This document shows, piece by piece, positions 1 to 64,000 of a stretch of DNA of 64,000 nt (the stretch's first letter is position 1; every line of letters starts with the position of its first letter). Source of the DNA: Novosphingobium aerophilum (GTDB taxonomy: Bacteria > Pseudomonadota > Alphaproteobacteria > Sphingomonadales > Sphingomonadaceae). Position numbers and translations under genes: made by a program. The notes under the pieces are model-generated. The model saw only the letters and a program-made list of their open reading frames with translations, searched no databases and was not told the origin of the DNA. The stretch is taken from contig NZ_JACLAU010000018.1 of assembly GCF_014230305.1 (NCBI RefSeq), forward strand, positions 1 through 64,000, read 5' to 3'.

Positions 1-253
1 CCATCAGCTCCGGCGCCACATCTCCCACGGCGCCGACCCGAAATCCCCATAGCGCAACGCCTGCCTCCCGCGGGTCGTACATGTCAGACTTTCGTACGCC
101 TCCCGGCGCCCGAAACCCTTCGACAAACCAGTCATTCCCCCTGAGGGCTCGAAGTGTCCGGTCGCGCTGAAACCGGTCGTTCGTCAAGTCGTTTTGCTGC
201 TCGCTGCTGGAGCTTAGGCGGGGCCCAAGCAAGAACGGCACGTTTTGTCCCAC
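1..253 (-). CDS. Possible partial ORF, function unknown
   Basis: A minus-strand frame stays open from inside the antiporter stop region down to the window edge and translates to a protein-like sequence (for example NDWFVEGFRAPGG, then SDMYDPREAGVALWGF). GTG codons at 253 and 241 are candidate starts; there is no ATG in frame here. It would lie 45 bp downstream of the antiporter gene on the same strand, so it could be the next operon gene. I do not recognise a family, and a chance open frame in GC-rich DNA remains possible. Confidence 0.3.
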   Translation of the reverse strand, partial: MGQNVPFLLGPRLSSSSEQQNDLTNDRFQRDRTLRALRGNDWFVEGFRAPGGVRKSDMYDPREAGVALWGFRVGAVGDVAPELM

Positions 254-297
254 ATAGGCCCCAAGCTGATGTTGCGACCGATGACGGAAGTCTGTGG

Positions 298-1578
298 TCA
301 GATGTCTGTCGGATGCCTGTGTCTTCCGTCCAACCAGGCCAGCACTTTCGCAATCGTGCCGCCTTGGACAACCACCGTGAAGAGCACCACGGCGTAGGTT
401 GCTGCGAGGACCACATCGCGTTCCGGTCCCTCCGGGAGGCCAAGGGCCAAAGCGATAGAAATACCGCCGCGCAGCCCGCCCCAGATGAGCGTTATCGGCA
501 CGACCGGCCCTGCCGCGCGCGCTTTGCCGAATGCTGAGAGAGGTAACAAAACAGAGAGTGATCGCGCGGCAAGCGACAAGATGATTGCGCCGCCGCCCAA
601 GACAAGCAAACCCGTGTCTCGCGGCACGGTGACCACCTCCAGGCCGATTAGGAGAAACAGCACTGTATTGAGGATGTCGTCGATCAGGTCCCAGAACTTG
701 TGGACATAATCCCGTGTTGTGTCGCTCATGGCATGAGCGACGCCGGCATTGCCGATGATCAACCCGGCGACAGCCATGGCAACGGGTCCGCTGACGTGCA
801 GCGGACTGGCGATCGCGTAACCGCCCATGACCGTGGCCAGACTGATCAGCACCTCGACCTTGTAATCGTCGATAGAGCGCATGGCGCGGTACGCGATCCA
901 GCCAATTACAAGCCCCAGCACAATGCCGCCTCCGGCCTCCTCGACGAACAGCAACGCACCATGAGCAAGGTCAAGGTGGACGCCGCTGACCGCTGCCGAA
1001 AGCAGGATCGCGAAAACCACGACCCCGACACCATCGTTGAACAAGCTCTCGCCCGCGACCGTTGCCTCGAGCAGCGGAGACACGCTGGTTCGCTTCAGGA
1101 CGCTCATCACCGACACGGGATCGGTCGGGCTGATCAGCGCACCGAACACGAAACACCATATGGGCGGAATTGCATAGCCCAATGCCTGCGTGAGCCACAG
1201 GAAACCTGCGCCGACGATCAGCGTTGATAGCAGCACTCCGATGGTGCTGAGGACCAGAATTGCCCAGCGCCCGCGGTGCAACTGCTGCCATGAAACATGC
1301 AATGCCCCGGCGAACAGCAAGAAGGACAGCATGCCGTCCATCAGCGTGGTGTGAAAGTCGATGCCGGCGATGAATTCCGCGATATCGTGGCTGACTGAAC
1401 TGGCAGGCAACAGTTCGTCGAGAGCGACGACGACCACCGATGCGACCGCGCCCATGACCGTGAGCCCGATTGATGAGGGCAGTCCAAGAAAACGGAAATT
1501 AATATAGCCCAGCACCGCGGCCAGGACGATCAGGATCGCTGCGGCATTGAACGGCGTTAGGGTCAATGTGCCTATCAT
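298..1578 (-). CDS. Sodium:proton antiporter, CPA1/NhaP type
   Basis: This 426-aa polytopic inner-membrane protein should exchange Na+ (or K+) for H+ and so serve pH and cation homeostasis. About 11-13 hydrophobic segments span the whole length. CPA1 hallmarks are visible: SPTDPVSV near residue 150, the ion-binding stretch GESLFNDGVG near 175, and WGGLRGG near 367 followed by a helix with Leu-Pro-Glu-Gly. The ATG at 1578 starts directly in the first membrane helix. There is no long cytoplasmic C-terminal regulatory domain, unlike plant or eukaryotic NHE proteins. It is divergent from the histidine kinase gene across a 260-bp spacer. Family assignment is firm; the transported ion is not determined by sequence. 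Confidence 0.9.
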   Translation of the reverse strand: MIGTLTLTPFNAAAILIVLAAVLGYINFRFLGLPSSIGLTVMGAVASVVVVALDELLPASSVSHDIAEFIAGIDFHTTLMDGMLSFLLFAGALHVSWQQLHRGRWAILVLSTIGVLLSTLIVGAGFLWLTQALGYAIPPIWCFVFGALISPTDPVSVMSVLKRTSVSPLLEATVAGESLFNDGVGVVVFAILLSAAVSGVHLDLAHGALLFVEEAGGGIVLGLVIGWIAYRAMRSIDDYKVEVLISLATVMGGYAIASPLHVSGPVAMAVAGLIIGNAGVAHAMSDTTRDYVHKFWDLIDDILNTVLFLLIGLEVVTVPRDTGLLVLGGGAIILSLAARSLSVLLPLSAFGKARAAGPVVPITLIWGGLRGGISIALALGLPEGPERDVVLAATYAVVLFTVVVQGGTIAKVLAWLDGRHRHPTDI

Positions 1579-1838
1579 CTAGTACTCTCACTAAAGCCCG
1601 ATAGGTGCGTTTCACCCCTAGCCGCGACCAATCGTGTCCCCGAAAACATTCACGAGCAAGCTCCGAACGTCATGGCCAACAGCAAACCGGGTTGCCAGGC
1701 CCAAGATCTTACATCCCTCACGGCTGAAGCTGCGACATTTGACATTGCAAATGATAGAGCGTCCCGGACGCTGGTTGACCGGCGCGACCGAGATGGCATG
1801 GGGGTTATTGGGCTGGTGCTCAATCACATCTGGAACGA
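1579..1838. other. Intergenic spacer between divergent genes
   Basis: This 260-bp stretch separates the antiporter (leftward) from the kinase (rightward) and must hold promoters for both. Short open frames on both strands overlap here but show no protein-like composition. I see no clear operator or repeat. Confidence 0.4.
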
Positions 1839-3437
1839 ATGATGCAGCAATCCCTTTTCCGACCACAATCAGGTTTGATGCTGGCCCGGGCCCGCGTCGC
1901 GATGGTCATTCTGTTTGGCATTTGGGTTGTTCTTGATTCAGACCAATCTGCACGTGCTGCGACTGAAGCTCTGCCCCTGTTTTTGCTTTATCTTGCAGCG
2001 TCGTTTTCGCTTCTGATCATAGCAAAACGAAGTTGGTGGTGGGATCATCACTTCGCGTTGGGCGGACTATTCGTTGATGGCATGATGTTCGTGACAGGTC
2101 TCTATTTAACCAAAGCGGTAACGCTTGATCTTTTTGGTGTATTTATAACACTTTTCGCCTTCATTATATTGAGTTCGGCAACACGATGGAATTTAAAAAT
2201 AACAATAACTATTTCTTTTTTGCTTGTTATTTCTTTCAGTTTAGTTGGATTAATTATCCATTTTTTTGAGCAAGAATTAGAGTGGGCCCCTTTGCTTCGT
2301 CGACTGGGCTACATGTCTCTCCTGGCCGTCTTGCTGGTATGGTTTGTCCGCAGCCGCCCATGGGGTGTCGTACCTCGCTTTGCTCCAATTTCGGCATTTG
2401 AGGGTCACGACCCGCTAGATGACCTGCTAAGGTACTGCATGTCCGTTTGCGCGGCCAATTCAGGCTTCGTAACCTGGCTGGAAGACGGAAGTGATACGTT
2501 GCGGATTGTCGGCCGGAGCGGTGTGCAGCTTCGACAAGCGCCATCGCAGCAAGATAACCCCTTTCTGTTCGATGTAGAGAGGCGGCGCGTCTTGATGATC
2601 GAACGAGAGGGACGGTTTAGTACCATTCAAGGCGAGGCTGCGGCAGGAGTATTCGGCGACGCGCTAGAGGGCGAGGGCCTTGCGATCCCCTTTCGGGCGC
2701 GAGCAGGGCGCGGGCAGCTCGTATTGGGTGGTCTACATTCTCTATGTTTCGACGACCTATACCTTGCGATGGGCATGGCTGAAGAGCTTGCAAGGGCTCT
2801 CGACGACGAGGCGGGGCAGGCGATAGCTAGGGAACTCGCTATGTCCCGGCTACGCGCACAGTTGGCGGCGGACCTGCACGACGGGGTCTCCCAAACACTT
2901 GCAGGCGTACAATTCCGGTTGGAAGCTCTCAGGAGCCAAATGGTCGCAGGAGTTGCCTCGCCCGACGACGTCATGAAGATCAGTCAGGGCGTTGCTGCCG
3001 AGCAGCAGCATGTCAGGACCATGATTGATTGGCTGCATCGCGGCACAATATCGTCTGGTCAGAGGGATCTTCGGCAGGAACTGGCGTCGTTGGTTGCGAC
3101 TTTGGCTGGGCAGTGGGACGTAGATATCGAGTTTGATGAGGGTGGCAACCGCATCCCCGTGTCGACCACCTTGGTATACGAATTTCAACAGATACTGCGT
3201 GAGGCGATCGCAAATGCCGTTCGGCATGGCGGTGCCAAGCACATTCTGCTGACGCTGGCCAATCACACGGACGGTGCCTTCGAGATGGAGGTTCGGGATA
3301 ACGGGTCGGGCTGCGCTGCAGGAATTGAGCCGCTATCGATCGCCAAGCGTGTAAAGGCTATGGGTGGGGCCTTGAGGTTTAGCTCAAGTTCGACCCATAC
3401 CAGCGTTCTGATCCAGCTGCCGGGAACATCAACTTGA
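1839..3437 (+). CDS. Membrane sensor histidine kinase, NarL/DegS (HPK7) class
   Basis: This 532-aa kinase is predicted to phosphorylate the response regulator encoded immediately after it. The first about 170 residues contain five or six hydrophobic helices, and the coding DNA there is markedly AT-rich (about 2100-2280). A GAF-like or unassigned sensor segment follows (about 185-310). The HisKA_3 dimerisation box is ADLHDGVSQTL with the phospho-accepting His near 346. The HATPase_c N-box REAIANAVRHG is near 455 and the G1 box DNGSGC near 487. The usual glycine-rich G2 loop is replaced by PLSIAKRVKAMGG, so the ATP lid is divergent. The stop overlaps the next start by 4 nt. Start chosen at the first of two adjacent ATGs. 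Confidence 0.88.
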   Translation: MMQQSLFRPQSGLMLARARVAMVILFGIWVVLDSDQSARAATEALPLFLLYLAASFSLLIIAKRSWWWDHHFALGGLFVDGMMFVTGLYLTKAVTLDLFGVFITLFAFIILSSATRWNLKITITISFLLVISFSLVGLIIHFFEQELEWAPLLRRLGYMSLLAVLLVWFVRSRPWGVVPRFAPISAFEGHDPLDDLLRYCMSVCAANSGFVTWLEDGSDTLRIVGRSGVQLRQAPSQQDNPFLFDVERRRVLMIEREGRFSTIQGEAAAGVFGDALEGEGLAIPFRARAGRGQLVLGGLHSLCFDDLYLAMGMAEELARALDDEAGQAIARELAMSRLRAQLAADLHDGVSQTLAGVQFRLEALRSQMVAGVASPDDVMKISQGVAAEQQHVRTMIDWLHRGTISSGQRDLRQELASLVATLAGQWDVDIEFDEGGNRIPVSTTLVYEFQQILREAIANAVRHGGAKHILLTLANHTDGAFEMEVRDNGSGCAAGIEPLSIAKRVKAMGGALRFSSSSTHTSVLIQLPGTST

Positions 3438-4057
3438 GTCGAATTGTGGTCGCCGATGATCATGCTTACCTGCGCGCGGGGTTGGAAACCGTTCTAACCA
3501 GCGCGGGACATGAGATTGTGGCCTCAGTAGGTGATGGCCATGCCGCCGAAATGGCGATAGCGCGCTGCGATCCCGACATTGTTGTTCTGGACGTCCGTAT
3601 GCCGCTCAAAACCGGCATCGATATTCTGCAAGCGCTACGGTCCGCCGGTGATGACCGAAAGGTCGTCCTGTTGACCGCGACACTGGACGACGCCTCGTTG
3701 GTTGCGGCCATCAAGGCAAAAGTCGATGCCATCGTTATGAAAGATGAGCCGGCACCCGCACTCCAGCAGGCGATTGTCATTGTGACACAGGGGCAGCGTT
3801 CGATTCCCTTGACCCTCATGGATCGAGCATTTGAGCTCGCCACGAAGAGCGCTGTGCCCGATCCGCTTGGAACGCTGTCAGAGCGCGATCGACGGATTGC
3901 CGAATTCGCCGCTGCCGGACTGAAAAATCGCCAGATCGCTGAACAATTGGGGCTCTCGGAAGGGGCCATCAAGGTCTACTTGCACCGGATTTTCGACAAG
4001 CTCGGTATCGGCAACCGGACAGAGCTTGCTCTACTCGTTACACGTGCTCAATCCTGA
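3434..4057 (+). CDS. Two-component response regulator, NarL/FixJ family
   Basis: This 207-aa cytoplasmic transcription factor has an N-terminal receiver domain and a C-terminal LuxR-type helix-turn-helix. Receiver residues are intact: the acidic pair D8-D9, phospho-acceptor D53 in VVLDVRMP, T81 and K103 (VMKDEP). The DNA-binding part begins near residue 142 (LSERDRRIAEFAAAGLKNRQIA) and ends with the recognition helix SEGAIKVYLHRIF. The start is TTG at 3434, which overlaps the kinase stop as TTGA; this suggests translational coupling and that the two are partners. No ATG lies near enough upstream without entering the kinase gene. The regulon is unknown; the next gene is an Flp pilin. Confidence 0.9.
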   Translation: MSRIVVADDHAYLRAGLETVLTSAGHEIVASVGDGHAAEMAIARCDPDIVVLDVRMPLKTGIDILQALRSAGDDRKVVLLTATLDDASLVAAIKAKVDAIVMKDEPAPALQQAIVIVTQGQRSIPLTLMDRAFELATKSAVPDPLGTLSERDRRIAEFAAAGLKNRQIAEQLGLSEGAIKVYLHRIFDKLGIGNRTELALLVTRAQS

Positions 4058-4270
4058 ACCTAATTCAGCGACCCGAGCGCAAACCTATCTGCCCGCGCGG
4101 CGACGGTAATCGCAACAAGTAGGCCGTTCTCCGATCGCGTAGCAGGCCAAGCTGCACAGCACTGCTACCAAAAATAACGACTGGTTGTAACTTTAGTTAG
4201 TTATTAAGAATTGGTGACTAGACCTTCGCAAGTCGAGCGGGAAGCCGGCTCGCTGAAAGGGGTTACGACC

Positions 4271-4444
4271 ATGAAATCACTACGCGCACTTCTGCACTCT
4301 GAAGAGGGGGCTACGGCCATCGAGTACGGCCTGATTGCCGCTCTGATCGCCGTTGCCGTGATGACCACTGTTTCGGGCTTGGGAAGCCAGCTCAAGACCA
4401 CTTTTTCGAAGACCTCGTCGCAGCTTAACACTGCCAATGCCTGA
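4271..4444 (+). CDS. Flp/Fap-type type IVb pilin
   Basis: A 57-aa pre-pilin. The N-terminus MKSLRALLHSEEGATAIEYG carries the type IVb prepilin site: cleavage by a TadV-like peptidase is expected after the Gly of SEEG, giving ATAIEYG with the conserved Glu-Tyr pair. One hydrophobic helix follows (LIAALIAVAVMTTVSGLG), then a short polar tail. The ATG at 4271 has an AAAGGGG ribosome-binding site a few bases upstream; the longer in-frame extension to 4211 adds non-pilin sequence. The Tad assembly genes needed to build a pilus are not in this window, so this is an orphan or remote pilin gene. Confidence 0.88.
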   Translation: MKSLRALLHSEEGATAIEYGLIAALIAVAVMTTVSGLGSQLKTTFSKTSSQLNTANA

Positions 4445-4538
4445 AGCCGCGGGGCTCGACGTCTAGCAGTCGCGTCGGGTCCTTCGGGTGCACTTCCGCC
4501 TTCGGGTGCGATTATCGGTCGCGTTAACAGGTTGAGCG

Positions 4539-4573
4539 CACGTGCTGGAGACCGTGGGGGTCTCCAGCACGTG
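4539..4573. repeat. Perfect 15-bp inverted repeat (hairpin)
   Basis: CACGTGCTGGAGACC at 4539-4553 is repeated exactly in reverse complement at 4559-4573, with a 5-nt loop. No T-tract follows on either side, so it is not a typical intrinsic terminator. It sits directly upstream of the IS66 fragment. Confidence 0.7.
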
Positions 4574-4589
4574 TGTTACAGTGGCCGCA

Positions 4590-4748
4590 CCCGCCATAGA
4601 GACCTGCAAGCTCAATGGAGTCGAGCCGCAGGCTTGCATCGCTGACGTCATCGCCAAAGTTGCCGGTGACTGGCCCGCAGCGGGCTGGGACGAGCTCATG
4701 CCGTGGAACTGGCGTCCAGACTTCCGGGCGATCGCCAAAGCCGCTTAG
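4590..4748 (+). pseudogene. Remnant of IS66-family transposase TnpC (C-terminal end)
   Basis: About 50 codons in the plus frame match the small C-terminal domain of IS66 TnpC: IETCKLNGVEPQACIADVIA followed by DELMPWNWRP. In intact IS66 elements this domain ends a protein of about 500 residues; nothing of the DDE core is found upstream, and the frame begins at an ATG inside the 15-bp hairpin. The stop region reads GCCGCTTAG, resembling an IS66 end sequence. This is therefore a truncated insertion-sequence relic, not a functional gene. Confidence 0.75.
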
Positions 4749-4906
4749 GCAATGATGCAACCTGTTTCGTTGTGGTTATCGGCGTATCTCACGTCAGTTT
4801 TGCAGATCGAGCAAGAAGTGCCGTGGGCCACCGGCTAACAGACTTGATGGATGTTTCCAACATCACCTGTCACACTTCCTTCGGACTATTTACTGGGAAG
4901 ATGTGA

Positions 4907-5392
4907 TCATGACAGTGTTGTTTCCACGGGGCTACGCGACCCAAGCTCATTCGCCACCGCACTGGCAAAGCTTTGGAGCTTTTGCTGATCAATGGCCAAG
5001 GCCGGCATCGGGGCCGACAGCCACGCCAACAGTTCTACCACTTCGCTGTCAGGCGGCAGGAACATCTTTCGCGTTAAAGTTGGTGCGTGCAGCGCAATGG
5101 CACCGGCCATGACAGGCTTTGGATCGCCAAAAAACTCTGGAAATTTAACCAATGGGTCAGCAGATGAACGAACTCTCAGTGCTGCAGAAAAAACGAATGC
5201 GAGCTGCCCATTCGCTTCTTTCGGGGTCAGAAACTTGTTCGACCGGACGGCTTCATGATCACCAGTCCGGGTGATGAGCAGCCGTTTGCCGACAATATGG
5301 ATCGGCCGAAACTGGAAAAACCGTAGCAAGGGTTGCAACAGCTTACCTTCGACCATGCCTTTGATTTCGCGTCGAAGCTCTAGATCGGTCAC
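4907..5392 (-). CDS. Hypothetical protein overlapping the 3' end of hipA
   Basis: A 161-aa ORF of unknown family. Its GTG start (5392) overlaps the hipA stop as GTGA, so it would be translationally coupled as third gene of the hipB-hipA operon. The frame is also open upstream of the GTG into hipA (HEAAKENLAQNVLPV), so it may be a displaced continuation of HipA rather than a separate gene. The sequence has charged and hydrophobic blocks typical of a soluble protein (VTDLELRREIKGMVEGKLL near the start) but no motif I can name. Composition is less GC-rich than the flanking core genes. Confidence 0.45.
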   Translation of the reverse strand: MTDLELRREIKGMVEGKLLQPLLRFFQFRPIHIVGKRLLITRTGDHEAVRSNKFLTPKEANGQLAFVFSAALRVRSSADPLVKFPEFFGDPKPVMAGAIALHAPTLTRKMFLPPDSEVVELLAWLSAPMPALAIDQQKLQSFASAVANELGSRSPVETTLS

Positions 5393-6480
5393 CGGCAGGA
5401 CGTTCTGGGCCAGATTTTCCTTGGCAGCCTCATGCGCCGCCAGTGGCGACCGTAGATGTGCCGACCGCGGCGCTGACCCCCGATCGCCTGGGCGTGGTTC
5501 TGGGTGATGTTGGTCCAGGCGAGGCCCGACATCAGATCATACAGCGGGGCAAGCTGCGGGGCACCGGGGCCGAGCAGGATCGAGTAGTTTTTCGCGTGGG
5601 AGTCCACGTTGCCGATGGCGATATTGAAGATCACGGCGTCCAGCAGCCGGGTGATGTCGCGCGCCGTCATATGCTGGCGGACAACCGCGAACATGTCGGC
5701 GATTGAGGGGCCGCGCTTGCCGGTGCCGTTGAATTCATACTTGGCGGCAGGCGGGCGCCCGAGGGCTTGGCAGAAGTCTTCCTGATGGAGGCGGCGCACG
5801 TTGTTGCCGGTGCCCGTCCGGTCATAGCGCTCGATCAGCAGGTAGCATCGTTGCCCTGCAAGGCCTGTGGTGACCGGCGCGACATTGAGACCGATCCTGC
5901 GAGCGAGAACCATGCACAGCGCCTCATTCTGGACGCTGCTGGGCAGGCGTGGATTGTCGGGCTTGAGGATGTGGGTGGAGGGCGCGCCGTTGATCGGCAC
6001 GGCGATCTGACCGTCGATGATCGCCACCGGCAGCTTCTCCTGCGCGCCGGCTAGGCTCATCGAGACGCCGCCCTCGCCGACCAGGAATGGCCGCGCTGGC
6101 AGTTCCTCGATGATCCGCGCCAGTGCGTCGGCATCCGGGATCGTGCGATAGCCGGGCTTGCCGCGCGGCTGCTGCGGAGCGATGCTGAGCGCGCCTGCCA
6201 GATCGTTGCCGGTCTGGGCTATCAGGCCGAGCGCGTCCTCCGGCGCTGCACCGAGCGCGCGCGTCATGGCGCGCAGCGGTTCGCCCTCGGGCAGGAGGTT
6301 CATCAGCCAAGGGAGGACCTGTTCTCCCTCATAGGGCTCTGGCCGGATCGGCATGGCCAGCGAGACCGGGAAGCTATCAGCGGATGATCGCCAGGCATCC
6401 GCATAGGCAAGGCGGGTTGCCTGCGCGTCCGCGCTGATCGTGGCGACCAGACGGTCTTCGTAGTGAACGGGAAGGTCCAC
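5389..6480 (-). CDS. hipA: HipA-like serine/threonine kinase (toxin-like), short C-terminus
   Basis: A 363-aa protein of the HipA kinase family. In E. coli HipA phosphorylates glutamyl-tRNA synthetase and causes growth arrest when not held by HipB. Visible landmarks are the N-terminal HipA couple region (YEDRLVATI, MPIRPEPYEG), the kinase N-lobe (SLAGAQEKLPVAI), the catalytic loop NVDSHAKN near residue 295 and the metal-binding DLMSGLAW region. After YGRHWRRM the sequence becomes Arg/Pro-rich and stops, about 50-70 residues earlier than usual; the other frame stays open, suggesting a frameshift. Start is GTG at 6480, 2 nt after the hipB stop. Target and toxicity are inferred only. Confidence 0.82.
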   Translation of the reverse strand: MDLPVHYEDRLVATISADAQATRLAYADAWRSSADSFPVSLAMPIRPEPYEGEQVLPWLMNLLPEGEPLRAMTRALGAAPEDALGLIAQTGNDLAGALSIAPQQPRGKPGYRTIPDADALARIIEELPARPFLVGEGGVSMSLAGAQEKLPVAIIDGQIAVPINGAPSTHILKPDNPRLPSSVQNEALCMVLARRIGLNVAPVTTGLAGQRCYLLIERYDRTGTGNNVRRLHQEDFCQALGRPPAAKYEFNGTGKRGPSIADMFAVVRQHMTARDITRLLDAVIFNIAIGNVDSHAKNYSILLGPGAPQLAPLYDLMSGLAWTNITQNHAQAIGGQRRGRHIYGRHWRRMRLPRKIWPRTSCR

Positions 6481-6482
6481 CG

Positions 6483-6698
6483 TCAGGCCTGCGGAATGCC
6501 GGTTGCGGTGAGCCGCAGGCCGACTGCCTTGGCTGCGGCGAGTGCCTTGCCGAGCTGCGCAGTGGGCTTCCCAGCTTCCAGATCGACGATGAAACGTTCG
6601 CCGCTATTGATGGCGAGCGCCAGCTCCCGTTGAGTAAGGCCTAGGGCCTTGCGGGCGGAGGCAACGGCTGCACCGAATTGGGTTGCGTTGTCGATCAT
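6483..6698 (-). CDS. hipB: HipB-like XRE-family antitoxin/repressor
   Basis: A 71-aa helix-turn-helix protein (residues about 7-60) with LGLTQRELALAINSGERFIVDLEAGK as the HTH core, described here in part: helix 2 is TQRELALAI and the recognition helix follows GERF. It should bind DNA upstream of its own operon, repress it, and bind the kinase HipA. The ATG at 6698 (MIDNATQFG) is preferred over the longer frame opening at 6776 because the extension reads through two of the operator-like repeats. The gene is followed after 2 nt by hipA. The C-terminus (GLRLTATG) resembles that of Y4mF-type HipB proteins. Confidence 0.85.
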   Translation of the reverse strand: MIDNATQFGAAVASARKALGLTQRELALAINSGERFIVDLEAGKPTAQLGKALAAAKAVGLRLTATGIPQA

Positions 6699-6704
6699 GT
6701 CAGT

Positions 6705-6819
6705 CTTACCGATCGGGAAGATCGCATACAGCAAGCCACGTTTCAAGAGAAACCTTACCGATCGGGAAGAATGCAAACGAAAATCCAGCCCTAGGCTTAA
6801 TATCTTACCGTTCGGGAAG
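6705..6819. promoter_or_regulatory. Three operator-like repeats upstream of hipB
   Basis: Near-palindromic 16-mers CTTACCGATCGGGAAG occur at 6705-6720 and 6754-6769, and CTTACCGTTCGGGAAG at 6804-6819. Starts are 49 and 50 bp apart, close to five helical turns, so bound repressors would lie on the same face. The proximal copy ends 6 bp before the hipB start codon. Known HipB proteins bind several palindromic operators upstream of hipBA; the assignment here is inferred from position and symmetry. Confidence 0.75.
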
Positions 6820-7449
6820 TTATGCTGGCAAGGCTACTCCATGCGAAACCCTGAGATGGGCAGCGAATGCACGATCAGTCTGCTGAACGAGAAAAACAAA
6901 ATGCTTGCGGCATTCGTTCAATAGATTCAGCGTGAGCCTCGCTTGCCCGTTATCGCCCTGTAGCCAGTCTACGTCGCCTGGAAGCTCGAAGCCATGGGCA
7001 ATTGAATGCCGAACCAATACCCAAGTATTTGTTCGTCTTCGAGTTTCCGATTGATTCCACTGCCTTCTCCCTTGGCACCATTCCCAGCTCGGCCAAGGGC
7101 TGAAATCGAAGGAATCTTGAAACAGGTCCCTCACTTTTACATCGTCGGGGGTGTTGAACTTTTTGACCGCATTCAAGATGGCGGACCGCCTTAGCTGAAA
7201 GATATGCATAGACCATGCCGGGCTAGCAGCTAGGGGATCCCGCATTTGAACGTTGATTAGATCGAGTGCCTCCCTAATGACCTTTTCGACATAAGCCTGC
7301 CATGCGGCTACTGTCAGGACCACACCGGCACGATGCAATGCATCCTGTTCGTAGCGACGCCCCCGACCGGCCCGAAGTTTACCATGAATAGCAATCAGCT
7401 GATCGACAAGACCGAGTTGGGTTTCAAAACTTGATCGAGCTTCTGACAT
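6820..7449 (-). CDS. HEPN-domain protein (RiboL-PSP-HEPN-like), possible RNase
   Basis: A 209-aa soluble, helix-rich protein. The N-terminal half contains a helix common to RiboL-PSP-HEPN proteins (AGVVLTVAAWQAYVEKVIRE, residues 41-60). The central part has a VRHSIAHG segment placing R147 and H152 in the R-x4-H arrangement that forms the active site of HEPN ribonucleases. HEPN proteins are frequent in toxin-antitoxin, abortive-infection and RNA-processing systems. It lies upstream of hipB on the same strand, with the distal operator-like site beginning directly after its stop codon, and downstream of an integrase, so an accessory defence or toxin role is plausible. No dedicated antitoxin is obvious. 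Confidence 0.7.
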   Translation of the reverse strand: MSEARSSFETQLGLVDQLIAIHGKLRAGRGRRYEQDALHRAGVVLTVAAWQAYVEKVIREALDLINVQMRDPLAASPAWSMHIFQLRRSAILNAVKKFNTPDDVKVRDLFQDSFDFSPWPSWEWCQGRRQWNQSETRRRTNTWVLVRHSIAHGFELPGDVDWLQGDNGQARLTLNLLNECRKHFVFLVQQTDRAFAAHLRVSHGVALPA

Positions 7450-7529
7450 TCTTCGCCCCTATGACCGTCACCGCATTGCCACATCAGCGAACGAGTCCCA
7501 AGGACAGCCTTGGCCACCTCAACGTGAAT

Positions 7530-8756
7530 TCACGATGCTGACGGCTTGCGGAAGCTGCCTTGCAGGACCTTCGCGCCTGAACGTAGCTGGTCAAGGTAAT
7601 CTGCCCAGCTCTGCATCATCCTGATCCGTTCCTCCCAGTGCTCGCCGCGCGCATAGGCGCGGCGGACGTCATCGGTCTCGGCATGGCCAAGCTGGCGTTC
7701 GATCGCGTCCGGGTTCCAATGGCCTTGCTCGTTCAGCAGCGTGCTGGCCATGGCGCGGAAGCCATGGGCGGTCATCGTCGTGCCGTCGAAACCCATCCGC
7801 CGCAGTGCAAGATTGATCGTGTTTTCACACATGGGCCGGTCGCGCTTTCCCTGGGCGGGGAAAAGGTAGCGACGGTTGCCAGTAGTCTCGCGCAGCTCTT
7901 CCAGGATGGCGAGCACCTGACGGCTGAGTGGCACACGGTGCGCGACGCGCATCTTCGTCTTGTCAGCGGCGATGGTCCAGATGTTGCGCGTAAAGTCGAA
8001 CTCGCTCCACTCGGCCTGCCGCAGTTCGCCGGGGCGCACGAAGACGTAAGGGGCAAGCCTCAGCGCAGCGTGGGTAACCGGATAGCCTGAATAGGCATCG
8101 ATCGCGCGAAGCAGGTTGCCCGCCTCCTTGGCCGTAGTGATGGCGGCGCGATGCGTCACCTTCGGCACGATCAGCGCGCCGCGCAGGTCTGCAGAAACGT
8201 CGCGGTCCGCGCGGCCGGTCGCGATGGCATAGCGGAACACCTGCCCGCAGGTGCTGCGCAGCCGCCGTGCGGTCTCATAATGACCTCGCTTCTCGACCGA
8301 ACGCAGCACTGCAAGCAGTTCGGGGGCCTTGATCTCGCCGACCTTGCGGTCTCCGATAATCGGGTAAGCGAATTCTAGCAGCCACGTCAGCTTGCCCACG
8401 GTCACATCGGCACGACCCTCGCGTCGGGCCTTGTCGAGCCACTCTTCGGCAACTGCCTTGAAGCTGTTCACATTGGCAAGCGGGCCGGTGATCTTGTCGA
8501 TCTTGCGCTTGGCGGCAGGATTGATGCCCTCGGCGATCTGTTTCTTGAGCTCGAGCCGTTTGGCTCGTGCTTCAGCCAAGGTGACGGTCGGGTACACCCC
8601 CAGCGCGGCCGTCGCTCGCTTTTCCCCAAAGCGATAATCGACTCGCCAGCACCGCTGGCCGGCCTTCGTCACCAGCAGGTACAGCCCGCCCCCATCGGAG
8701 AGCTTGTAGGGCTTGTCGCGCGCAACTGCCTTTCGGACTGCCAGATCGGTAAGCAT
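7530..8756 (-). CDS. Tyrosine-type integrase, P4/DUF4102 family
   Basis: A 408-aa site-specific recombinase expected to integrate an element at the neighbouring tRNA-Leu gene. The N-terminal arm-binding domain is recognisable (LTDLAVRKAVARDKPYKLSD, then GGLYLLV and VDYRFGEKRATAALG). The catalytic domain has the first Arg in FVRPGELRQAEW, HGFR as the HxxR box, the later His in QLGH and the nucleophile Tyr in RRAYARG. The start ATG at 8756 lies about 160 bp from the tRNA 3' end, the usual arrangement for P4-type islands. Both catalytic and arm domains look full length, so it may be active. Confidence 0.92.
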   Translation of the reverse strand: MLTDLAVRKAVARDKPYKLSDGGGLYLLVTKAGQRCWRVDYRFGEKRATAALGVYPTVTLAEARAKRLELKKQIAEGINPAAKRKIDKITGPLANVNSFKAVAEEWLDKARREGRADVTVGKLTWLLEFAYPIIGDRKVGEIKAPELLAVLRSVEKRGHYETARRLRSTCGQVFRYAIATGRADRDVSADLRGALIVPKVTHRAAITTAKEAGNLLRAIDAYSGYPVTHAALRLAPYVFVRPGELRQAEWSEFDFTRNIWTIAADKTKMRVAHRVPLSRQVLAILEELRETTGNRRYLFPAQGKRDRPMCENTINLALRRMGFDGTTMTAHGFRAMASTLLNEQGHWNPDAIERQLGHAETDDVRRAYARGEHWEERIRMMQSWADYLDQLRSGAKVLQGSFRKPSAS

Positions 8757-8876
8757 GAAGCCACCTTTTTGCCGGTTTTGATACCGTCAAAAATACCGTC
8801 GGATACCGTCAATTGCAACGAATTCGGCCGGATGCAGGTGGACCCCGAACCACATAAAAGCCTTTGATTTCTTGGA

Positions 8877-8914
8877 TTTTTCCGGACGCTTGCGGAAGCG
8901 TCCGGAAAGAAAAA
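8877..8914. repeat. Strong hairpin beside tRNA-Leu
   Basis: TCCGGACGCTT (8881-8891) and AAGCGTCCGGA (8896-8906) form a perfect 11-bp stem with a 4-nt loop, lengthened by T-rich DNA on the left and A-rich DNA on the right. It lies just beyond the tRNA 3' end. Because the T-tract precedes the stem on either transcript, it is not a textbook intrinsic terminator, though it could stop or process the tRNA transcript. Confidence 0.6.
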
Positions 8915-9001
8915 TGGTGCCCAGAAGAGGACTCGAACCTCCACGCCCTTGCGAGCGCCAGCACCTGAAGCTGGTGCGTCTACCAATTCCGCCATCTGGG
9001 C
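8915..9001 (-). tRNA. tRNA-Leu (anticodon CAG), CCA encoded
   Basis: The minus strand folds as an 87-nt class II tRNA: acceptor 5' GCCCAGA with its 3' partner, D-arm GCGGAATTGGTAGACGC, anticodon stem CCAGC/GCTGG around TTCAGGT (anticodon CAG, Leu codon CUG), long variable arm GCGCTCGCAAGGGCGT, T-loop GTTCGAGTC, and genomic CCA. The integrase at 7530-8756 suggests its 3' end is an attachment site. Confidence 0.95.
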
Positions 9002-9090
9002 ACGGGCAGCAGGCCGAAGCGCTTGCTGCGAGGTAGGAGCGCGCCTCTAGGCGAGGGCGGCGGGGGTGTCAACACGGGTTGGCGAGGAAT

Positions 9091-9681
9091 TTATCCGGCC
9101 TCGGCCAGGAGGGCCCTGGTCTCGGGGCTGCTCCAGTCGTTCTCCCCGGTAAAGCGCCAGACTTCCTTGCCTTCGCTGTCGTACAGGACGGTCATCGGCA
9201 GGGTTCCGCCGTTGTAGTGGAACGCCAGATCGTTGTTGGGATCGAGCCAGGGCTGCAGCCGCTTCAGCCCCTTGTCCTTGAGGAACGCCGCGACCTTGGC
9301 CGGATCGCCCGAATCCTGCGAGACCGTCACCACCCGCACGGCGCCGCTGCCGGCGAGGGCCTCCAGCGTGGGCAGTTCCTTGACGCAGGGCGCGCACCAT
9401 GTCGCCCACAGGTTGATCAGCACCGGGCGGCCCGCCAGGCTTTCCAGCGCAAGCTCGCGACCGGTGGGATCGGTGAAGCTCAGGTTGGGCAGGGGAGTCC
9501 CCGCGTTGGTGTGGTCCGGGCCCTTGCCCGGTTGGGCCGCCGCCGTGGCCGGAGCGGTCGCGGCGGTCGTCGCGCCTTGCGCCGACGGGTCGGCTTGCCT
9601 ATCGCACCCGCCCAGCGCCAGAACGCCGAACGGCAGGCTGCAGCCAAGGACCAGGGACGTGAGCGAGCGGGATATCAGCAA
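9091..9681 (-). CDS. TlpA-like thioredoxin-fold lipoprotein
   Basis: A periplasmic thiol-disulfide protein anchored to a membrane by lipid. With a TTG start at 9681 it has a type II signal peptide ending in LALGGC (lipidated Cys26), an Ala/Pro/Gln-rich linker and a redoxin domain from about residue 60. The active site is WATWCAPC (Cys96, Cys99), followed by the cis-Pro region [11 protein letters not shown]. Such proteins reduce cytochrome c or CuA-site cysteines or act as general periplasmic reductants; a cytochrome oxidase cluster is encoded 12 kb away, but the link is only suggestive. No ATG start is available; a second TTG at 9693 is possible. Divergent from argH with almost no spacer. Confidence 0.82.
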
Positions 9682-9697
9682 GACGGGCTCCAATGCG

Positions 9698-11071
9698 ATG
9701 TGGGGCGGACGCTTCGCCGAGGGGCCCTCGGCGATCATGCGTGAGATCAACGCCTCGATCCCCTTCGACAAGGCCTTGTGGCGCCAGGACATCGCCGCGT
9801 CAAAGGCCCATGTGGCCATGCTGGGGACCCAGGGCATCGTGGCCCCCGCTGACGCGGCGACGATCGCCGCGGGGCTGGACCGCGTCGCGGCCGAATATGA
9901 GGCGAATGGCGTGCCCGAGGACTGGGACCTCGAGGACATCCACATGACCACCGAAAGCCGGCTCGCCGAGCTGATCGGGCCGGTGGCGGGGCGGCTCCAC
10001 ACCGCGCGCAGCCGCAACGATCAGGTGGCGACCGATTTCCGCCTGTGGGTGCGCGACGCGATCGACCAGGCCGATGCTGGGCTGGCCGCGCTGCAGCGCG
10101 CGCTGGTCGAACGCGCGGGCGAACATGCCGCCAGCATCATGCCCGGCTTCACGCACCTGCAGACCGCCCAGCCGGTGACCCTGGGGCATCACCTGATGGC
10201 CTATTACGAGATGGCCGCGCGCGATCGTTCGCGCTTCGCCGCTGCGCGGGCGCGGATGAACCGCTGCCCGCTCGGCTCGGCCGCGCTCGCCGGCACCGGC
10301 TTTCCGATCGATCGCCACGCCACGGCCACCGCGCTGGGCTTCGACGGGCCGACCGCCAACAGCCTCGATGCGGTGTCCGACCGGGATTTCGCGCTCGATT
10401 ACCTGATGGCCGCCAGCCAGTGCGCGCTGCACCTGTCGCGCCTGGCCGAGGAGTTCATCATCTGGGCGAGCCAGCCGTTCGGCTTCGTGCGGCTGCCCGA
10501 TTCGCTGTCCACCGGCAGCTCGATCATGCCGCAGAAGAAGAACCCCGACGCGGCCGAGCTGGTGCGGGGCCATGCCGGGCGGATCGTGGGCTGCCTGACC
10601 GCGCTGATGATCACCATGAAGGGCCTGCCGCTGGCCTATTCGAAGGACATGCAGGACGACAAGCCGCCCGTGTTCGAGGCGGCCGGGCTGCTGACACTGT
10701 GCCTGGCGGCGATGACCGGCATGGTCGAGGCGACCACCTTCCGCACCGAGCGGATGCGCGCCGCGGCCGAGCTGGGCTATGCCACCGCGACCGACCTGGC
10801 CGACTGGCTGGTGCGCCAGGCCAACATCCCGTTCCGCGAGGCGCACCACATCACCGGCGCGGCGGTGAAGCTGGCCGAGGGCAAGGGCGTGGCGCTCGAT
10901 CAGTTGTCGCTGGACGAGCTTCGGGGGATCGACGCGCGGATCGACGAGCGGGTCTATGCCGCGCTGTCGGTCGAGGCGTCGGTGGCGGCGCGGGCCAGCC
11001 ATGGCGGAACGGCTCCGGCCGAGGTAGACAAGCGCGTGGCCGAGGCGCGCGCGGCGCTCGGGCTCGATTGA
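9698..11071 (+). CDS. argH: Argininosuccinate lyase
   Basis: A 457-aa cytoplasmic enzyme that splits argininosuccinate to arginine and fumarate, the last step of arginine biosynthesis. It belongs to the fumarase/aspartase superfamily: the signature [11 protein letters not shown] near residue 273 contains the catalytic serine loop, and the N-terminal MWGGRFAEG and [13 protein letters not shown] segments are argH hallmarks. Length is normal for the family. The ATG at 9698 starts at the conserved MWGGRF. It is followed 14 bp later by a small lipoprotein gene and then lysA, a gene order common in alphaproteobacteria. Confidence 0.97.
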
Positions 11072-11085
11072 GGAGGCGACAGGCG

Positions 11086-11337
11086 ATGCGCGGATTCCTG
11101 TTCAAGGCCGGAGCCATCGCCCTGCCGCTGCTGCTGGCGGGATGCGGCCAGTCGGCCGAGCTCAAGCCCCGGGCCGGCGCAACCCTGCCGGTCGCGCCGC
11201 ATGGACGGGGCGATCAGCCCAGCGCCAACGCCCTGCTGACCATGCCCGCCCAGGCTGCGCCCGAACGTAGCGTGGAACTGCGGAGCCGTTCGGAACAGCG
11301 CAAGGACGATCCGTTCGACCTGCCTCCGGAGGGGTAA
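11086..11337 (+). CDS. Small lipoprotein (LptM-like)
   Basis: An 83-aa predicted lipoprotein: Lys-containing n-region, hydrophobic core (AGAIALPLLLAGC) with lipobox LLAGC, then a short Pro/Ala/charged tail without fold signature. Small lipoproteins between argH and lysA, or upstream of dapF, are often annotated as the LPS-translocon maturation chaperone LptM (YifL). Position and size support that family; the tail is poorly conserved, so function is inferred. A good AGGAGG-type site lies upstream of ATG 11086, overlapping the end of argH region. Confidence 0.75.
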   Translation: MRGFLFKAGAIALPLLLAGCGQSAELKPRAGATLPVAPHGRGDQPSANALLTMPAQAAPERSVELRSRSEQRKDDPFDLPPEG

Positions 11338-11419
11338 GCCGCGCCCCGGCGGCGCATGGGGTTGGCCCCGTGCCGGCGACGGGCTGGCATTTCGCGCCGG
11401 GCACACTAGAGGAGCCGGG

Positions 11420-12679
11420 ATGGATCACTTCACCCTCAGGGACGGCGTCCTGCACGCCGAGGATGTGCCGATTCCCGCGATCGCCGCGGCAGTGGGCAGC
11501 CCGGTCTATATCTATTCCCGGGCCACGCTGACGCGTCATGCCCAGGTGTTCCTGGCGGGACTGGGCGGGGTGCCGCGCAAGCACGTCGCCTTCGCGGTGA
11601 AATCGAATCCCAATCTGGCCGTGCTGCGGCTGCTGGCCAAGGAAGGCTTCGGCGCCGATTGCGTATCGGGCGGCGAGGTCGAGCGTGCCCTGGCGGCCGG
11701 CATGGCGCCCGAAGGCATCGTCTTTTCCGGCGTGGGCAAGACCGCGGCCGAGCTGAAGCGCGGGCTGGAAGCCGGGATCGGCCAGTTCAACCTCGAAAGC
11801 GAGGAAGAGGGGGTCGAGCTGGCGCAGATCGCCGCGGCCCTGGGCCTCACGGCGCGCTGCGCGCTGCGGGTCAATCCCGATGTCGATGCCGGCACCCACG
11901 GCAAGATCTCGACCGGCAAGGCCGAAAACAAGTTCGGTGTCGCTTATGACAAGGCCGCCGGGATCTATGGGCGCCTGTCCGCTCTGCCGGGGCTGGAGAT
12001 GCGCGGTCTGGCCGTCCACATCGGCAGCCAGCTCGCCAGTCTCGAGCCGCTGGAGGCCGCCTTCACGCGGATGGGCGTGCTGATGCAGGACATCCGCGTC
12101 CAAGGCGACAATGTCACCCACATGGACCTGGGGGGCGGGATCGGCGTGCCCTACAAGGCGGGCGATCGCATGCCCAGCCCCGCCGATTACGGCGCCATGG
12201 TCGCCCGGGTCACCGGCAACTGGGGGACGACCCTGATGTTCGAGCCCGGCCGCGTCATCTCGGGCAATTCCGGGGTGCTGGTCACCCGCGTGATCCGGGT
12301 CAAGCCGGGGGTGAGTGCGCCCTTCGTGGTGGTCGATGCGGCGATGAACGATCTCGCCCGCCCGGCGCTTTACGATGCCTGGCACGATTTCATCGCGGTC
12401 GAGCCCACCGGGGCGCAGATGGTGGCGAACATCGTCGGCCCGATCTGCGAAAGCTCGGACACCTTCGCCATGGGCCGCACGATCGATGCGGTCGGCGCGG
12501 GCGATCTGGCCGTGTTCCGCACCGCCGGAGCCTATGGCGCGACCATGGCCAACACCTACAACTCGCGCGCGCTGGTGCCCGAGGTGATGGTCGATGGCGA
12601 CAAGTGGGCCATCGTGGCCGACCGGATCGAACCGGCGACCATCCTGGCGGCGGAACGGGTGCCGGACTGGCTGGATTGA
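11420..12679 (+). CDS. lysA: Diaminopimelate decarboxylase
   Basis: A 419-aa PLP enzyme that decarboxylates meso-diaminopimelate to L-lysine, the final step of the DAP pathway. It has the alanine-racemase-like TIM barrel: the PLP lysine in FAVKSNPN (about residue 60), GADCVSGGE, the substrate-contact HIGSQ motif, the phosphate-binding GGGIGVPY stretch, and the C-terminal CESSDTFAMGR and YNSRALVPEV motifs of the beta domain. Full length. It starts at ATG 11420 after a GGAGCCGGG element, 82 bp downstream of the lipoprotein gene, and is probably co-transcribed with argH. Confidence 0.97.
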   Translation: MDHFTLRDGVLHAEDVPIPAIAAAVGSPVYIYSRATLTRHAQVFLAGLGGVPRKHVAFAVKSNPNLAVLRLLAKEGFGADCVSGGEVERALAAGMAPEGIVFSGVGKTAAELKRGLEAGIGQFNLESEEEGVELAQIAAALGLTARCALRVNPDVDAGTHGKISTGKAENKFGVAYDKAAGIYGRLSALPGLEMRGLAVHIGSQLASLEPLEAAFTRMGVLMQDIRVQGDNVTHMDLGGGIGVPYKAGDRMPSPADYGAMVARVTGNWGTTLMFEPGRVISGNSGVLVTRVIRVKPGVSAPFVVVDAAMNDLARPALYDAWHDFIAVEPTGAQMVANIVGPICESSDTFAMGRTIDAVGAGDLAVFRTAGAYGATMANTYNSRALVPEVMVDGDKWAIVADRIEPATILAAERVPDWLD

Positions 12680-12710
12680 ATGGCCCGAACCGGGGGACAG
12701 GCTTGCGCTT

Positions 12711-12791
12711 GGGCTGCGACAGGATCAGCCTGAACGGGACTGTTTTCTCGATCTGGCTCAAACCCCGCTCAGCCTGAGCTTGTCGAAGGCC
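12711..12791. repeat. REP-like imperfect inverted repeat pair
   Basis: Two about 29-nt arms (12711-12740 and 12763-12791) face each other across 22 nt; the right arm contains CTCAGCCTGAGCTTGTCGAA. A second, better-conserved pair with the same core lies at 29665-29726. Related repeats (core CTTCGACAAGCTCAG) are abundant between genes in sphingomonad genomes. Confidence 0.75.
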
Positions 12792-12817
12792 ACCCGCCAC
12801 ATCCGGACACTGCACCC

Positions 12818-13615
12818 ATGGACTCGCTTCCCCTCTTCCACCGCTTGACCGGCCAGCCGGTGATCGTGCTGGGCCACGGCGCCGCCGCCGAGGCCAAGGC
12901 ACGGCTGGTGCGGCGCGCCGGGGGCGACGTGATTGCCGAGCTGCAGGACGGGATCGACCGTGGCGCGCGGCTGGCCTTCATCGCCCACGACGATGCCGGC
13001 GCGGCCGAGGCCGACGCGATCCGGGCGCGCTGTGCCGGCCTGCTGGTGAACGTGGTCGACCGGCCCGCGCTCTGCGATTTCACCACCCCCAGCCTGCTCG
13101 AACGCGGCCCGGTGCTGGTCGCAGTCGGCACCGGCGGGGTTTCGGCCGGGCTGGCCAAGGCGCTGCGGCTGCGGCTGGAAGCCCTGCTGCCGCCTTCCCT
13201 CGACGCTCTGGCGCGGGGACTGGGCGCAATGCGCGAGCGGCTGCGGGCGCGGTTTCCCGATGGCGGGGACCGGCGGCGCGCGCTCGATCTGGCCCTGGCC
13301 GCTGGCGGGCCGCTCGATCCGCTCGATCCGCAGAGCGCGGGGCGGCTGGAGGCGTGGATGGGCGATGCCGCGGTGGCACGGTCCGGGCTGGTCGAGATCC
13401 GCCTGCGCTCGGCCGATCCCGATGACCTGACCCTGCGCGAGGCGCGCTGGCTGGGTTCGGCCGATTGTGTCGCCTTCGAGCCCGGCGTGCCCGATGCGGT
13501 GCTGCTGCGCGCGCGCGCCGATGCGGTGCAGCTCCGCCTGCCTTCGGGCGAGATACCACCTGCGCGGGACGGGTTGGTCGTGGTCATGCGCAGGCCGGAC
13601 ACAGGCTTGACCTGA
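12818..13615 (+). CDS. Siroheme synthase N-terminal-type protein (precorrin-2 dehydrogenase/ferrochelatase)
   Basis: A 265-aa protein matching the CysG-B half of siroheme synthase: NAD-dependent oxidation of precorrin-2 to sirohydrochlorin and iron insertion for siroheme, the cofactor of sulfite and nitrite reductases. The N-terminus has a Rossmann-like glycine stretch (VIVLGHGAAAEAKARLVRRAG), then NVVDRPALCDFTTPSLLERG, the conserved CysG substrate region, and VAVGTGGVSAGLAKALR. The methyltransferase (CobA/CysG-A) half is absent, so it would be encoded elsewhere; the C-terminal 60 residues (EIRLRSADPDDLTLREARWLG) do contain sequence that resembles the start of that domain. Stand-alone gene, REP-like repeat upstream. 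Confidence 0.82.
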   Translation: MDSLPLFHRLTGQPVIVLGHGAAAEAKARLVRRAGGDVIAELQDGIDRGARLAFIAHDDAGAAEADAIRARCAGLLVNVVDRPALCDFTTPSLLERGPVLVAVGTGGVSAGLAKALRLRLEALLPPSLDALARGLGAMRERLRARFPDGGDRRRALDLALAAGGPLDPLDPQSAGRLEAWMGDAAVARSGLVEIRLRSADPDDLTLREARWLGSADCVAFEPGVPDAVLLRARADAVQLRLPSGEIPPARDGLVVVMRRPDTGLT

Positions 13616-13723
13616 CGGCCGCGGCACCCGGGTTCCGAACGCTCCCCCGGAACCCGGACAAATACCTATGCAACTGTTGCCTTAGCCATGTTTAGCGGCA
13701 ATCATGGCGCCCGGGAAACCGGT

Positions 13724-14407
13724 ATGGGGCAAATGATGACGTCGATGCGATTGGGGATGATGGCTCTTGCTGCGGCAGCTTTGCCGCAAGCGGCTTCGGC
13801 TGCGATTGTGACCTACACCAATGAGGCGGCCTTTCTGGCTGCGATCTCCGCACCGGGCACCGATAGCTTCAACGATCTGTCCTTGCTGTTCATGACATCG
13901 CCACTGAGCCGCAGCGCCGGCAGCTACGGCTACACCGCCGGTGCCACCAACGGGTTTTACGCGGGTGGAACCACGCCCGACCTTTGGCTAGGCACCAACA
14001 TGGCCCATGATCCCATCGTGCTGGGCAGCTTCACGGGGAACGTCTATGGTCTGGGTGGGTTGTTCTTCACCACGGACAACTTGGGCGCTGCCAAGATTGG
14101 CAACATCACCGTTTCGGTCACCTCGGGCGCGGTGACCGCCAGCCGGACCCTGACCGAAACCAGCATCGGCAGCTTTGTCGGCTTCGTGTCGGCGACCCCG
14201 CTCGATCAGGCCACGATCACCGCACAGCAGCCCCTGCTAGGGTTCACCTGGCCGACGATCAACAATCTGACGCTGGGCGGAGCATCGGTCGCCGCGGTGC
14301 CCGAACCGGCCACCTGGGCGATGATGATTGTCGGACTGGGGGCGATCGGGGCCAGTCTTCGCCGTCGCGCAGGCTCGGTTGGAGCACGCTTCGTCCCGGC
14401 GCCATGA
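13724..14407 (+). CDS. PEP-CTERM sorting-domain exported protein
   Basis: A secreted protein of about 225 aa. A signal peptide (MTSMRLGMMALAAAALPQ, cleavage near AASA-A) is followed by a Ser/Thr/Gly-rich beta-type domain, and the C-terminus is VPEPATWAMMIVGLGAIG plus an Arg cluster: a PEP-CTERM signal processed by an exosortase (EpsH/XrtA-type), usually in strains making exopolysaccharide. Several in-frame ATGs exist (13688, 13724, 13733, 13736, 13745); one of the 13724-13736 group best fits the signal peptide, and GGGG at 13726 could serve the later ones. The mature domain is not one I can name. Confidence 0.85.
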   Translation: MGQMMTSMRLGMMALAAAALPQAASAAIVTYTNEAAFLAAISAPGTDSFNDLSLLFMTSPLSRSAGSYGYTAGATNGFYAGGTTPDLWLGTNMAHDPIVLGSFTGNVYGLGGLFFTTDNLGAAKIGNITVSVTSGAVTASRTLTETSIGSFVGFVSATPLDQATITAQQPLLGFTWPTINNLTLGGASVAAVPEPATWAMMIVGLGAIGASLRRRAGSVGARFVPAP

Positions 14408-14449
14408 AAACAAGGATTCGTAGCGGCGCCCTGCCTAAGCTGGTTGCCG

Positions 14450-14962
14450 CTACAGGACGCCACCTGCCAGAGCGTCTATCGCCGCCTGAAGAATGACGGC
14501 CGCCGCCGCCGAATCGATCCGTTCGGCCCGCTTGGCGCGGCTCATGTCCTGATCGATCAGGCCGCGCTCGGCGCCGACCGTCGACCAGCGCTCATCCCAC
14601 AGCAGCACCGGCAGGCCCAGCGTGGCAAGGTTGCGGGCATAGGCCCGGCTCGACTGGCTGCGCGGCCCTTCGCTGCCGTCCATGTTGAGCGGCAGGCCGA
14701 TGACCATGCCCTTGATCGACCGTTCGGCGATCAGGGCCGCGAGCAGCCCCTTGTCCGCCCCGAACTTGCCGCGCTTCAGCGTCTTGCCGGGCGAAGCGAA
14801 GCGCCAGCCGGCATCGCAGAAGGCGGTGCCGATGGTCTGGGTGCCAAGGTCGATCCCCAGCAGCGCCCCGCCCGCGGGCAGGGCGGCGCGGAATTCGGCA
14901 TGGGCGGTGGTGACGACCGGGGCGGGCAGGCTCACCGGGCCGGGCTCCCCGCCGCCCGCCAT
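14450..14962 (-). CDS. ruvX: Putative pre-16S rRNA nuclease / RuvX (YqgF)
   Basis: A 170-aa RNase-H-fold protein. YqgF/RuvX matures the 5' end of 16S rRNA and has Holliday-junction resolvase-like activity in some bacteria. The core begins near residue 33 with LLGIDLGTQTIGTAF, containing the first catalytic Asp; GLPLNMDGSEGPRS is the family signature; LWDERWSTVGAE carries the Glu, and RIDSAAAAVIL the last Asp. The first about 30 residues are an extra N-terminal stretch; the start at 14962 overlaps the preceding DUF3089 gene by 31 nt, so a later start is possible. Last gene of a long minus-strand series. Confidence 0.93.
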   Translation of the reverse strand: MAGGGEPGPVSLPAPVVTTAHAEFRAALPAGGALLGIDLGTQTIGTAFCDAGWRFASPGKTLKRGKFGADKGLLAALIAERSIKGMVIGLPLNMDGSEGPRSQSSRAYARNLATLGLPVLLWDERWSTVGAERGLIDQDMSRAKRAERIDSAAAAVILQAAIDALAGGVL

Positions 14963-16056
14963 GCCGCCGTGCGCACCGCGACATTGTCCCGCAGGTTGGC
15001 CCAGAACAGCGGGATGTCGTAGACGTGGTAATTGTTGCCCGGCAGCACGTAGTCACCCATTTCGGGTGGCGGACCGATCAGCAGGAACTGGTCCGGCCCG
15101 CACCGCGCCGGAACCATGCCGGGGGTCAGGGTGCCCGTGCCCTCGGTCTTGCCGGGCACCAATGTGCCGCGATTGGCCGAGGCCGGAGCCGCGGCCCCGA
15201 TCGTCCAGGTCAGAGGGTTGGTGCAGAGCATCGGGCTATCCCCAGGCGCCTTGCCGTCCAGCGCGGAGTTGCGGCGATAGGCTTCGCGCGTGTCCTGCGG
15301 CTCGGCCGGTTCGGCATAGGACAGCCAGCTCGCCACGCAGCCGGTCTGAGCGGCGCTGGCGCAGGCCGGGAGGCCCATCGCCGGCAGGTCATGCGCGATC
15401 GAGACCGGCCAGCCGATCACATAGGCCGCGACGATCCGGCGGGCGAGCGGCTTGCCCGCCACCTCGTCGCGGATCAGGCGCTTCAGGTGCAGGCCGCCCT
15501 GGCTGTGTCCGACCAGCACGATCGGCTGATCGGCGGGGATCGCGGCGAGGAAGGCGGCGAACGCCAGGCGGACGTCGCCATAGGCCAGATCGATCGCGGC
15601 ATCGCGGGCGGTGTTGTCGGTCAGGAAGGCACCGAAGGTCGCCTGGCGATAGCGCGGCGCCCACAGTTGCGGGCTGGCGTTGAAGGCGCTCGCCATGCCC
15701 CGGGCCATGGCCCCGGCCAGGCGGTTGGCCTCGGCATCGTCCAGCGGGGCGTTCCAGTGCGCGCGGTTGATGTAGCTGGTCGGGTGGATGAAGAACACCG
15801 CCGCGCCCAGCGGGGCGGGATCGGCGGCCAGCCCCGTCGGCCGGAACCGGGCGGGATCGTTCGCCGCTCCGGGGCGCGAGAGCCACATCCGCGCTTCGGC
15901 ATAGGCCCCGGGTGGCAGCGGCGCGGTCCGTTCGTAGCCCCCCGTGGGGACCAGCGCGAGCCGGGCCAGGTCCGTCCCCCAGAAGGTGAGGGCGAGGCGC
16001 CCGGCGACGAACAGCCCGGTCAGGATCGCGACGAGATACAGAAACTTGCGGACCAT
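14932..16056 (-). CDS. DUF3089 alpha/beta-hydrolase-like membrane-anchored protein
   Basis: A 374-aa protein with one N-terminal membrane helix (KFLYLVAILTGLFVAGRLAL), the rest probably periplasmic. It matches the DUF3089 family: AVFFIHPTSYINRAHWNAP, AYGDVRLAF-like segment and the nucleophile elbow LVGHSQGGLHL (G-H-S-Q-G), so an esterase or lipase-type hydrolase is likely. Substrate unknown. It overlaps ruvX by 31 nt and lies 26 bp after the AI-2E transporter gene, in one apparent transcription unit. The DUF3089-ruvX pairing may be only positional. Confidence 0.88.
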   Translation of the reverse strand: MVRKFLYLVAILTGLFVAGRLALTFWGTDLARLALVPTGGYERTAPLPPGAYAEARMWLSRPGAANDPARFRPTGLAADPAPLGAAVFFIHPTSYINRAHWNAPLDDAEANRLAGAMARGMASAFNASPQLWAPRYRQATFGAFLTDNTARDAAIDLAYGDVRLAFAAFLAAIPADQPIVLVGHSQGGLHLKRLIRDEVAGKPLARRIVAAYVIGWPVSIAHDLPAMGLPACASAAQTGCVASWLSYAEPAEPQDTREAYRRNSALDGKAPGDSPMLCTNPLTWTIGAAAPASANRGTLVPGKTEGTGTLTPGMVPARCGPDQFLLIGPPPEMGDYVLPGNNYHVYDIPLFWANLRDNVAVRTAAWRAAGSPAR

Positions 16057-16081
16057 GCCGGACTCCCGAAGGCGGATCGAT

Positions 16082-17209
16082 TCAGGCGGAACCCTGGACT
16101 GCGCCGTCGTCGCCCGCCTGGGCGATGCTGGCGTTGCGCGCTGAGTGCCGTTCGAGCCAGACCTTGATCATGGCGACCAGCGGATCGGCCAGGGCCAGGC
16201 CCAGGATGCCGAACAGCGCGCCCATGATCAGCTGGGCGCCGAGGACCAGCGCCGGGGCCAGATCCACGGTCTTCTTCGCGACCATCGGGACGATGATGTT
16301 GCCGTCCACCGTCTGGACCACGACATAGACCGCGATGCAGTAAAGCCCCATGGTCGTCCCGCCGGAAAAGCCGACCAGCACCATGATCAGCCCTGACAGC
16401 GGCGCGCCGATATTGGGCAGGAAGGCCAGCAGGCCGGTGAGCAGGCCGAGCAGTCCGGACATCGGCACGCCGTAGAGTGCCAGGGCCACCCAGGTGCCCA
16501 CCCCTTCCACCGCCATGCCCAGCAGGCGGCCGAACATCAGCATGCGCAGGCTCTTGCCCATCAGCGCGGCGGTGCCATGGAAATGGGCGCGGCTTTCCAT
16601 CGGCAGCATCCAGGCGAACCCGCGCTGGTACAGCCGCGGTTCGACCGCCAGGTAGATCCCCAGGACCAGCACCAGGAACAGGGTGGTCGCCCCGCCCAGC
16701 AGGCCGCCGACCGCGCGGGTCAGCTGGCCGACTCCGCCCAGCGCCTGCTGGAGGACGCTCTTCATGTCCTCGGCCTGGACGCCCATGTTGTGCTCGTCGA
16801 GCCAGGTCAGCGCGCGCATCGCCTGGGTCTCGACCGTGGCGGGGAGCTGTGCGGCCTGATCGGCCAGGGTGGTCCCCGCGAACCAGGCCGTCCAGCCGAG
16901 GAAGGCCACCGTGCCGAGCAGGACCAGGGTGATCCGCCAGCCCCGGCCGATCGGCAGGATCCGCCCCAGCAGGCGGGCGCCGCCGTCGATGGTCGCGGCG
17001 AAGACCAGCCCGGCGAAGATCACCAGCAGCGGCTGGGCCATGAACACCACGGCGACCACCAGCGCGGCCATGCCGATCCAGATCGCCGCCTTCTTCGCCT
17101 CGCGCCGCACCTCGTCGCCGGCATAGTCGGTCGGGCCGGCGCGGTGCGCCCGGGTGCCCACGGGGGTTTCACCCGGAGGCTGGGCCTGAAGATCCATGTC
17201 GCCGCTCAT
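16082..17209 (-). CDS. AI-2E family (PerM/TqsA-like) transporter
   Basis: A 375-aa inner-membrane protein of the AI-2 exporter superfamily. After a 30-residue cytoplasmic N-tail rich in Gln/Pro there are about eight hydrophobic segments: three near the start (IWIGMAALVVAVVFMAQPLL onwards), a central soluble region with coiled character (DQAAQLPATVETQAMRALTW), and four or five near the C-terminus with FLPNIGAPLSG and the GNIIVPMV family motif. Family members export autoinducer-2, Na+/Li+ or have no known substrate, so substrate is left open. Its first about 80 codons are duplicated upstream at 18170-18415. Confidence 0.9.
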   Translation of the reverse strand: MSGDMDLQAQPPGETPVGTRAHRAGPTDYAGDEVRREAKKAAIWIGMAALVVAVVFMAQPLLVIFAGLVFAATIDGGARLLGRILPIGRGWRITLVLLGTVAFLGWTAWFAGTTLADQAAQLPATVETQAMRALTWLDEHNMGVQAEDMKSVLQQALGGVGQLTRAVGGLLGGATTLFLVLVLGIYLAVEPRLYQRGFAWMLPMESRAHFHGTAALMGKSLRMLMFGRLLGMAVEGVGTWVALALYGVPMSGLLGLLTGLLAFLPNIGAPLSGLIMVLVGFSGGTTMGLYCIAVYVVVQTVDGNIIVPMVAKKTVDLAPALVLGAQLIMGALFGILGLALADPLVAMIKVWLERHSARNASIAQAGDDGAVQGSA

Positions 17210-17258
17210 GTCTTGTCCCCTGCGTGCTGTGCGTGATCGCTGTGCCCCCGCGACCGGC

Positions 17259-18173
17259 TCAAGGCTTGCCGGTGACCGGCGGGCGCAGGCTGTGCCACGC
17301 GCGGTTGCCGCGCAGGGCGCCCCACCAGGTCAGCGGGTTGAGGTTTTCGGTGCCGTTCAGCGAGAAGGTGATGAATTCGGCCCGGCCACCGATGTCGGAC
17401 AGCGGCACCGGTCCCCCCAGTCCGTTCTCCCACAGCGGCGCGCGACTGTCGGCCGAATGGTCGCGGTTGTCGCCCATCAGGAAGACATGGCCCGCGGGCA
17501 CCTTGATCTCTGCCATGTGGTCCAGCGTCTGATCGACGTGATCGATGATCTGGTACGTCGCGCCGTTGGGCAGGGTCTCGCGGTAGGCGGGCAGTTCGTA
17601 GACCTCATCGCCGTTCGGCAGCCGGGTGCGATAGGGGGCGAACTCGTCATAGCACGCGGTCGGCCCATAGCTGCCCTCGCAGCGCAGCGCGTCGTCCACC
17701 GGAATGCGCACCGGCGTCTCGGCGGTTTGCGGTACGGGCTTGCCGTTCAACACGATCTGCCCGTTGACCACGGCAATCCGGTCACCCGGCCGGCCGACCA
17801 CGCGCTTGATCAGGTCATCGGTGCGGTTGGGCGGCACCACGATGACGATGTCCCCATATTCCGGGGTCCCGCCGAACACCCGCGCGGTCGATCGCGGCAG
17901 GATATGGAACGAGGCCGAGGACCAGTTCCAGCCATAGGGATATTTCGACACGATCAGCCGGTCGCCCACCAGCAGGTTGGGCATCATCGAGATCGAGGGG
18001 ATGTAGAACGGCTTGGCGATGAAGCTGTGGAAGGCCAGCACCGCCAGCAGCATCAGGGCCAGGCCCCGGATCTCGGCGATCCAGTCAATCGACTTGTGCG
18101 CGGCCGCGTCGGGTTCGGGCGCCGGGCCGGGCTCGCGCTGCGCCATGGGCTGATCGGGGGAAGTGTCGGTCAC
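17259..18173 (-). CDS. lepB: Signal peptidase I, copy 1
   Basis: A 304-aa membrane protease that removes signal peptides from exported proteins. An N-terminal helix (LALMLLAVLAFHSFIA) anchors it; the periplasmic catalytic domain has the nucleophile Ser62 in IPSISMMP, the general-base Lys123 in LIKRVVGRPGD, and the late motif MGDNRDHSADSR. The start is GTG at 18173, which overlaps the stop of the truncated transporter ORF as GTGA. Because the duplication replaced its original upstream DNA, this copy has lost the AAGGA site that precedes copy 2 and may depend on translational coupling. Protein is nearly identical to copy 2. Confidence 0.93.
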   Translation of the reverse strand: MTDTSPDQPMAQREPGPAPEPDAAAHKSIDWIAEIRGLALMLLAVLAFHSFIAKPFYIPSISMMPNLLVGDRLIVSKYPYGWNWSSASFHILPRSTARVFGGTPEYGDIVIVVPPNRTDDLIKRVVGRPGDRIAVVNGQIVLNGKPVPQTAETPVRIPVDDALRCEGSYGPTACYDEFAPYRTRLPNGDEVYELPAYRETLPNGATYQIIDHVDQTLDHMAEIKVPAGHVFLMGDNRDHSADSRAPLWENGLGGPVPLSDIGGRAEFITFSLNGTENLNPLTWWGALRGNRAWHSLRPPVTGKP

Positions 18174-18415
18174 AGCAGGCGGGCGCCGCCGTCGATCGTC
18201 GCGGCGAAGACCAGCCCGGCGAAGATCACCAGCAGCGGCTGGGCCATGAACACCACGGCGACCACCAGCGCGGCCATGCCGATCCAGATCGCCGCCTTCT
18301 TCGCCTCGCGCCGCACGTCGTCGCCGGCATAGTCGGTCGGGCCGGCGCGGTGCGCCCGGGTGCCTGCGGGGGTTTCACCCGGAGGCTGCGCCTGAAGATC
18401 CATGTTGCCGCTCAT
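18170..18415 (-). pseudogene. Truncated AI-2E transporter (N-terminal about 80 residues)
   Basis: This 81-codon ORF copies the beginning of the 375-aa transporter (MSGNMDLQAQ, then the first two hydrophobic segments) and stops where the duplication junction creates TGA after the Leu-Leu of GGARLL. It cannot make a full transporter. Its stop overlaps the lepB copy 1 start by 4 nt, so its translation could deliver ribosomes to lepB. A longer in-frame opening to 18469 exists but the ATG at 18415 matches the parent gene start. Confidence 0.9.
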
Positions 18416-18493
18416 GTCTTGTCCCCCTGCATGCTGTGCGTGATCGCTGTGCCCCCGCGGCCGGTTCAAGGTTGGCGGCTCAAGGCTGGCGGC

Positions 18494-19408
18494 TCAAGGC
18501 TTGCCGGTGACCGGCGGGCGCAGGCTGTGCCAGGCGCGGTTGCCGCGCAGGGCGCCCCACCAGGTCAGCGGGTTGAGGCTTTCGGTGCCGTTCAGCGAGA
18601 AGGTGATGAATTCGGCCCGCCCGCCGATGTCGGACAGCGGCACCGGTCCGCCCAGTCCGTTCTCCCACAGCGGCGCGCGACTGTCGGCCGAATGGTCGCG
18701 GTTGTCGCCCATCAGGAAGACATGGCCTGCGGGCACCTTGATCTCGGCCATGTGGTCCAGCGTCTGATCGACGTGATCGATGATCTGGTAGGTCGCGCCA
18801 TTGGGCAGGGTCTCGCGGTAGGCGGGCAGTTCGTAGACCTCATCGCCGCTCGGCAACCGGGTGCGATAGGGCGCGAACTCGTCATAGCACGCGGTCGGCC
18901 CATAGCTGCCCTCGCAGCGCAGCGCGTCGTCCACCGGAATGCGCACCGGCGTCTCGGCGGTTTGCGGGACGGGCTTGCCGTTCAACACGATCTGCCCGTT
19001 GACCACGGCGATCCGGTCACCCGGCCGGCCGACCACCCGCTTGATCAGGTCATCGGTACGGTTGGGCGGCACCACGATCACGATGTCCCCATATTCCGGG
19101 GTCCCGCCGAACACCCGCGCGGTCGATCGCGGCAGGATATGGAACGAGGCCGAGGACCAGTTCCAGCCATAGGGATACTTCGACACGATCAGCCGGTCGC
19201 CCACCAGCAGGTTGGGCATCATCGAGATCGAGGGGATGTAGAACGGCTTGGCGATGAAGCTGTGGAAGGCCAGCACCGCCAGCAGCATCAGGGCCAGGCC
19301 CCGGATCTCGGCGATCCAGTCAATCGACTTGTGCGCGGCCGCGTCGGGTTCGGGCGTCGGGCCGGGCTCGCGCTGCGCCATGGGCTGATCGGAGGAAGTG
19401 TCGGTCAC
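18494..19408 (-). CDS. lepB: Signal peptidase I, copy 2
   Basis: A 304-aa duplicate of the neighbouring signal peptidase with only a few substitutions (for example Pro to Ser near residue 5, Ala to Thr near 18, Asn to Ser near 192, and Asn to Ser near the C-terminus). All catalytic motifs (IPSISMMP, LIKRVVGRPGD, MGDNRDHSADSR) are kept. GTG at 19408 is taken as start because it matches the other copy and follows AAGGA; the frame extends to 19492 but that extension is not protein-like. It lies 133 bp after acpS and is the copy in its original upstream context. Confidence 0.93.
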   Translation of the reverse strand: MTDTSSDQPMAQREPGPTPEPDAAAHKSIDWIAEIRGLALMLLAVLAFHSFIAKPFYIPSISMMPNLLVGDRLIVSKYPYGWNWSSASFHILPRSTARVFGGTPEYGDIVIVVPPNRTDDLIKRVVGRPGDRIAVVNGQIVLNGKPVPQTAETPVRIPVDDALRCEGSYGPTACYDEFAPYRTRLPSGDEVYELPAYRETLPNGATYQIIDHVDQTLDHMAEIKVPAGHVFLMGDNRDHSADSRAPLWENGLGGPVPLSDIGGRAEFITFSLNGTESLNPLTWWGALRGNRAWHSLRPPVTGKP

Positions 19409-19501
19409 AGCGGTCCTTGAGTGGCCTTGGGCGGAGGGTGTTCGGGCGTCGTGTGTTGTGCGGCTAATACGCTGCGCGATGGCAGGATGCAATCAGGCGG
19501 G

Positions 19502-19546
19502 GCAGGTGGGTTCAGGGCAGGCTGGTTCAGAGCGGGCTGGTTCAGA
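19502..19546. repeat. Three tandem 15-nt repeats
   Basis: GCAGGTGGGTTCAGG, GCAGGCTGGTTCAGA and GCGGGCTGGTTCAGA follow one another at 19502-19516, 19517-19531 and 19532-19546, between lepB copy 2 and acpS and overlapping the acpS stop codon. A similar 14-nt minisatellite lies near 18470. Confidence 0.8.
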
Positions 19547-19943
19547 GCGGGCGGGCCTCGATCACGACGAAGGCCTGGGCCCACGGGTGATCGTCGGTCA
19601 GGGTCAGATGCACCACGGCCTCGTGTCCCGGCGGGGTGATCGCGCGCAGCCGCTCGGCCGCGCCGCCGGTCAGGGCCAGGGTCGGGGCGCCGGACGTGGC
19701 ATTGACCACGCCGATGTCCTTCATGAACACCCCGGCCTTGAACCCGGTGCCCACCGCCTTGGAAAAGGCCTCCTTGGCGGCGAAGCGCTTGGCCAGGGTT
19801 CCGGCCCGCGTGAACGGGCGCCGGGCCGCCTTGGCCTGCTCGGCCGGGGTGAACACGCGCTGCAGGAAGCGGTCGCCATAGCGCTCGAGCGAATGGGCGA
19901 TCCGCTCGATGTTGCAGAGGTCGGAGCCGATCGCGATGATCAT
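19542..19943 (-). CDS. acpS: Holo-[acyl-carrier-protein] synthase
   Basis: A 133-aa phosphopantetheinyl transferase that moves 4'-phosphopantetheine from CoA to apo-ACP for fatty-acid synthesis. Family motifs are clear: [13 protein letters not shown] at the N-terminus (Mg-binding Asp) and [16 protein letters not shown] in the middle (catalytic Glu and Lys). ATG 19943 fits the family start; the longer frame to 19976 is not needed. It follows pdxJ by 19 bp in the order pyrE-pdxJ-acpS-lepB, typical for alphaproteobacteria. The 3' end runs into 15-nt tandem repeats, so the last residues could vary between strains. Confidence 0.95.
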
Positions 19944-19962
19944 GCCCGCGGTCCTCCCCCGC

Positions 19963-20706
19963 TCACCGCGCCGCATCCATCAGTTCGCGCATCCTCAGCA
20001 CCGCCGGGCCCAGCCCGGTGAAGATCGCCTCGCCGATCAGGTAATGCCCGATGTTGAGCTCGGCCAACTGGGGGATCGCGGCGATCGCCTGGACATTGTC
20101 GTAAGTCAGGCCGTGCCCGGCATGGGGCTCGATCCCGTTGCGCGCGGCCAGCGCGGCCATGTCGGCGATGCGCTTCAGTTCGGCGGCGCGCTGCTCCCCG
20201 TCGGCATGGGCATATTCGCCGGTGTGCAGCTCGATCACCGGCGCCTTCAGCCGCATCGCCGCCTCGATCTGGCGGGGTTCCGGGGCGATGAACAGGCTCA
20301 CCCGGATGCCCGCATCGCTCAGCCGGGCGACGATCGGGGCAAGGCGGTTGTGCTGCCCCGCGGCATCCAGCCCGCCCTCGGTGGTGCGCTCCTCGCGCCG
20401 CTCGGGCACGATGCAGGCGGCATGGGGGCGGTGGCGCAGGGCGATCTCCACCATCTCGTCCGTCGCCGCCATCTCGAAGTTGAGCGGCAGGTCGGTGCTC
20501 GCCTGGATCCGGGCGATATCCTCGTCGCGGATGTGGCGGCGGTCCTCGCGCAGGTGCGCAGTGATCCCGTCGGCGCCCATTGCCGCGACGATTTCGGCCG
20601 CGCGGACCGGATCGGGATGGTCCCCGCCGCGCGCGTTGCGCACCGTGGCGACGTGGTCGATGTTCACCCCCAGGCGGAGGCGGGCCGGGGCCAGCGCCGC
20701 GTTCAC
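19963..20706 (-). CDS. pdxJ: Pyridoxine 5'-phosphate synthase
   Basis: A 247-aa TIM-barrel enzyme that condenses 1-deoxy-D-xylulose 5-phosphate with 3-amino-2-oxopropyl phosphate to make pyridoxine 5'-phosphate, in the DXP-dependent vitamin B6 pathway. Motifs: [17 protein letters not shown] with the catalytic His near residue 16, [16 protein letters not shown], and the late [16 protein letters not shown] phosphate-binding loop. The GTG start (20706) overlaps the pyrE stop as GTGA, indicating translational coupling. Full length. Confidence 0.96.
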
Positions 20707-21287
20707 GGCTGGGCCCGGCTCCCCGGCTTGATCGCCGGGATCGCCTGGAGGTGCGGCGGGATCTCGTCCGCGGCATAGGTCGGGAAGTCGAGCGCGATCA
20801 GCGCGGTGAAGGGGACCCCCAGGTCGATCGTCCCGCCCGACCGGTCGACCAGCGCCGCCGCGGCGATCACTTCGCCCCCGGCGGCCTCGATCGCCTTGAT
20901 CGCCTCGCGGCTGGACAGGCCGGTGGTGACCACGTCCTCGACCATCAGCACCTGGTCGCCGGGCTCGAGGCGGAAGCCACGGCGCAGTTCGAACGTGCCG
21001 GTCGGCCGTTCGACGAACAGGGCGTCGAGCCCGAGCGCGCGGCCCATCTCATGGCCGATGATCACGCCGCCCATCGCCGGCGACACCACCCGCGTCAGCT
21101 TTCCGCGCAGCCCGGCGGGGATCGCCGCGGCCAGCGCCTCGGCCAGCCGGGCGGCACGGGCCGGATTCATCAGCACGCGCGCGCACTGCAGATAGTGGCC
21201 GCTGTGCCGACCCGACGAGAGTAGGAAGTGGCCTTCGAGCAGGGCCTCGCTGGCGCGGAACTCGGCCAGCACCTCATCTTGCGTCAT
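20703..21287 (-). CDS. pyrE: Orotate phosphoribosyltransferase
   Basis: A 194-aa enzyme that makes orotidine 5'-phosphate from orotate and PRPP in pyrimidine synthesis. The PRPP-binding motif is [14 protein letters not shown] near residue 120, and the flexible-loop and substrate regions ([25 protein letters not shown]) are present. The ATG at 21287 ([20 protein letters not shown]) is the family start; the longer frame upstream reaches into the coxB gene and is not protein-like. First gene of the pyrE-pdxJ-acpS-lepB unit, divergent from coxB. Confidence 0.95.
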
Positions 21288-21495
21288 CCGACGGAAACTC
21301 CTGAAATCGCAGGACTGGACCAAGGGGCAGGGACCTGCCCCATCGCACGCTTGCGCAGTGTCAAAAATATCCCCTAGAGGCGCTTGAGGTGCCTCGCAAG
21401 CGCGCGTATAGGCCCCGGTTGATAGAGCCTCTAGCGGCGGGAAATGGCGGATTTCAGCCAGAATCCCGTCAGGATTTGGTAACAAAGGCGCGAGA
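21288..21495. promoter_or_regulatory. Divergent promoter region pyrE / coxB
   Basis: About 208 bp between the two divergent start codons must hold promoters for the pyrE operon and the oxidase cluster. The half next to coxB is less GC-rich. I could not pick out a convincing -35/-10 pair or a regulator site by eye. Confidence 0.5.
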
Positions 21496-22497
21496 ATGAT
21501 GAAATTCGGCGTACAGGCCCGTCGGGCCGGATCGGCCGCTCTGGCCCTCGGACTCTCTCTGGCGGCCCTGCCGCAAGCGGTGCTCGCCCAGGCGGCGGAA
21601 GCCACTGCGGCGGCTGCCCCGGCTGCCGGCGGGTATGTCCCGATGAAACCGGTTCCGGGCATCGGCCAGCCGATCGATGGGGCCTACGGCTTCCAGCAGC
21701 AGTTCTCGCCCACCGGGCACTATGCGTTGTGGATGCACGATGCGATCCTGATGCCGGTGATCACCATCATCAGCCTGTTCGTGCTGGGGCTGCTGATCTG
21801 GGTTGCCGCGCGCTACAACCGCAAGGCCAATCCGGTCGCCTCGCGCACCAGCCACAACACCCTGATCGAGGTGATCTGGACCGGCGTGCCGGTGCTGATC
21901 CTGGTCGGCATCGCGATCCCGTCGATCACCCTGCTGGCCAAGCAGTACAAGCCTGCCCCGGAAACCGCGCTGACCGTCAAGGCCACCGGCAACCAGTGGT
22001 ACTGGACCTATTCCTATCCCGACAACGGCGGGATCGAGGTGATCTCGAACATGCTCCCCGACGACGAGGCGGTGAAGCGCGGCGAACCGGCCAAGCTGGG
22101 CGTCGACAATCGTCTGGTCCTGCCCGTGGGTGAACCCATCCGCCTGCAGACCACCGGCGCCGACGTGATTCACTCGTTCGCCGTGCCCTCGCTGTGGTTC
22201 AAGCTCGACGCCGTCCCCGGGCGCGTGAACGAGAAGGTGCTCTTCATCGAGAAGCCGGGCGTCTACTACGGCCAGTGCTCGGAACTCTGCGGCGCGCGGC
22301 ATGCCTACATGCCGATCGCGATCGAGGCCCTGCCGCGGGACAAGTTCAACGCCTGGGTCGTCGCCCAGGGCGGAACGGTGACCCCGGCCAAGGCTGAGGC
22401 GGCCGCCGCTCCGGCCGCGGCCCCCGCCGCCGAGGCCGCTCCGGCGGCCGACGCTTCTGCGCCCGCCGCTTCCGAATCCGCGGCTCCCGCCGCCTGA
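21496..22497 (+). CDS. coxB: Cytochrome c oxidase subunit II
   Basis: A 333-aa subunit of aa3-type oxidase that receives electrons from cytochrome c through the CuA centre. It has a signal peptide (ending near AVLAQA), two membrane helices (about 80-105 and 125-145) and a periplasmic cupredoxin domain: the aromatic patch QWYWTYSYP and the CuA ligands in GQCSELCGARHAYM, with the first His in DVIHSFAVP. The C-terminus carries an unusual Ala/Pro/Glu-rich tail of about 45 residues after the conserved domain. ATG 21496; MMKFG alternatives differ by one residue. First gene of the cox cluster. Confidence 0.96.
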   Translation: MMKFGVQARRAGSAALALGLSLAALPQAVLAQAAEATAAAAPAAGGYVPMKPVPGIGQPIDGAYGFQQQFSPTGHYALWMHDAILMPVITIISLFVLGLLIWVAARYNRKANPVASRTSHNTLIEVIWTGVPVLILVGIAIPSITLLAKQYKPAPETALTVKATGNQWYWTYSYPDNGGIEVISNMLPDDEAVKRGEPAKLGVDNRLVLPVGEPIRLQTTGADVIHSFAVPSLWFKLDAVPGRVNEKVLFIEKPGVYYGQCSELCGARHAYMPIAIEALPRDKFNAWVVAQGGTVTPAKAEAAAAPAAAPAAEAAPAADASAPAASESAAPAA

Positions 22498-22527
22498 TCT
22501 CGCCCAGAAAGACAAGGTTCGCTCATC

Positions 22528-24216
22528 ATGGCCACCACTGCTGAGACCTTCCAGGCTCACGGCGACGCGCACGACCATGCGCACGACCACGATCACAAGC
22601 CGGGCTTCTTCGCCCGCTGGTTCATGTCCACCAACCACAAGGACATCGGCACGCTGTACCTGATCTTCGCGATCTTCGCGGGGCTCATCGGCGGCGCGAT
22701 CTCGGGCCTGATGCGGCTCGAACTGGCGCAGCCGGGGATCCAGTACCTGACCCTGTGGGCCAGCATGGCCGAGGGCAAGGACGTGTCGATGGACAGCGCG
22801 CTCCACCTGTGGAACGTGCTGATCACCGCGCACGGCCTGATCATGGTGTTCTTCATGGTCATGCCCGCGATCATCGGCGGCTTCGGCAACTGGTTCGTGC
22901 CGATCATGATCGGCGCGCCGGACATGGCCTTCCCGCGGATGAACAACATCTCGTTCTGGCTGACCGTGGCGGGCTTCGTCTCGCTGATGCTGTCGGCCTT
23001 CGTCCCGGGCGATGCCACCGGCAACGGCGCCGGCATCGGCTGGACTGCCTATGCCCCGCTGTCGACCTACGGCTCGCAGGGCCCCGCGGTCGACTTCGCG
23101 ATCTTCTCGCTCCACCTTGCCGGTGCGGGCTCGATCATGGGCGCGATCAACTTCATCACCACCATCTTCAACATGCGCGCGCCGGGTATGACCCTGCACA
23201 AGATGCCGCTGTTCGTGTGGTCGGTGCTGGTCACCGCGTTCCTGCTGCTGCTCTCGCTGCCGGTCCTGGCCGCGGCGATTACCATGCTGCTGACCGACCG
23301 CAACTTCGGCACGACCTTCTTCGACCCCTCGGGCGGTGGTGATCCGGTGCTCTACCAGCACCTGTTCTGGTTCTTCGGCCACCCCGAAGTCTACATCATG
23401 ATCCTGCCGGGCTTTGGCATCATCAGCCAGATCATCTCCACCTTCTCGCGCAAGCCGGTGTTCGGCTACCTCGGCATGGCCTATGCCATGGTCGCGATCG
23501 GCGTGGTCGGGTTCATCGTGTGGGCGCACCACATGTACACCACCGGCCTGTCGGTGAACACGAAGATGTACTTCACCGCCGCCACCATGGTCATCGCGGT
23601 GCCCACCGGCATCAAGATCTTCTCGTGGATCGCCACGATGTGGGGCGGCAGCCTGGAGTTCAAGGCGCCGATGGTTTGGGCGATCGGCTTTATCTTCCTC
23701 TTCACCGTCGGCGGCGTGACCGGCGTCGTGCTGTCGAACGGCGGCATCGACGACAACCTGCAGGACACCTACTACGTGGTGGCGCACTTCCACTACGTGC
23801 TGTCCCTGGGTGCCGTCACCGCGCTGTTTGCCGGGTTCTACTACTGGTTCCCGAAGATGAGCGGGAAGATGTACTCGGAATTCCTGGCGCACCTGCACTT
23901 CTGGGTGTTCTTCGTCGGCGTGAACCTGATCTTCTTCCCGATGCACTTCCTCGGGGCCCAGGGCATGCCGCGCCGCTATCCGGACTACCCGGCCGCCTAT
24001 GAATACTGGAACCAGATCGCCACGCTCGGTTACAAGATCATGGCGGTGTCGATGGTGTTCTTCTTCCTGAACATCCTCTACGCCTTCGTGGCCGGCCGCA
24101 AGGCTGAGGGCAACTACTGGGGCGAAGGCGCGACCACGCTGGAATGGACCCTGTCCAGCCCGCCGCCGTTCCACCAGTTCGAAACGCTCCCCGTGATCGA
24201 GGACGCGCACCACTGA
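22528..24216 (+). CDS. ctaD: Cytochrome c oxidase subunit I
   Basis: A 562-aa catalytic subunit with twelve membrane helices, binding heme a, heme a3 and CuB and reducing O2 to water while pumping protons. Ligand regions are visible: [14 protein letters not shown] (heme a His), [15 protein letters not shown] (CuB His and Tyr crosslink), HHMYTTG (CuB His pair), and [13 protein letters not shown] (heme a and a3 His). The Glu in GHPEVY marks the A-family proton path. The His-rich N-tail ([14 protein letters not shown]) is distinctive. A strong terminator follows 24 bp after the stop. Confidence 0.98.
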
Positions 24217-24240
24217 TCGACCCGCACAGGTTGAACGAAG

Positions 24241-24268
24241 GGCCCCGGGGGAAACTCCGGGGCCTTTT
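24241..24268 (+). terminator. Intrinsic terminator after ctaD
   Basis: GGCCCCGG (24241-24248) pairs with CCGGGGCC (24257-24264) around an 8-nt loop, followed by TTTT. It closes the coxB-ctaD part of the cluster; downstream ctaB and assembly genes would then need readthrough or another promoter in 24269-24564. Confidence 0.85.
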
Positions 24269-24564
24269 CGTTGGTGTCAGGCGGGTTCAGGACCCCACCT
24301 GCCGCAGGCTCGCCTGTCCTACAGCGCCCGGCCAGGGCACAGTGGCGCGATGATAGTCTGTCCTGCTCCGTTCGCGCCTCCGCAAGGCCGGAAACCCCGG
24401 CCCGGGCGCCAGCCAGGCCGAGTGCCGTTTGTTTCGCTCTGGACTGTGTCAACCGTGTCAACCGGCTGCCACCCGCAGGGGCGCGCGCCGGGCCGGACGG
24501 ACCTTTCCGGGCACCCGTCGCAGCGCGCTTTCCCTTTGCCGCGCACTGGCTTATAGGCCCGCGC
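24269..24564. other. Intergenic region before ctaB
   Basis: About 296 bp without a convincing gene. Short frames here overlap and are not protein-like. The only pattern is a small direct repeat GTGTCAACC (near 24446-24462). A promoter for ctaB may lie in this stretch. Confidence 0.4.
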
Positions 24565-25491
24565 GTGACTCAGGCCGCCTCCCTCTCGCTCCCCGCCGAC
24601 TGGCGCGATTTCTATCAGCTCACCAAGCCGCGGGTGATGACCCTGGTGATCTTCACCGGGCTTTGCGCGCTGCTCGCCGCACCGGGGCACATCAACCCCG
24701 TGCTGGGCTTCACCGCCATGCTCTGCATCGCCATGGGCGCGGGCGGGGCGGCGGCGCTGAACCACTGGTGGGAGGCCGACATCGACGCCGGGATGCGTCG
24801 CACCCAGTCGCGTCCGATCCCCTCGGGCCGGATGGCGCGCAGCTCGGCCCGCGATTTCGGGATCGGCATCTCGGTCGCCTCGGTGCTGATCATGGGCCTG
24901 GCGATCTCTTGGCTGGCGGCCGGTCTGCTGGCCTTCTCGATCGTCTACTATGCCGTGATCTACACGATCTGGCTCAAGCCGCGGACCCCGCAGAACATCG
25001 TCATCGGTGGCGGGGCCGGGGCCTTCCCGCCGCTGATCGGCTGGGTCGCGGTGACCGGCGACGTCACGCTGATGCCGATTCTGCTGTTCTCGATCATCTT
25101 CATGTGGACCCCGCCGCACTTCTGGGCGCTGGCCCTGTTCGTGCAGACCGATTACGCCAAGGTCGGCATCCCGATGATGCCGGTGGTCGCGGGTGAGGCG
25201 TCCACACGCCGCCAGATCCTGCTCTATTCGGCGATCCTGCTGCCCCTGTCGCTGGCACCCTGCCTGATTCCCTTCGCTCAGGGCGGCGCCGGATGGATTT
25301 ACGGGCTGGCGGCCACTGTCCTCTCGGGCGGGTTCTTCCTCCTGTCGATCCGGGTAGGACTGCGCCGGCCGACCGGCCCGGAGGACAAGCTCAAGCCGGA
25401 AAAGCAGTTGTTCTTCTGGTCGATCATCTACCTGTTCGCGCTGTTCGGCGCGCTGGTGGCGGATCGCTGGATCCTTGCCCCGGGACTGTAA
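24565..25491 (+). CDS. ctaB: Heme O synthase (protoheme IX farnesyltransferase)
   Basis: A 308-aa polytopic UbiA-family prenyltransferase that attaches farnesyl to heme B to make heme O, the precursor of heme A for the oxidase encoded nearby. Motifs: [14 protein letters not shown] at the N-terminus, [19 protein letters not shown] (the Asp-rich prenyl-diphosphate site) and [17 protein letters not shown]. About nine membrane helices. The GTG at 24565 gives the usual N-terminus; the longer frame to 24271 is not protein-like. Followed by a 48-aa gene after 6 bp. Confidence 0.95.
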
Positions 25492-25497
25492 GCCACG

Positions 25498-25644
25498 ATG
25501 ACCGACCTGCCTGATCCGCTCAGCCCCGAATACCAGGCCCAGCGCCGGGCGGTGATCCGCCAGCGCAACCGGGTCCTCGGCCTGTTGCTGGCCTTCTTCG
25601 CCATCCTGTTCTTCGCGATCACGATCGCCAAGATGAAGATGTGA
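25498..25644 (+). CDS. Small membrane protein in cox cluster (CoxF-like)
   Basis: A 48-aa ORF with a polar N-terminus (MTDLPDPLSPEYQAQRRAVI) and one C-terminal helix (LGLLLAFFAILFFAITIAK). Small single-helix proteins of this kind lie between ctaB and ctaG in many alphaproteobacteria and are often labelled CoxF or cytochrome-oxidase-assembly proteins; their role is not well established. Spacing is tight on both sides: 6 bp after ctaB and its stop (25642-25644) is 2 nt before the ctaG ATG. Confidence 0.8.
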   Translation: MTDLPDPLSPEYQAQRRAVIRQRNRVLGLLLAFFAILFFAITIAKMKM

Positions 25645-25646
25645 CC

Positions 25647-26261
25647 ATGGCCACGGCACCCGCGCTGAAGGATCGCAACCGCCGGGTCGCGCTCTACGCG
25701 CTGCTCGGGGCGCTGTTCATGCTCGGGCTGGGCTATGCCTCGGTCCCGCTCTACCGGCTGTTCTGCCAGGTCACCGGGTTCGGCGGCACCGCGCAGCGCG
25801 TTTCGGAAAACCAGGCGGCCGGCGTCGAGGTCAGCGCGGCGACCATGTCGGTGCGGTTTGACGGCAACATCGATCGCGACCTGCCCTGGGCGTTCCGTCC
25901 CGATCAGGTGACCCAGACCGTCCGCCTCGGCGCGCGCAGCCTGGCGCGCTTCACCGCGCGCAATCTTTCGGACCATCCGATCACCGGACGGGCCAGCTTC
26001 AACGTCTCGCCCGACGAGGCCGGGAAGTACTTCAACAAGATCCAGTGCTTCTGCTTCACCGAACAGACCCTGCAGCCGGGGCAGGAGGTGAGCATGCCGG
26101 TGACCTATTATGTCGACCCGGCGATCCTCAAGGACGAAGAAGCCCGCGCGATCAAGCAGATCACGCTGAGCTACACCTTCCACGAGGACAAGGAGGCGAC
26201 GGCTGCGCTGGCTGCAAAAGGTGGCGCGAAGCCTCTGGACCGCCCCGCGAACGCGCGATAA
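25647..26261 (+). CDS. ctaG: Cytochrome c oxidase assembly protein CtaG/Cox11
   Basis: A 204-aa copper chaperone that delivers copper to the CuB site of subunit I. One N-terminal membrane helix (RVALYALLGALFMLGLGYASVPLY) is followed by a periplasmic immunoglobulin-like domain; the copper-binding motif is CFCFTEQ near residue 134, preceded by YFNKIQ, and the conserved LYRLFCQVTGFGG segment lies just after the helix. ATG 25647 is chosen; GTG 25641 would add only two residues. Confidence 0.95.
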   Translation: MATAPALKDRNRRVALYALLGALFMLGLGYASVPLYRLFCQVTGFGGTAQRVSENQAAGVEVSAATMSVRFDGNIDRDLPWAFRPDQVTQTVRLGARSLARFTARNLSDHPITGRASFNVSPDEAGKYFNKIQCFCFTEQTLQPGQEVSMPVTYYVDPAILKDEEARAIKQITLSYTFHEDKEATAALAAKGGAKPLDRPANAR

Positions 26262-26325
26262 GGGAACCCGCAATCTGACTGTACCCGCGCCTGCGAAAGG
26301 CGTGAGACGATGGGGACGAATGATC

Positions 26326-27150
26326 ATGGCCGGTGCCAAGAACCACGATTACCACATCCTTCCGCCTGACCTCGTTCCGCTGATCACCACGCTCGGCGCG
26401 CTGACCTTCACTTCGGGCATGGTGCTGTTCATGCACAAGCTGCCCGGCGGCCATGTCGTGCCGTGGCTGGGCATGGCCCTGCTGCTGGCGGGCATGTTCC
26501 AGTGGTTCACCAAGATCGTGCGCGAGGCCCACGCCGGGGATCACACGCCGGTGGTGCAGCTCCACCAGCGCTATGGCATGATCCTGTTCATCGCTTCGGA
26601 AGTGATGTTCTTCGTCGGCTGGTTCTGGGCCTTCTTCGATTTCTCGCTGTTCCCCAGCAAGCTGGCGGAAGAGGTGATCGGCGGTCAGTGGCCGCCCAAG
26701 GCGATCGAAGCGGTGATCAACGCCTGGGACCTGCCGCTGCTCAACACGCTGATCCTGCTCTGCTCGGGCACGACCGTCACCTGGGCGCACCATGGCCTGA
26801 TCCACGGTGACCGCGACGCGCTGAAGAAGGGCCTGTGGGCGACGATCCTGCTCGGCGCGCTGTTCACCTCGATCCAGGCGTTCGAATACATCCACGCGCC
26901 GTTCCCCTTCGGCAAGAACACCTATGGCTCGGCCTTCTACATGGCGACCGGGTTCCACGGCTTCCACGTGCTGGTCGGCACGATCTTCCTGATCGTCTGC
27001 CTGAAGCGCGCCTACAACGGCGACTTCACCCCCCGTCAGCACTTCGGTTTCGAAGCGGCGGCCTGGTACTGGCACTTCGTCGACGTGGTCTGGCTGTTCC
27101 TGTTCGTCTGCATCTACGTGTGGGGGAACTGGGGCGCGGTCATCGAATAG
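26326..27150 (+). CDS. ctaE: Cytochrome c oxidase subunit III
   Basis: A 274-aa seven-helix subunit that stabilises the oxidase core. Recognisable blocks are HDYHILPPDLVPLITTLGAL at the start, VQLHQRYGMILFIASEVMFF, and the final FVDVVWLFLFVCIYVWG. Two close ATGs (26320, 26326) are in frame; GGGGA at 26312-26316 is best spaced for 26326. The stop codon TAG (27148-27150) shares its last base with the following GTG. Confidence 0.96.
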   Translation: MAGAKNHDYHILPPDLVPLITTLGALTFTSGMVLFMHKLPGGHVVPWLGMALLLAGMFQWFTKIVREAHAGDHTPVVQLHQRYGMILFIASEVMFFVGWFWAFFDFSLFPSKLAEEVIGGQWPPKAIEAVINAWDLPLLNTLILLCSGTTVTWAHHGLIHGDRDALKKGLWATILLGALFTSIQAFEYIHAPFPFGKNTYGSAFYMATGFHGFHVLVGTIFLIVCLKRAYNGDFTPRQHFGFEAAAWYWHFVDVVWLFLFVCIYVWGNWGAVIE

Positions 27151-27569
27151 TGACCGTCTCCGTCCCACCGGACGCAACGAAAGGGCAGCCCGGCACCGCC
27201 GCGGCTGCCCTTTTCGGCTGTTGCCCCCGCTGCCATGGCCGGACGCTGTTCGCCGGGGTGGCGAAGTTCGCCGATCGCTGCCGGGTCTGCGGGCTCGACT
27301 TCACGCAATTCAATGTCGGCGATGGTCCGGCGGCCTTCCTGACCCTGATCATCGGTGCCCTGGTCACCGGCTTTGCGCTGTGGCTCGAGCTGGCGGTCGG
27401 CCCCCCGTTCTGGGTCCATGTCATCCTGTGGGTGCCGTTCACCACCGCCGCGGTGCTGGGCGGGCTGCGCGCCTGCAAGGCCTGGCTGCTCCAGGCGGAA
27501 TACCGCCGCAGCGCGCGCGAGGCGGTGACAGAGGACTGGACCGTCGATCCGCAGGACAGGCCGGAATGA
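27150..27569 (+). CDS. DUF983 family protein
   Basis: A 139-aa small membrane protein with an N-terminal zinc-ribbon-like motif (CPRCHGRTLF...CRVCGLDF) and two membrane helices (LTLIIGALVTGFALWLELAV; VHVILWVPFTTAAVLGGL). DUF983 genes commonly sit in cytochrome oxidase clusters of alphaproteobacteria, so an assembly role is likely but not shown. The GTG at 27150 overlaps the ctaE stop by one base. Codons 11-22 coincide with a terminator-like hairpin. Its stop overlaps surf1 as ATGA. Confidence 0.82.
   Translation: MTVSVPPDATKGQPGTAAAALFGCCPRCHGRTLFAGVAKFADRCRVCGLDFTQFNVGDGPAAFLTLIIGALVTGFALWLELAVGPPFWVHVILWVPFTTAAVLGGLRACKAWLLQAEYRRSAREAVTEDWTVDPQDRPE
27181..27214 (+). terminator. Terminator-like hairpin inside the DUF983 reading frame
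   Basis: AAGGGCAGCC (27181-27190) pairs with GGCTGCCCTT (27203-27212) around a 12-nt loop and runs into TTTT (27211-27214), 30 bp after the ctaE stop. It looks like an intrinsic terminator for ctaE yet lies inside codons for AKGQPGTAAAALFG-like sequence at the DUF983 start. Confidence 0.7.
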
Positions 27570-28135
27570 TCCGGCGCCTGCCTGTCTTGGCGACGCTGGT
27601 CGTGCTGATCGCCGCCGGGATCATGGTCCGCCTCGGCTTCTGGCAGCTCGACCGGCTGCACCAGAAGGAGGCGATGATCGCGCAGTTCCGGGCGGCGGCG
27701 GCCGATCCGGCCGTTCACCCCTGGCCCGATGCCGATCGTGCGGCCGTGCCCTACACCCGGGTCGTGCTCGATTGCCGGGCGGCCGGGGCACCGCAGCCGG
27801 AGGCCGGGCGCAACCGCGCCGGCCAGGCGGGCTGGGCGCAAGTGGCCGCCTGCACCACGCCGGAGGGCGGCCGGGCGCGGATCGTGCTCGGCTGGTCCGC
27901 CCGGCCCGCTGCCGTGGCCTGGACCGGGGGTGCCGTGACGGGAACCTATGTCGCGCGCGACGAAGGGGCGGTGGTCTTCGCCGATCCGCCGCTCGCCGGG
28001 CTGCAGCCCAACGCCCGCCCCGACCCGCGCGACCTGCCGAACAACCACCTGGCCTACGCGGTCCAGTGGTTCGCCTTCGCCGCGGTGGCGCTGGTGATCT
28101 ACGCGCTGGCGCTGCGCAAGCGGCTGCGCGGCTAG
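27566..28135 (+). CDS. SURF1 family protein
   Basis: A 189-aa membrane protein of the SURF1/Shy1 family that assists heme a insertion and assembly of cytochrome oxidase. It has the usual two-helix frame: an N-terminal helix (VLATLVVLIAAGIMVRLGFWQLDRL, with the conserved GFWQLDRL) and a C-terminal one (YAVQWFAFAAVALVIYALAL), with a periplasmic domain between. ATG 27566 overlaps the DUF983 stop by 4 nt. Last gene of the cox cluster. Confidence 0.9.
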   Translation: MIRRLPVLATLVVLIAAGIMVRLGFWQLDRLHQKEAMIAQFRAAAADPAVHPWPDADRAAVPYTRVVLDCRAAGAPQPEAGRNRAGQAGWAQVAACTTPEGGRARIVLGWSARPAAVAWTGGAVTGTYVARDEGAVVFADPPLAGLQPNARPDPRDLPNNHLAYAVQWFAFAAVALVIYALALRKRLRG

Positions 28136-28245
28136 CGCCCCCGTCAGCCGCCACCGGCTTTAACCGGGGTGGGGGAGGGGCCGTTGCACCGCCCCACCCC
28201 CGAATCCTTGCCTACAGGCCCCCCCGCCGCTACGGCGCCAGTCCC

Positions 28246-29646
28246 ATGGACTACATCAGCACCCGCGGCTCCGCCCCCGCGCTCGACTTTGCCGATGCCA
28301 CGCTGGCCGGACTCGCCTCCGATGGCGGGCTCTATGTCCCGCGCACCTGGCCGAAGTTCAGCGAGGCTGAGATCGCCGCGATGGTCGGGTTGCCCTATGC
28401 GCAGCTTGCCCAGCGGATCATGCAGCCCTTCGTCGGCGACTGCCTGACGCCCGAGCGCCTGCTGGAGCTGACCACCCAGGCCTATGGCCGCTTCGCTCAC
28501 CAGGCGGTGACCCCGCTGGTCCAGCTGGATCAGCAGCACTGGCTGCTCGAGCTGTTCCACGGTCCGACCCTGGCCTTCAAGGACGTGGCGCTGCAATTGC
28601 TGGGCCTGCTGTTCGAGGAGTTCCTCGGCCGGTCCGATCGCAACCTGACCATCGTCGGCGCGACCTCGGGCGACACCGGCTCGGCGGCGATCGATGCCGT
28701 CGCGGGGCGCGCCAAGGTCGACATCTTCATGCTCCACCCGCGCGGCCGCGTGTCCGACGTGCAGCGCCGGCAGATGACCACGGTGCTGGCCCCCAACGTC
28801 CACAACATCGCCATCGAGGGTTCGTTCGATGATGCCCAGGCGATGGTGAAGCGGATGTTCAACGATGCGGCGATGACCGACCGCTTCGCCATCGGCGCGG
28901 TCAATTCGATCAACTGGGCGCGGCTGATGGCCCAGATCGTCTATTACTTCGCTGCCGCGCTGCAACTGGGCGCGCCGGCACGCAAGGTGGCCTTCTCGGT
29001 CCCGACCGGCAATTTCGGCGATGTCTTCGCCGGCTATGTCGCGGCGCAGATGGGGCTGCCGATCGAACGGCTGATCGTCGCGACCAACGTCAACGACATC
29101 CTCCACCGCGCACTGTCGACCGGGGACTATTCGCAGAGCACGGTCACGCCTACCGCGGCGCCGTCGATGGATATCCAGGTGTCGTCGAATTTCGAGCGGC
29201 TGCTGTTCGATGTCGGCGGCCGCGACGGGCTGGCCCTGGCCGAGCAGATGCGCGGGTTCGAAAGCACCCGGGCGATGCAACTCACCAATGCCCAGCGCGA
29301 AGGCGCCGCCGCCCTGTTCACCAGCGCCCGGGCCGACGCCGACGAGATGATGAAGGCGATCCGCTGGGCCCATGTCGAAACCGGGCAGGTGATCGATCCG
29401 CACACCGCAATCGGGCTCCACGCCGCGCAGACCGCCGGGATCGATCCCGCCGTGCCGGTGGTGACGCTGGCCACGGCCCACGCCGCCAAGTTCCGCGATG
29501 CGGTGGAGCAGGCCACCGGGGTGCGGCCATCGTTGCCGCTGCGGGTCGGCGACCTGTTCGATCGCGAGGAGCGGCTGGTGCAGTTGCCGGGCGACTATGC
29601 CGCCGTGGCGGACTACGTCGCCGAGCATGCGTCGCCGAAGGTCTAG
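28246..29646 (+). CDS. thrC: Threonine synthase
   Basis: A 466-aa PLP enzyme that converts O-phosphohomoserine to threonine. It matches the longer proteobacterial class: MDYISTRGSAPALDFADATL at the start, the PLP-lysine region FHGPTLAFKDVALQLLG, and the phosphate-binding TSGDTGSAAIDAV loop. Start ATG 28246; a much longer in-frame opening upstream overlaps surf1 and is not real. A REP-like repeat pair follows the stop. Confidence 0.97.
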   Translation: MDYISTRGSAPALDFADATLAGLASDGGLYVPRTWPKFSEAEIAAMVGLPYAQLAQRIMQPFVGDCLTPERLLELTTQAYGRFAHQAVTPLVQLDQQHWLLELFHGPTLAFKDVALQLLGLLFEEFLGRSDRNLTIVGATSGDTGSAAIDAVAGRAKVDIFMLHPRGRVSDVQRRQMTTVLAPNVHNIAIEGSFDDAQAMVKRMFNDAAMTDRFAIGAVNSINWARLMAQIVYYFAAALQLGAPARKVAFSVPTGNFGDVFAGYVAAQMGLPIERLIVATNVNDILHRALSTGDYSQSTVTPTAAPSMDIQVSSNFERLLFDVGGRDGLALAEQMRGFESTRAMQLTNAQREGAAALFTSARADADEMMKAIRWAHVETGQVIDPHTAIGLHAAQTAGIDPAVPVVTLATAHAAKFRDAVEQATGVRPSLPLRVGDLFDREERLVQLPGDYAAVADYVAEHASPKV

Positions 29647-29664
29647 GACAATCCGGATACCACA

Positions 29665-29726
29665 CCCGCTCAGCCTGAGCCTGTCGAAGGCCACGCGCGG
29701 GCTTCGACAAGCTCAGCCCGAGCGGA
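29665..29726. repeat. REP-like inverted repeat pair
   Basis: The left arm (29665-29692, core CTCAGCCTGAGCCTGTCGAA) and right arm (29699-29726, core CTTCGACAAGCTCAG) are imperfect reverse complements with a 6-nt spacer, making a stable hairpin between thrC and the methyltransferase gene. The left core matches the copy at 12769-12792 at nearly every base. Confidence 0.8.
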
Positions 29727-29737
29727 GTTGGTGAAGC

Positions 29738-30649
29738 ATGGCCCAGTTGATCGACACTCCCCAACTGCTGATCGGCGAGGGCTGGGCCGACTATGGCCTG
29801 GTCGATTCCGGGCATGGCCGCAAGCTGGAGCGCTATGGCGACTACCGCTTCATCCGCCCCGAACCCCAGGCGATGTGGGCGCCGCGGCTCAGCGCGTGGG
29901 ATGCGCACGGTGAATTCGTCCCCGGATCGGACGAGGATGGCGGCGGGCGCTGGCAGTTCGATCGGCCCGTCCCGCGCGAAGGCTGGCCGCTGGCCTGGCG
30001 CGGCGTGCGCTTCACCGCCAGTTGCACGCCGTTCCGGCACCTGGGCTTCTTCCCCGACATGGCACCGGTGTGGGACTGGATGGGGGACCACCTGCCCGAC
30101 CGGACCGATGCCCAGACGCTCAACCTGTTCGGCTACACCGGGGTCGGCACCCTGGCGCTGTCGCGCTTCGGCCCGGTGACCCATGTCGACGCGTCGAAGA
30201 AGTCGGTCGCCCAGGCGCGCGCCAATGCCGAGCTGGCCGGTCTGGCCGACCGACCGGTGCGCTGGATCATCGACGATGCCGCCAAGTTCGCCGCGCGCGA
30301 GGTGCGGCGCGGGCGGCGGTATGACGGGATCATCCTGGATCCGCCCAAGTTCGGGCGCGGGCCGGAGGGTGAGGTGTGGCGGCTGGAGGAACATCTGCCC
30401 GGCCTGATCGCCGATTGCCGGAACCTGCTCGATGGTGACAGCCGCTTCCTGTTCCTGACGGTCTATGCCGTGCGGATGAGCTCGCTGGCGATCGGCGGTT
30501 TGCTGGCCGAGGCCTGCGCGGATCTGCCCGGGCGGATCGAGCACGGCGATCTGGCGGTGCGTGAGGATGGTGCCAGGGATGGCGCCCAGGATGGTCAGGG
30601 GCGCTTGCTGCCGACGGCAATCTTCGCGCGCTGGACGAATCCCGGCTAA
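29738..30649 (+). CDS. Class I SAM-dependent methyltransferase (rRNA cytosine-methyltransferase-like)
   Basis: A 303-aa methyltransferase with the general architecture of RlmI/RlmK-type enzymes. The SAM-binding motif I is TLNLFGYTGVGTLALSRFG (about residues 128-147), motif II has VDASKKSVAQARAN, and the catalytic motif IV is IILDPPKFGRG (D-P-P-K/x-F), typical of base methyltransferases. The N-terminal third lacks an evident PUA domain. Target RNA is not certain. Start ATG 29738 after the REP-like hairpin; folB follows by 11 bp. Confidence 0.85.
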   Translation: MAQLIDTPQLLIGEGWADYGLVDSGHGRKLERYGDYRFIRPEPQAMWAPRLSAWDAHGEFVPGSDEDGGGRWQFDRPVPREGWPLAWRGVRFTASCTPFRHLGFFPDMAPVWDWMGDHLPDRTDAQTLNLFGYTGVGTLALSRFGPVTHVDASKKSVAQARANAELAGLADRPVRWIIDDAAKFAAREVRRGRRYDGIILDPPKFGRGPEGEVWRLEEHLPGLIADCRNLLDGDSRFLFLTVYAVRMSSLAIGGLLAEACADLPGRIEHGDLAVREDGARDGAQDGQGRLLPTAIFARWTNPG

Positions 30650-30660
30650 GGGGCCGCCCC

Positions 30661-31044
30661 ATGACCTTCGTGCCGTCCGATTCGCTGATCCTTGAAGTCG
30701 CCGATCTCGTCGTCGATGTCCTCACCGGCATCTACTCCGAGGAAACCGGCAAGCCGCAGCCGCTGCGCATCTCGATCCAGGCGCGGCTGAAGCCGGCCGA
30801 GCGCTACACGCCCGATACGCCGCTGGCCGCGAGCAAGAACTACATGGACCTGAAGTTCGCCGCGACCCAGGCGCTGACCCCTGGCGTCCACTTCACCCTG
30901 ATCGAGGCCGTGGCCGACCATATCTGCGAGACGGTGTTCGTCGGTGATCCCCGGGTCGAGGCGGTCACGGTCAAGATCGTCAAGCTGGCCATCGCCGAGG
31001 CGGGCGAGCAGATCGGCATGACCCTCCATCGCGAGCGGCGCTGA
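30661..31044 (+). CDS. folB: Dihydroneopterin aldolase
   Basis: A 127-aa FolB/FolX-fold protein that converts 7,8-dihydroneopterin to 6-hydroxymethyl-dihydropterin in folate synthesis. The core elements are present: the strand ISIQARLKP, the catalytic region NYMDLKFAATQAL, and LIEAVADHICETVF with the conserved Glu. Length is standard. folK, which encodes the next enzyme, is at 35383. ATG 30661 follows a GGGGCCGCCCC stretch rather than a clear Shine-Dalgarno. Confidence 0.88.
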   Translation: MTFVPSDSLILEVADLVVDVLTGIYSEETGKPQPLRISIQARLKPAERYTPDTPLAASKNYMDLKFAATQALTPGVHFTLIEAVADHICETVFVGDPRVEAVTVKIVKLAIAEAGEQIGMTLHRERR

Positions 31045-31047
31045 GCC

Positions 31048-31359
31048 GTGCTGGTGCCGGTCGGCCCGCTGCCCGACGATCCGCTGCAGGCCGCGGCGCG
31101 CTTTCATGGCGAGGTCTTGCCCGGTCTGCTCGCGCATCTGGAGCAGGCTGGCGATCACCTCACGCTGGTGTTCGATCCCGCATCCTTCCCGCACGAGGAC
31201 TGGCGCCGCGCCGCCATCGCCACCCTGGCGCGCGAGCGGACCCCGGTGCGGATCAATGCCATCGCGGGCGACGATCCGGCAGCCCTGGCGGCGACGGCGC
31301 ATTACATTGCCCATGCCCCGGGACTGACCGGACAGTACCTGATCGTCGCGCCGGATTGA
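31048..31359 (+). CDS. Small Rossmann-fold-like protein
   Basis: A 103-aa ORF starting with GTG at 31048, 4 nt after the folB stop. It reads as one alpha/beta protein (HLTLVFDPASFPHEDWRRAA, then ALAATAHYIAHAPGLTGQYL) whose last part resembles the end of short-chain dehydrogenases. Homologues next to folB are known in sphingomonads as Rossmann-fold-domain proteins; no activity is known and it lacks a catalytic Ser-Tyr-Lys set. Confidence 0.65.
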   Translation: MLVPVGPLPDDPLQAAARFHGEVLPGLLAHLEQAGDHLTLVFDPASFPHEDWRRAAIATLARERTPVRINAIAGDDPAALAATAHYIAHAPGLTGQYLIVAPD

Positions 31360-31422
31360 TCCTCGGTTGCCCTCGCCCCGCTTGTCCGGGTCACGCCCGG
31401 GGTGACGGGGGCCGGTGATCGA

Positions 31423-31590
31423 TCAGAAATCCACGGCGATGCCGTTCTGCTCCCAGTCGCCATAGCGGGTGGGGGAAAGCCCGCGCGGATCGGGCTCCAG
31501 CTTGGGTTCGGCCGGACGGGGGGCCGGGTCGCTGGTCCAGTGGGCCGGCTTGACGAAGTCCTTGGGACGCTGGGTGGCGCGCTCTGTCAT
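31423..31590 (-). CDS. DUF1674 protein, succinate dehydrogenase assembly factor 4 homologue
   Basis: A 55-aa protein with the SDHAF4 signature near the C-terminus (SPTRYGDWEQNGIAVDF). In mitochondria and some bacteria this family binds flavinylated SdhA before assembly of succinate dehydrogenase. The first 25 residues are basic and disordered. ATG 31590 gives the usual small size; much longer frames on this strand are shadows of rsmB. Divergent from rsmB with a 55-bp spacer. Confidence 0.85.
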   Translation of the reverse strand: MTERATQRPKDFVKPAHWTSDPAPRPAEPKLEPDPRGLSPTRYGDWEQNGIAVDF

Positions 31591-31645
31591 GGTGCCGACA
31601 TGGCCCCGCTGGCGCCGCTTGGCAATCGCCTCTAGAGGCAGGCCG

Positions 31646-32893
31646 ATGGATATTCCCGGCCTCCCCGCCCGCCGCGCCGCGCTGCGCCTGCTCGATGCCG
31701 TGCTGCGCCGGGGCGAGACGCTGGACCAGGCCGTGCACAACGCGGTGCAGGGGCTGGCCGCCGATGCCGACCGCGCCCTGGCCCGGGCGATCGCGGCCGA
31801 GGCGCTGCGCTGGCTGCCCGATCTCGATGCCCTGATCGACAGTGCCACGCCGCAGGTGCTGCCGGACGACGCCAAGCCGCGCGCCGTGCTGCGGCTGATG
31901 CTGGCGCAGTGGCTGCGCCTGGGCACGCCGCCGCACGCCGTGGTGGCCACCGCGCTGCCGCTGTTGACCGGCGGGCCCAAGCGGCTGGCCCACGGTGTCT
32001 TCGCCACGCTCACCCGCCGCCAGGTCGCCCTGCCGGTCCATCCGGGATTACCGCCCGCCGTGGCCGCGCGGTGGGGCGACCGCGCCGGGGCCATCGCCGC
32101 CGCGCTGGGCGAACCGCCGCTGCTCGACCTGACCCTGCGCGATCCCGCCGCGACCGCCGACTGGGCGGAGCGGCTGGGCGGTGTCTCCCTGCTTCCCGGC
32201 CATGTCCGGCTGCCGCGCGGCGAGGCGATCGAGCGCCTGCCCGGCTTTGCCGAGGGCGCCTGGTGGGTGCAGGACCTGGCGGCCAGCCTGCCGGCGCGCC
32301 TGCTCGGCTTGCCGGGAGGTTGGCCGGGCGGCGCGGGCCGCGCGCTCGACCTGTGTGCCGCGCCCGGCGGCAAGGCGCTGCAGCTGGCCGCGATGGGCTG
32401 GCAGGTGACCGCGCTCGATTCCAGCGCCAAGCGGCTGGAGCGGATGGCGGCCAACTTCACCCGCTGCGCGCTGACGGCCGAAGTGGTCACCGCGGACCTG
32501 CGCGCATGGGAACCGGACGGCCGCTACGACGCGATCCTGCTCGACGCGCCGTGCACCGCGACAGGCACCTGCCGCCGCCACCCCGACGTGCTGCACCGGA
32601 TCACCCGCACCCAGATCGGCGAGATGGCTGAGCTGCAGCGCGAACTGCTGGACCGCGCCGCGGGCTGGCTCGCCCCGGGCGGGCGCCTGGTCTATGCGGT
32701 CTGCTCGCTGGAGCGGGAAGAGGGGGAGGCGGTGGCCGCCGCGCTCGATCTGGCGAGCGACCCGATCCGGACAGACGAGCTTCCCGCCGGCCTCGCGCCG
32801 ACTCCCGAGGGCTGGCTGCGCACCGATCCCGGGATGCTGGCCGAGGCCGGCGGGCTCGACGGGTTTTTCGTGGCGCGCTGGCGGGCGGGCTAG
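31646..32893 (+). CDS. rsmB: 16S rRNA (cytosine-C5)-methyltransferase RsmB family
   Basis: A 415-aa enzyme of the RsmB/NOP family that methylates C967 of 16S rRNA or a similar target. The N-terminal half is a NusB-like helical domain (ARRAALRLLDAVLRRGETLD onward); the catalytic half has motif I LCAAPGGKALQLA (about 235), the catalytic region ILLDAPCTATGTCRRHPD (motif IV Cys) and YAVCSLEREE (motif VI Cys). ATG 31646 with a GAGGCAGGCCG site upstream; a longer frame to 31469 crosses the divergent spacer and is rejected. Confidence 0.93.
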   Translation: MDIPGLPARRAALRLLDAVLRRGETLDQAVHNAVQGLAADADRALARAIAAEALRWLPDLDALIDSATPQVLPDDAKPRAVLRLMLAQWLRLGTPPHAVVATALPLLTGGPKRLAHGVFATLTRRQVALPVHPGLPPAVAARWGDRAGAIAAALGEPPLLDLTLRDPAATADWAERLGGVSLLPGHVRLPRGEAIERLPGFAEGAWWVQDLAASLPARLLGLPGGWPGGAGRALDLCAAPGGKALQLAAMGWQVTALDSSAKRLERMAANFTRCALTAEVVTADLRAWEPDGRYDAILLDAPCTATGTCRRHPDVLHRITRTQIGEMAELQRELLDRAAGWLAPGGRLVYAVCSLEREEGEAVAAALDLASDPIRTDELPAGLAPTPEGWLRTDPGMLAEAGGLDGFFVARWRAG

Positions 32894-32938
32894 CCATGCC
32901 ACGTCGCGCGCCCGACGCGTGACGTGGCAGACCCTCGG

Positions 32939-33466
32939 CTAAGCCTTGACCTTGGCCGCGAAGCTCTTGCGCAGCTTCTGCAGCTTGGGCGGGATCACCG
33001 CCAGGCAATAGGGGTTCCGCTGGCCTTCGCCTTCCCAGTATTCCTGGTGATAGTCCTCGGCCGGATACCATTCGGCCGGACCTTCCAGCGTGGTGACGAT
33101 CGGCTGTTCGCGGTCCTCCTGGGCGCGGACGATCGCGGCCTCGGCCTCGGCGCGCTGATGGTCGTCGAGCGGGAAGATCGCCGAGCGGTACTGCGTGCCG
33201 ATATCGTTGCCCTGGCGGTTGAGCTGGGTCGGATCATGCGTGGCCATGAAGATGTCGAGCAGTTCGCCATAGGACACCATGTCCTCGTCGTATGTCACGC
33301 GGATGGCCTCGGCATGGCCGGTGCTGCCCGAACAGACCTGCTTGTAGGTGGGGTGGGCAACCGTGCCGCCGATGTAGCCGCTTTCGACATCGCTTACGCC
33401 GATCACGTCGCGGAACACCGCCTCGGTGCACCAGAAGCACCCTCCCGCCAAGATTGCCTGCGCCAT
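32939..33466 (-). CDS. msrA: Peptide methionine (S)-S-oxide reductase
   Basis: A 175-aa oxidative-damage repair enzyme that reduces the S-form of methionine sulfoxide. The catalytic Cys is in GGCFWCTEAVF near residue 10; YKQVCSGSTGHAEAI, the HDPTQLNRQGNDIGTQYRSA block and EDYHQEYW are family hallmarks. No C-terminal resolving Cys is evident (ends KSFAAKVKA), so recycling may use another thiol. ATG 33466 is the correct start; the extension to 33541 is not conserved. MsrB is not adjacent. Confidence 0.95.
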   Translation of the reverse strand: MAQAILAGGCFWCTEAVFRDVIGVSDVESGYIGGTVAHPTYKQVCSGSTGHAEAIRVTYDEDMVSYGELLDIFMATHDPTQLNRQGNDIGTQYRSAIFPLDDHQRAEAEAAIVRAQEDREQPIVTTLEGPAEWYPAEDYHQEYWEGEGQRNPYCLAVIPPKLQKLRKSFAAKVKA

Positions 33467-33600
33467 TCGTCCGGTCCTTTCTGCGGAACCATCGCCCCGC
33501 TGTCTCGTCCCGCAGATAGGGATCAAGGGGACGGTTGTCATCGCCCCCGGCCTACCTAGGTTGCATGTCCATTCGTGAGATTCGCCAAGGGAGTTCCATC

Positions 33601-34458
33601 ATGCGCCCGTCTGTCCGCCCGTTGCTGCCCCTGCTTGCCGCCGCTGCGCTGCTGCCCGGGGCGCTGCTGCCTTCGGGGGTTGCCGCCCAGCCCGCCACCC
33701 AGACCACCGCCGCTGATCCGCAGATGGCCAAGGTGCTGGCCGATCCCCGCCGCGACAAGGACCGCGCCCGCGACGCCTGGCGGCATCCGGCCGAAACCCT
33801 AGCCTTTTTCCGCATCAAGCCGGGGATGACCGTGGCCGATTACATGCCCTCGGGCGGCTGGTACACGCGCGTGCTGGTGCCCTACCTGGGCGATGGCGGC
33901 CGGTACATCGGCATCGGTCCCTCGCTCACCGCGCTGCCCGAAGCCGGTCGCCAGCGCTGGGCCGATTTCGGCACCCGCTTCCCGGCCAACGCCGCAGGCT
34001 GGACCGGGGTCGCGGCCGACCGCATCCCCGCTTTCACGCTGGATGCCGTCCCCGCCGACCTGAAGGGCAAGGTCGATCGGGTGATCATCATGCGCGAAGT
34101 CCACAACATGTGGCCCGGCAACCTGCTGTACAGCGATCTCGCCGCCATTCGCGCCATGCTCAAGGAGGATGGCCTGCTGGGCATTGAGGAGCACCGCGCC
34201 CGGCCCGACGCGCCCGCCAGCTACACGCTTGGCACCATGGGCTACATGCGCGAGGCCGACGTGATCGCCCTGGTCGAGGCGCATGGCTTCCGGCTGGTCG
34301 GCAAGAGCGAGGTCAACGCCAACCCCAAGGACAGCGCCAACTGGCCGGACGGGGTCTGGACCCTGCCGCCCAGCCTGACGCTCAAGGACAAGGACCGCGA
34401 GAAGTACCAGGCGATCGGCGAGAGCGACCGGATGACCCTGCTGTTCGCCAAGCGCTGA
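33601..34458 (+). CDS. Exported methyltransferase-like protein
   Basis: A 285-aa protein with a signal peptide (PLLPLLAAAALLPGALL, cleavage near VAAQ-P) and a class I SAM-fold domain: AETLAFFRIKPGMTVADYMP then GWYTRVLVPYLGDGGRYIGIG, and LKGKVDRVIIMREVHNMW. Such 'class I SAM methyltransferases' with signal peptides are widespread in sphingomonads, but the periplasm has no SAM, so an altered function is possible. ATG 33601 follows AAGGGAG at a good distance. Confidence 0.82.
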   Translation: MRPSVRPLLPLLAAAALLPGALLPSGVAAQPATQTTAADPQMAKVLADPRRDKDRARDAWRHPAETLAFFRIKPGMTVADYMPSGGWYTRVLVPYLGDGGRYIGIGPSLTALPEAGRQRWADFGTRFPANAAGWTGVAADRIPAFTLDAVPADLKGKVDRVIIMREVHNMWPGNLLYSDLAAIRAMLKEDGLLGIEEHRARPDAPASYTLGTMGYMREADVIALVEAHGFRLVGKSEVNANPKDSANWPDGVWTLPPSLTLKDKDREKYQAIGESDRMTLLFAKR

Positions 34459-34516
34459 GCGCATTCGGCCGCGCCGGGCGGTGGACTTGGGGGGCCGGGC
34501 GCCTTACTTGGGCGGC

Positions 34517-35368
34517 ATGACCCAGATCACCGTCGCCGCCCTGCAACTGCCGCTCGGTTCCGCCGACGAGGCCGAGAACATCGCCGCCGTCTCCGCGCTG
34601 GTCGAGCAGGCGGCCAGCGCGGGCGCGCAGATCGTGCTGCCACCCGAGCTGTTCTCCGGCCCGTACTTCTGCCGCGAGGAGGACGAGGCGCTGTTCGCGC
34701 TCGCCCGGCCCACGGCTGAACATCCGTCGGTCAAGGCCATGCAGGTGCTGGCGGCACGGCTGAACGTGGCGATCCCGACCAGCTTCTTCGAGCGGGACGG
34801 GCACCACTACTACAACACCGTGGCCATGATCGACCCGGATGGCGCGATCCTGGGGACTTACCGCAAGAGCCACATTCCGGACGGTCCCGGCTATGAGGAA
34901 AAGTACTATTTCCGCCCCGGGAATGACGGCTTCAAGGTGTGGGACGTGGCCGGTGCGCGGATCGGCGTGGGGATCTGCTGGGACCAGTGGTATCCCGAAT
35001 GCGCCCGCGTGATGGCGCTGCAGGGGGCCGAGCTGCTGTTCTATCCCACCGCGATCGGGTCCGAACCCTATGACGCGGACCTCGACACCAGCCGGATGTG
35101 GCGGCGGGCGATGCAGGGCCACGCCGTGTCGAACTGCATGCCGGTGATCGCGGCCAACCGCATCGGCACCGAAGGCGGCCAGCGCTTCTACGGCCACAGC
35201 TTCATCACGGATGAGTGGGGCGATCTGGTCGCGGAGTTCGGGGCGGGGGAAACCGGGATGCTGGTGACCCGGCTCGATCTGGCCCGGGCCGCGCGGCATC
35301 GGGCCGGGATGGGCTTCTTCCGCGATCGCCGCCCCCAGCTTTACGCCCGGATCGGCCAGGACATCTGA
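34517..35368 (+). CDS. aguB: N-carbamoylputrescine amidase
   Basis: A 283-aa nitrilase-superfamily enzyme that cleaves N-carbamoylputrescine to putrescine, CO2 and ammonia in the agmatine route. The Glu-Lys-Cys triad is seen in LPPELFSGPYFC (Glu), YRKSHIPDG (Lys) and GVGICWDQWYPE (Cys). YYFRPGNDGFKVWD and AANRIGTEGGQRFYG are typical of AguB. ATG 34517 starts the conserved MTQITVAALQL; the upstream frame is not conserved. No aguA is adjacent. Confidence 0.9.
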   Translation: MTQITVAALQLPLGSADEAENIAAVSALVEQAASAGAQIVLPPELFSGPYFCREEDEALFALARPTAEHPSVKAMQVLAARLNVAIPTSFFERDGHHYYNTVAMIDPDGAILGTYRKSHIPDGPGYEEKYYFRPGNDGFKVWDVAGARIGVGICWDQWYPECARVMALQGAELLFYPTAIGSEPYDADLDTSRMWRRAMQGHAVSNCMPVIAANRIGTEGGQRFYGHSFITDEWGDLVAEFGAGETGMLVTRLDLARAARHRAGMGFFRDRRPQLYARIGQDI

Positions 35369-35382
35369 TCCTGAGCGCCGTC

Positions 35383-35886
35383 ATGCAGCGCTATCTCATC
35401 GCGCTGGGGTCCAACCGCTGGCACCATCGCCACGGTGCCCCGCGCGGCACCCTGGCGGCCGCGCTCGTGGCGCTGCGCGGGGCCGGATTGACGATCCTGG
35501 CCGAGGCGCCGGTGGTCTCCAGCGCTCCCGTCGGGCCCTCGCTGCGGACCTACGCCAACGGGGCGGTGGTGGTGGAGACCCGGCTGGCGCCACCCGACCT
35601 GCTGGCTGTCCTGCAGCGGATCGAGGCCGCCTTCGGCCGCACCCGCCGCGCCCGGCGCTGGAGCGCGCGGGTGCTCGATCTCGACATCGTGCTGTGGAGC
35701 GGGGGGTGCTGGGCCGATCCGCAACTGATCATCCCCCACCTGCACTTCCGCGAACGGGACTTCGTCCTCGGCCCGGCGCGACATATCCGCCCCGAATGGC
35801 GCGATCCGCTGACCGGTTTGACCCTGCGCCAGCTCCATGCCCGCTTGACCGCCCCCCGCCCCATCCCTAAGCCCCGCCCACGCTGA
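35383..35886 (+). CDS. folK: 2-amino-4-hydroxy-6-hydroxymethyldihydropteridine diphosphokinase
   Basis: A 167-aa enzyme that pyrophosphorylates 6-hydroxymethyl-dihydropterin in folate synthesis. The start IALGSNRWHHRHG is the nucleotide/pterin-binding N-terminus; the signature RRWSARVLDLDIVLW contains the Mg-binding Asp pair, and IPHLHFRERDFVLGP resembles the HPRxxERxFVL segment. Start ATG 35383. It ends 11 bp before tRNA-Lys. Confidence 0.9.
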   Translation: MQRYLIALGSNRWHHRHGAPRGTLAAALVALRGAGLTILAEAPVVSSAPVGPSLRTYANGAVVVETRLAPPDLLAVLQRIEAAFGRTRRARRWSARVLDLDIVLWSGGCWADPQLIIPHLHFRERDFVLGPARHIRPEWRDPLTGLTLRQLHARLTAPRPIPKPRPR

Positions 35887-35897
35887 CGCATGCGTCC

Positions 35898-35973
35898 GGG
35901 CCCTTAGCTCAGTCGGTAGAGCAACTGACTTTTAATCAGTAGGTCGCTGGTTCGAACCCAGCAGGGCTCACCA
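35898..35973 (+). tRNA. tRNA-Lys (anticodon TTT), CCA encoded
   Basis: A 76-nt tRNA: acceptor GGGCCCT with AGGGCTC, D-arm GCTCAGTCGGTAGAGC, anticodon stem ACTGA/TCAGT around CTTTTAA (anticodon TTT), T-arm GCTGGTTCGAACCCAGC and genomic CCA. Its 3' half is the integration site of the 16-kb island and is duplicated at 52253-52299. Confidence 0.97.
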
Positions 35974-35974
35974 T
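35928..35974 (+). repeat. attL (47-bp direct repeat in tRNA-Lys)
   Basis: The 47 bp from ACTTTTAATC to GGGCTCACCAT (anticodon loop through CCA plus T) are repeated exactly at 52253-52299. The flanking bases differ on both sides. Confidence 0.95.
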
Positions 35975-35978
35975 AATT

Positions 35979-36000
35979 TTCAAAGACTTAAGTCTTTGAA
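35979..36000. repeat. Perfect 22-bp palindrome just inside attL
   Basis: TTCAAAGACTT at 35979-35989 is followed immediately by its exact reverse complement AAGTCTTTGAA (35990-36000). It begins 5 bp after attL. It may bind the integrase or excision factor, or act in ending the tRNA transcript. Confidence 0.8.
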
Positions 36001-36031
36001 GCTGCCATCGCGGGTGGCGCAACGACCCGCT

Positions 36032-36052
36032 AGGCATCATATAGGCATCAGA
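36032..36052. repeat. Arm-type repeat, left end
   Basis: Two copies of AGGCATCA 13 bp apart (36032 and 36043 region) match, at 20 of 21 bases, the pair at 52126-52146 near the other end, in the same orientation. Likely integrase arm-binding sites. Confidence 0.75.
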
Positions 36053-36070
36053 CGCTGTCGATCTCGGCCG

Positions 36071-36586
36071 GGCCTATACACCGCGCAACCTCAGGCAGCA
36101 GGAGCACCCTTCCCGGCGCCCTTAGTCGAGAAACTTTCCGGCATGGCGATCTCAATGCTGCTGCGGCGCATGGGGCGCGATACGATCACCGTGCATGGCT
36201 TCCGCTCCACATTCCGTGACTGGGCAGGAGAAGGCACTTCTTTTCGCCGCGAAGTGGTGGAGCGCGCCATGGCGCAACAACTCGCCGACAAGGCAGATGC
36301 GGCGTATCAGCGCGGCACGCTGTTTCCCAAGCACACAAAGCTCATGGCCGCGTGGGCGGCCTTCTACCTGCTCAGCAAGCTCTATGAGCGCACCAGCGTT
36401 ATCATCACCACCAACCTGAGCTTCTCAGAGTGGGCGGTGGTCTTCGGCGATGCCAAGATGACCACCGCGCTCCTCGATCGGCTCACCCATCACTGCCACA
36501 TCCTGGAGACCGGAAACGACAGCTTCCGCTTCAGGGCCAGCAGCGCCGCAGCCCCCAAATCACGAAAGGCGAAATCACCCGCTTGA
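36071..36586 (+). pseudogene. Chimeric remnant: integrase C-terminus fused to IS21 IstB C-terminus
   Basis: One open frame joins two unrelated fragments. The first (about 36100-36360) is the C-terminal part of another P4-type integrase: [34 protein letters not shown] and [19 protein letters not shown], with the HxxR box but no nucleophile Tyr after the usual spacing. The second (about 36361-36580) is the end of an IS21 IstB ATPase: [32 protein letters not shown] and [11 protein letters not shown]. The join lies near Ala-Ala-Phe at about 36358. Neither part could work. Confidence 0.85.
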
Positions 36587-36600
36587 CCCTAGCCTCGCAC

Positions 36601-36680
36601 CGGGGGGCACATATCCACCCGGGTCAATTCTCGATGGAAATCCCGGGTCACTTCTCAGTGGCAATCAACAAAAAGGGGCC
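36601..36680 (+). mobile_element. IS21-family right-end fragment
   Basis: After the istB remnant stop, spaced repeats GGGTCA-TTCTC (36623-36634 and 36645-36656) and AATC elements resemble the multiple terminal repeats of IS21 ends. The other end and istA are absent. Confidence 0.5.
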
Positions 36681-36719
36681 TGATCACGAATGGGTCTTTG
36701 TTCCATGGATGTGACGCAG

Positions 36720-37913
36720 TCAGAAGACCTTGCGCAGCTCCACCGACGTATCGCAGCCCTTGCGCTGGAAGTAGCCGATGTTCGAGTGCACGAGATCGCA
36801 GGAGAGCGCGACTGCCGGAATGAAGGGCCCAAGACGGACCTTGTAGGAGCTGGCCGATACCGAACCGAAGATCCGGCGCTCTTTTCGGCGCTCACCGAAG
36901 AACGGATCGGCGGCGCCGAACACGGTCAGCGAGGCCTGCAGCCCGCCCTCGAGGTTGATCAGGTCTGATTGGCGCGAAGCTAGCGCGCGGATGGCGACCG
37001 CGGTGAAGGCCTGCTCCCGGTAGCTGGCCTCACGGTGGAGGAGGCTGGGGCCGATCGACAGGGCGCGCGCGGGTGACGGCGAGTAGATCAGCGGCACATA
37101 GGCTTCCATCTGGATGCCTGATGCCGCCGGCCCCGCATCCGCCCGGTAGTAGGCTGCCGTCATAGCGGGCCGCAATCCGAGCTTCGGTCCGAGCGGCACC
37201 GAATAGGCGCCCTGCACGTAGGGCAAGGTGAAGGACAGATCGGTCTGGGACAGCCTCGCTGCGCCGACCTTCACCTCGAGCGGAGTGTTTCCGATCTGGC
37301 GGGTAACGCTGCCTTCGAGCCCGACCTGGTCCGCCCTGTCGAGCGGTAGGTTTCGCCAGGATGCGCTGGCGCTCACAAGCCAGCCACCGCGCAGTTCTTT
37401 GACGTAGGAGCCGCTCAGTGTCGTGCCCCACTGGTTCCGGTAGCGCTCGTCGGCCTCGTAGGTGAGCGCGATACCGCCGAAGTTGAGGGTGTAGGCGCCG
37501 GGTTGCTGAAGCGGGTTGCTGTACCGGGCAAACCCCGTGCCTAGCGTCAGCTTGCCCTTGAGCCGGTCTATCCGGTTCAGGAACGCGAGGATGTTCGCTC
37601 GGACGACAGGCGGAGGGTCGTCCTTGAACGCCTCCACGAACAGGTCCCGCGAAGTCTTGAACTGACCCGAGAGCATCAGCGCCCGCGCGAGCTCGAGCCG
37701 CACGCGCGGTGTCGGCGTGGCGGCGTAGATCTGCTTCAGGATTTCAGCGCCGAGATCCGGCCGGCCAGTGTCGATCAGTTGGACTGCTTCTAGGAACCGG
37801 CTTTCGACAACGGCGCTGCGGATGGGCGCGAGGACGGGTGCAGGAGGCTCACCCGTACCCGGTGCGGCGGCTGTCAGGAGGGCAGCCGCCGCACTGAGCG
37901 GGAGCAACGTCAC
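36720..37913 (-). CDS. Surface lipoprotein assembly modifier (Slam-like), outer-membrane translocator
   Basis: A 397-aa protein with a signal peptide (LPLSAAAALLTAAAP), an N-terminal TPR-like helical domain (about residues 30-110: LGAEILKQIYAATPTPRVRL, ELARALMLSGQF, DLFVEAFKDDPPPVVRANI) and a C-terminal barrel of alternating strands ending in VELRKVF, a typical outer-membrane C-terminal Phe. This matches the Slam family (DUF560), which moves certain lipoproteins across the outer membrane (type XI secretion). The start is GTG 37913, overlapping the stop of the upstream lipoprotein gene as GTGA. The pair is therefore a coupled cargo/translocator operon. Confidence 0.85.
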   Translation of the reverse strand: MTLLPLSAAAALLTAAAPGTGEPPAPVLAPIRSAVVESRFLEAVQLIDTGRPDLGAEILKQIYAATPTPRVRLELARALMLSGQFKTSRDLFVEAFKDDPPPVVRANILAFLNRIDRLKGKLTLGTGFARYSNPLQQPGAYTLNFGGIALTYEADERYRNQWGTTLSGSYVKELRGGWLVSASASWRNLPLDRADQVGLEGSVTRQIGNTPLEVKVGAARLSQTDLSFTLPYVQGAYSVPLGPKLGLRPAMTAAYYRADAGPAASGIQMEAYVPLIYSPSPARALSIGPSLLHREASYREQAFTAVAIRALASRQSDLINLEGGLQASLTVFGAADPFFGERRKERRIFGSVSASSYKVRLGPFIPAVALSCDLVHSNIGYFQRKGCDTSVELRKVF

Positions 37914-38842
37914 TGCTTCCCGCCGAAGCCTCCGACCATGGCGCCGGCGGCGCCGCGCAGCACGAAGGTTCCGCCCAGCTCCGTTGCGGCAGGGCCGTAG
38001 AATGAGCCGGTGCCGATGCCGGTGAGCGTAGAGGTTGTGAGTGTGCCCGAGAATGTGTTGGAACCAGCGGCGTAGGTCATTGTGCCGCTCATCGGCGTCG
38101 TCCAGTTGTAGGCCACGTTCGTGTTGATGTTGGTGACGACATCGCCGCTGGTCGACAGGGCGACCGAGCGATTGGCGAAGTTCACGCTGAAGGCTGCGTT
38201 GGCGCCGTAGCGGAAGGCGTCACCGTTCGGATTGGTGAAGATCGCGGCCGCATAGCCTCGGAACGTCGCCGTGCCGGTCGTCGGCACGCTGGCTGCCGCT
38301 GTCGTGGCGCCGGCCGAGATCGCACCGTACTTGCCGGTCGATCCAGCGACCAGGCCCGTGCCCCAGGCACCGAACGACTGGTAATTGAACCCGACGGCGT
38401 AAGGATCGATGTAGATCGCCTGGTTGGAGCCGGTCGAGTTCGACAGCGCGGTGGCGATCGCGGTGGTCCCGACAAAGACCGAGGCAGCGCTCGAGGTCTG
38501 GTCAAAGGACACGTTGGACTGCGCGCCGGTAACGGTGAGCGCTGTGATCTGACGGTTGGCGTTGACGGTGAAGTTGACGCTGCCGGTTCCGTCGGTACCG
38601 CCTGAGACGTTCGCCGAGGGGATGCCGCCCAACGAGTTGACGCTGAGCGTGCCTTCCTTCGTCGTGCCGTTGACCAGGGTTGGCGTGTTGGCCGCGACGC
38701 TGGCGAAATTGGTGAAGGCGGGGGTCGTAGGCGTGGGCGTGGGCGTAGGCGTGGAGACAACGGCCGAGCCTGACCCGCCGTCTCCGCAGGCCGAAAGCGC
38801 CGCGCAGGCAGAAATGATCGTCAGAAATTTCGAAAAACGCAT
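37910..38842 (-). CDS. TbpB-barrel-type surface lipoprotein, probable Slam substrate
   Basis: A 310-aa lipoprotein: signal peptide with lipobox LSAC (MRFSKFLTIISACAALSAC), a Pro-Thr repeat linker (VVSTPTPTPTPTTPAF), then a Gly/Ser/Thr/Ala-rich beta domain. The C-terminus TGSFYGPAATELGGTFVLRG then GGFGG is the signature of the eight-stranded barrel found in transferrin-binding protein B and other Slam substrates. Partner and ligand are unknown; family members bind iron or heme proteins, cobalamin or host factors. GGGGG precedes the ATG at 38842. Low charge and strong Ala/Thr bias are notable. Confidence 0.85.
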   Translation of the reverse strand: MRFSKFLTIISACAALSACGDGGSGSAVVSTPTPTPTPTTPAFTNFASVAANTPTLVNGTTKEGTLSVNSLGGIPSANVSGGTDGTGSVNFTVNANRQITALTVTGAQSNVSFDQTSSAASVFVGTTAIATALSNSTGSNQAIYIDPYAVGFNYQSFGAWGTGLVAGSTGKYGAISAGATTAAASVPTTGTATFRGYAAAIFTNPNGDAFRYGANAAFSVNFANRSVALSTSGDVVTNINTNVAYNWTTPMSGTMTYAAGSNTFSGTLTTSTLTGIGTGSFYGPAATELGGTFVLRGAAGAMVGGFGGKQ

Positions 38843-38888
38843 TGATTGACCCCCATGTTCGGATCGTGATGCCGCAGTATCCGCAATC

Positions 38889-38902
38889 GGAACTATAGTT
38901 CC
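38889..38902. promoter_or_regulatory. Palindrome GGAACTATAGTTCC, possible operator
   Basis: A perfect 14-bp palindrome lies in the 95-bp spacer between the lipoprotein gene and the XRE fragment. It is positioned to control both and may be the binding site of the XRE-type regulator whose remnant begins at 38938. Partial repeats TTCGGA occur on both sides. Confidence 0.55.
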
Positions 38903-38937
38903 TTGTTCGGAATTGTGTGAGCGGAAAGTGGCCGCTC

Positions 38938-39290
38938 ATGTCCGACCTCACGGCATTGCTGCAGACTCTGGCGGTCAACGTGCGCCGGGAGCGGTGCGTT
39001 CTGGGGTTGTCCCAGGAAGAACAGGCGCACCGCGTAGGCATCCGGGTGTTCGACCCTGCTTGCGGATCAGGCAATTTCCTCGTGATTGCCTACAAGCAGA
39101 TCCGCGAAATCGAGGTCGAGATCAATCGCCGGCGAGGTGAGCCATACCGCCGCACCGAGATCCGGCCGACGAATTTCAGAGGCATCGAGCTACGAAGCTT
39201 CCCGGCCGAGATTGCGCGCCTTGCCGACCGGCCGCTCAGCGCAGCGAGACCGGCAGCTTTCGGCTCGAGCTGGCATTCCGAGCTCGGGAT
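38938..39290 (+). pseudogene. Chimeric remnant: XRE regulator N-terminus fused to DNA methyltransferase fragment
   Basis: The frame starts with MSDLTALLQTLAVNVRRER and LGLSQEEQAHRVGI, the first helices of an XRE-family DNA-binding domain, then changes abruptly at about 39040 to VFDPACGSGNFLVIAYKQIR, motif I of an N6-adenine DNA methyltransferase of the large restriction-methylation type, with INRRRGEP and ITNFRGIELR-like (here PTNFRGIELRSFP) sequence. After about 39230 it no longer resembles either and runs as a shadow of the next gene. It is a deletion fusion with no complete domain. Confidence 0.8.
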
Positions 39291-39420
39291 CGGAACGGCC
39301 TATTCTGGTCGACTGCCACCGGAAGCGGTCGCCGGATCTGGGGTTAAGCCGATTGCCTTCAATTCAAGGAAACTTTCGACTGTCCCCCAGCTCGAACTCT
39401 GCAAGGCTCAGGACAAAGCC

Positions 39421-41361
39421 CTACTCCAGCGGCTGGAACCCGCACGCCTCGAGGAACGAGAATATACCATCGTAGTATGCCGACGGGCGCGTCGGGTCCT
39501 CGCCGGTGCCTTGCGGGACAAACACAACCAGACCCTGCCGCGCGCGCGTCAGCAGCACACGGTAGGAGTTCGTCAGGTAGTTCTTGCGGGCCGGATCATT
39601 GATGCTCTCCCAGCGGCTGCCCTTGAAGCGGTGAACCTCCCAGCCGTTAGCCCCGTGGCGAAAATTTGCATCCCAGCACAGGCAGGCCCAGTCCAGCTCC
39701 AGCCCCTGAACATCGAACTCGGTGGCTGCGTCCTCGAGCATGTCGGACGAGCGCACGTCATCGGGCGAAGCCAGAAACCATTTCGCGGGCTCAATCTTGG
39801 CCTTGATGAAGATGCCGTGCGGTTTGAGACGCGCGGCGTTGGACGAGGCCAGCAGGCCCGAACGCTCATTGCCCCGCCGTTGCTCGCGCAGCCAGGTGCG
39901 AGCTTTGTCGAGGTCGCGGGTGATCAATACGGGGTAGTTTGGCAGTTCGGCCGCCACAGCACGCGCAGCAACGGCGTCGCCGGCGACAACATGCCCTACA
40001 AAATCGGACAGCTTCTCCGCCCGAAAGGATCGGATCGAAGTCGACAGATGCAGGTCAGGTGCTGGCACCTCCTGGACGATCTGGCAGCCGTGGCGAAGCG
40101 TTGACGGCACATGCGCCTGCCAATGCGGGAAGCTCCGCTCCAACGCCCGCAGCCACTCGTCAATGCCGGCTTCGCCGGTGTTGATCTCCTGCCCGCCCCC
40201 GACCAGACAGATGATGGCGCACCAATCCGGGTGGCGGTCCATCACGCTCAGCAGGAATTCCGGTTCCGACATCGAGAAGCCGGTCTGTCCCTTTTTCTCG
40301 CGCATGAACTTGGAGGTTTGTTCGACATCCCAGGCCCGTTGGGCTTCGTCGAAGACCGCCACCTTCTCAATCGGCGCTGCGGTTGTGGCCAAGGCATCGT
40401 CGCGGAAGTGGTGAATGTTCTGAATGAAGGCGGCCGCTTTTCGCTCTTCGGCCACCTTAGAGGTGCGGATCCCAGCCTCTTTGGCCACGGCTATTGCATC
40501 GATGGCGAGCGCTTCGCGCAGCACGTCGACCAGGGGGCCGTTGCCTGAAAGGAAAACCGCGTGTTCGTCGCCGTGGGCGCGCTGACGGGCGGTGGCCAAG
40601 TTGAGCCCCGCCAGCGTCTTACCTGAACCCGGAACGCCAGTTATGAAGCAGATGATCTTCTGCCGATCGCGTTTTGCGGTCTCGATGGCCTGGGCCACGT
40701 AGTCGGCGGTGCGCGTTAAATTTTCCGCTCCGGCCTCCGAGCGCGAGATCTCGTCGACCTGGTGGCCGCGGTAAAGTGCCTGCGCGGCCTCCACGATGGT
40801 GGGTGTTGGGCGATAGCGACCGTTGAGCCACTCCCTCGCCAGGATTGGCGGATGCGCTGCAGTGCCGGCAATCTGCGCGATGAGGGGCGCCAATCTAGCG
40901 GGCGCTACGCGCAACGGACGAGCCAGCCCATCCTCGTGCCAGTGAAGGGTCTCACCCTCGCCGGAAGGAGCCTCTGTGGCGACGAGAATGGGTACTATGG
41001 GCAAGCGATGGCTGGGCTCATGGAAATGCTTCAGGTCGAGCCCGTAGCCGTAGACCTGATCGAGACCCGAACGCTCGAAATGCCGGGCGCCGATCTTGTA
41101 TTCTACCACGAACACCACGTCGCACAGTAGAACCACAAGGTCAGCGCGGCGCCCCATGCGCGGGATCAGAAACTCGAGCATGAAGTGCGCGTCGGGCAAA
41201 TCACGGGCGAGCAACCGCAGGTGCTGGATCTCATATTCCCAGGCGGCGCGTTGAGCGGGCTCTACGGCGAAGGGCAGCTTCAGCGCGAGCTCGCCATACA
41301 ACTCGCTGTCGCTTGCGGACGAGACGTCAGATGCGGCAACGGAGAGATAGGCGCGATGCAT
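39421..41361 (-). CDS. DUF2075/Schlafen-like ATPase-helicase with N-terminal nuclease-like domain
   Basis: A 646-aa protein. The N-terminal about 200 residues contain a PD-(D/E)xK-like arrangement (RMGRRADLVVLLCDVVFVVEYK, with Asp and Glu-x-Lys near 70-90). The ATPase part has Walker A GVPGSGKTLAG near residue 240, Walker B VAVFDEAQRAW near 335, and helicase-like motifs to the C-terminus (FDVQGLELDWACLCWD, NSYRVLLTRARQGLVVFVP), as in superfamily 1 helicases. Such nuclease-helicases occur in defence islands and DNA repair. ATG 41361 is favoured over 41418 because it follows a cleaner context. Convergent with the XRE/methyltransferase debris. Confidence 0.85.
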   Translation of the reverse strand: MHRAYLSVAASDVSSASDSELYGELALKLPFAVEPAQRAAWEYEIQHLRLLARDLPDAHFMLEFLIPRMGRRADLVVLLCDVVFVVEYKIGARHFERSGLDQVYGYGLDLKHFHEPSHRLPIVPILVATEAPSGEGETLHWHEDGLARPLRVAPARLAPLIAQIAGTAAHPPILAREWLNGRYRPTPTIVEAAQALYRGHQVDEISRSEAGAENLTRTADYVAQAIETAKRDRQKIICFITGVPGSGKTLAGLNLATARQRAHGDEHAVFLSGNGPLVDVLREALAIDAIAVAKEAGIRTSKVAEERKAAAFIQNIHHFRDDALATTAAPIEKVAVFDEAQRAWDVEQTSKFMREKKGQTGFSMSEPEFLLSVMDRHPDWCAIICLVGGGQEINTGEAGIDEWLRALERSFPHWQAHVPSTLRHGCQIVQEVPAPDLHLSTSIRSFRAEKLSDFVGHVVAGDAVAARAVAAELPNYPVLITRDLDKARTWLREQRRGNERSGLLASSNAARLKPHGIFIKAKIEPAKWFLASPDDVRSSDMLEDAATEFDVQGLELDWACLCWDANFRHGANGWEVHRFKGSRWESINDPARKNYLTNSYRVLLTRARQGLVVFVPQGTGEDPTRPSAYYDGIFSFLEACGFQPLE

Positions 41362-41546
41362 CTGGTGTTGCTGAATTATAGCGCCAGTTCTGGCAACCCG
41401 AATGTGCCGGACGCCCAAGGGTGCCGATCGAGCGGGAGGCCAGGCGCGGCACCTGAAGGGTGGTAGCCCGGAGCATATCGCGTATTCAGTTTAGCATAAT
41501 CTAATCAATGCCATAGTCCTATGCCTTCTTGAGCGGGGCATGGGGA

Positions 41547-42245
41547 TCACATTTCGACGTTACCGATTGCAGTACGCCGGCGACGCCTCCAGAGCCAAAC
41601 TACGAGCGCAAAGTAGGCGATATTCATCAGGACCAGCACCGCATCAAAGTAGAGCCTGTTCTGGGCCTTGAAGGCCATTTTTTTGCGCCAATAGACCTCG
41701 CCACCATCGGCCAGCGTGACATTTTCATCCTTCAAATTGCCGCAAGGCTTCAGTTGCGACTTTAGCGCATAGTCTGGGATCACAGCCTTCTTGCGAGTTA
41801 ACAATGTGAAACTCTCAGCATATCGATCAACTATATAGGTATTTTTCACACAGATCGGACTATCATCACTGAATATTATTCGACTATTGGTCCAACTCGC
41901 AATTTGATACCGAATAAAATAGTCATCCATATAATTTCCGATGATGTTGACTGATGCAATAACGCATTCATTATTGGACTTATCACAGACAATTTCCTGA
42001 GAATTCAGTACCAATTCACCCTCAGGAGTTTCCGCCTTATTATCGTACGTCCCTTTTGCATAAAAATAACCTTCGTCCCATCGGGAGACGTCAAAGCTTC
42101 GTAATGCAGGCGCGACGGGGAGAGCTCTATTTTCAATCAGATCGTAGCCAACAAAATATACAGCCATGATCGCAACCCAGCCACTTAGCGCAAGAAAGCT
42201 CCAACCGATCGTGGCAGCGACAGCATAAAATCTAAGCCGTTTCAT
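41547..42245 (-). CDS. Membrane protein of unknown function
   Basis: A 232-aa protein with an N-terminal helix (AVAATIGWSFLALSGWVAIMAVYF), a roughly 150-residue extracytoplasmic domain and a C-terminal helix (DAVLVLMNIAYFALVVWLW) followed by an Arg cluster. The middle has paired Cys (IVCDKSNNECV; PICVKN; KPCGNL) that could form disulfides. DNA is clearly AT-richer than the neighbours, a sign of recent transfer. ATG 42245 begins MKRLRF; a longer frame to 42578 is GC-rich nonsense. Third and last gene of a leftward cassette. Confidence 0.65.
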   Translation of the reverse strand: MKRLRFYAVAATIGWSFLALSGWVAIMAVYFVGYDLIENRALPVAPALRSFDVSRWDEGYFYAKGTYDNKAETPEGELVLNSQEIVCDKSNNECVIASVNIIGNYMDDYFIRYQIASWTNSRIIFSDDSPICVKNTYIVDRYAESFTLLTRKKAVIPDYALKSQLKPCGNLKDENVTLADGGEVYWRKKMAFKAQNRLYFDAVLVLMNIAYFALVVWLWRRRRRTAIGNVEM

Positions 42246-42390
42246 TCTACCAACCCATAAATCTAGCGGCACCGTTTCAAATGTCTGAATTCGGGCTGGA
42301 TGAACAGCGTCAACGGAACATGGCCAGCTGCCGTTGCCGCTCTTCGACAGTACACCCACGAGTGGCCCACGTCGTCGCCTGCGGCCAGCT

Positions 42391-42771
42391 TCAGCTGATA
42401 GCGCCAATCCGCACCCACCGCCTGAACGGCCCGCTGTAGATGCACACCAAACGCACGCGCGTTCCCGCGAATTGGGCAAGGATGCCTCGTTTGCCCACCG
42501 GCACGTCAAACTGGTAGGACTGTCCCACCCGCGTAAGTTGGTAGTCGCGATAATCCAGCCACCCACCGACATAACCATGCGCTATGGCAAGCCGCTCCAG
42601 ATGTTCCCTCATGCGGGCCTTCTGGGATGTCCAGGGGGCGATACGGACGATTTTGGCAGCCTGCACACCGATCAGGTCATCGCGCGTGTCTGGCAGCATC
42701 AAATAGGGTTCTATGACAGTGCGCCGCCACCCGCGAGCGTAGAACACCGTGAAGCCCTCAGGCGTCTCCAT
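42391..42771 (-). CDS. Hypothetical protein
   Basis: A 126-aa soluble protein I do not recognise, rich in aromatic and Arg residues (FYARGWRRTVIEPYL; YRDYQLTRVGQSYQF). ATG 42771 is chosen because GGGGAGG lies 6 nt upstream; ATG 42777 is also in frame. It overlaps the preceding gene by a few codons, which suggests that the two are co-translated. Possible relatives are small immunity-type proteins, but this is not supported by a motif. Confidence 0.6.
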   Translation of the reverse strand: METPEGFTVFYARGWRRTVIEPYLMLPDTRDDLIGVQAAKIVRIAPWTSQKARMREHLERLAIAHGYVGGWLDYRDYQLTRVGQSYQFDVPVGKRGILAQFAGTRVRLVCIYSGPFRRWVRIGAIS

Positions 42772-43243
42772 CGACATCCTCCCCGCGATAGAGGCGATGC
42801 GTGTTCTCGTTGCTGGTGCCTAGTTCTTGTTCCCACTGATAGAGGTCTCGGGCAAGGAAGCGCAAAGGCCGGAGGTGGTCGGGATATTCAACGGGCTCTT
42901 CCTCGTCGCTCACGTCCACCGGGGGCTCGAGCCGGTGATAAAAGTCAAAGGGTGAGTATCTCGACCGCTCAATGCCGCTGCAGATGGAGGCTGTAATCGG
43001 GCTCTCGTAGGGCCTGTGGCCATGTTCGTAGGCAGCCTGGACAAGCCAGGCAAGGGTCGGAAAATAATAGCGGTTACGACCCGCACGTATGACCAGCGCG
43101 TTCAACATGACAGCATCCGCACCGACATTGTCTAGGCTGGGAAATTCTGCACGAAGTTTACGCCGCACCTCGTCAAGCAGTGCTCCCGCCGCCGCTTCCA
43201 CCTGCTCCTGCTGCTCTGCCACGTTAAAGAACCAACCCGCCAT
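42758..43243 (-). CDS. Hypothetical protein, first gene of a three-gene cassette
   Basis: A 161-aa helical, acidic protein without a recognised domain. It starts MAGWFFNVAEQQEQVEAAAG and has an acidic stretch (VDVSDEEEPVEYPDHLRPL) before an aromatic C-terminus. ATG 43243 has a strong AGGAGG 7 nt upstream, which overrides the longer frame to 43372. The stop overlaps the start of the next gene, so the two are coupled. In an island with restriction-type genes, a role in defence or element maintenance is possible but unproven. Confidence 0.62.
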   Translation of the reverse strand: MAGWFFNVAEQQEQVEAAAGALLDEVRRKLRAEFPSLDNVGADAVMLNALVIRAGRNRYYFPTLAWLVQAAYEHGHRPYESPITASICSGIERSRYSPFDFYHRLEPPVDVSDEEEPVEYPDHLRPLRFLARDLYQWEQELGTSNENTHRLYRGEDVDGDA

Positions 43244-43571
43244 CGGGCGCCTCCTATATTTGCCCATGCGGGCCTCGTCATAGTGCCACCGATGCCGAAG
43301 TGGGCCGGTTGGCAGGGCAGGATGCCCTTCTGGACGATTGCATCTGGCTATCACGTTGCAGGCGGAGTGCAATCAACATTTGATTGCCGATGCATTACCC
43401 TGACTATCCGCACCCCATTCTGACACTGGCGGCCTTGATCGGGCCTGATGCGCCCAATCTCCAGCCAAAAAGAAAAGCTATTTCCAGCCGAAGCAAATCA
43501 GGATTGCGGCTGGATCGAGTGGCAAGCATTCTTAGCTTGATCTTGAGAAGGTATCTGACAATATCAAACTG
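43244..43571. other. Spacer between divergent small genes
   Basis: About 328 bp with promoter space for the leftward cassette. A 62-aa rightward frame (43384-43572) is present but looks unlike a protein. No repeat or operator is evident. Confidence 0.4.
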
Positions 43572-43851
43572 ATGGAAATTTCATTCGCTAAGCTTTGCGT
43601 AGCCGCAGGATTTTTGGCGTTGGTACCGTGCGCGATAGCGTTGTGGAAAATCGATGCGAGAGAGGAATGTTCCAACAGGATGCAGGCGAACAACGCTGAA
43701 TTGGCGTGGCTTGCAGGTGGACAGTATCATGGAAGCGCTGAGCTAGCGGCTCATGTTCATGGCGCGATTTTAGCTTCTAGGATTAATGGGACTAATTGCG
43801 AATTCCTGCTCCCAGTGAGCAGTATTGCGAGCAAGTGGGTAGACGCGCCGT

Positions 43852-43853
<2 letters not shown>
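43572..43853 (+). CDS. Small membrane or exported protein, unknown
   Basis: A 93-aa ORF beginning MEISFAKLCVAAGFLALVPC, a single hydrophobic segment that might be a signal anchor, then a polar part with Cys residues (EECSNRMQ; GTNCEFLLP). DNA is AT-rich relative to the surroundings. There is no clear ribosome-binding site, and the gene is truncated or bordered by an IS66-like end immediately after its stop, so it may be a remnant. No family recognised. Confidence 0.4.
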
Positions 43854-44831
<978 letters not shown>

Positions 44832-44876
44832 CCTAATTGAAACTGCCTCCGGAAAACCCGGGACGCTTCAATCTAG

Positions 44877-44916
44877 GGTCTCGGCCAAGGCGTTGTCGTA
44901 ACTGTTGCCGACACTG
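44877..44916 (-). pseudogene. Small fragment of another IS3 OrfB
   Basis: On the minus strand this 40-bp stretch encodes [13 protein letters not shown], the conserved IS3 motif around the catalytic Glu. It lies beyond the plus-strand IS3 end (about 44871) in opposite orientation, so a second IS3 element was present and mostly deleted. Confidence 0.75.
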
Positions 44917-44983
44917 CTACCTGACTTTTGTCTAATCCCCGGGGGCACTTCATCCGCGAGAACAACGCAACGTTAGTCACCCG

Positions 44984-45571
44984 TTACCAAATCCTGCTCG
45001 CCAGTCGGTGCAGCTCATCGTCGACGAACATTTGCTTCGCCACCAGCCTCGTCAGCAGCCGCTCCCGCGTCGGCTTGCGGGCGTACTTGGACAGGGCCGT
45101 GAGGCGGCTGGTGGCCCTGTCGATAGCCCGGTGCGCCCGGTGAACCTCGTCCTCGCGTTGCGACCCGTAGGCCACGCCCCAGCCCCTCACGGACGCGAAG
45201 TGCACTTTGCCCGGCGGAAGCACCAGCGTGGTGCAGCGTTTGCCCGTGTGGGGGCACAGCGCGTACCACCGCTCGCCGCCAAAGCGCATTGGGGCGCTGT
45301 CGAGCCAAACGAGGGCATTTATCTGCCTGCCGTGGGCGTGGCCGGTGATCTTGATGCAGGGGTACGGCTCGCGGCAGTCCAAATCGCAGACCAGCGCAAG
45401 CTGCGCCACAGTCTGCCCGTCTCGGGTCCACGTGAGGGTGCGGCGGTTCATGCAGTGGCGCTTGATCACGCCCAGGCGCTTCAGGTCCGGCAGCGCGATG
45501 CGCAGGCAGTCATCGGTGGTCGCCCGGGTGGTGCGCCGCCCTGATCCGATGCCACCCACGATCGCCTCCAT
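44984..45571 (-). CDS. Hypothetical protein with GGxGSGR N-terminus
   Basis: A 195-aa protein starting MEAIVGGIGSGRRTTRATTDD followed by CLRIALPDLKRLG. This GG-x-GSGR plus Asp-Asp-x-x-(I/L) N-terminus marks a widespread but uncharacterised family on alphaproteobacterial and phage-like islands. A middle Cys/His-bearing segment (RWYALCPHTGKRCTTLVLPP) could hold a zinc ribbon. The C-terminal third is helical and basic. ATG 45571 fits the family; the longer frame is not conserved. Located after the GIY-YIG gene on the same strand. Confidence 0.7.
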   Translation of the reverse strand: MEAIVGGIGSGRRTTRATTDDCLRIALPDLKRLGVIKRHCMNRRTLTWTRDGQTVAQLALVCDLDCREPYPCIKITGHAHGRQINALVWLDSAPMRFGGERWYALCPHTGKRCTTLVLPPGKVHFASVRGWGVAYGSQREDEVHRAHRAIDRATSRLTALSKYARKPTRERLLTRLVAKQMFVDDELHRLASRIW

Positions 45572-45671
45572 TGATCGAAATAATTTGCATAAATAGCATA
45601 GTTGATCGGATTTGTCGATGAATGGACCTGCTGACCGAAAAGGCCGGAGCACCAAGCAACGGGCCCCTGCA

Positions 45672-46280
45672 TCATTTCATGCGACGCTGCTGATTGCCTT
45701 CTTGAGCGATTGGTGCCTCTCTGGCCTGCCGCTTGGCTTCTTGTCTCATTGCGGAAAGAGCCACGCAAAATGGGTGGCGCCGATTATCTTGGATGTTTAG
45801 CGGCACGCTGTGTGCAGCCAATAACTCTTGTTCATGCAGCCAAGGCTCGGGGTGTTCCGTCCAGCATACGAGCGCATTGCGCTCCAGCCAATCGTCCAAC
45901 CATTGCTCGCCAAGGTGCGTGAAGGTCATACGCTTCCCACTGCCAACCCGGCGCAAGGGGAAGTCACTGACAGGAGCGAGCAGCGCCCCCAGCGTAAGCC
46001 TCAAGGTCGACCCTTCGGCATTACCCTTGTAGTGATATGCAACCCTTTTTCGCAGGTTCTGGCTGCTCTGAGCATTCTTGGGCGAGATGCCCAGATAAAG
46101 GAGGGTCAGTCCATCGCGGGTGTAGCAGCCATCGGTTGGCACACCGGGAGGTACATCGCGGAAGTACCATGCGTAAACACCGCGCGTAGCGGGTATCAGG
46201 CCAGTTTGCGCAAGCACCTGCTGGCGTGTGAAAATCGGAGCGTGTGCGAAGAACGACACTGACAGCTCAACGGTCTTCAT
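45672..46280 (-). CDS. GIY-YIG nuclease family protein
   Basis: A 202-aa protein. The signature strands appear as GVYAWYFRD and LLYLGISPK (for GIY and YIG), then LRKRVAYHYKGNAEGS with the conserved Arg and His/Tyr, and a Glu in LHEQELLAAHSVPLN. This is the arrangement of a GIY-YIG endonuclease domain of the short type. It overlaps the upstream mrr gene by 14 nt, suggesting a two-part restriction or repair module. Its target is unknown. Confidence 0.8.
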   Translation of the reverse strand: MKTVELSVSFFAHAPIFTRQQVLAQTGLIPATRGVYAWYFRDVPPGVPTDGCYTRDGLTLLYLGISPKNAQSSQNLRKRVAYHYKGNAEGSTLRLTLGALLAPVSDFPLRRVGSGKRMTFTHLGEQWLDDWLERNALVCWTEHPEPWLHEQELLAAHSVPLNIQDNRRHPFCVALSAMRQEAKRQAREAPIAQEGNQQRRMK

Positions 46281-47184
46281 CGAAGAAATCTTCGTCCAAC
46301 CGTTTAACCTCGACCATCCTGGTCAGGCGCACGCCGACGCCGAATTCGATCATCAGTTCCGTCAGGCGCTGACCATCCATCAGGATGACCCGCTGCTGAA
46401 GGCCTGCAGCATATTCATTCGCTTGCCTGCTGAAGCTCGACGTCGTGACAAAAACGCCCTTGCCGGCACCGAGCCCCACGAGGCTTCCCACAAACCCCTG
46501 TATTTCAGGCCTGCCGACCACGTTGCCATCGGCATAGCGCTTCGCCTGCACGTAGATGCGGTCAAGACCCAATCGGTCCTCATCGATAATGCCGTCAATC
46601 CCGCCATCACCCGACCGCCCAAGACGGCGCGCAGCATTTTCGTGTGACCCTCCGTAACCCATGGCCACCAAGAGATCGACGATTACCCGCTCAAAGAAAG
46701 ACGGGGACTGCTGCATGATCCGGCCGAGCAGTTCATCGCGAAGGGCCGATACAAGAACGTTCTGCGCGGCGTCGATCTGTTCTTCTGGCGTCACAGCGCC
46801 GGGGGCTGGATGGGTTAGTCCGGCCTGACCCTCAATAGCACTCGCTGCGCCATAGAAATCGCGGAACGCAGGGTAACCTTTCAGGGTCTCCACATCGATC
46901 TTCTTAGGCCGGGTAGCCAACAACGCCTTACCTGCCTCGCTGGCGGTAAACACCCCGCGCTTAGGGCTGGCGATCAGCCCGGCTTTGCTCATGTAGAACT
47001 TGGCCCAGTGCACGCGATTGTGGAGGAGACGTTGCTTGCCGTTCGACATCATCTCTTCCCGTTCGTCAGACGACAGCCCGAACAGGTCAGCGACGCGGTC
47101 CGCCACGACCGGCGCTCGCGTTTCACCCTCGGCCGCGACAGTGAGCACAGGAAGCATGAGGGTCTGGTAATCAGGAATGGGCAT
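46267..47184 (-). CDS. Mrr-like restriction endonuclease
   Basis: A 305-aa protein with an N-terminal Mrr winged-helix domain (about 1-110; LMLPVLTVAAEGETRAPVVA at the start) and a C-terminal PD-(D/E)xK nuclease domain: FFERVIVDLLVAMGYGG, DGGIDGIIDEDRLGLDRIYV, then VQAKRYADG (Gln-x-Lys) as the catalytic strand. Mrr enzymes cut DNA carrying foreign methylation or when triggered by other nucleases (type IV restriction). Coupled with the GIY-YIG gene. No methyltransferase is complete in the element; only a methyltransferase fragment at 39040-39230 remains. Confidence 0.9.
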   Translation of the reverse strand: MPIPDYQTLMLPVLTVAAEGETRAPVVADRVADLFGLSSDEREEMMSNGKQRLLHNRVHWAKFYMSKAGLIASPKRGVFTASEAGKALLATRPKKIDVETLKGYPAFRDFYGAASAIEGQAGLTHPAPGAVTPEEQIDAAQNVLVSALRDELLGRIMQQSPSFFERVIVDLLVAMGYGGSHENAARRLGRSGDGGIDGIIDEDRLGLDRIYVQAKRYADGNVVGRPEIQGFVGSLVGLGAGKGVFVTTSSFSRQANEYAAGLQQRVILMDGQRLTELMIEFGVGVRLTRMVEVKRLDEDFFDEDR

Positions 47185-47360
47185 CAGGCTTGCATATCAA
47201 CCGGCCGGGTCAACCGGAACTGGAAAATCTTTGCGACCACGTTACCTTCGCGTGATCACAGTAAAAGCAATCCCGGCCAGTGGTCGGCGCGCGCGCCTCA
47301 CGCGAACGTGGTTTCCACCCGGCAATACCCCACCCCAAACTTCATCCCTCCGGGGCATGT

Positions 47361-47487
47361 CTCTGCTTCCACTGCTTCACCCCCTTAGGGTGTGTGAAGC
47401 AGTGGAAGCATTGAAGCAGCCTTTGCCGTTGACGCTTCATCTGGAGCCTTTGTCTCATTTGAAGCAAGATGAAGCTGAAGCAGCAGC
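47361..47487. repeat. Inverted repeat and GAAGC iteron-like cluster, candidate origin
   Basis: GCTTCCACTGCTTCAC (47365-47380) and its perfect complement (47394-47409) form a 16-bp stem. Around it TGAAGC/GCTTCA occurs at least seven times to 47487, for example TGAAGCTGAAGCAGC. The block ends at the stop codon of the primase gene. This density is what one expects of a replication origin bound by the element's own initiator; a terminator for the primase transcript is the alternative. Confidence 0.6.
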
Positions 47488-49596
47488 CTAGTCGCCAACA
47501 TTTACGTAGCCCGCGAAATGTTGAAAGCCGGGCACAAACAACCGCTCGCCAACAGTCACAAGGAACCCCTTGTCGCAAAGGCGGCTGAGTGCACGTACCA
47601 CGTGAGAGCGGCGCTGATCCCTAGGCCTCTTGGCACCTTCCGGAGGGGCCGGGTCGTACGGGATTGCGTTCACGGCACCGCCGATGACAGCGGTGCTCAG
47701 CGCCCCCTCCGGCGTCGCAGCGCCACAGGCGCGGGCAGTCTCCAACACGCGCTTCTCAGTGGCGCCCTTTGGCTCCGGAGGTGCAGCGATGGGCGTACGC
47801 GGCCGGTCAACATACTCGACCACGCAGCTGGAGATGGGATCGCCATCGCTGTCCGTACCAAGGGCCACGGTAGCAAGGCGGAAGCCCCAGCGCTTGCTGT
47901 CATCGCCGTCCTTCATCTTGGTCAGTGAAATCAGGCGCCCGCTGCCGCTTACGCTGATCTCGATCTCTGCGTCTGCGGCTGCCCGGATCCCCGACCAGCC
48001 GCGCGCACCGCGCGCGGCATCTTTGCCCGAGTGGTGGATGACCCATGCGGTTGCGCCGGTGAGCTCGGTGATCGTCCTGAGGTTCCGCAATGCGACGCCC
48101 ATGTCCTCGCCGCTGTTTTCATTGGCCCCGGGCGTCACCTGTGCAAACGTATCGATCACAAAAATGTCAGCCCCGCCCAGCTTGATGGATTTTGCAAGTT
48201 CCGACACGTCGCCGTTGTCTAGGACGTTGGGCGCTGCGAGCACGAAACCGATGTCGAGGTCGGCGGGTTCTAGTCCGTGGTGTTGGCAATAAGCATTGAC
48301 GCGGTTCTTCATGCCGCCAGCGCCTTCAGCGACGACAAAGACGACTTTCGCCCGCTTCACGCGGCACCCCTGCCACGGGATGCCGCGCGCAATGGCCGCC
48401 GCCATGTCAAAGGCGACGAAACTCTTCCCGCTGCCGGATGCGCCGTAGAGGACGATGAGGTCGCTCTTTGGCAGCACGCCCTTGATGAACCACTCCATCG
48501 GCTTGTGCAGATCCGGGTGGCTCACATGGTAAATGCGAAACTTTCCCGTGTAGCCCTCGGGGGTCATGACGCCTGAATGCCCCTGCTGATCGTCGGCGAC
48601 ACCCTCCCAGAGGTTGCGCACATCTTCGGCAAGCAAGGGCTTTTGTGCTTCGCGGGCCATCTTCATCACAGTGGCCATGGTCACAGAACGTTTGCCCGGA
48701 ACCAGTTTAAAGCTGCCCCATTGTACGCGCAGGTGTTCCTCGCTGGTGTACTTGCCCCCATTGCTGGACCAGTCGTCCCAGATGGCGAAGCCGGTGTCGT
48801 CGCCCTTACACTCGTGGTGAAGGGCCATGCCGACGCGGATCCACTCGTCCCGGCCCATGTCGGGATCGAGGCTCGCCAGTAGCGCCTCCATCTCCTCTAC
48901 CGTGAGCCCGAGGCACGGCTCACGCCCTGCCGTGAAGTCGTCTAATGCCGCGATACTCGATTGTTCCGCTCCGAACTTTTCCTCCAGTCTGCTCCAGATC
49001 GTGTTGATCTGATCGGCGGTCAGGGTGGGAGCTTCTGTGGGCAAGATTTCCCAATTGATACGGCTGCCCGATGGGTGCGTACCCGCAATCATAGCCTGTT
49101 GGCCGTTACCGAGGAACTCGATCTTGTTGGTGCCGTCCAACCCGATGACGCGCTTTGGCAGCGCCGCATCGCACCTGACGATCAGAGCGAACTTGGAAGA
49201 GTTCTCGCGGTACCGCAGGGGCACTCGATCCGAAGACACGCCTGCAAGGTCCGCAATAAATGGGCGCAGGAGGTCTTCCACTTGGTCTGCCAGCACCTGG
49301 TCCTCGATGTCGACATCGAAGACCTTGCACTGGCGCATCTGCATACAGATGCCCAAACGATCGTCGCTGCTCCACGCTTCAATCTCGTCCGCAGTGGCGA
49401 CCTTTCTGGTCCAATTCTTGAAGCCATGGGCCATCCCTTGACCGTCAATAGCGCTGGGTACTTTACCGAGCGCGGACAGCTTCGATCCTGGCCTGATAGG
49501 TACGGCCAGATCGCAGACTACAGGCAGCAGGTCAGCTGCCATTCCGGCCTCAACGAGGTGCTGCCAAAAATCTCTAGATGCTCCGAGCGCGCTCAT
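47488..49596 (-). CDS. Primase-polymerase/helicase replication protein
   Basis: A 702-aa replication protein. The N-terminal part (about 1-200) resembles bifunctional primase-polymerase domains (FDVDIEDQVLAD with the catalytic acidic pair, KIEFLGNGQQAMIAGTHPSG). A PriCT-type region follows (residues about 230-310; MGRDEWIRVGMALHHECKG). The C-terminal half is a RecA-like hexameric helicase: Walker A LYGASGSGKSFVAFD near 385, Walker B IFVIDTFAQVTPG, and the IHHSGKDAARGARGW sensor segment. Such proteins start replication of satellites and plasmids. Coupled by a 4-nt overlap to the 84-aa gene before it. Confidence 0.88.
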   Translation of the reverse strand: MSALGASRDFWQHLVEAGMAADLLPVVCDLAVPIRPGSKLSALGKVPSAIDGQGMAHGFKNWTRKVATADEIEAWSSDDRLGICMQMRQCKVFDVDIEDQVLADQVEDLLRPFIADLAGVSSDRVPLRYRENSSKFALIVRCDAALPKRVIGLDGTNKIEFLGNGQQAMIAGTHPSGSRINWEILPTEAPTLTADQINTIWSRLEEKFGAEQSSIAALDDFTAGREPCLGLTVEEMEALLASLDPDMGRDEWIRVGMALHHECKGDDTGFAIWDDWSSNGGKYTSEEHLRVQWGSFKLVPGKRSVTMATVMKMAREAQKPLLAEDVRNLWEGVADDQQGHSGVMTPEGYTGKFRIYHVSHPDLHKPMEWFIKGVLPKSDLIVLYGASGSGKSFVAFDMAAAIARGIPWQGCRVKRAKVVFVVAEGAGGMKNRVNAYCQHHGLEPADLDIGFVLAAPNVLDNGDVSELAKSIKLGGADIFVIDTFAQVTPGANENSGEDMGVALRNLRTITELTGATAWVIHHSGKDAARGARGWSGIRAAADAEIEISVSGSGRLISLTKMKDGDDSKRWGFRLATVALGTDSDGDPISSCVVEYVDRPRTPIAAPPEPKGATEKRVLETARACGAATPEGALSTAVIGGAVNAIPYDPAPPEGAKRPRDQRRSHVVRALSRLCDKGFLVTVGERLFVPGFQHFAGYVNVGD

Positions 49597-49847
49597 GCCG
49601 CACCGCCGTCGAGCAACCTGCCCAATTGGAGAACCTTCGCGCAGTATGGTGCCAGAGCCACATCGACTTTCCGAGCCAGCGCTTGTTGCTTTGCTGGCGA
49701 TGGAAGGCGCGGGTCCCAGATCACCTCGACGGGAAATACGCCGTCGAAGTCGTAAAGAGTGATCTCGATGTGGTACTTGGAGGTCACGCGAACGCGACCG
49801 CGCATCACGGCGCGCTGGCTAGCGCCGGGGATATCGGCTATACGCAT
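49593..49847 (-). CDS. Small hypothetical protein in the replication operon
   Basis: An 84-aa protein of unknown family (MRIADIPGASQRAVMRGRVRV...). It is mostly beta/alpha with an acidic middle (YDFDGVFPVEVIWDPRLPSP) and no HTH. It starts at ATG 49847 and overlaps the primase gene as ATGA. Position between the AlpA regulator and the primase is typical for small accessory replication genes of integrative elements. Confidence 0.65.
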   Translation of the reverse strand: MRIADIPGASQRAVMRGRVRVTSKYHIEITLYDFDGVFPVEVIWDPRLPSPAKQQALARKVDVALAPYCAKVLQLGRLLDGGAA

Positions 49848-49906
49848 GTGGGTTCTCCGAGGGGCGGCGACGGTTGGGCCTGCGCCGCCCTTTTCATGTT
49901 GGGTTG

Positions 49907-50119
49907 TCAGGCCGCGCTCTGCGCTGCGCCGGTTGCGCTAGTCGAAGCGACCAGCCTGCTCTCAAGCCACGTATCGAGATCGGCGCGGCGGTACCGCACG
50001 GCACCGCCCAGTTTGGCGTAGGCCGGGCCTTCACCCGTCACTCTGAACCGATCCAAAGTGGGCTTTCCGAGGCGCACATAACGCGCTGCCTCGACGGTAG
50101 TCAGAACATCAGAATTCAT
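49907..50119 (-). CDS. AlpA-family DNA-binding regulator / excisionase
   Basis: A 70-aa winged-helix protein of the MerR-like/AlpA type: LTTVEAARYVRLGKPTLDRF is the HTH, followed by GPAYAKLGGAVRYRRADLDTWL, the standard wing and tail. AlpA-like proteins activate excision or act as recombination directionality factors next to P4-type integrases. GAGGTG precedes the ATG at 50119. Gene order int-orf-alpA-orf-primase on one strand suggests a common life-cycle module. Confidence 0.85.
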   Translation of the reverse strand: MNSDVLTTVEAARYVRLGKPTLDRFRVTGEGPAYAKLGGAVRYRRADLDTWLESRLVASTSATGAAQSAA

Positions 50120-50198
50120 CGCCGGTCACCTCATTTTGTCAGGTGACGGATCAAATATGCCCATGTTTTCATGAAGTCTGCGCGAAAAAGTTGCGCAG

Positions 50199-50789
50199 TT
50201 AATTCGCGTTGTCGGTATCGCGGCGCCCCCTACGCGTACCCGGATCCCGCTGCTGTACCGAGGCATTATGTTGCTTCATTGCATTCAACTGCTCCGGGTT
50301 GCTACGTGCCCATGCGACTCCGGTTTCAGTCAGTAAACTCGCCACTGAGCCCTTATTCGCGTACGCCTTCCTGCCCCGCGATATCGTCGACGCCTTATCG
50401 GCGTGTCCTGCCTCAGCGCCAACGGCGCTCGCTGCGAGGTTATAGGCTTCCTCGGCGCCGACGCCGAGCGCGCCTTGGAAGAACGCGGCATTGGCATGAA
50501 CAACGCGGCTAGTGAACTCTCTTAGGACCTTTGTGGGCTTACCGCCGCGCTTGTCCGCCCCGTGCAGGCGTCTTTCGGCAGCACGGGCCGCTAGCACTTG
50601 TATCGTGTTCGGTAGAGGCACGCCTTCGCTGGTCAGCCTCCAAACCATAAGATCAACCCAGTTTAGGTCTTTGGTCTTTGTCAGCTCAGCCAGATGGTTG
50701 AGCATCTCAAGGCCAAGAGCCGTGCCTGCATGAACGCCTAACTCGTGCTCCAGCTGTTCGATCAATGTCTTCTCGCTCTGATCGCTCAT
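50199..50789 (-). CDS. Hypothetical protein coupled to the integrase
   Basis: A 196-aa helical protein I do not recognise. It has a Gln/Glu-rich start (SDQSEKTLIEQLEHELGV), an Arg-rich centre (LAARAAERRLHGADKRGGKP) and a basic C-terminus (PGTRRGRRDTDNAN), compatible with a DNA-binding accessory factor. ATG 50789 overlaps the integrase stop and has GGAGG 7 nt upstream. It lies between int and alpA. Confidence 0.65.
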   Translation of the reverse strand: MSDQSEKTLIEQLEHELGVHAGTALGLEMLNHLAELTKTKDLNWVDLMVWRLTSEGVPLPNTIQVLAARAAERRLHGADKRGGKPTKVLREFTSRVVHANAAFFQGALGVGAEEAYNLAASAVGAEAGHADKASTISRGRKAYANKGSVASLLTETGVAWARSNPEQLNAMKQHNASVQQRDPGTRRGRRDTDNAN

Positions 50790-52093
50790 GAGCGCGCCTC
50801 CATCCTCACGACATTCGTCTGGTCAACACCGATCAGCAGCCCCCCGACGTGGGCAGCCCAGGCGTCGAGTGCCGCGCGTTTCTCAGCAGCCCAGTCGTGG
50901 CGCTGGTAGACGCCTGCCACGCCGCCCTTGGCACCGCTGACGTGGTTCAGCACCGCCTCTGTTACCTCGAAGCGCACGCCGAGGCGCTGCAGCCCGGTGG
51001 CTACCGTGCGCCGCAGGTCGTGCAGCCGCCAGTGGGGGATTGCATCGCCCTCATTCAGGCCGGTTATGGCAACGTCCAAGGCGGCTTTGGCTTTACTGAT
51101 ACCCGACACAGCGGATCGCGAGGTCGTGGTGAGCACATAGCCCTGCTTCGGCCAAACACGCCCGCCAGCCGCCAGATCAATCTGCTCCACTGCAGCGCCA
51201 GAGAGGGGTACGAGATGGGCCTTGCCGTTCTTCGCCCGCGTAGGTGGGATGGTCCAGACCGCCGACTTGCGGTCCAGTTCCTCCCACCTCATGTCCGAAA
51301 CCTCGCTGCGGCGCTGACCGGTCAACACGAGAAGTCGGAAGAACATACCCCACACCACGGGCTGGGTCTCAGTGGCTTGCCACACCAGCGCGAGCTCGTT
51401 GTCACTAAGTACCCGCTCCCTTGCGGCTGGCGCGGGCGGCTTCTCCATTGCGGCCAGAAGGTTTGCCTCAACGTAGCCGCGCCTGAGTGCCCAGCCCCAC
51501 AACACCGAAGCATACGCGAATACAGCACGGCGCATGCCACGTTTGTGGAGGGGGATGGCGTCAAGGATCGGCTGCAGTTCGGCGCGGCCAATACCGGGCA
51601 TGGGCTGGGTACCAAGCGCCGGGCGCAGGTATCGGTTCACCACTAGCTTCGCCATATCGACGCTCGACTTGCGCCTGGCCATGTCGCTCTCGTAGTGCGC
51701 AAGCCAAAGATCGGCGAGGCGACCGAAAGCCAGATCACGGCGAGCGCGCTCCTGCTCTTGAACCTGCCGGTCTGCCTCATCCTGATCCGCGATGGCATCG
51801 AGTTCCTGCTGGCGGGGATCGACGCCCTGCGAGACCAATGCAGCAAGTTCCTGCGCCCGCTTCCGCGCTTGGTCCGGCGTCAGGCTCCCGTGCCGACCGA
51901 TGGTGTATTTGCGCGGAGCCGTTTGCGATGCCTGGCCAGGTCGCGAGATGCGGTAGCGATAGAAATACACCTTTGATCCGGCAGAAGTGACCTTCAGCCC
52001 GAAGCCCGCGATCCGTTCATCCCAGATGGTTACTTCGCCTTTAGCTGGGGGCGCTGCCTCATCCACGCTCGTCTTGCTGAACCGAACCTTCAC
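50786..52093 (-). CDS. Tyrosine-type integrase of the tRNA-Lys island
   Basis: A 435-aa recombinase: N-terminal arm-binding domain (IWDERIAGFGLKVTSAGSKV, YRYRISRPGQASQT), a core-binding domain (about 115-215) and a catalytic domain with Arg in LTGQRRSEVSDMRW, HDLRRTVATGL as the HxxR box, NHVSGAKGG with the later His, and nucleophile Tyr in VAGVYQRHDW. It differs from the integrase at 7530-8756 and is intact. It lies 160 bp from attR; the space holds AGGCATCA repeats that should be its arm sites. Confidence 0.94.
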   Translation of the reverse strand: MKVRFSKTSVDEAAPPAKGEVTIWDERIAGFGLKVTSAGSKVYFYRYRISRPGQASQTAPRKYTIGRHGSLTPDQARKRAQELAALVSQGVDPRQQELDAIADQDEADRQVQEQERARRDLAFGRLADLWLAHYESDMARRKSSVDMAKLVVNRYLRPALGTQPMPGIGRAELQPILDAIPLHKRGMRRAVFAYASVLWGWALRRGYVEANLLAAMEKPPAPAARERVLSDNELALVWQATETQPVVWGMFFRLLVLTGQRRSEVSDMRWEELDRKSAVWTIPPTRAKNGKAHLVPLSGAAVEQIDLAAGGRVWPKQGYVLTTTSRSAVSGISKAKAALDVAITGLNEGDAIPHWRLHDLRRTVATGLQRLGVRFEVTEAVLNHVSGAKGGVAGVYQRHDWAAEKRAALDAWAAHVGGLLIGVDQTNVVRMEARS

Positions 52094-52105
52094 TTCAGCC
52101 CCTTC

Positions 52106-52146
52106 CTGATGCCTGCATCAGCGCCAGGCATCAGATAGGCATCAGA
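52106..52146. repeat. Arm-type repeats, right end
   Basis: AGGCATCAG is repeated at 52126 and 52137, and its inverse CTGATGCCT occurs at 52106-52114. The 52126-52146 block matches the left-end block (36032-36052) at 20 of 21 bases. They sit upstream of int, between int and attR. Confidence 0.78.
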
Positions 52147-52252
52147 TTGGTGCAAATCAACGACAAATTCTGATATCAGGTGATAGAATTATATGACTGT
52201 AAATCAAATGTTTGAGTATAATCGCGACGGAAATCGGCCACTTTATCGCTAA
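52147..52252. other. AT-rich spacer before attR
   Basis: About 106 bp of AT-rich DNA (for example AATTATATGACTG near 52186) that should hold the integrase promoter and bending-protein sites. No gene. Confidence 0.5.
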
Positions 52253-52299
52253 CTTTTAATCAGTAGGTCGCTGGTTCGAACCCAGCAGGGCTCACCATC
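52253..52299 (+). repeat. attR (47-bp direct repeat of tRNA-Lys 3' half)
   Basis: Exact copy of 35928-35974, from ACTTTTAATC to TCACCAT. It restores only the 3' half of the tRNA, so the functional gene is the left copy. Confidence 0.95.
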
Positions 52300-52412
52300 C
52301 TTCGCTACCTTCCCGCCGATAAGGCTCTTGCTGGTGTCCAGCCTGCCAGGCGGGCTGGCCAACGACGCCGCCGCTATGCCATGAACCTTTCCCAGGACCA
52401 GGGAGATCGAAG

Positions 52413-53333
52413 ATGCGGGTGGCTGTGACGGGGGCGGGCGGATTTGTCGGTCAGGCTGTCCAGCGCCTGCTGGCCAGCCGGGGCTGGGAGATCACCGGGC
52501 TCGATCTGGCCGAGGCGGGGCTGTCGCTGGCGACCCATCGGGTCGTGGGCAGCCTGGACGATCCCGATGTTCGTTGCGCGGTGCTGGCTGCGCGGCCCGA
52601 TGCGGTGATCCACCTCGCGACCGTTCCCGGTGGCGCGGCCGAGCTCGATCCCGCAGCCTCGCGGCGGATCAATCTGGACGCCTCGTACGACCTGCTGGTC
52701 GAGGCCGCGGCCGCCCGGCCTGGCCTGCGGTTTGTCTTCGCCAGTTCGATCGCGGTGTTCGGCGAACCGATGCCCGCTGTCGTCGATGATGCGACGCCCC
52801 TGGCGCCGCGTCTGCTCTATGGCGGGCACAAGGCGATGATCGAGCAGGCCGTCAGCCTGTTTTCCCGGCGCGGGCAGATTGACGGCCTGTCGCTGCGTTT
52901 GCCGGGCATCGTCGCGCGGCCGGCGAGCCCCAGCGGGATGAAATCGGCCTTTCTGTCCAACCTGTTCCATGCGCTGCGCGGGGGCCAGCCATTCGTCTGC
53001 CCGGTGTCGGCCGAAGGGACCGTCTGGCTGCAATCGGTGGCCTGCGCCGCGGCCAATCTGGTCCACGCGCTGGACTGCGATCCGGCCGGGCTGCCCGTCT
53101 CCCGGGCGCTGACCTTGCCCGCGCTGCGCGTGACCGTGCACGATCTGGTGGCCGAAGTGGCGCAGCAATGCGCCGTGGCGCCCGAGCTGGTCCGCTATGC
53201 GCCCGATCCGGCGCTCGAGGCCGGTTTCGCAACGCAGCCTCCGCTGTCGACCCCAGCTGCGCGCCGGGCCGGCTTCGGCGACGATGGCGACCTGTCCGCA
53301 CTGGTCGCCGCAGCATTGGCCGGGCTGGGCTGA
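52413..53333 (+). CDS. NAD-dependent epimerase/dehydratase, D-erythronate dehydrogenase-like
   Basis: A 306-aa extended short-chain dehydrogenase. The NAD-binding motif is VAVTGAGGFVGQAVQ; the catalytic Tyr/Lys is in YGGHKAMIEQ, and FVFASSIAVFGEPMP carries the Ser. The segment LRLPGIVARPASPSGMKSAF and the later FHALRGGQPF resemble DenD, which oxidises D-erythronate in four-carbon sugar-acid breakdown. ATG 52413 is preceded by AGGGAGATCGAAG. First of three rightward genes with the cupin and SDR genes. Substrate inferred. Confidence 0.82.
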   Translation: MRVAVTGAGGFVGQAVQRLLASRGWEITGLDLAEAGLSLATHRVVGSLDDPDVRCAVLAARPDAVIHLATVPGGAAELDPAASRRINLDASYDLLVEAAAARPGLRFVFASSIAVFGEPMPAVVDDATPLAPRLLYGGHKAMIEQAVSLFSRRGQIDGLSLRLPGIVARPASPSGMKSAFLSNLFHALRGGQPFVCPVSAEGTVWLQSVACAAANLVHALDCDPAGLPVSRALTLPALRVTVHDLVAEVAQQCAVAPELVRYAPDPALEAGFATQPPLSTPAARRAGFGDDGDLSALVAAALAGLG

Positions 53334-53398
53334 GCCGGCCGCGCGGCCCTTGCGAAAGCGGCTGCGGCTCGGCACCATGCCGCCACGAAGGAGAAGAG

Positions 53399-53926
53399 AT
53401 GAGCGAGGTTTCCGACAGCGGACTGCCGCTGGTGCAACGGGTGGTCACCGGCCATGACGCCGAAGGGCGGGCGATCTTCGTGGGCGAGGACTTCAGCCCG
53501 ACCCGGGTGATCCCGTCTGGCGATGCCGCCTTTCTGCTGATGTGGACCACGGCCACGGTCCCGGCGGACAACAACGATCCCACTGACGGGCGCGATCGCG
53601 ACGCCGGGCTAACCCTCAACGCGGGCTCAGTGATCCGCATCGTCGACATGCTCCCCGGGGCGGAAAGCCCGATGCACCGGACCAATTCGATCGATTATGG
53701 CATCGTGATCAGCGGTGCGGTCGAGCTGGAACTGGACAGTGGCGAGAAGAAGACCGTGGGTCCCGGCGGTGTCATCGTCCAGCGCGGGACCAATCACCTG
53801 TGGCGCAACCCCGGCGATCAGCCCTGCCGCATCGCCTTCGTCCTGATCGAGGCGCCCGCCTATCTCCACAAGGGCGTCCCGCTCGACGAGCTCAAGCCCG
53901 AGACGGTGCCGGACCATGGCCACTGA
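53399..53926 (+). CDS. Cupin-domain protein
   Basis: A 175-aa single-domain cupin. The beta-barrel metal-site region is SPMHRTNSIDYGIVISGAVELEL and GTNHLWRNPGDQPCRI, with His/Glu-type ligands partly changed (His in MHRT, His in NHLW). Cupins here may act as isomerase or regulator of sugar or aromatic catabolism; activity cannot be assigned. AAGGAGAAGAG precedes ATG 53399. The SDR gene begins 11 nt before its stop, so the two are coupled. Confidence 0.82.
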   Translation: MSEVSDSGLPLVQRVVTGHDAEGRAIFVGEDFSPTRVIPSGDAAFLLMWTTATVPADNNDPTDGRDRDAGLTLNAGSVIRIVDMLPGAESPMHRTNSIDYGIVISGAVELELDSGEKKTVGPGGVIVQRGTNHLWRNPGDQPCRIAFVLIEAPAYLHKGVPLDELKPETVPDHGH

Positions 53927-54692
53927 TCCCGGCACAGCCTCGCCTTTCTCTCTGGCCGGTCGACGGGCCATCGTCACCGGATCGACGCGGGGGATCGGGC
54001 TGGCCATCGCCCGGCTGCTGATCGCGCAGGGAGCCCGGGTGGTCATCTCGAGCGAGAACGCCGAGGACACCCGGCGCGTCGCGGCGGACCTCGGCATGCC
54101 CGGCCAGGTCTGTGACGTCACCGACGCGGGGGCCTTGCACGACCTGGTCGACTGTGCCCGGCGTGAGCTGGGCGGGCTCGACATCCTGATCTGCAATGCG
54201 GGGATCACCGGCAAACCGGGTCCCTTCGCCGGGATCGCGATGGATGACTATGATCGCGTCATGGCGCTCAACCTGCGCTCGCAGGTGGTCCTGGCCAACC
54301 TTGCCTTGCCCCTTCTGGCGGACGCCGGGGGTGGGGCGGCCGTGCTGGTATCGAGCCTCGCTGGCCTCCGGGGGAACCTCCGGATCAACGCCTATGCCCT
54401 GGCCAAGGCCGGGAATGCGCAGCTCGCCCGCAACCTCGCGGTCGAGTGGGGCCCTCGTCGGGTCAGGGTCAATGCGGTCTCGCCGGGCTTCATCGCCACC
54501 GAGCTGTCGGGACCCCTGCTGGCCGATGAGGGGTTCATGCAGCGGCGCATGGCGATGACCCCCCTGCGCCGACCGGGTCGTCCGGAGGAGGTGGCCGGGG
54601 CCGTGGCCTTTCTGGTGTCCGACGCCGGCGCCTTCGTCACCGGCCAGAACATCGTGGTCGACGGGGGCACCCTGATCACCGACGGCAGTTGA
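53916..54692 (+). CDS. SDR-family oxidoreductase
   Basis: A 258-aa classical short-chain dehydrogenase. Cofactor loop TGSTRGIGLAIA (TGxxxGIG), structural NAG in ICNAGITGKPG, catalytic Ser in LVSSLAGLRG, Tyr-x-x-x-Lys in YALAKAG, and C-terminal SPGFIATELSGPLL. Reaction is NAD(P)-dependent oxidation of an alcohol such as a sugar acid or hydroxyacid, possibly in the same pathway as the neighbouring epimerase-like enzyme. The start overlaps the cupin gene by 11 nt. Convergent with the GGDEF-EAL gene. Confidence 0.88.
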   Translation: MATDPGTASPFSLAGRRAIVTGSTRGIGLAIARLLIAQGARVVISSENAEDTRRVAADLGMPGQVCDVTDAGALHDLVDCARRELGGLDILICNAGITGKPGPFAGIAMDDYDRVMALNLRSQVVLANLALPLLADAGGGAAVLVSSLAGLRGNLRINAYALAKAGNAQLARNLAVEWGPRRVRVNAVSPGFIATELSGPLLADEGFMQRRMAMTPLRRPGRPEEVAGAVAFLVSDAGAFVTGQNIVVDGGTLITDGS

Positions 54693-54697
54693 GCGCC

Positions 54698-56653
54698 TCA
54701 GGCTGCGGAACGCGACTCTTCGGCGACGATCCGTGCGAGCGTGGTGGGCATGCCGAAGTGGAAGCCCTGCAGTTCGTGGCAACCCGCCAGGCGGAACAGG
54801 GCGGCCTGGTTGTCCGTCTCGATCCCTTCGGCGGTGACCGACATGTCCAGCCCGTTGGCCAGGTGGACCATCCCGGTCACCAGCATCAGGGCCTTGGGAT
54901 CCTGACCGAGCCCGGCGGCGAGGGACCTGTCGATCTTGATCCCGCTGAACGGGAACTGGCGGAGATAGCCAATGCTGGCAAAGCCGGAGCCGAAATCGTC
55001 GAGCACCACCTGCACGCCCATATCGGCAAAAGCGGTGATCGCGCGGTTGGCGCGGGCCGGATGGTCGATCAGGTATCCTTCGGTGATCTCGATCTGCAGG
55101 CGTTGCGGCGGGAAGCCGGTCTCGCGCAGCACGGCGGCCACCTCGCTCTCGAAATGCGGATGGCGGAACTGGGCTGGCGAGACATTGACGTTGAGCCGCA
55201 GGCCGGGCTGCGAAGCCAGCTCGGCGCAGGCCCGACGCAGCACCAGCAGGCCGAGCGGATGGATCAGGCCGCTCGATTCGGCCACCGGGATGAACTCGCC
55301 GGGCCCCAGCTCCTCGCCGCTGCGGCCGGGCCAGCGGGCGAGCGCCTCGACCGCCACAACCTTGCCCGAGCGGGCATCGACCAGCGGCTGGTACAGCACG
55401 GTGAACTCGCTCCGGTCGATCCCCAGGCGCATTTCGGTTTCCAGCTGCTGACGCCACTCGCGCCCGGCATCCATATCCGGCGTATAGGTCTGGGCGCCGT
55501 TGCCGCCTTCGGCCTTGGCCCGATACATGGCCGTGTCGGCGCGCCGCAACAGCTCGTAGGGATCGACCACCAGGCCTGAGCTGGTCGCCACGCCGATGCT
55601 GGCACCCACCTGGAACTCGTGCGCCGCCAGGCGGAGCGGCAAGGCCAGCCAGCCCAGGATCGAACGGGCGATCGCCATGGCCTGGGCCTCGGCCTCGCGT
55701 CCGTCGATGAGGATGGCGAACTCGTCCCCGCCCATGCGGAACAGCACCGCATCGTCGGGCAGCAGGCGGGCGAATTCGTCGCTGATCCGGCGGATGATGG
55801 TGTCGCCCAATTCGTGTCCGAAGTTGTCGTTGATCTGCTTGAACCCGTCCAGATCGACGAACAGGATGCCCACGGTCACAGCCTGCGTCTGGGACCGCCG
55901 ATGCAGATCCTCGAGCCGCGCGATCAGGGCGCGGCGGTTGGGCAGGCCACTCAGTGCATCGGTCAGCGCGATCCGCCGGTTCTCCTCGCTCAACCGCTCG
56001 GTCTCGAGCTGCCGGGTGCGCAGGTCGCGCTGCGAATAGATCAGCTCGGCGAACGAGCGGTTGTAGCGGTTGAGCACGTAGACCATGCCCACGCCGACAA
56101 AGGCCAGGATCGAGGCTTCCACCCACATCCGTCCCGGATCGGCCAACAGGAAGTAGGCGATGCTGGGCACGATCCCGATCGAGGCCACGCTGAGCGCGGC
56201 CGAGCGGACCGGCATCAGGAAGAACACGCAGGCAATCAGGGTGATGGCCACGAAGAACACGAAGTGGCTGTGATCGGCCATGGCGCCATAGGGGAACAGC
56301 ATGGTCACCCAGGTCACCACGGCCGCGGCCATGCCCGAAGCGATCACGCTGGTGCTGAGCATCAACCGGCGAATCATCGCGTCGTTAAAATGACCGAAGC
56401 GACGGCGCCACCACCACACCGCACGGGTCAGGCAGAACGCGCAGAACGCAAACGGAATGATCTCGGCGAGCAAGACCGACGGAATGTGCCGGGATGCCAC
56501 GGCGATCGCGATCACGTTGGCCGACAGGATCGCGTAGAGCAGCGGAATATGCCGCAACAGTTCCTGGAACTGAGCGCGCAGAAGATCGCGATCATCCGTG
56601 CGCAGGCGATAGGTCGCCATCAGCCGCAGCAGTGGTCTGGCCAGGATCTTCAC
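54698..56653 (-). CDS. GGDEF-EAL cyclic-di-GMP protein with membrane sensor
   Basis: A 651-aa protein (with GTG start 56653; TTG 56695 and ATG 56620 are alternatives). The first about 215 residues form five or six membrane helices of a MASE-like sensor; a short coiled segment (LRTRQLETERLSEENRRIAL) leads to a diguanylate cyclase domain with intact FRMGGDEF and then an EAL phosphodiesterase domain with VEALARW, LNVNVSPAQF, IEITEGYL, LDDFGSG and VTAEGIET all conserved. No RxxD inhibitory site precedes GGDEF. It should make or degrade c-di-GMP and affect motility or biofilm. Confidence 0.92.
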   Translation of the reverse strand: MKILARPLLRLMATYRLRTDDRDLLRAQFQELLRHIPLLYAILSANVIAIAVASRHIPSVLLAEIIPFAFCAFCLTRAVWWWRRRFGHFNDAMIRRLMLSTSVIASGMAAAVVTWVTMLFPYGAMADHSHFVFFVAITLIACVFFLMPVRSAALSVASIGIVPSIAYFLLADPGRMWVEASILAFVGVGMVYVLNRYNRSFAELIYSQRDLRTRQLETERLSEENRRIALTDALSGLPNRRALIARLEDLHRRSQTQAVTVGILFVDLDGFKQINDNFGHELGDTIIRRISDEFARLLPDDAVLFRMGGDEFAILIDGREAEAQAMAIARSILGWLALPLRLAAHEFQVGASIGVATSSGLVVDPYELLRRADTAMYRAKAEGGNGAQTYTPDMDAGREWRQQLETEMRLGIDRSEFTVLYQPLVDARSGKVVAVEALARWPGRSGEELGPGEFIPVAESSGLIHPLGLLVLRRACAELASQPGLRLNVNVSPAQFRHPHFESEVAAVLRETGFPPQRLQIEITEGYLIDHPARANRAITAFADMGVQVVLDDFGSGFASIGYLRQFPFSGIKIDRSLAAGLGQDPKALMLVTGMVHLANGLDMSVTAEGIETDNQAALFRLAGCHELQGFHFGMPTTLARIVAEESRSAA

Positions 56654-56811
56654 GTCACCGTATCTTTTCTTCGCGGTGACAGATTTAGGCGGCAAGCCTG
56701 AAATTCGTGTCTATTCGCGTGGTTAACGCGATCTCGGACCTGGCCTCGGAGGAGTGCTGAGCCACGGGGCGATATGGTTGACAGGCGCTCGCCCAGGGCC
56801 ATGATCGGGCC

Positions 56812-57459
56812 GTGTGCAATCTCTACAAGATGCGTCGGCCGGCCGATGAGGTTGCGCGGATCTTCGCCGCGGAAGCGGCCGGACGACCCAATGTGGGGGA
56901 AGACGTGTACCCGGGTTACCCCGGGCTGGTGGTGGCCGAGGGACGGGTTCGCGCGATGACCTGGGGCCTGCCCCTGGCCCTGACCGGGCGTAGCGGCCAG
57001 CGGCTCAAGCCCCGGCCGGTCAACAACGCGCGCGAGGACAAGCTCACCACCCCGTTCTGGCGCGACAGCTTCCGTCACCGCCGCTGCCTGATTCCGGTCG
57101 ATGCCTGGGCGGAGGCCGAGGGAGAGCGCGGTCGGATGACCCGCACCTGGTACTCGCTCGAGCCGGAGGGCGCCTTCGCGGTCGCCGGACTCTGGCGCGC
57201 CACGCCCGAATGGGGCGATGCCTATGCGATGGTGATGGTCGACGGCTGTCCGCAGATGGCCGAGGTTCACGATCGCATGCCGGTCATCCTCGACCGGAGC
57301 GACTGGCAGGCGTGGCTGGAGGGACCGCCCGACCAGGCGATGGCGCTGTGCCGGACCAGCCTGGCACCGCTGCGGGTGGAGCGAACCACCGAGCCCTGGG
57401 CCGCGGTCCGCGCCCGCCCGCACCGCGACAGCTCCGACGCCATGCCGAGATTGCTGTGA
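56812..57459 (+). CDS. SOS response-associated peptidase-like protein (YedK/HMCES)
   Basis: A 215-aa SRAP-domain protein that crosslinks to abasic sites in single-stranded DNA to shield them. The start is GTG 56812 giving Met-Cys2; Cys2 is the catalytic nucleophile after Met removal. Other conserved elements are PVNNAREDKL, RRCLIPVDAWAEAEG (Glu), and VHDRMPVIL (His). Length is normal. Stand-alone gene between the GGDEF-EAL and ABC-F genes. Confidence 0.93.
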   Translation: MCNLYKMRRPADEVARIFAAEAAGRPNVGEDVYPGYPGLVVAEGRVRAMTWGLPLALTGRSGQRLKPRPVNNAREDKLTTPFWRDSFRHRRCLIPVDAWAEAEGERGRMTRTWYSLEPEGAFAVAGLWRATPEWGDAYAMVMVDGCPQMAEVHDRMPVILDRSDWQAWLEGPPDQAMALCRTSLAPLRVERTTEPWAAVRARPHRDSSDAMPRLL

Positions 57460-57524
57460 GCGGGGCCGCCATGAATTGCGCGGCCGCGCTTTTGCCGCCG
57501 GGACTATCCTGCTAGGCGCGCGCC

Positions 57525-59402
57525 ATGCTCAATCTGTCCGACATCACGGTGCGCCTCGGCGGACGCACGATCCTCGACGGGGCCACGGCCAAGCTGCCTC
57601 CCCGCGGGCGGGTCGGGCTGATCGGCCGCAACGGGGCGGGCAAGTCCACCCTGGTCCGCGTGGTCGCCGGCATGCTCGATCCGGACAGCGGCGAGGCGAC
57701 CATGCCGCGCGGCAGCCGCATCGGCTACATCGCGCAGGAGGCCCCCGCCGGCAGCGCCACGCCGTTCGAGACCGTGCTGGCCGCCGATACCGAGCGTGCC
57801 GCGCTGATGGCCGAGAGCGAACGCGACGGCGATCCCCACCGGCTGGCAGAAATCCATGACCGGCTGATCGCCATCGAGGCCCATTCGGCGCCCTCGCGCG
57901 CCGCGCGAATCCTCGTCGGCCTGGGCTTCGACGAGGAAGCCCAGCACCGTCCGCTCGACAGCTTTTCGGGTGGCTGGCGCATGCGGGTCGCACTGGCCGC
58001 CCTGCTGTTTTCGCAACCGGACCTGCTGCTGCTGGACGAGCCTTCCAACCACCTCGACCTGGAAGCCGTCCTGTGGCTGGAGGACTTCCTGAGGTCTTAT
58101 CCGGCCACGATCCTGCTGGTCAGCCACGAGCGCGATTTCCTCAACAATGTGGTCGATCACATCCTCCACCTGTCGGGTGGCAAGCTGACGCTCTATCCGG
58201 GTGGCTATGACGCCTTCGAGCGCCAACGCGCCGAACGGCAGGCCCAGATCGCCTCTGCGCGGGAAAAGCAGAAGGCCGAGCGCGAGCGGCTGCAGGACTA
58301 CATCGCCCGCAACTCGGCGCGCGCCTCGACCGCCAAGCAGGCCCAGTCGCGCGCCAAGGCCCTGGCCAAGCTGCAGCCGATCGCCGAACTGATCGACGAT
58401 CCGACGCTGAGCTTCGACTTCCCCAACCCCGACGAACTGCGCCCGCCCCTGATCACGCTGGATCTGGCCTCGGTCGGCTATGGCGAGGTGGAAATCCTGC
58501 GCCGCCTCAACCTCCGGCTCGATCCCGATGACCGGATCGCCCTGCTCGGCCGCAACGGCAACGGCAAGACCACCCTGGCGCGCCTGCTCGCGGCCCAACT
58601 GGCGCCGATGGCCGGGGCGATGAACGCCAGCAGCCGGATGCGGGTGGGCTACTTCACCCAGTACCAGGTGGAGGAACTCGACGCCGGCGAAACCCCGCTG
58701 CAGCACATGACCGTGGCGATGAGGGGCGCAACCCCCGCGGCCGTGCGCGCGCAGCTCGGGCGGTTCGGCTTCTCCGGCCCCAAGGCCACGACCGAGGTCG
58801 GCAAGCTTTCCGGCGGTGAGCGCGCGCGGCTGGCCCTGGCGCTGATCACCCGCGAGGCGCCGCACCTGCTGATCCTCGACGAGCCCACCAACCACCTCGA
58901 TGTCGACGCGCGCGAGGCTCTGGTCCAGGCGCTGAACGCCTACACCGGAGCGGTGGTGATCGTCAGCCACGATCGCCACATGCTCGAGATGACCGCGGAC
59001 CGGCTGGTCCTGGTCGACCAGGGTACGGCGCGCGAATTCGATGGCTCGATCGAGGACTACATCGCCTTCGTCCTCGCCAAGGACCCGCCGGCCGCGCGCG
59101 ACGAGGGCGGCGCCAAGGGGGTCAGCAAGAAGGACCAGCGCAAGGCCGCCGCCGAGGCGCGCGAGAAGAGCCAGGAGCTGCGCAAGCAGGCCCGCGCGGC
59201 CGAACAGCAGTTGGAGAAGCTCACCGCCGAGCGCAGCGCGATCGATCAGGCCATGTTCGATCCGAGGGCGGCCCAGCCCGCCCTGGCCAAGCTGACGATG
59301 ACCGAACTGATGAAGCGCCGGGCCGATCTGGAGGATCGGATCGCCGAAACCGAAGCGCGCTGGCTCGAGGCCAGCGAAGCGCTCGAAGCCGCGCTGGCGT
59401 GA
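57525..59402 (+). CDS. ABC-F family ATPase
   Basis: A 625-aa cytoplasmic protein with two ATP-binding cassettes and no membrane segments, the layout of ABC-F translation factors (Uup/EttA type). Cassette 1: Walker A GRNGAGKSTL, signature SGGWRMRVAL, LLLLDEPSNHLDLE. Cassette 2: GRNGNGKTTL, SGGERARLAL, LLILDEPTNHLDVD. The C-terminal coiled coil (SKKDQRKAAAEAREKSQELR onward) fits Uup. It probably binds the ribosome E site; resistance function is not implied. ATG 57525. A 10-bp gap separates it from the GreA/B-like gene. Confidence 0.94.
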   Translation: MLNLSDITVRLGGRTILDGATAKLPPRGRVGLIGRNGAGKSTLVRVVAGMLDPDSGEATMPRGSRIGYIAQEAPAGSATPFETVLAADTERAALMAESERDGDPHRLAEIHDRLIAIEAHSAPSRAARILVGLGFDEEAQHRPLDSFSGGWRMRVALAALLFSQPDLLLLDEPSNHLDLEAVLWLEDFLRSYPATILLVSHERDFLNNVVDHILHLSGGKLTLYPGGYDAFERQRAERQAQIASAREKQKAERERLQDYIARNSARASTAKQAQSRAKALAKLQPIAELIDDPTLSFDFPNPDELRPPLITLDLASVGYGEVEILRRLNLRLDPDDRIALLGRNGNGKTTLARLLAAQLAPMAGAMNASSRMRVGYFTQYQVEELDAGETPLQHMTVAMRGATPAAVRAQLGRFGFSGPKATTEVGKLSGGERARLALALITREAPHLLILDEPTNHLDVDAREALVQALNAYTGAVVIVSHDRHMLEMTADRLVLVDQGTAREFDGSIEDYIAFVLAKDPPAARDEGGAKGVSKKDQRKAAAEAREKSQELRKQARAAEQQLEKLTAERSAIDQAMFDPRAAQPALAKLTMTELMKRRADLEDRIAETEARWLEASEALEAALA

Positions 59403-59412
59403 GGGCGCGGGC

Positions 59413-59895
59413 ATGAGCGTGGCCTTTCGCCGGGACGGGGACGAGGAGCACCTCGAGCCCAAGTTCGAGATTCCCATTCCGCCCGGGCCCAACCGCGTCA
59501 CGGCGCGCGGGCTGGCGCTGATCCGGGCGCGGGTGGCCGAGCTGGAACAGACGATCGCCGGAGCCGCAGGGGACGAGGCGGCGCTCACAACGCTGCGGCG
59601 CGACCTGCGCTATTGGCAAACGCGCGAGATCACGGCCGAGCTGATGCCGGTCCCGGCCGGAGAGGTGGTGGAGTTCGGCGCGACGGTCCATCTCCGGCTC
59701 AACGGCAAACCCCGTGCGATCACGCTGGTCGGCGATGACGAGGCCGATCCGGCGGCCGACCTGATCGCCTTCTCGGCGCCGCTGGCCCGGGTTCTGCATG
59801 ATGCCGAGCCCGGCGATGTCCTCCCCTTCGGTGGACGCGACGATGCCATCGAGGTCCTTTCGATCACCGTGCGAGCCAACGGGGACGCGGCATGA
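59413..59895 (+). CDS. GreA/GreB-like transcription elongation factor
   Basis: A 160-aa protein with the two-part Gre layout: an N-terminal coiled coil (GLALIRARVAELEQTI to LRYWQTREI) and a C-terminal FKBP-like domain (GEVVEFGATVHLRLNGKPRA; LVGDDEADP; PLARVLHDAEPGDVLPF). The acidic tip residues of the coiled coil are less evident than in GreA, so anti-pausing or regulator function, rather than transcript cleavage, may apply. ATG 59413; its stop overlaps the next gene as ATGA. Confidence 0.88.
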   Translation: MSVAFRRDGDEEHLEPKFEIPIPPGPNRVTARGLALIRARVAELEQTIAGAAGDEAALTTLRRDLRYWQTREITAELMPVPAGEVVEFGATVHLRLNGKPRAITLVGDDEADPAADLIAFSAPLARVLHDAEPGDVLPFGGRDDAIEVLSITVRANGDAA

Positions 59896-60350
59896 CCGCG
59901 ATCCTGGTCGATGCCGACGCCTGCCCGGTCAAGGACGAGATCTACCGCGTCGCCGAACGCTATGGCGTATCGGTGACCGTGGTCAGCAACAGCCCGCTGC
60001 GGGTGCCGGCGAGCCCTTTGGTCCAGCGTGTGGTGGTTTCCGACGGCTTCGATGCCGCCGACGACTGGATCGCGGAGCGTGCGGCACCGGGTACGGTCTG
60101 TGTCACGGCGGACATCCTCCTGGCCGATCGCTGCATCAAGGCGGGCGCCGTCGTGCTGGCGCCCACCGGCAAGCCGTTCACCACGGCCTCGATCGGCAGC
60201 GCGATCGCCACCCGCGCGATCATGGCCGACCTGCGCGCCAATGGCGATGTGGTCGGTGGGCCGCCGCCGTTCGGCAAGGCGGATCGCTCGCGGTTCCTGT
60301 CCGCGCTGGACGAGGCGCTGGTGAAGCTGCGCCGGGCCGGCCATGGCTGA
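59892..60350 (+). CDS. YaiI/YqxD family (DUF188) protein
   Basis: A 152-aa protein matching the DUF188 family: TAILVDADACPVKDEIYRVA at the start, VSDGFDAADDWIAERA, and VTADILLADRCIKAGAVVL. Members have a PIN-like fold with conserved Asp residues; no activity is established. It overlaps both neighbours (ATGA at its start; 8 nt with the next gene at its end), indicating an operon. Confidence 0.92.
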   Translation: MTAILVDADACPVKDEIYRVAERYGVSVTVVSNSPLRVPASPLVQRVVVSDGFDAADDWIAERAAPGTVCVTADILLADRCIKAGAVVLAPTGKPFTTASIGSAIATRAIMADLRANGDVVGGPPPFGKADRSRFLSALDEALVKLRRAGHG

Positions 60351-61497
60351 CGACATGATCCCCCGCTTCCGCGAGTTCGACAGCGCCGCCTTTCTCCGCG
60401 ACACCTGGCAGCGGCAGGCGCTGCTGATCCCCAATCCCTGGGCGGACTGGCGCAATCCGCTCGAACCCGATGAGCTGGCCGGCCTGGCTTGCGAGCCGGG
60501 TATCGAATCCCGGCTGGTCACCGGCGATGGGCTGGGGGTGGAGCATGGCCCGTTGGCGGAAGACCGGTTCGCCACGCTGGGGGCCGCGCCCTGGACGCTG
60601 CTGGTCCAGGCGGTCGATCACCATGTGCCCGACGTCGCCGCACTGATCGAGCCCTTCCGGTTCCTGCCCAACTGGCGGATCGACGATGTGATGGTCAGCT
60701 ATGCCACGACCGGTGGTGGGGTCGGGGCCCATTTCGATCAGTACGATGTCTTCCTGATCCAGGGCGCCGGCCGCCGCCGCTGGCGCGTGGGCGGGATGTG
60801 CGACGAGACCACGCCGCTGCGTCCCCATGACGACCTGCGTCTGCTGGAAGACTTCACGCCCGCGCAGGAGTGGGTGCTGGAGCCCGGCGACATCCTTTAC
60901 CTGCCCCCCCGTCTGGCCCACGAGGGCGTAGCCCTGAGCGATGACTGCATGACCTATTCGATCGGGTTCCGGGCGCCCTCTGCGGCCGAGCTGCTCGCCG
61001 CCTGGTGTGACGAGGCGCTGTCGGTCCTGACCGAGGATGACCGCTACGGCGATGCCGGTGCCGTGATCGCACAGGCCAACCCCGGCGAGATCACCGCCGA
61101 GGCGCTCGACCGGTTGCGCCGGTTCGCGCTCGACGCCCTGGGTGATCCCGCTCGGTTCGCGCGGGTGATCGGCGCGCAGGCCACCACGCCGCGTTACCCG
61201 GAAATCGACTGGAGCCCGGCCCGCGCCCCATCACTGAAGCGGATCAAGGCGGCGCGCGACGTCGGCGGGATGGTCCAGCGGAACCCTGCCTGCCGTTTCG
61301 CCTTCGTCGACCGGTCGCCCGGGCACTGCCTGCTGTTCGTCAACAGCGAGATCACCGAATGCGAAGGGCCGGTGGCCGACTGTGCCCGCGCGATCTGCGC
61401 CGCGCCGGTCTTCGCGCTCGACCCGAACTGGTCCGATGCGGCACTGGCGCTGGTCCATGGTCTCTGCGCGACCGGGGCGCTCGCGCTCGCGGATTAG
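60343..61497 (+). CDS. JmjC-type cupin oxygenase, RoxA/YcfD-like
   Basis: A 384-aa Fe(II)/2-oxoglutarate dioxygenase related to E. coli YcfD (RoxA), which hydroxylates Arg81 of ribosomal protein uL16. Iron ligands fit H-x-D in [15 protein letters not shown] near residue 129 and the later His in [11 protein letters not shown] near 190; the substrate loop [10 protein letters not shown] is typical. The C-terminal winged region is present. Overlap with the preceding gene is 8 nt. Ends 4 nt into the convergent pseudouridine synthase gene. Confidence 0.9.
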
Positions 61498-62066
61498 CGC
61501 GCGGCCGGATCGCCCTCGCGCCATTCGCCCGGCGCCAGTCCGTCCAGCGACCATGGTCCGATAGTCCAGCGCACCAGCCGCAGCGTCGGCAGCCCCACCG
61601 CCGCGGTCATCCGGCGGACCTGGCGGTTGCGCCCTTCGCGCAGGGTCAGGCGCAGCCAGTGATCGGGCACACTCTTGCGGAAGCGCACCGGCGGGTCGCG
61701 CGGCCACAGCGCGGGCGGATCGATCGCCTCCGCCTCGGCCGGGCGGGTGGGGCCATCGTTGAGCGTGACGCCGCGCCGCAGCCGCTCCAGCGCGGCCGGA
61801 TCGGGGGCGCCTTCGACCTGCACCAGATAGGTCTTGGCCAGCTTGAAGCGCGGATCGGCGATGCGCGCCTGCAGCCGCCCGTCGTCGGTCAGCAGCATCA
61901 GCCCCTCGCTGTCACGATCGAGCCGCCCGGCCGGATAGACCGCGGGAACGGACACGAAGTCGGACAGGGTGCGGCGCAGGCCGGACGTGCCCTGGCCAGG
62001 CACTCCCGGATCGGTGAATTGCGAGAGGACGTCGTAGGGCTTGTTGAACAGGATCAGACGGGTCAT
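61494..62066 (-). CDS. rluE: RNA pseudouridine synthase, RluE/RsuA family
   Basis: A 190-aa enzyme that converts uridine to pseudouridine, likely in 23S rRNA. It has no S4 domain, as in RluE. Catalytic motif [16 protein letters not shown] contains the nucleophile Asp; [10 protein letters not shown] and the C-terminal [20 protein letters not shown] are family signatures. ATG 62066. Convergent with the RoxA-like gene with a 4-nt overlap of stop regions. Confidence 0.92.
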
Positions 62067-62092
62067 GGCTCAACCCGGCACGCCCGCCCCGC

Positions 62093-62293
62093 TCAATCCA
62101 GCAGCGCCTGGATGGTCTTCATCAGCGCTTCGATCCGCTGCGCCGCTTCGGTGAAGGTCGCAACGTCGGCCCGGTTGTTGTTGCCCCGGGCCTCCTTGGC
62201 CGATTCCAGATAGCCCTCCAGATCGGCCTCAAGCGCATCGACCAGGATCTCGGCCTCATCCTCGGTCAGCGTCAGCTTGATTGTCTTGGCCAT
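62093..62293 (-). CDS. Small acidic helical protein, unknown
   Basis: A 66-aa protein (MAKTIKLTLTEDEAEILVDA...) of two helices with a polar linker (GYLESAKEARGNNNRADVA), no membrane segment. Homologues of this size are common next to rluE in sphingomonads but have no function. ATG 62293; 26 bp before rluE on the same strand. Good composition and a likely GGAGACACTGCC site upstream support it being real. Confidence 0.7.
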   Translation of the reverse strand: MAKTIKLTLTEDEAEILVDALEADLEGYLESAKEARGNNNRADVATFTEAAQRIEALMKTIQALLD

Positions 62294-62707
62294 GGCAGTG
62301 TCTCCGGGTGCTAGCGGCCTTCCCTATGCACATCTCTGGGGCAGCGTCCACCCTTGCGTCCCCATCCGCCCCAAGCCCCGGAGGGCCAACCCCGAATTGC
62401 GGAGGCATCGTCGGCAAACAGTCCAAAATATTGGAAAAGAGAAGTAAAAAGTGCTGCGGTGCGTTCTGCCCGCCGCTCGCGGAGACCAGCCGGTTCTCGA
62501 CATCGCAAGTGAAGGTCGTGCTGCCGTCCCCGGCGAGGTTGCCATTGGCGCCATCGCCGAAGCTCGCCGGCCCCGCGGCGGGGTACGGGCCCGGCCGGTT
62601 GGCGTGGTGCCGCTGTCCCCGGTTCGGGTGAATTGCGCATCGGCTGCACAAAAGGGATCGTCATCAGCACGGAGACTTGAAACGGCTGCAAAGGCCCAGG
62701 GGGGAAA
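62294..62707. other. Intergenic region with RHS debris
   Basis: About 414 bp before the TonB receptor. It contains an RHS-repeat fragment on the minus strand (62461-62575), an A-rich patch (GGAAAAGAGAAGTAAAAAGTG near 62433) and the receptor's upstream DNA. No complete gene is visible. Confidence 0.6.
62461..62575 (-). pseudogene. RHS-repeat protein fragment
   Basis: The minus strand reads FGDGANGNLAGDGSTTFTCD followed by VENRLVSASGGQNA, the YD/RHS repeat consensus (YDxxGNLTSDGxxxFxYDxENRLVSA). Only about 38 codons are preserved, with a Cys in place of the usual Tyr of FTYD. The frame extends both ways but is not RHS-like. It is the relic of a large RHS/YD-repeat toxin gene, presumably lost from this site. 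Confidence 0.75.
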
Positions 62708-64000
62708 ATGGTGAGCATGCGCTTGATCGGTTTGGGGCTGCCTCTGGCCGCACTCACTTGGGCGGGGCTGGTCTCCACGGCACAGGCCCAGGAAGCCGGG
62801 GCCGGCGAAGCCGCGTCGGGCACCATCCAGGAGATCACGGTCACCGCCCAGAAGCGCAAGCAGTCCGTGCAGGACGTCGGCATCACCCTGTCGGTGGTCA
62901 GCGGGGACAGCTTGGTCCGGTCGGGTGCCAACTCGGTGACGGACCTTACCAACGTGGTGCCCAATCTCCAGGCCAATTACGGCGCCGGCCAGGTCGCCTT
63001 CAACGTGCGCGGCATTGGCACCAACGAGTTTTCGGCCAATCTCGACTCGCCGGTCGCGATCAATGTCGACGAGGGATACCTCGCGAAGACCTTCATGAGC
63101 GGCCTTCTGCTGTTCGACATCGACCGGGTCGAAGTGCTCAAGGGCCCTCAGGGCACGCTGTTCGGTCGCAACGCGACCGGCGGTGCCGTGAATTTCTTCA
63201 CCCGCCGGCCAACCTCGCAGTTCAGCGCGGGCGGCACGCTCTCCTACGACAATTACCGCACCGTTCGGGCCGAGGGTTATCTCAGCGGTCCGCTGAGCGA
63301 TACGCTTTCGGCCCGTGTGTCCGGCATGGTGGTTGATCAGGGGCGCGGCACTTACCGCAACCTGACCCTGGGCCGGCGCGAGGGCTTCGAGAAGAAATGG
63401 GCTCTGCGCGGCCAACTGCAGTGGGAAAGCGGACCCGACATGGCGCTGCTGACCGTGTTCGGCGGGCAGCAGAACGGCGAATTGCAGCCCTATGAAGGCG
63501 TGGGCATCATCACCCCGGCTTCGTTCGCCGCCGGGGCTCCCGCGTTCTGCGCGCCCTATCTCGCCGGCCGGGCCACCGGTGCCAGCAGCGGCTGCGTGCG
63601 CGGCACCGACGGCCGGTTCCCTGGCGACAACGACCCGTTCACCTCGAACAACAACCGGCCGCACACCGTCCGCAACCGTTCGCTCGGCGCCACGCTGCGC
63701 TACGAGCACGACTTCGGCAACGCGACGCTGACCTCGCTGACCTCGTACCAGTCCTTCACCCGTCGCCAGCACGAGGATTCGGACGGCAGCCCGGTCGACA
63801 CGATCGACGTGGAGTATTTCAACCGCATTCGCCAGTTCAACACCGAACTCAGGCTCAATTCAAAGGGCGAGAGCCGGTGGAACTACGTGCTCGGCCTGTA
63901 CTATCAGCGCGACGCCTATCGTAACGGCGACTATCTCACGATCGCCCGCGGCGCGGCGCCGGGCTTCTACAGCCCGTTCGACCAGACCAGCAACGCCCTG
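62708..64000 (+). CDS. TonB-dependent receptor, 5' part (continues beyond window)
   Basis: At least 431 codons of an outer-membrane receptor. A signal peptide (LIGLGLPLAALTWAGLVSTAQAQ) precedes the TonB box/plug: EITVTAQKRKQSVQDVGITL, DLTNVVPNL, VRGIGTNEFS, RVEVLKGPQGTLFGRNATGG and FFTRRPT. Barrel strands follow from about residue 170 (LSGPLSDTLSARVSGMV; LRGQLQWESG; TLTSLTSYQSFTRRQHEDSD). GGGGGAAA precedes ATG 62708; ATG 62717 is also possible. Ligand unknown; such receptors in sphingomonads import aromatic compounds, sugars or siderophores. Confidence 0.93.
   Translation, partial: MVSMRLIGLGLPLAALTWAGLVSTAQAQEAGAGEAASGTIQEITVTAQKRKQSVQDVGITLSVVSGDSLVRSGANSVTDLTNVVPNLQANYGAGQVAFNVRGIGTNEFSANLDSPVAINVDEGYLAKTFMSGLLLFDIDRVEVLKGPQGTLFGRNATGGAVNFFTRRPTSQFSAGGTLSYDNYRTVRAEGYLSGPLSDTLSARVSGMVVDQGRGTYRNLTLGRREGFEKKWALRGQLQWESGPDMALLTVFGGQQNGELQPYEGVGIITPASFAAGAPAFCAPYLAGRATGASSGCVRGTDGRFPGDNDPFTSNNNRPHTVRNRSLGATLRYEHDFGNATLTSLTSYQSFTRRQHEDSDGSPVDTIDVEYFNRIRQFNTELRLNSKGESRWNYVLGLYYQRDAYRNGDYLTIARGAAPGFYSPFDQTSNAL

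Follow-up and report, generated by a model that had tools for sequence, protein, structure and literature searches.

The gene pair at positions 36720-38842 of a 64,000-nt stretch of Novosphingobium aerophilum DNA (contig NZ_JACLAU010000018.1, here called the window) raises the question of what a translocon and its lipoprotein cargo are doing on a mobile island of a sphingomonad. Surface display by Slam has been studied mostly in animal-associated bacteria. A preliminary description, made from the sequence, had placed the host correctly among the sphingomonads. We consider it probable that the two genes form a compact Slam-cargo surface-display cassette that integrative elements carry as an exchangeable payload, switched by an XRE protein; this reading draws on the observed genes, domains, predicted folds, att repeats, related elements and conservation of a palindrome.

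The product of the downstream gene (36720-37913, minus strand, GTG start) is a Slam/T11SS-family protein with a TPR head and a 14-strand barrel. This compact outer-membrane translocon of 397 aa, identified from Pfam, its model and its relatives, has a hydrophobic N-terminus with no basic residue at the start, TPR-type helices (residues 33-119), a barrel (121-395) and a C-terminal Phe. The Slam and cargo genes overlap by 4 nt (GTGA), the cargo stop TGA lying within the overlap that starts Slam, and the Slam layout claimed for this overlapping gene holds among its relatives. When compared with Slam/DUF560 profiles, as the preliminary description had proposed, the protein itself matches SlipAM (PF04575; E 0.0016, residues 262-397 only) but with 18.5 bits it stays below the cut-off of 22, while the aligned relatives all match: SlipAM is found at E 0.01 or better in all 11 aligned members, the window included (best 5.5e-19), and TPR_Slam (PF24575) in seven of the 11, the window protein not being one of these. 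TPR_19 also matches under its cut-off (E 5e-4), an NCBIfam scan of the protein gave no match, and a SlipAM profile search of its own genome at E 0.001 returned nothing. With a single-protein score below the cut-off and a miss in the genome search, the assignment would be weak from the 397-aa protein alone; it is settled because its aligned relatives match SlipAM and TPR_Slam. Scanned singly, the homologues likewise straddle the SlipAM cut-off, with 23.2 bits for that of Chakrabartia godavariana (L034), which passes, and 16.7 for the own-genome paralogue (L033), which fails. Over 92% of its length, the protein can be aligned with a Sinorhizobium meliloti protein annotated as 'surface lipoprotein assembly modifier' (25% identity).

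Structure prediction, named in the preliminary description as a check for an outer-membrane barrel, gave a predicted barrel. The AlphaFold2 model, built from an 11-row alignment, has a pLDDT of 86.9, with low confidence in residues 1-30, and contains five helices at 33-119 followed by 14 long strands at 121-395 by our count (block pLDDT 82-97 in strands). The best 11 matches align the barrel with CymA and OmpG over 221-269 residues (Z 20.7-22.4, rmsd 3.0-4.0 A); the whole model also resembles two exporters of TPR-barrel type, with a lower Z for both BcsC (13.5) and PelB (14.4). No Slam chain was among the fold matches listed, and therefore the fold search cannot decide Slam identity; a sequence search with the window Slam gave no match to any PDB chain.

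The cargo gene (37910-38842, minus strand) encodes a lipoprotein of 310 aa with a handle and one TbpB-type barrel. The lipobox (LSAC) and Pro-Thr linker (PTPTPTPTTP), both noticed earlier, are read directly in the sequence, and lipidation is predicted. The TbpB barrel suspected at the C-terminus was confirmed by PF01298 (TbpB_B_D), which matches residues 186-310 with E 1.4e-10 and 42.2 bits, over the cut-off of 26; this is the only such stretch in the protein, a C-terminal eight-strand barrel according to Pfam, and all eight aligned cargo members match the family. The NCBIfam model 'Slam-dependent surface lipoprotein' also matches, under its cut-off of 80 (E 4.6e-8, 33.5 bits). In a fold search the predicted model (pLDDT 78.5) matches the TbpB C-lobe (5kkx), haemophilin (6om5), HpuA (5ee4) and fHbp, with Z of 13.3-16.5 and rmsd of 2.4-4.8 A among the 50 matches listed, and these include known Slam cargo. 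The 310 residues contain no histidine.

How widespread such pairs are was the subject of a proposed survey of sphingomonads, which found six compact pairs: that of the window; a second one in the same genome on contig C91 (L033), whose Slam is 53% identical to that of the window; one each from Chakrabartia godavariana (L034, by position the same locus as L080), Sphingorhabdus wooponensis (L043, likewise L078) and the Sphingomonadales MAG REEB392 (L079); and L042. In overlapping samples of 298, 396 and 397 genomes, the window Slam matches 29 of 298 family genomes at E 1e-3, the open frames concerned being mostly larger (447-573 aa), and the compact group is rare, being detected in four of 396 order genomes at E 1e-15 and, by an alignment search, in four of 397 family genomes, one of which (G084) is a weaker match in a larger frame. 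A profile search of contigs with the single window protein found nothing; rerun with the alignment A3 it gave 13 loci, ten of which have a cargo gene of TbpB type that directly precedes the Slam frame or overlaps it (L078, L080-L085 and L089 by pattern, L079 and L087 by reading the sequence; no cargo gene by pattern in L086, L088 and L090). More distant pairs come from Marinobacterium, an Oceanospirillaceae MAG, Neptunomonas, Shinella and a Desulfuromonadaceae MAG. Of 24 larger sphingomonad Slam loci, 22 show by a loose pattern a cargo-like frame within the 3-4-kb stretch that contains the Slam, two further loci that gave no frame having been dropped from the count.

An 11-row tree, whose branches are long, unites the six compact sphingomonad Slams in a single group (98/98). 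They are 380-397 aa long, with 51-69 residues ahead of a conserved R-x2-LELAR motif, compared with 97-129 residues, counted from the best leader start, in the larger sphingomonad Slams (n=22). In G218 a relative is reduced to a 61-codon frame. Downstream of compact Slams we observed a C/G-rich block of 64-105 nt that the loci have in common (L033:2949-3052, L034:~10604-10667, L035:~9010-9110); that of L033 occurs just once in its own genome and is not a dispersed repeat. By eye, the signal peptide of several larger sphingomonad Slams (L005-L028) is followed shortly by a Cys-x4-Cys motif.

The genomic setting was described earlier as a tRNA-Lys island, and this is correct. The integration target is a tRNA-Lys(ttt) gene found by tRNA search (35898-35973, plus strand), with the left att repeat at 35925-35974; the right att repeat (52249-52298, plus strand) is a 50-nt copy of the 3' part of this gene, 98% identical, and sets the extent of the island to ~35975-52298, 16.3 kb. 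Since this repeat of the tRNA 3' end and the tyrosine integrase gene adjoining the right att (50786-52093, minus strand) are both present, the island is by sequence a tRNA-targeted integrative element, with the Slam-cargo pair at its tRNA end, opposite the integrase. It also encodes a PriCT_2 primase/AAA_25 protein (47488-49596, minus strand), a 115-aa stretch of which is 53% identical to a Sphingorhabdus wooponensis element protein, a protein without Pfam match (44984-45655, minus strand) that shares 58% identity across 196 aa with one encoded by the S. wooponensis element, a GIY-YIG protein, a transposase, which we take to be of IS3 type, and IstB and MmeI fragments. Among the 13 island ORFs besides the pair Pfam found no receptor domain, and no haem gene was recognised on the island; a TonB-receptor plug gene at 62708 lies outside it. 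Two island genes are probably for defence, a Type IV Mrr-like restriction enzyme (46267-47184; PADLOC type IV) and a Schlafen-group-3 helicase (39421-41418; PADLOC candidate PDC-S41). Beside the tRNA, an ORF at 35996-36586 joins, by eye, an integrase C-terminal part to an IstB fragment; this ORF and the 25-nt repeats found at 36028 and at 52122 point to a previous element at this tRNA. Carriage of the pair by phages or plasmids was discarded, as the phage records searched gave no match and viral contigs no relative, and five plasmid records hold only distant relatives (<60% identity, one of them covering >80% of the query).

Three of the pairs, those of the window, L034 and L043, sit on tRNA-targeted elements of similar arrangement, at the end remote from the integrase, in the order tRNA end, Slam, cargo, palindrome, HTH gene, primase and integrase. 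The end of a tRNA-Ser is repeated just outside the integrase gene in L034 (14/14 nt) and in L043 (17/17 nt), delimiting elements of ~10.0 and ~12.3 kb; the integrase genes of both were recognised by their Pfam domains, and the window and L043 share a distantly related integrase (25%). The window integrase had no match in L042, L074 or L079. An intact tRNA gene lies at most 2.2 kb downstream of Slam in four of the six pairs (window 747 bp, L042 71 bp, L034 1655 bp, L043 2103 bp), L033 has the 3' part of a tRNA-Leu by reading only (ARAGORN finds none), and L079 has no tRNA in its 21 kb. No tRNA gene was found in 32 control loci of 3.1-4.1 kb each (27 from the Slam search, five from the TbpB_B_D search) with a script that recovered four known tRNAs as positive controls, a weak control because these loci extend at most 1.5 kb past the match. 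L033 and L034 have one protein in common, 54% identical. A protein with a leader-like start recurs in element payloads (L034:9257-9943, L043:7611-8159, L099:10203-10784), the L034 and L043 copies being without Pfam match.

A perfect palindrome, GGAACTATAGTTCC (38889-38902, without strand), 46 bp before the cargo start, is a putative operator. Next to it lies a truncated, divergent XRE-type HTH gene of 37 codons (38938-39048, plus strand) that runs into the MmeI-type DNA methyltransferase piece. Allowing up to one mismatch, the palindrome has no other copy in the 4.19-Mb genome, and with two mismatches it is still the single site in the window, where 0.01 are expected. The identical 14 bp head the operons of the window, L034 and L043: they stand 62 bp before the cargo gene in L034; in L043 the same distance separates them from the first of two genes that precede cargo and Slam. 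In the relatives a divergent HTH_3 protein of 71-87 aa is encoded beside the palindrome. The 14-mer occurs in four of 377 family genomes, always next to an HTH gene of the same family (a remnant in the window), and in three of the four it heads this operon. In the fourth genome, G265 (L099:8476-9247), palindrome and HTH gene (59% identical to that of L034) face a gene whose 147-aa product is probably a barrel protein of the outer membrane (OMP_b-brl, E 0.0037, under cut-off), and the region also has a gene whose relatives adjoin the pairs in L034 and L043. By our count the reversed control pattern matches 12 of the 377 genomes, so the motif is not enriched in number; rarity alone therefore proves nothing, and it is the shared position that carries the argument. 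The exact palindrome is absent from the searched stretches of L033, L042 and L079, the L033 contig ending 1.1 kb upstream of the cargo, and with three of six pairs lacking it the switch is not universal. Nine viral contigs contain the palindrome; since their searched stretches gave no tblastn match (E 0.01) to HTH, Slam, cargo or integrase, we take those occurrences as chance.

Cargo and Slam do not share one history. By Slam identity the window and L033 are mutually nearest (52%), with 38% between L033 and L080, whereas the L033 cargo is 66% identical to that of L080 and 33% to that of the window (40% in pairwise alignment). The cargo tree joins L033, L080 and L078 (100/100) and the window and L033 Slams form a sister branch (93/94, not starred in the tree). 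A constraint joining the window and L033 cargo was rejected (AU p 2e-10), as was one joining the three Slams of L033, L080 and L078 (p 0.004), for clades that were chosen after the identities had been seen, the contrast being large; L086 and L087 were left out of the trees and L088-L090 out of the alignments. Cargo and Slam of the L033 pair are therefore of different ancestry, which, from the sequences, suggests that the cargo has been swapped.

The N-termini of the compact Slams are noticeable as well. That of the window is hydrophobic (maximum 12-residue KD 1.96) without a basic residue, and no signal peptide can be seen in four of the six compact Slams (four of five before L079 was added). 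These proteins (L033:3067-4212, L034:7983-9125, L042:8973-10130, L043:9165-10307) keep the barrel and the C-terminal Phe; their start codon lies where the cargo gene ends, which leaves no space for a hydrophobic leader, and none is seen. By a hydropathy rule a leader is present in L079, L081-L085 and 22 of the 24 larger sphingomonad Slams. A C-terminal Phe is usual in outer-membrane barrels, and all five sphingomonad Slams in alignment A3 retain it; L079 has a different end. The four signal-less homologues and the lack of basic N-terminal residues in the window conflict with ordinary outer-membrane assembly. We considered a translational fusion of cargo and Slam as the cause of the missing signals; simple readthrough is possible only in L033, and the fusion is rejected as a common cause because stops in the Slam frame separate the genes in L034 and L043.

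By analogy with the T11SS literature, the cargo would be made with a lipoprotein signal, lipidated and brought to the outer membrane, where Slam, with its TPR head and 14-strand barrel, would pass it outward, the C-terminal eight-strand barrel of the cargo presumably acting as the recognition signal; handle and loops would then face outward. The cassette would be carried as payload of the 16-kb tRNA-Lys integrative element. Judging from the gene arrangement, the small divergent XRE protein of the related elements probably binds GGAACTATAGTTCC and switches the operon; as the HTH gene of the window is truncated, the pair here has probably been freed from local control. The context makes it most likely that the displayed protein alters the host surface for the benefit of the element, in phage or competitor interaction or in attachment.

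Other readings of the locus have to be weighed against this cassette. A passenger in decay, non-functional here and left behind in an insertion-broken island, would account for the truncated HTH gene, the IstB and MmeI fragments on both sides, the transposase gene and the weak start of the Slam signal, and the 61-codon relative in G218 points the same way. Both reading frames are intact, however, and between the window and L033 dN is 0.40 and dS 2.6 for Slam, and 0.66 and 3.0 for the cargo, a rough sign of constraint only, because five of ten comparisons gave no dS owing to saturation; we regard decay as unlikely. More improbable still is an ordinary nutrient-capture T11SS pair, capturing either haem or a metal carrier on behalf of a TonB-dependent receptor and sitting on the island incidentally. 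Among the matches listed, haemophilin, TbpB and HpuA come nearest to the cargo in fold, and the plug gene at 62708 might belong to such a receptor though it is outside the island; against this stand the island ORFs free of receptor domains and a cargo with one TbpB_B_D stretch instead of two lobes. According to PMC8560813, haem is bound via two His in HphA and one in haemophilin, so a cargo without His is not a haemophore of that kind. The haemophore was accordingly dropped as main reading, and both haemophore and transferrin roles look unlikely.

That the 397-aa protein might instead be a porin or a channel for polysaccharide, fitted with a TPR head and next to the lipoprotein by coincidence, takes its appeal from CymA and OmpG as nearest solved barrels and from the matches to BcsC and PelB, and we give it very little credence: the SlipAM and TPR_Slam matches across the aligned members and the recurrent pairing with TbpB-type cargo speak for a Slam. 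For the surface-display cassette, three points seem worth pursuing from the sequences, namely the apparent element-linked switch, the cargo exchange and the seemingly signal-less translocons. A wider generalisation is tempting, and we hold it only tentatively and with more doubt than belief: small tRNA-targeted elements might re-dress the sphingomonad surface by an XRE/palindrome switch of exchangeable envelope proteins (Slam-cargo pairs or a small outer-membrane barrel), with a Slam that accepts swapped cargo and, in most members, needs no conventional signal peptide to reach the outer membrane. The compact element-borne pair offers a small test case for the minimum length of the TPR head of a Slam, for recognition between cargo and translocon after recombination, and for why mobile elements carry surface display. 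The signal-less homologues, if real, raise the question of how an outer-membrane barrel protein is exported.

In kind, the sphingomonad T11SS, its Pro-Thr-linked TbpB-barrel cargo and its association with mobile-island markers are already known, and the preliminary description overstated how surprising the setting is. It had also missed the paralogous pair in the genome, the palindrome with its truncated HTH gene, the elements of related kind in other genera, the discordance of cargo and Slam and the absent signal peptides. Grossman 2021 (PMC8406197) describes T11SS subcluster 1C as largely environmental Sphingomonadaceae, with no characterised representative in 2021, and Grossman 2025 (PMC12282271) reports a Sphingomonas surface protein cargo with Pro-Thr repeats, T11SS co-occurring with transposases and tRNA-related genes, and only seven T11SS proteins experimentally verified in 2025; in our own search TbpB_B_D matched in 39 of 149 family genomes, 37 over cut-off. 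Two other papers state that Slam is a translocon with Skp as helper (PMC9090332) and that genes for Slam and lipobox proteins are adjacent in 185 of 353 cases (PMC5449769). Among the papers listed by searches of the open-licence PMC literature, none described the palindrome or the compact element-borne variant.

Compared with subcluster 1C (PMC8406197), the proteins studied here are likewise DUF560/SlipAM outer-membrane proteins of environmental sphingomonads, but the compact group is short and rare, its size contrast being measured against the 22 larger sphingomonad Slams of this sample. The Sphingomonas surface protein shares with the window cargo the N-terminal Pro-Thr stretch and the TbpB-type barrel; according to PMC12282271 it has two to three handle-barrel pairs, whereas the window cargo has one TbpB_B_D stretch. 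Haemophilin (HphA/Hpl with HsmA) is alike in its single handle and barrel, its similar size and its position adjoining its Slam, and differs from the window cargo, which is without His and has no receptor or haem gene recognised on its island. The neisserial pairs Slam1-TbpB and Slam2-HpuA share the domain order of the translocon and the C-terminal barrel of the cargo, but where neisserial TbpB has two lobes, according to PMC12282271, the window cargo has a single TbpB_B_D stretch.
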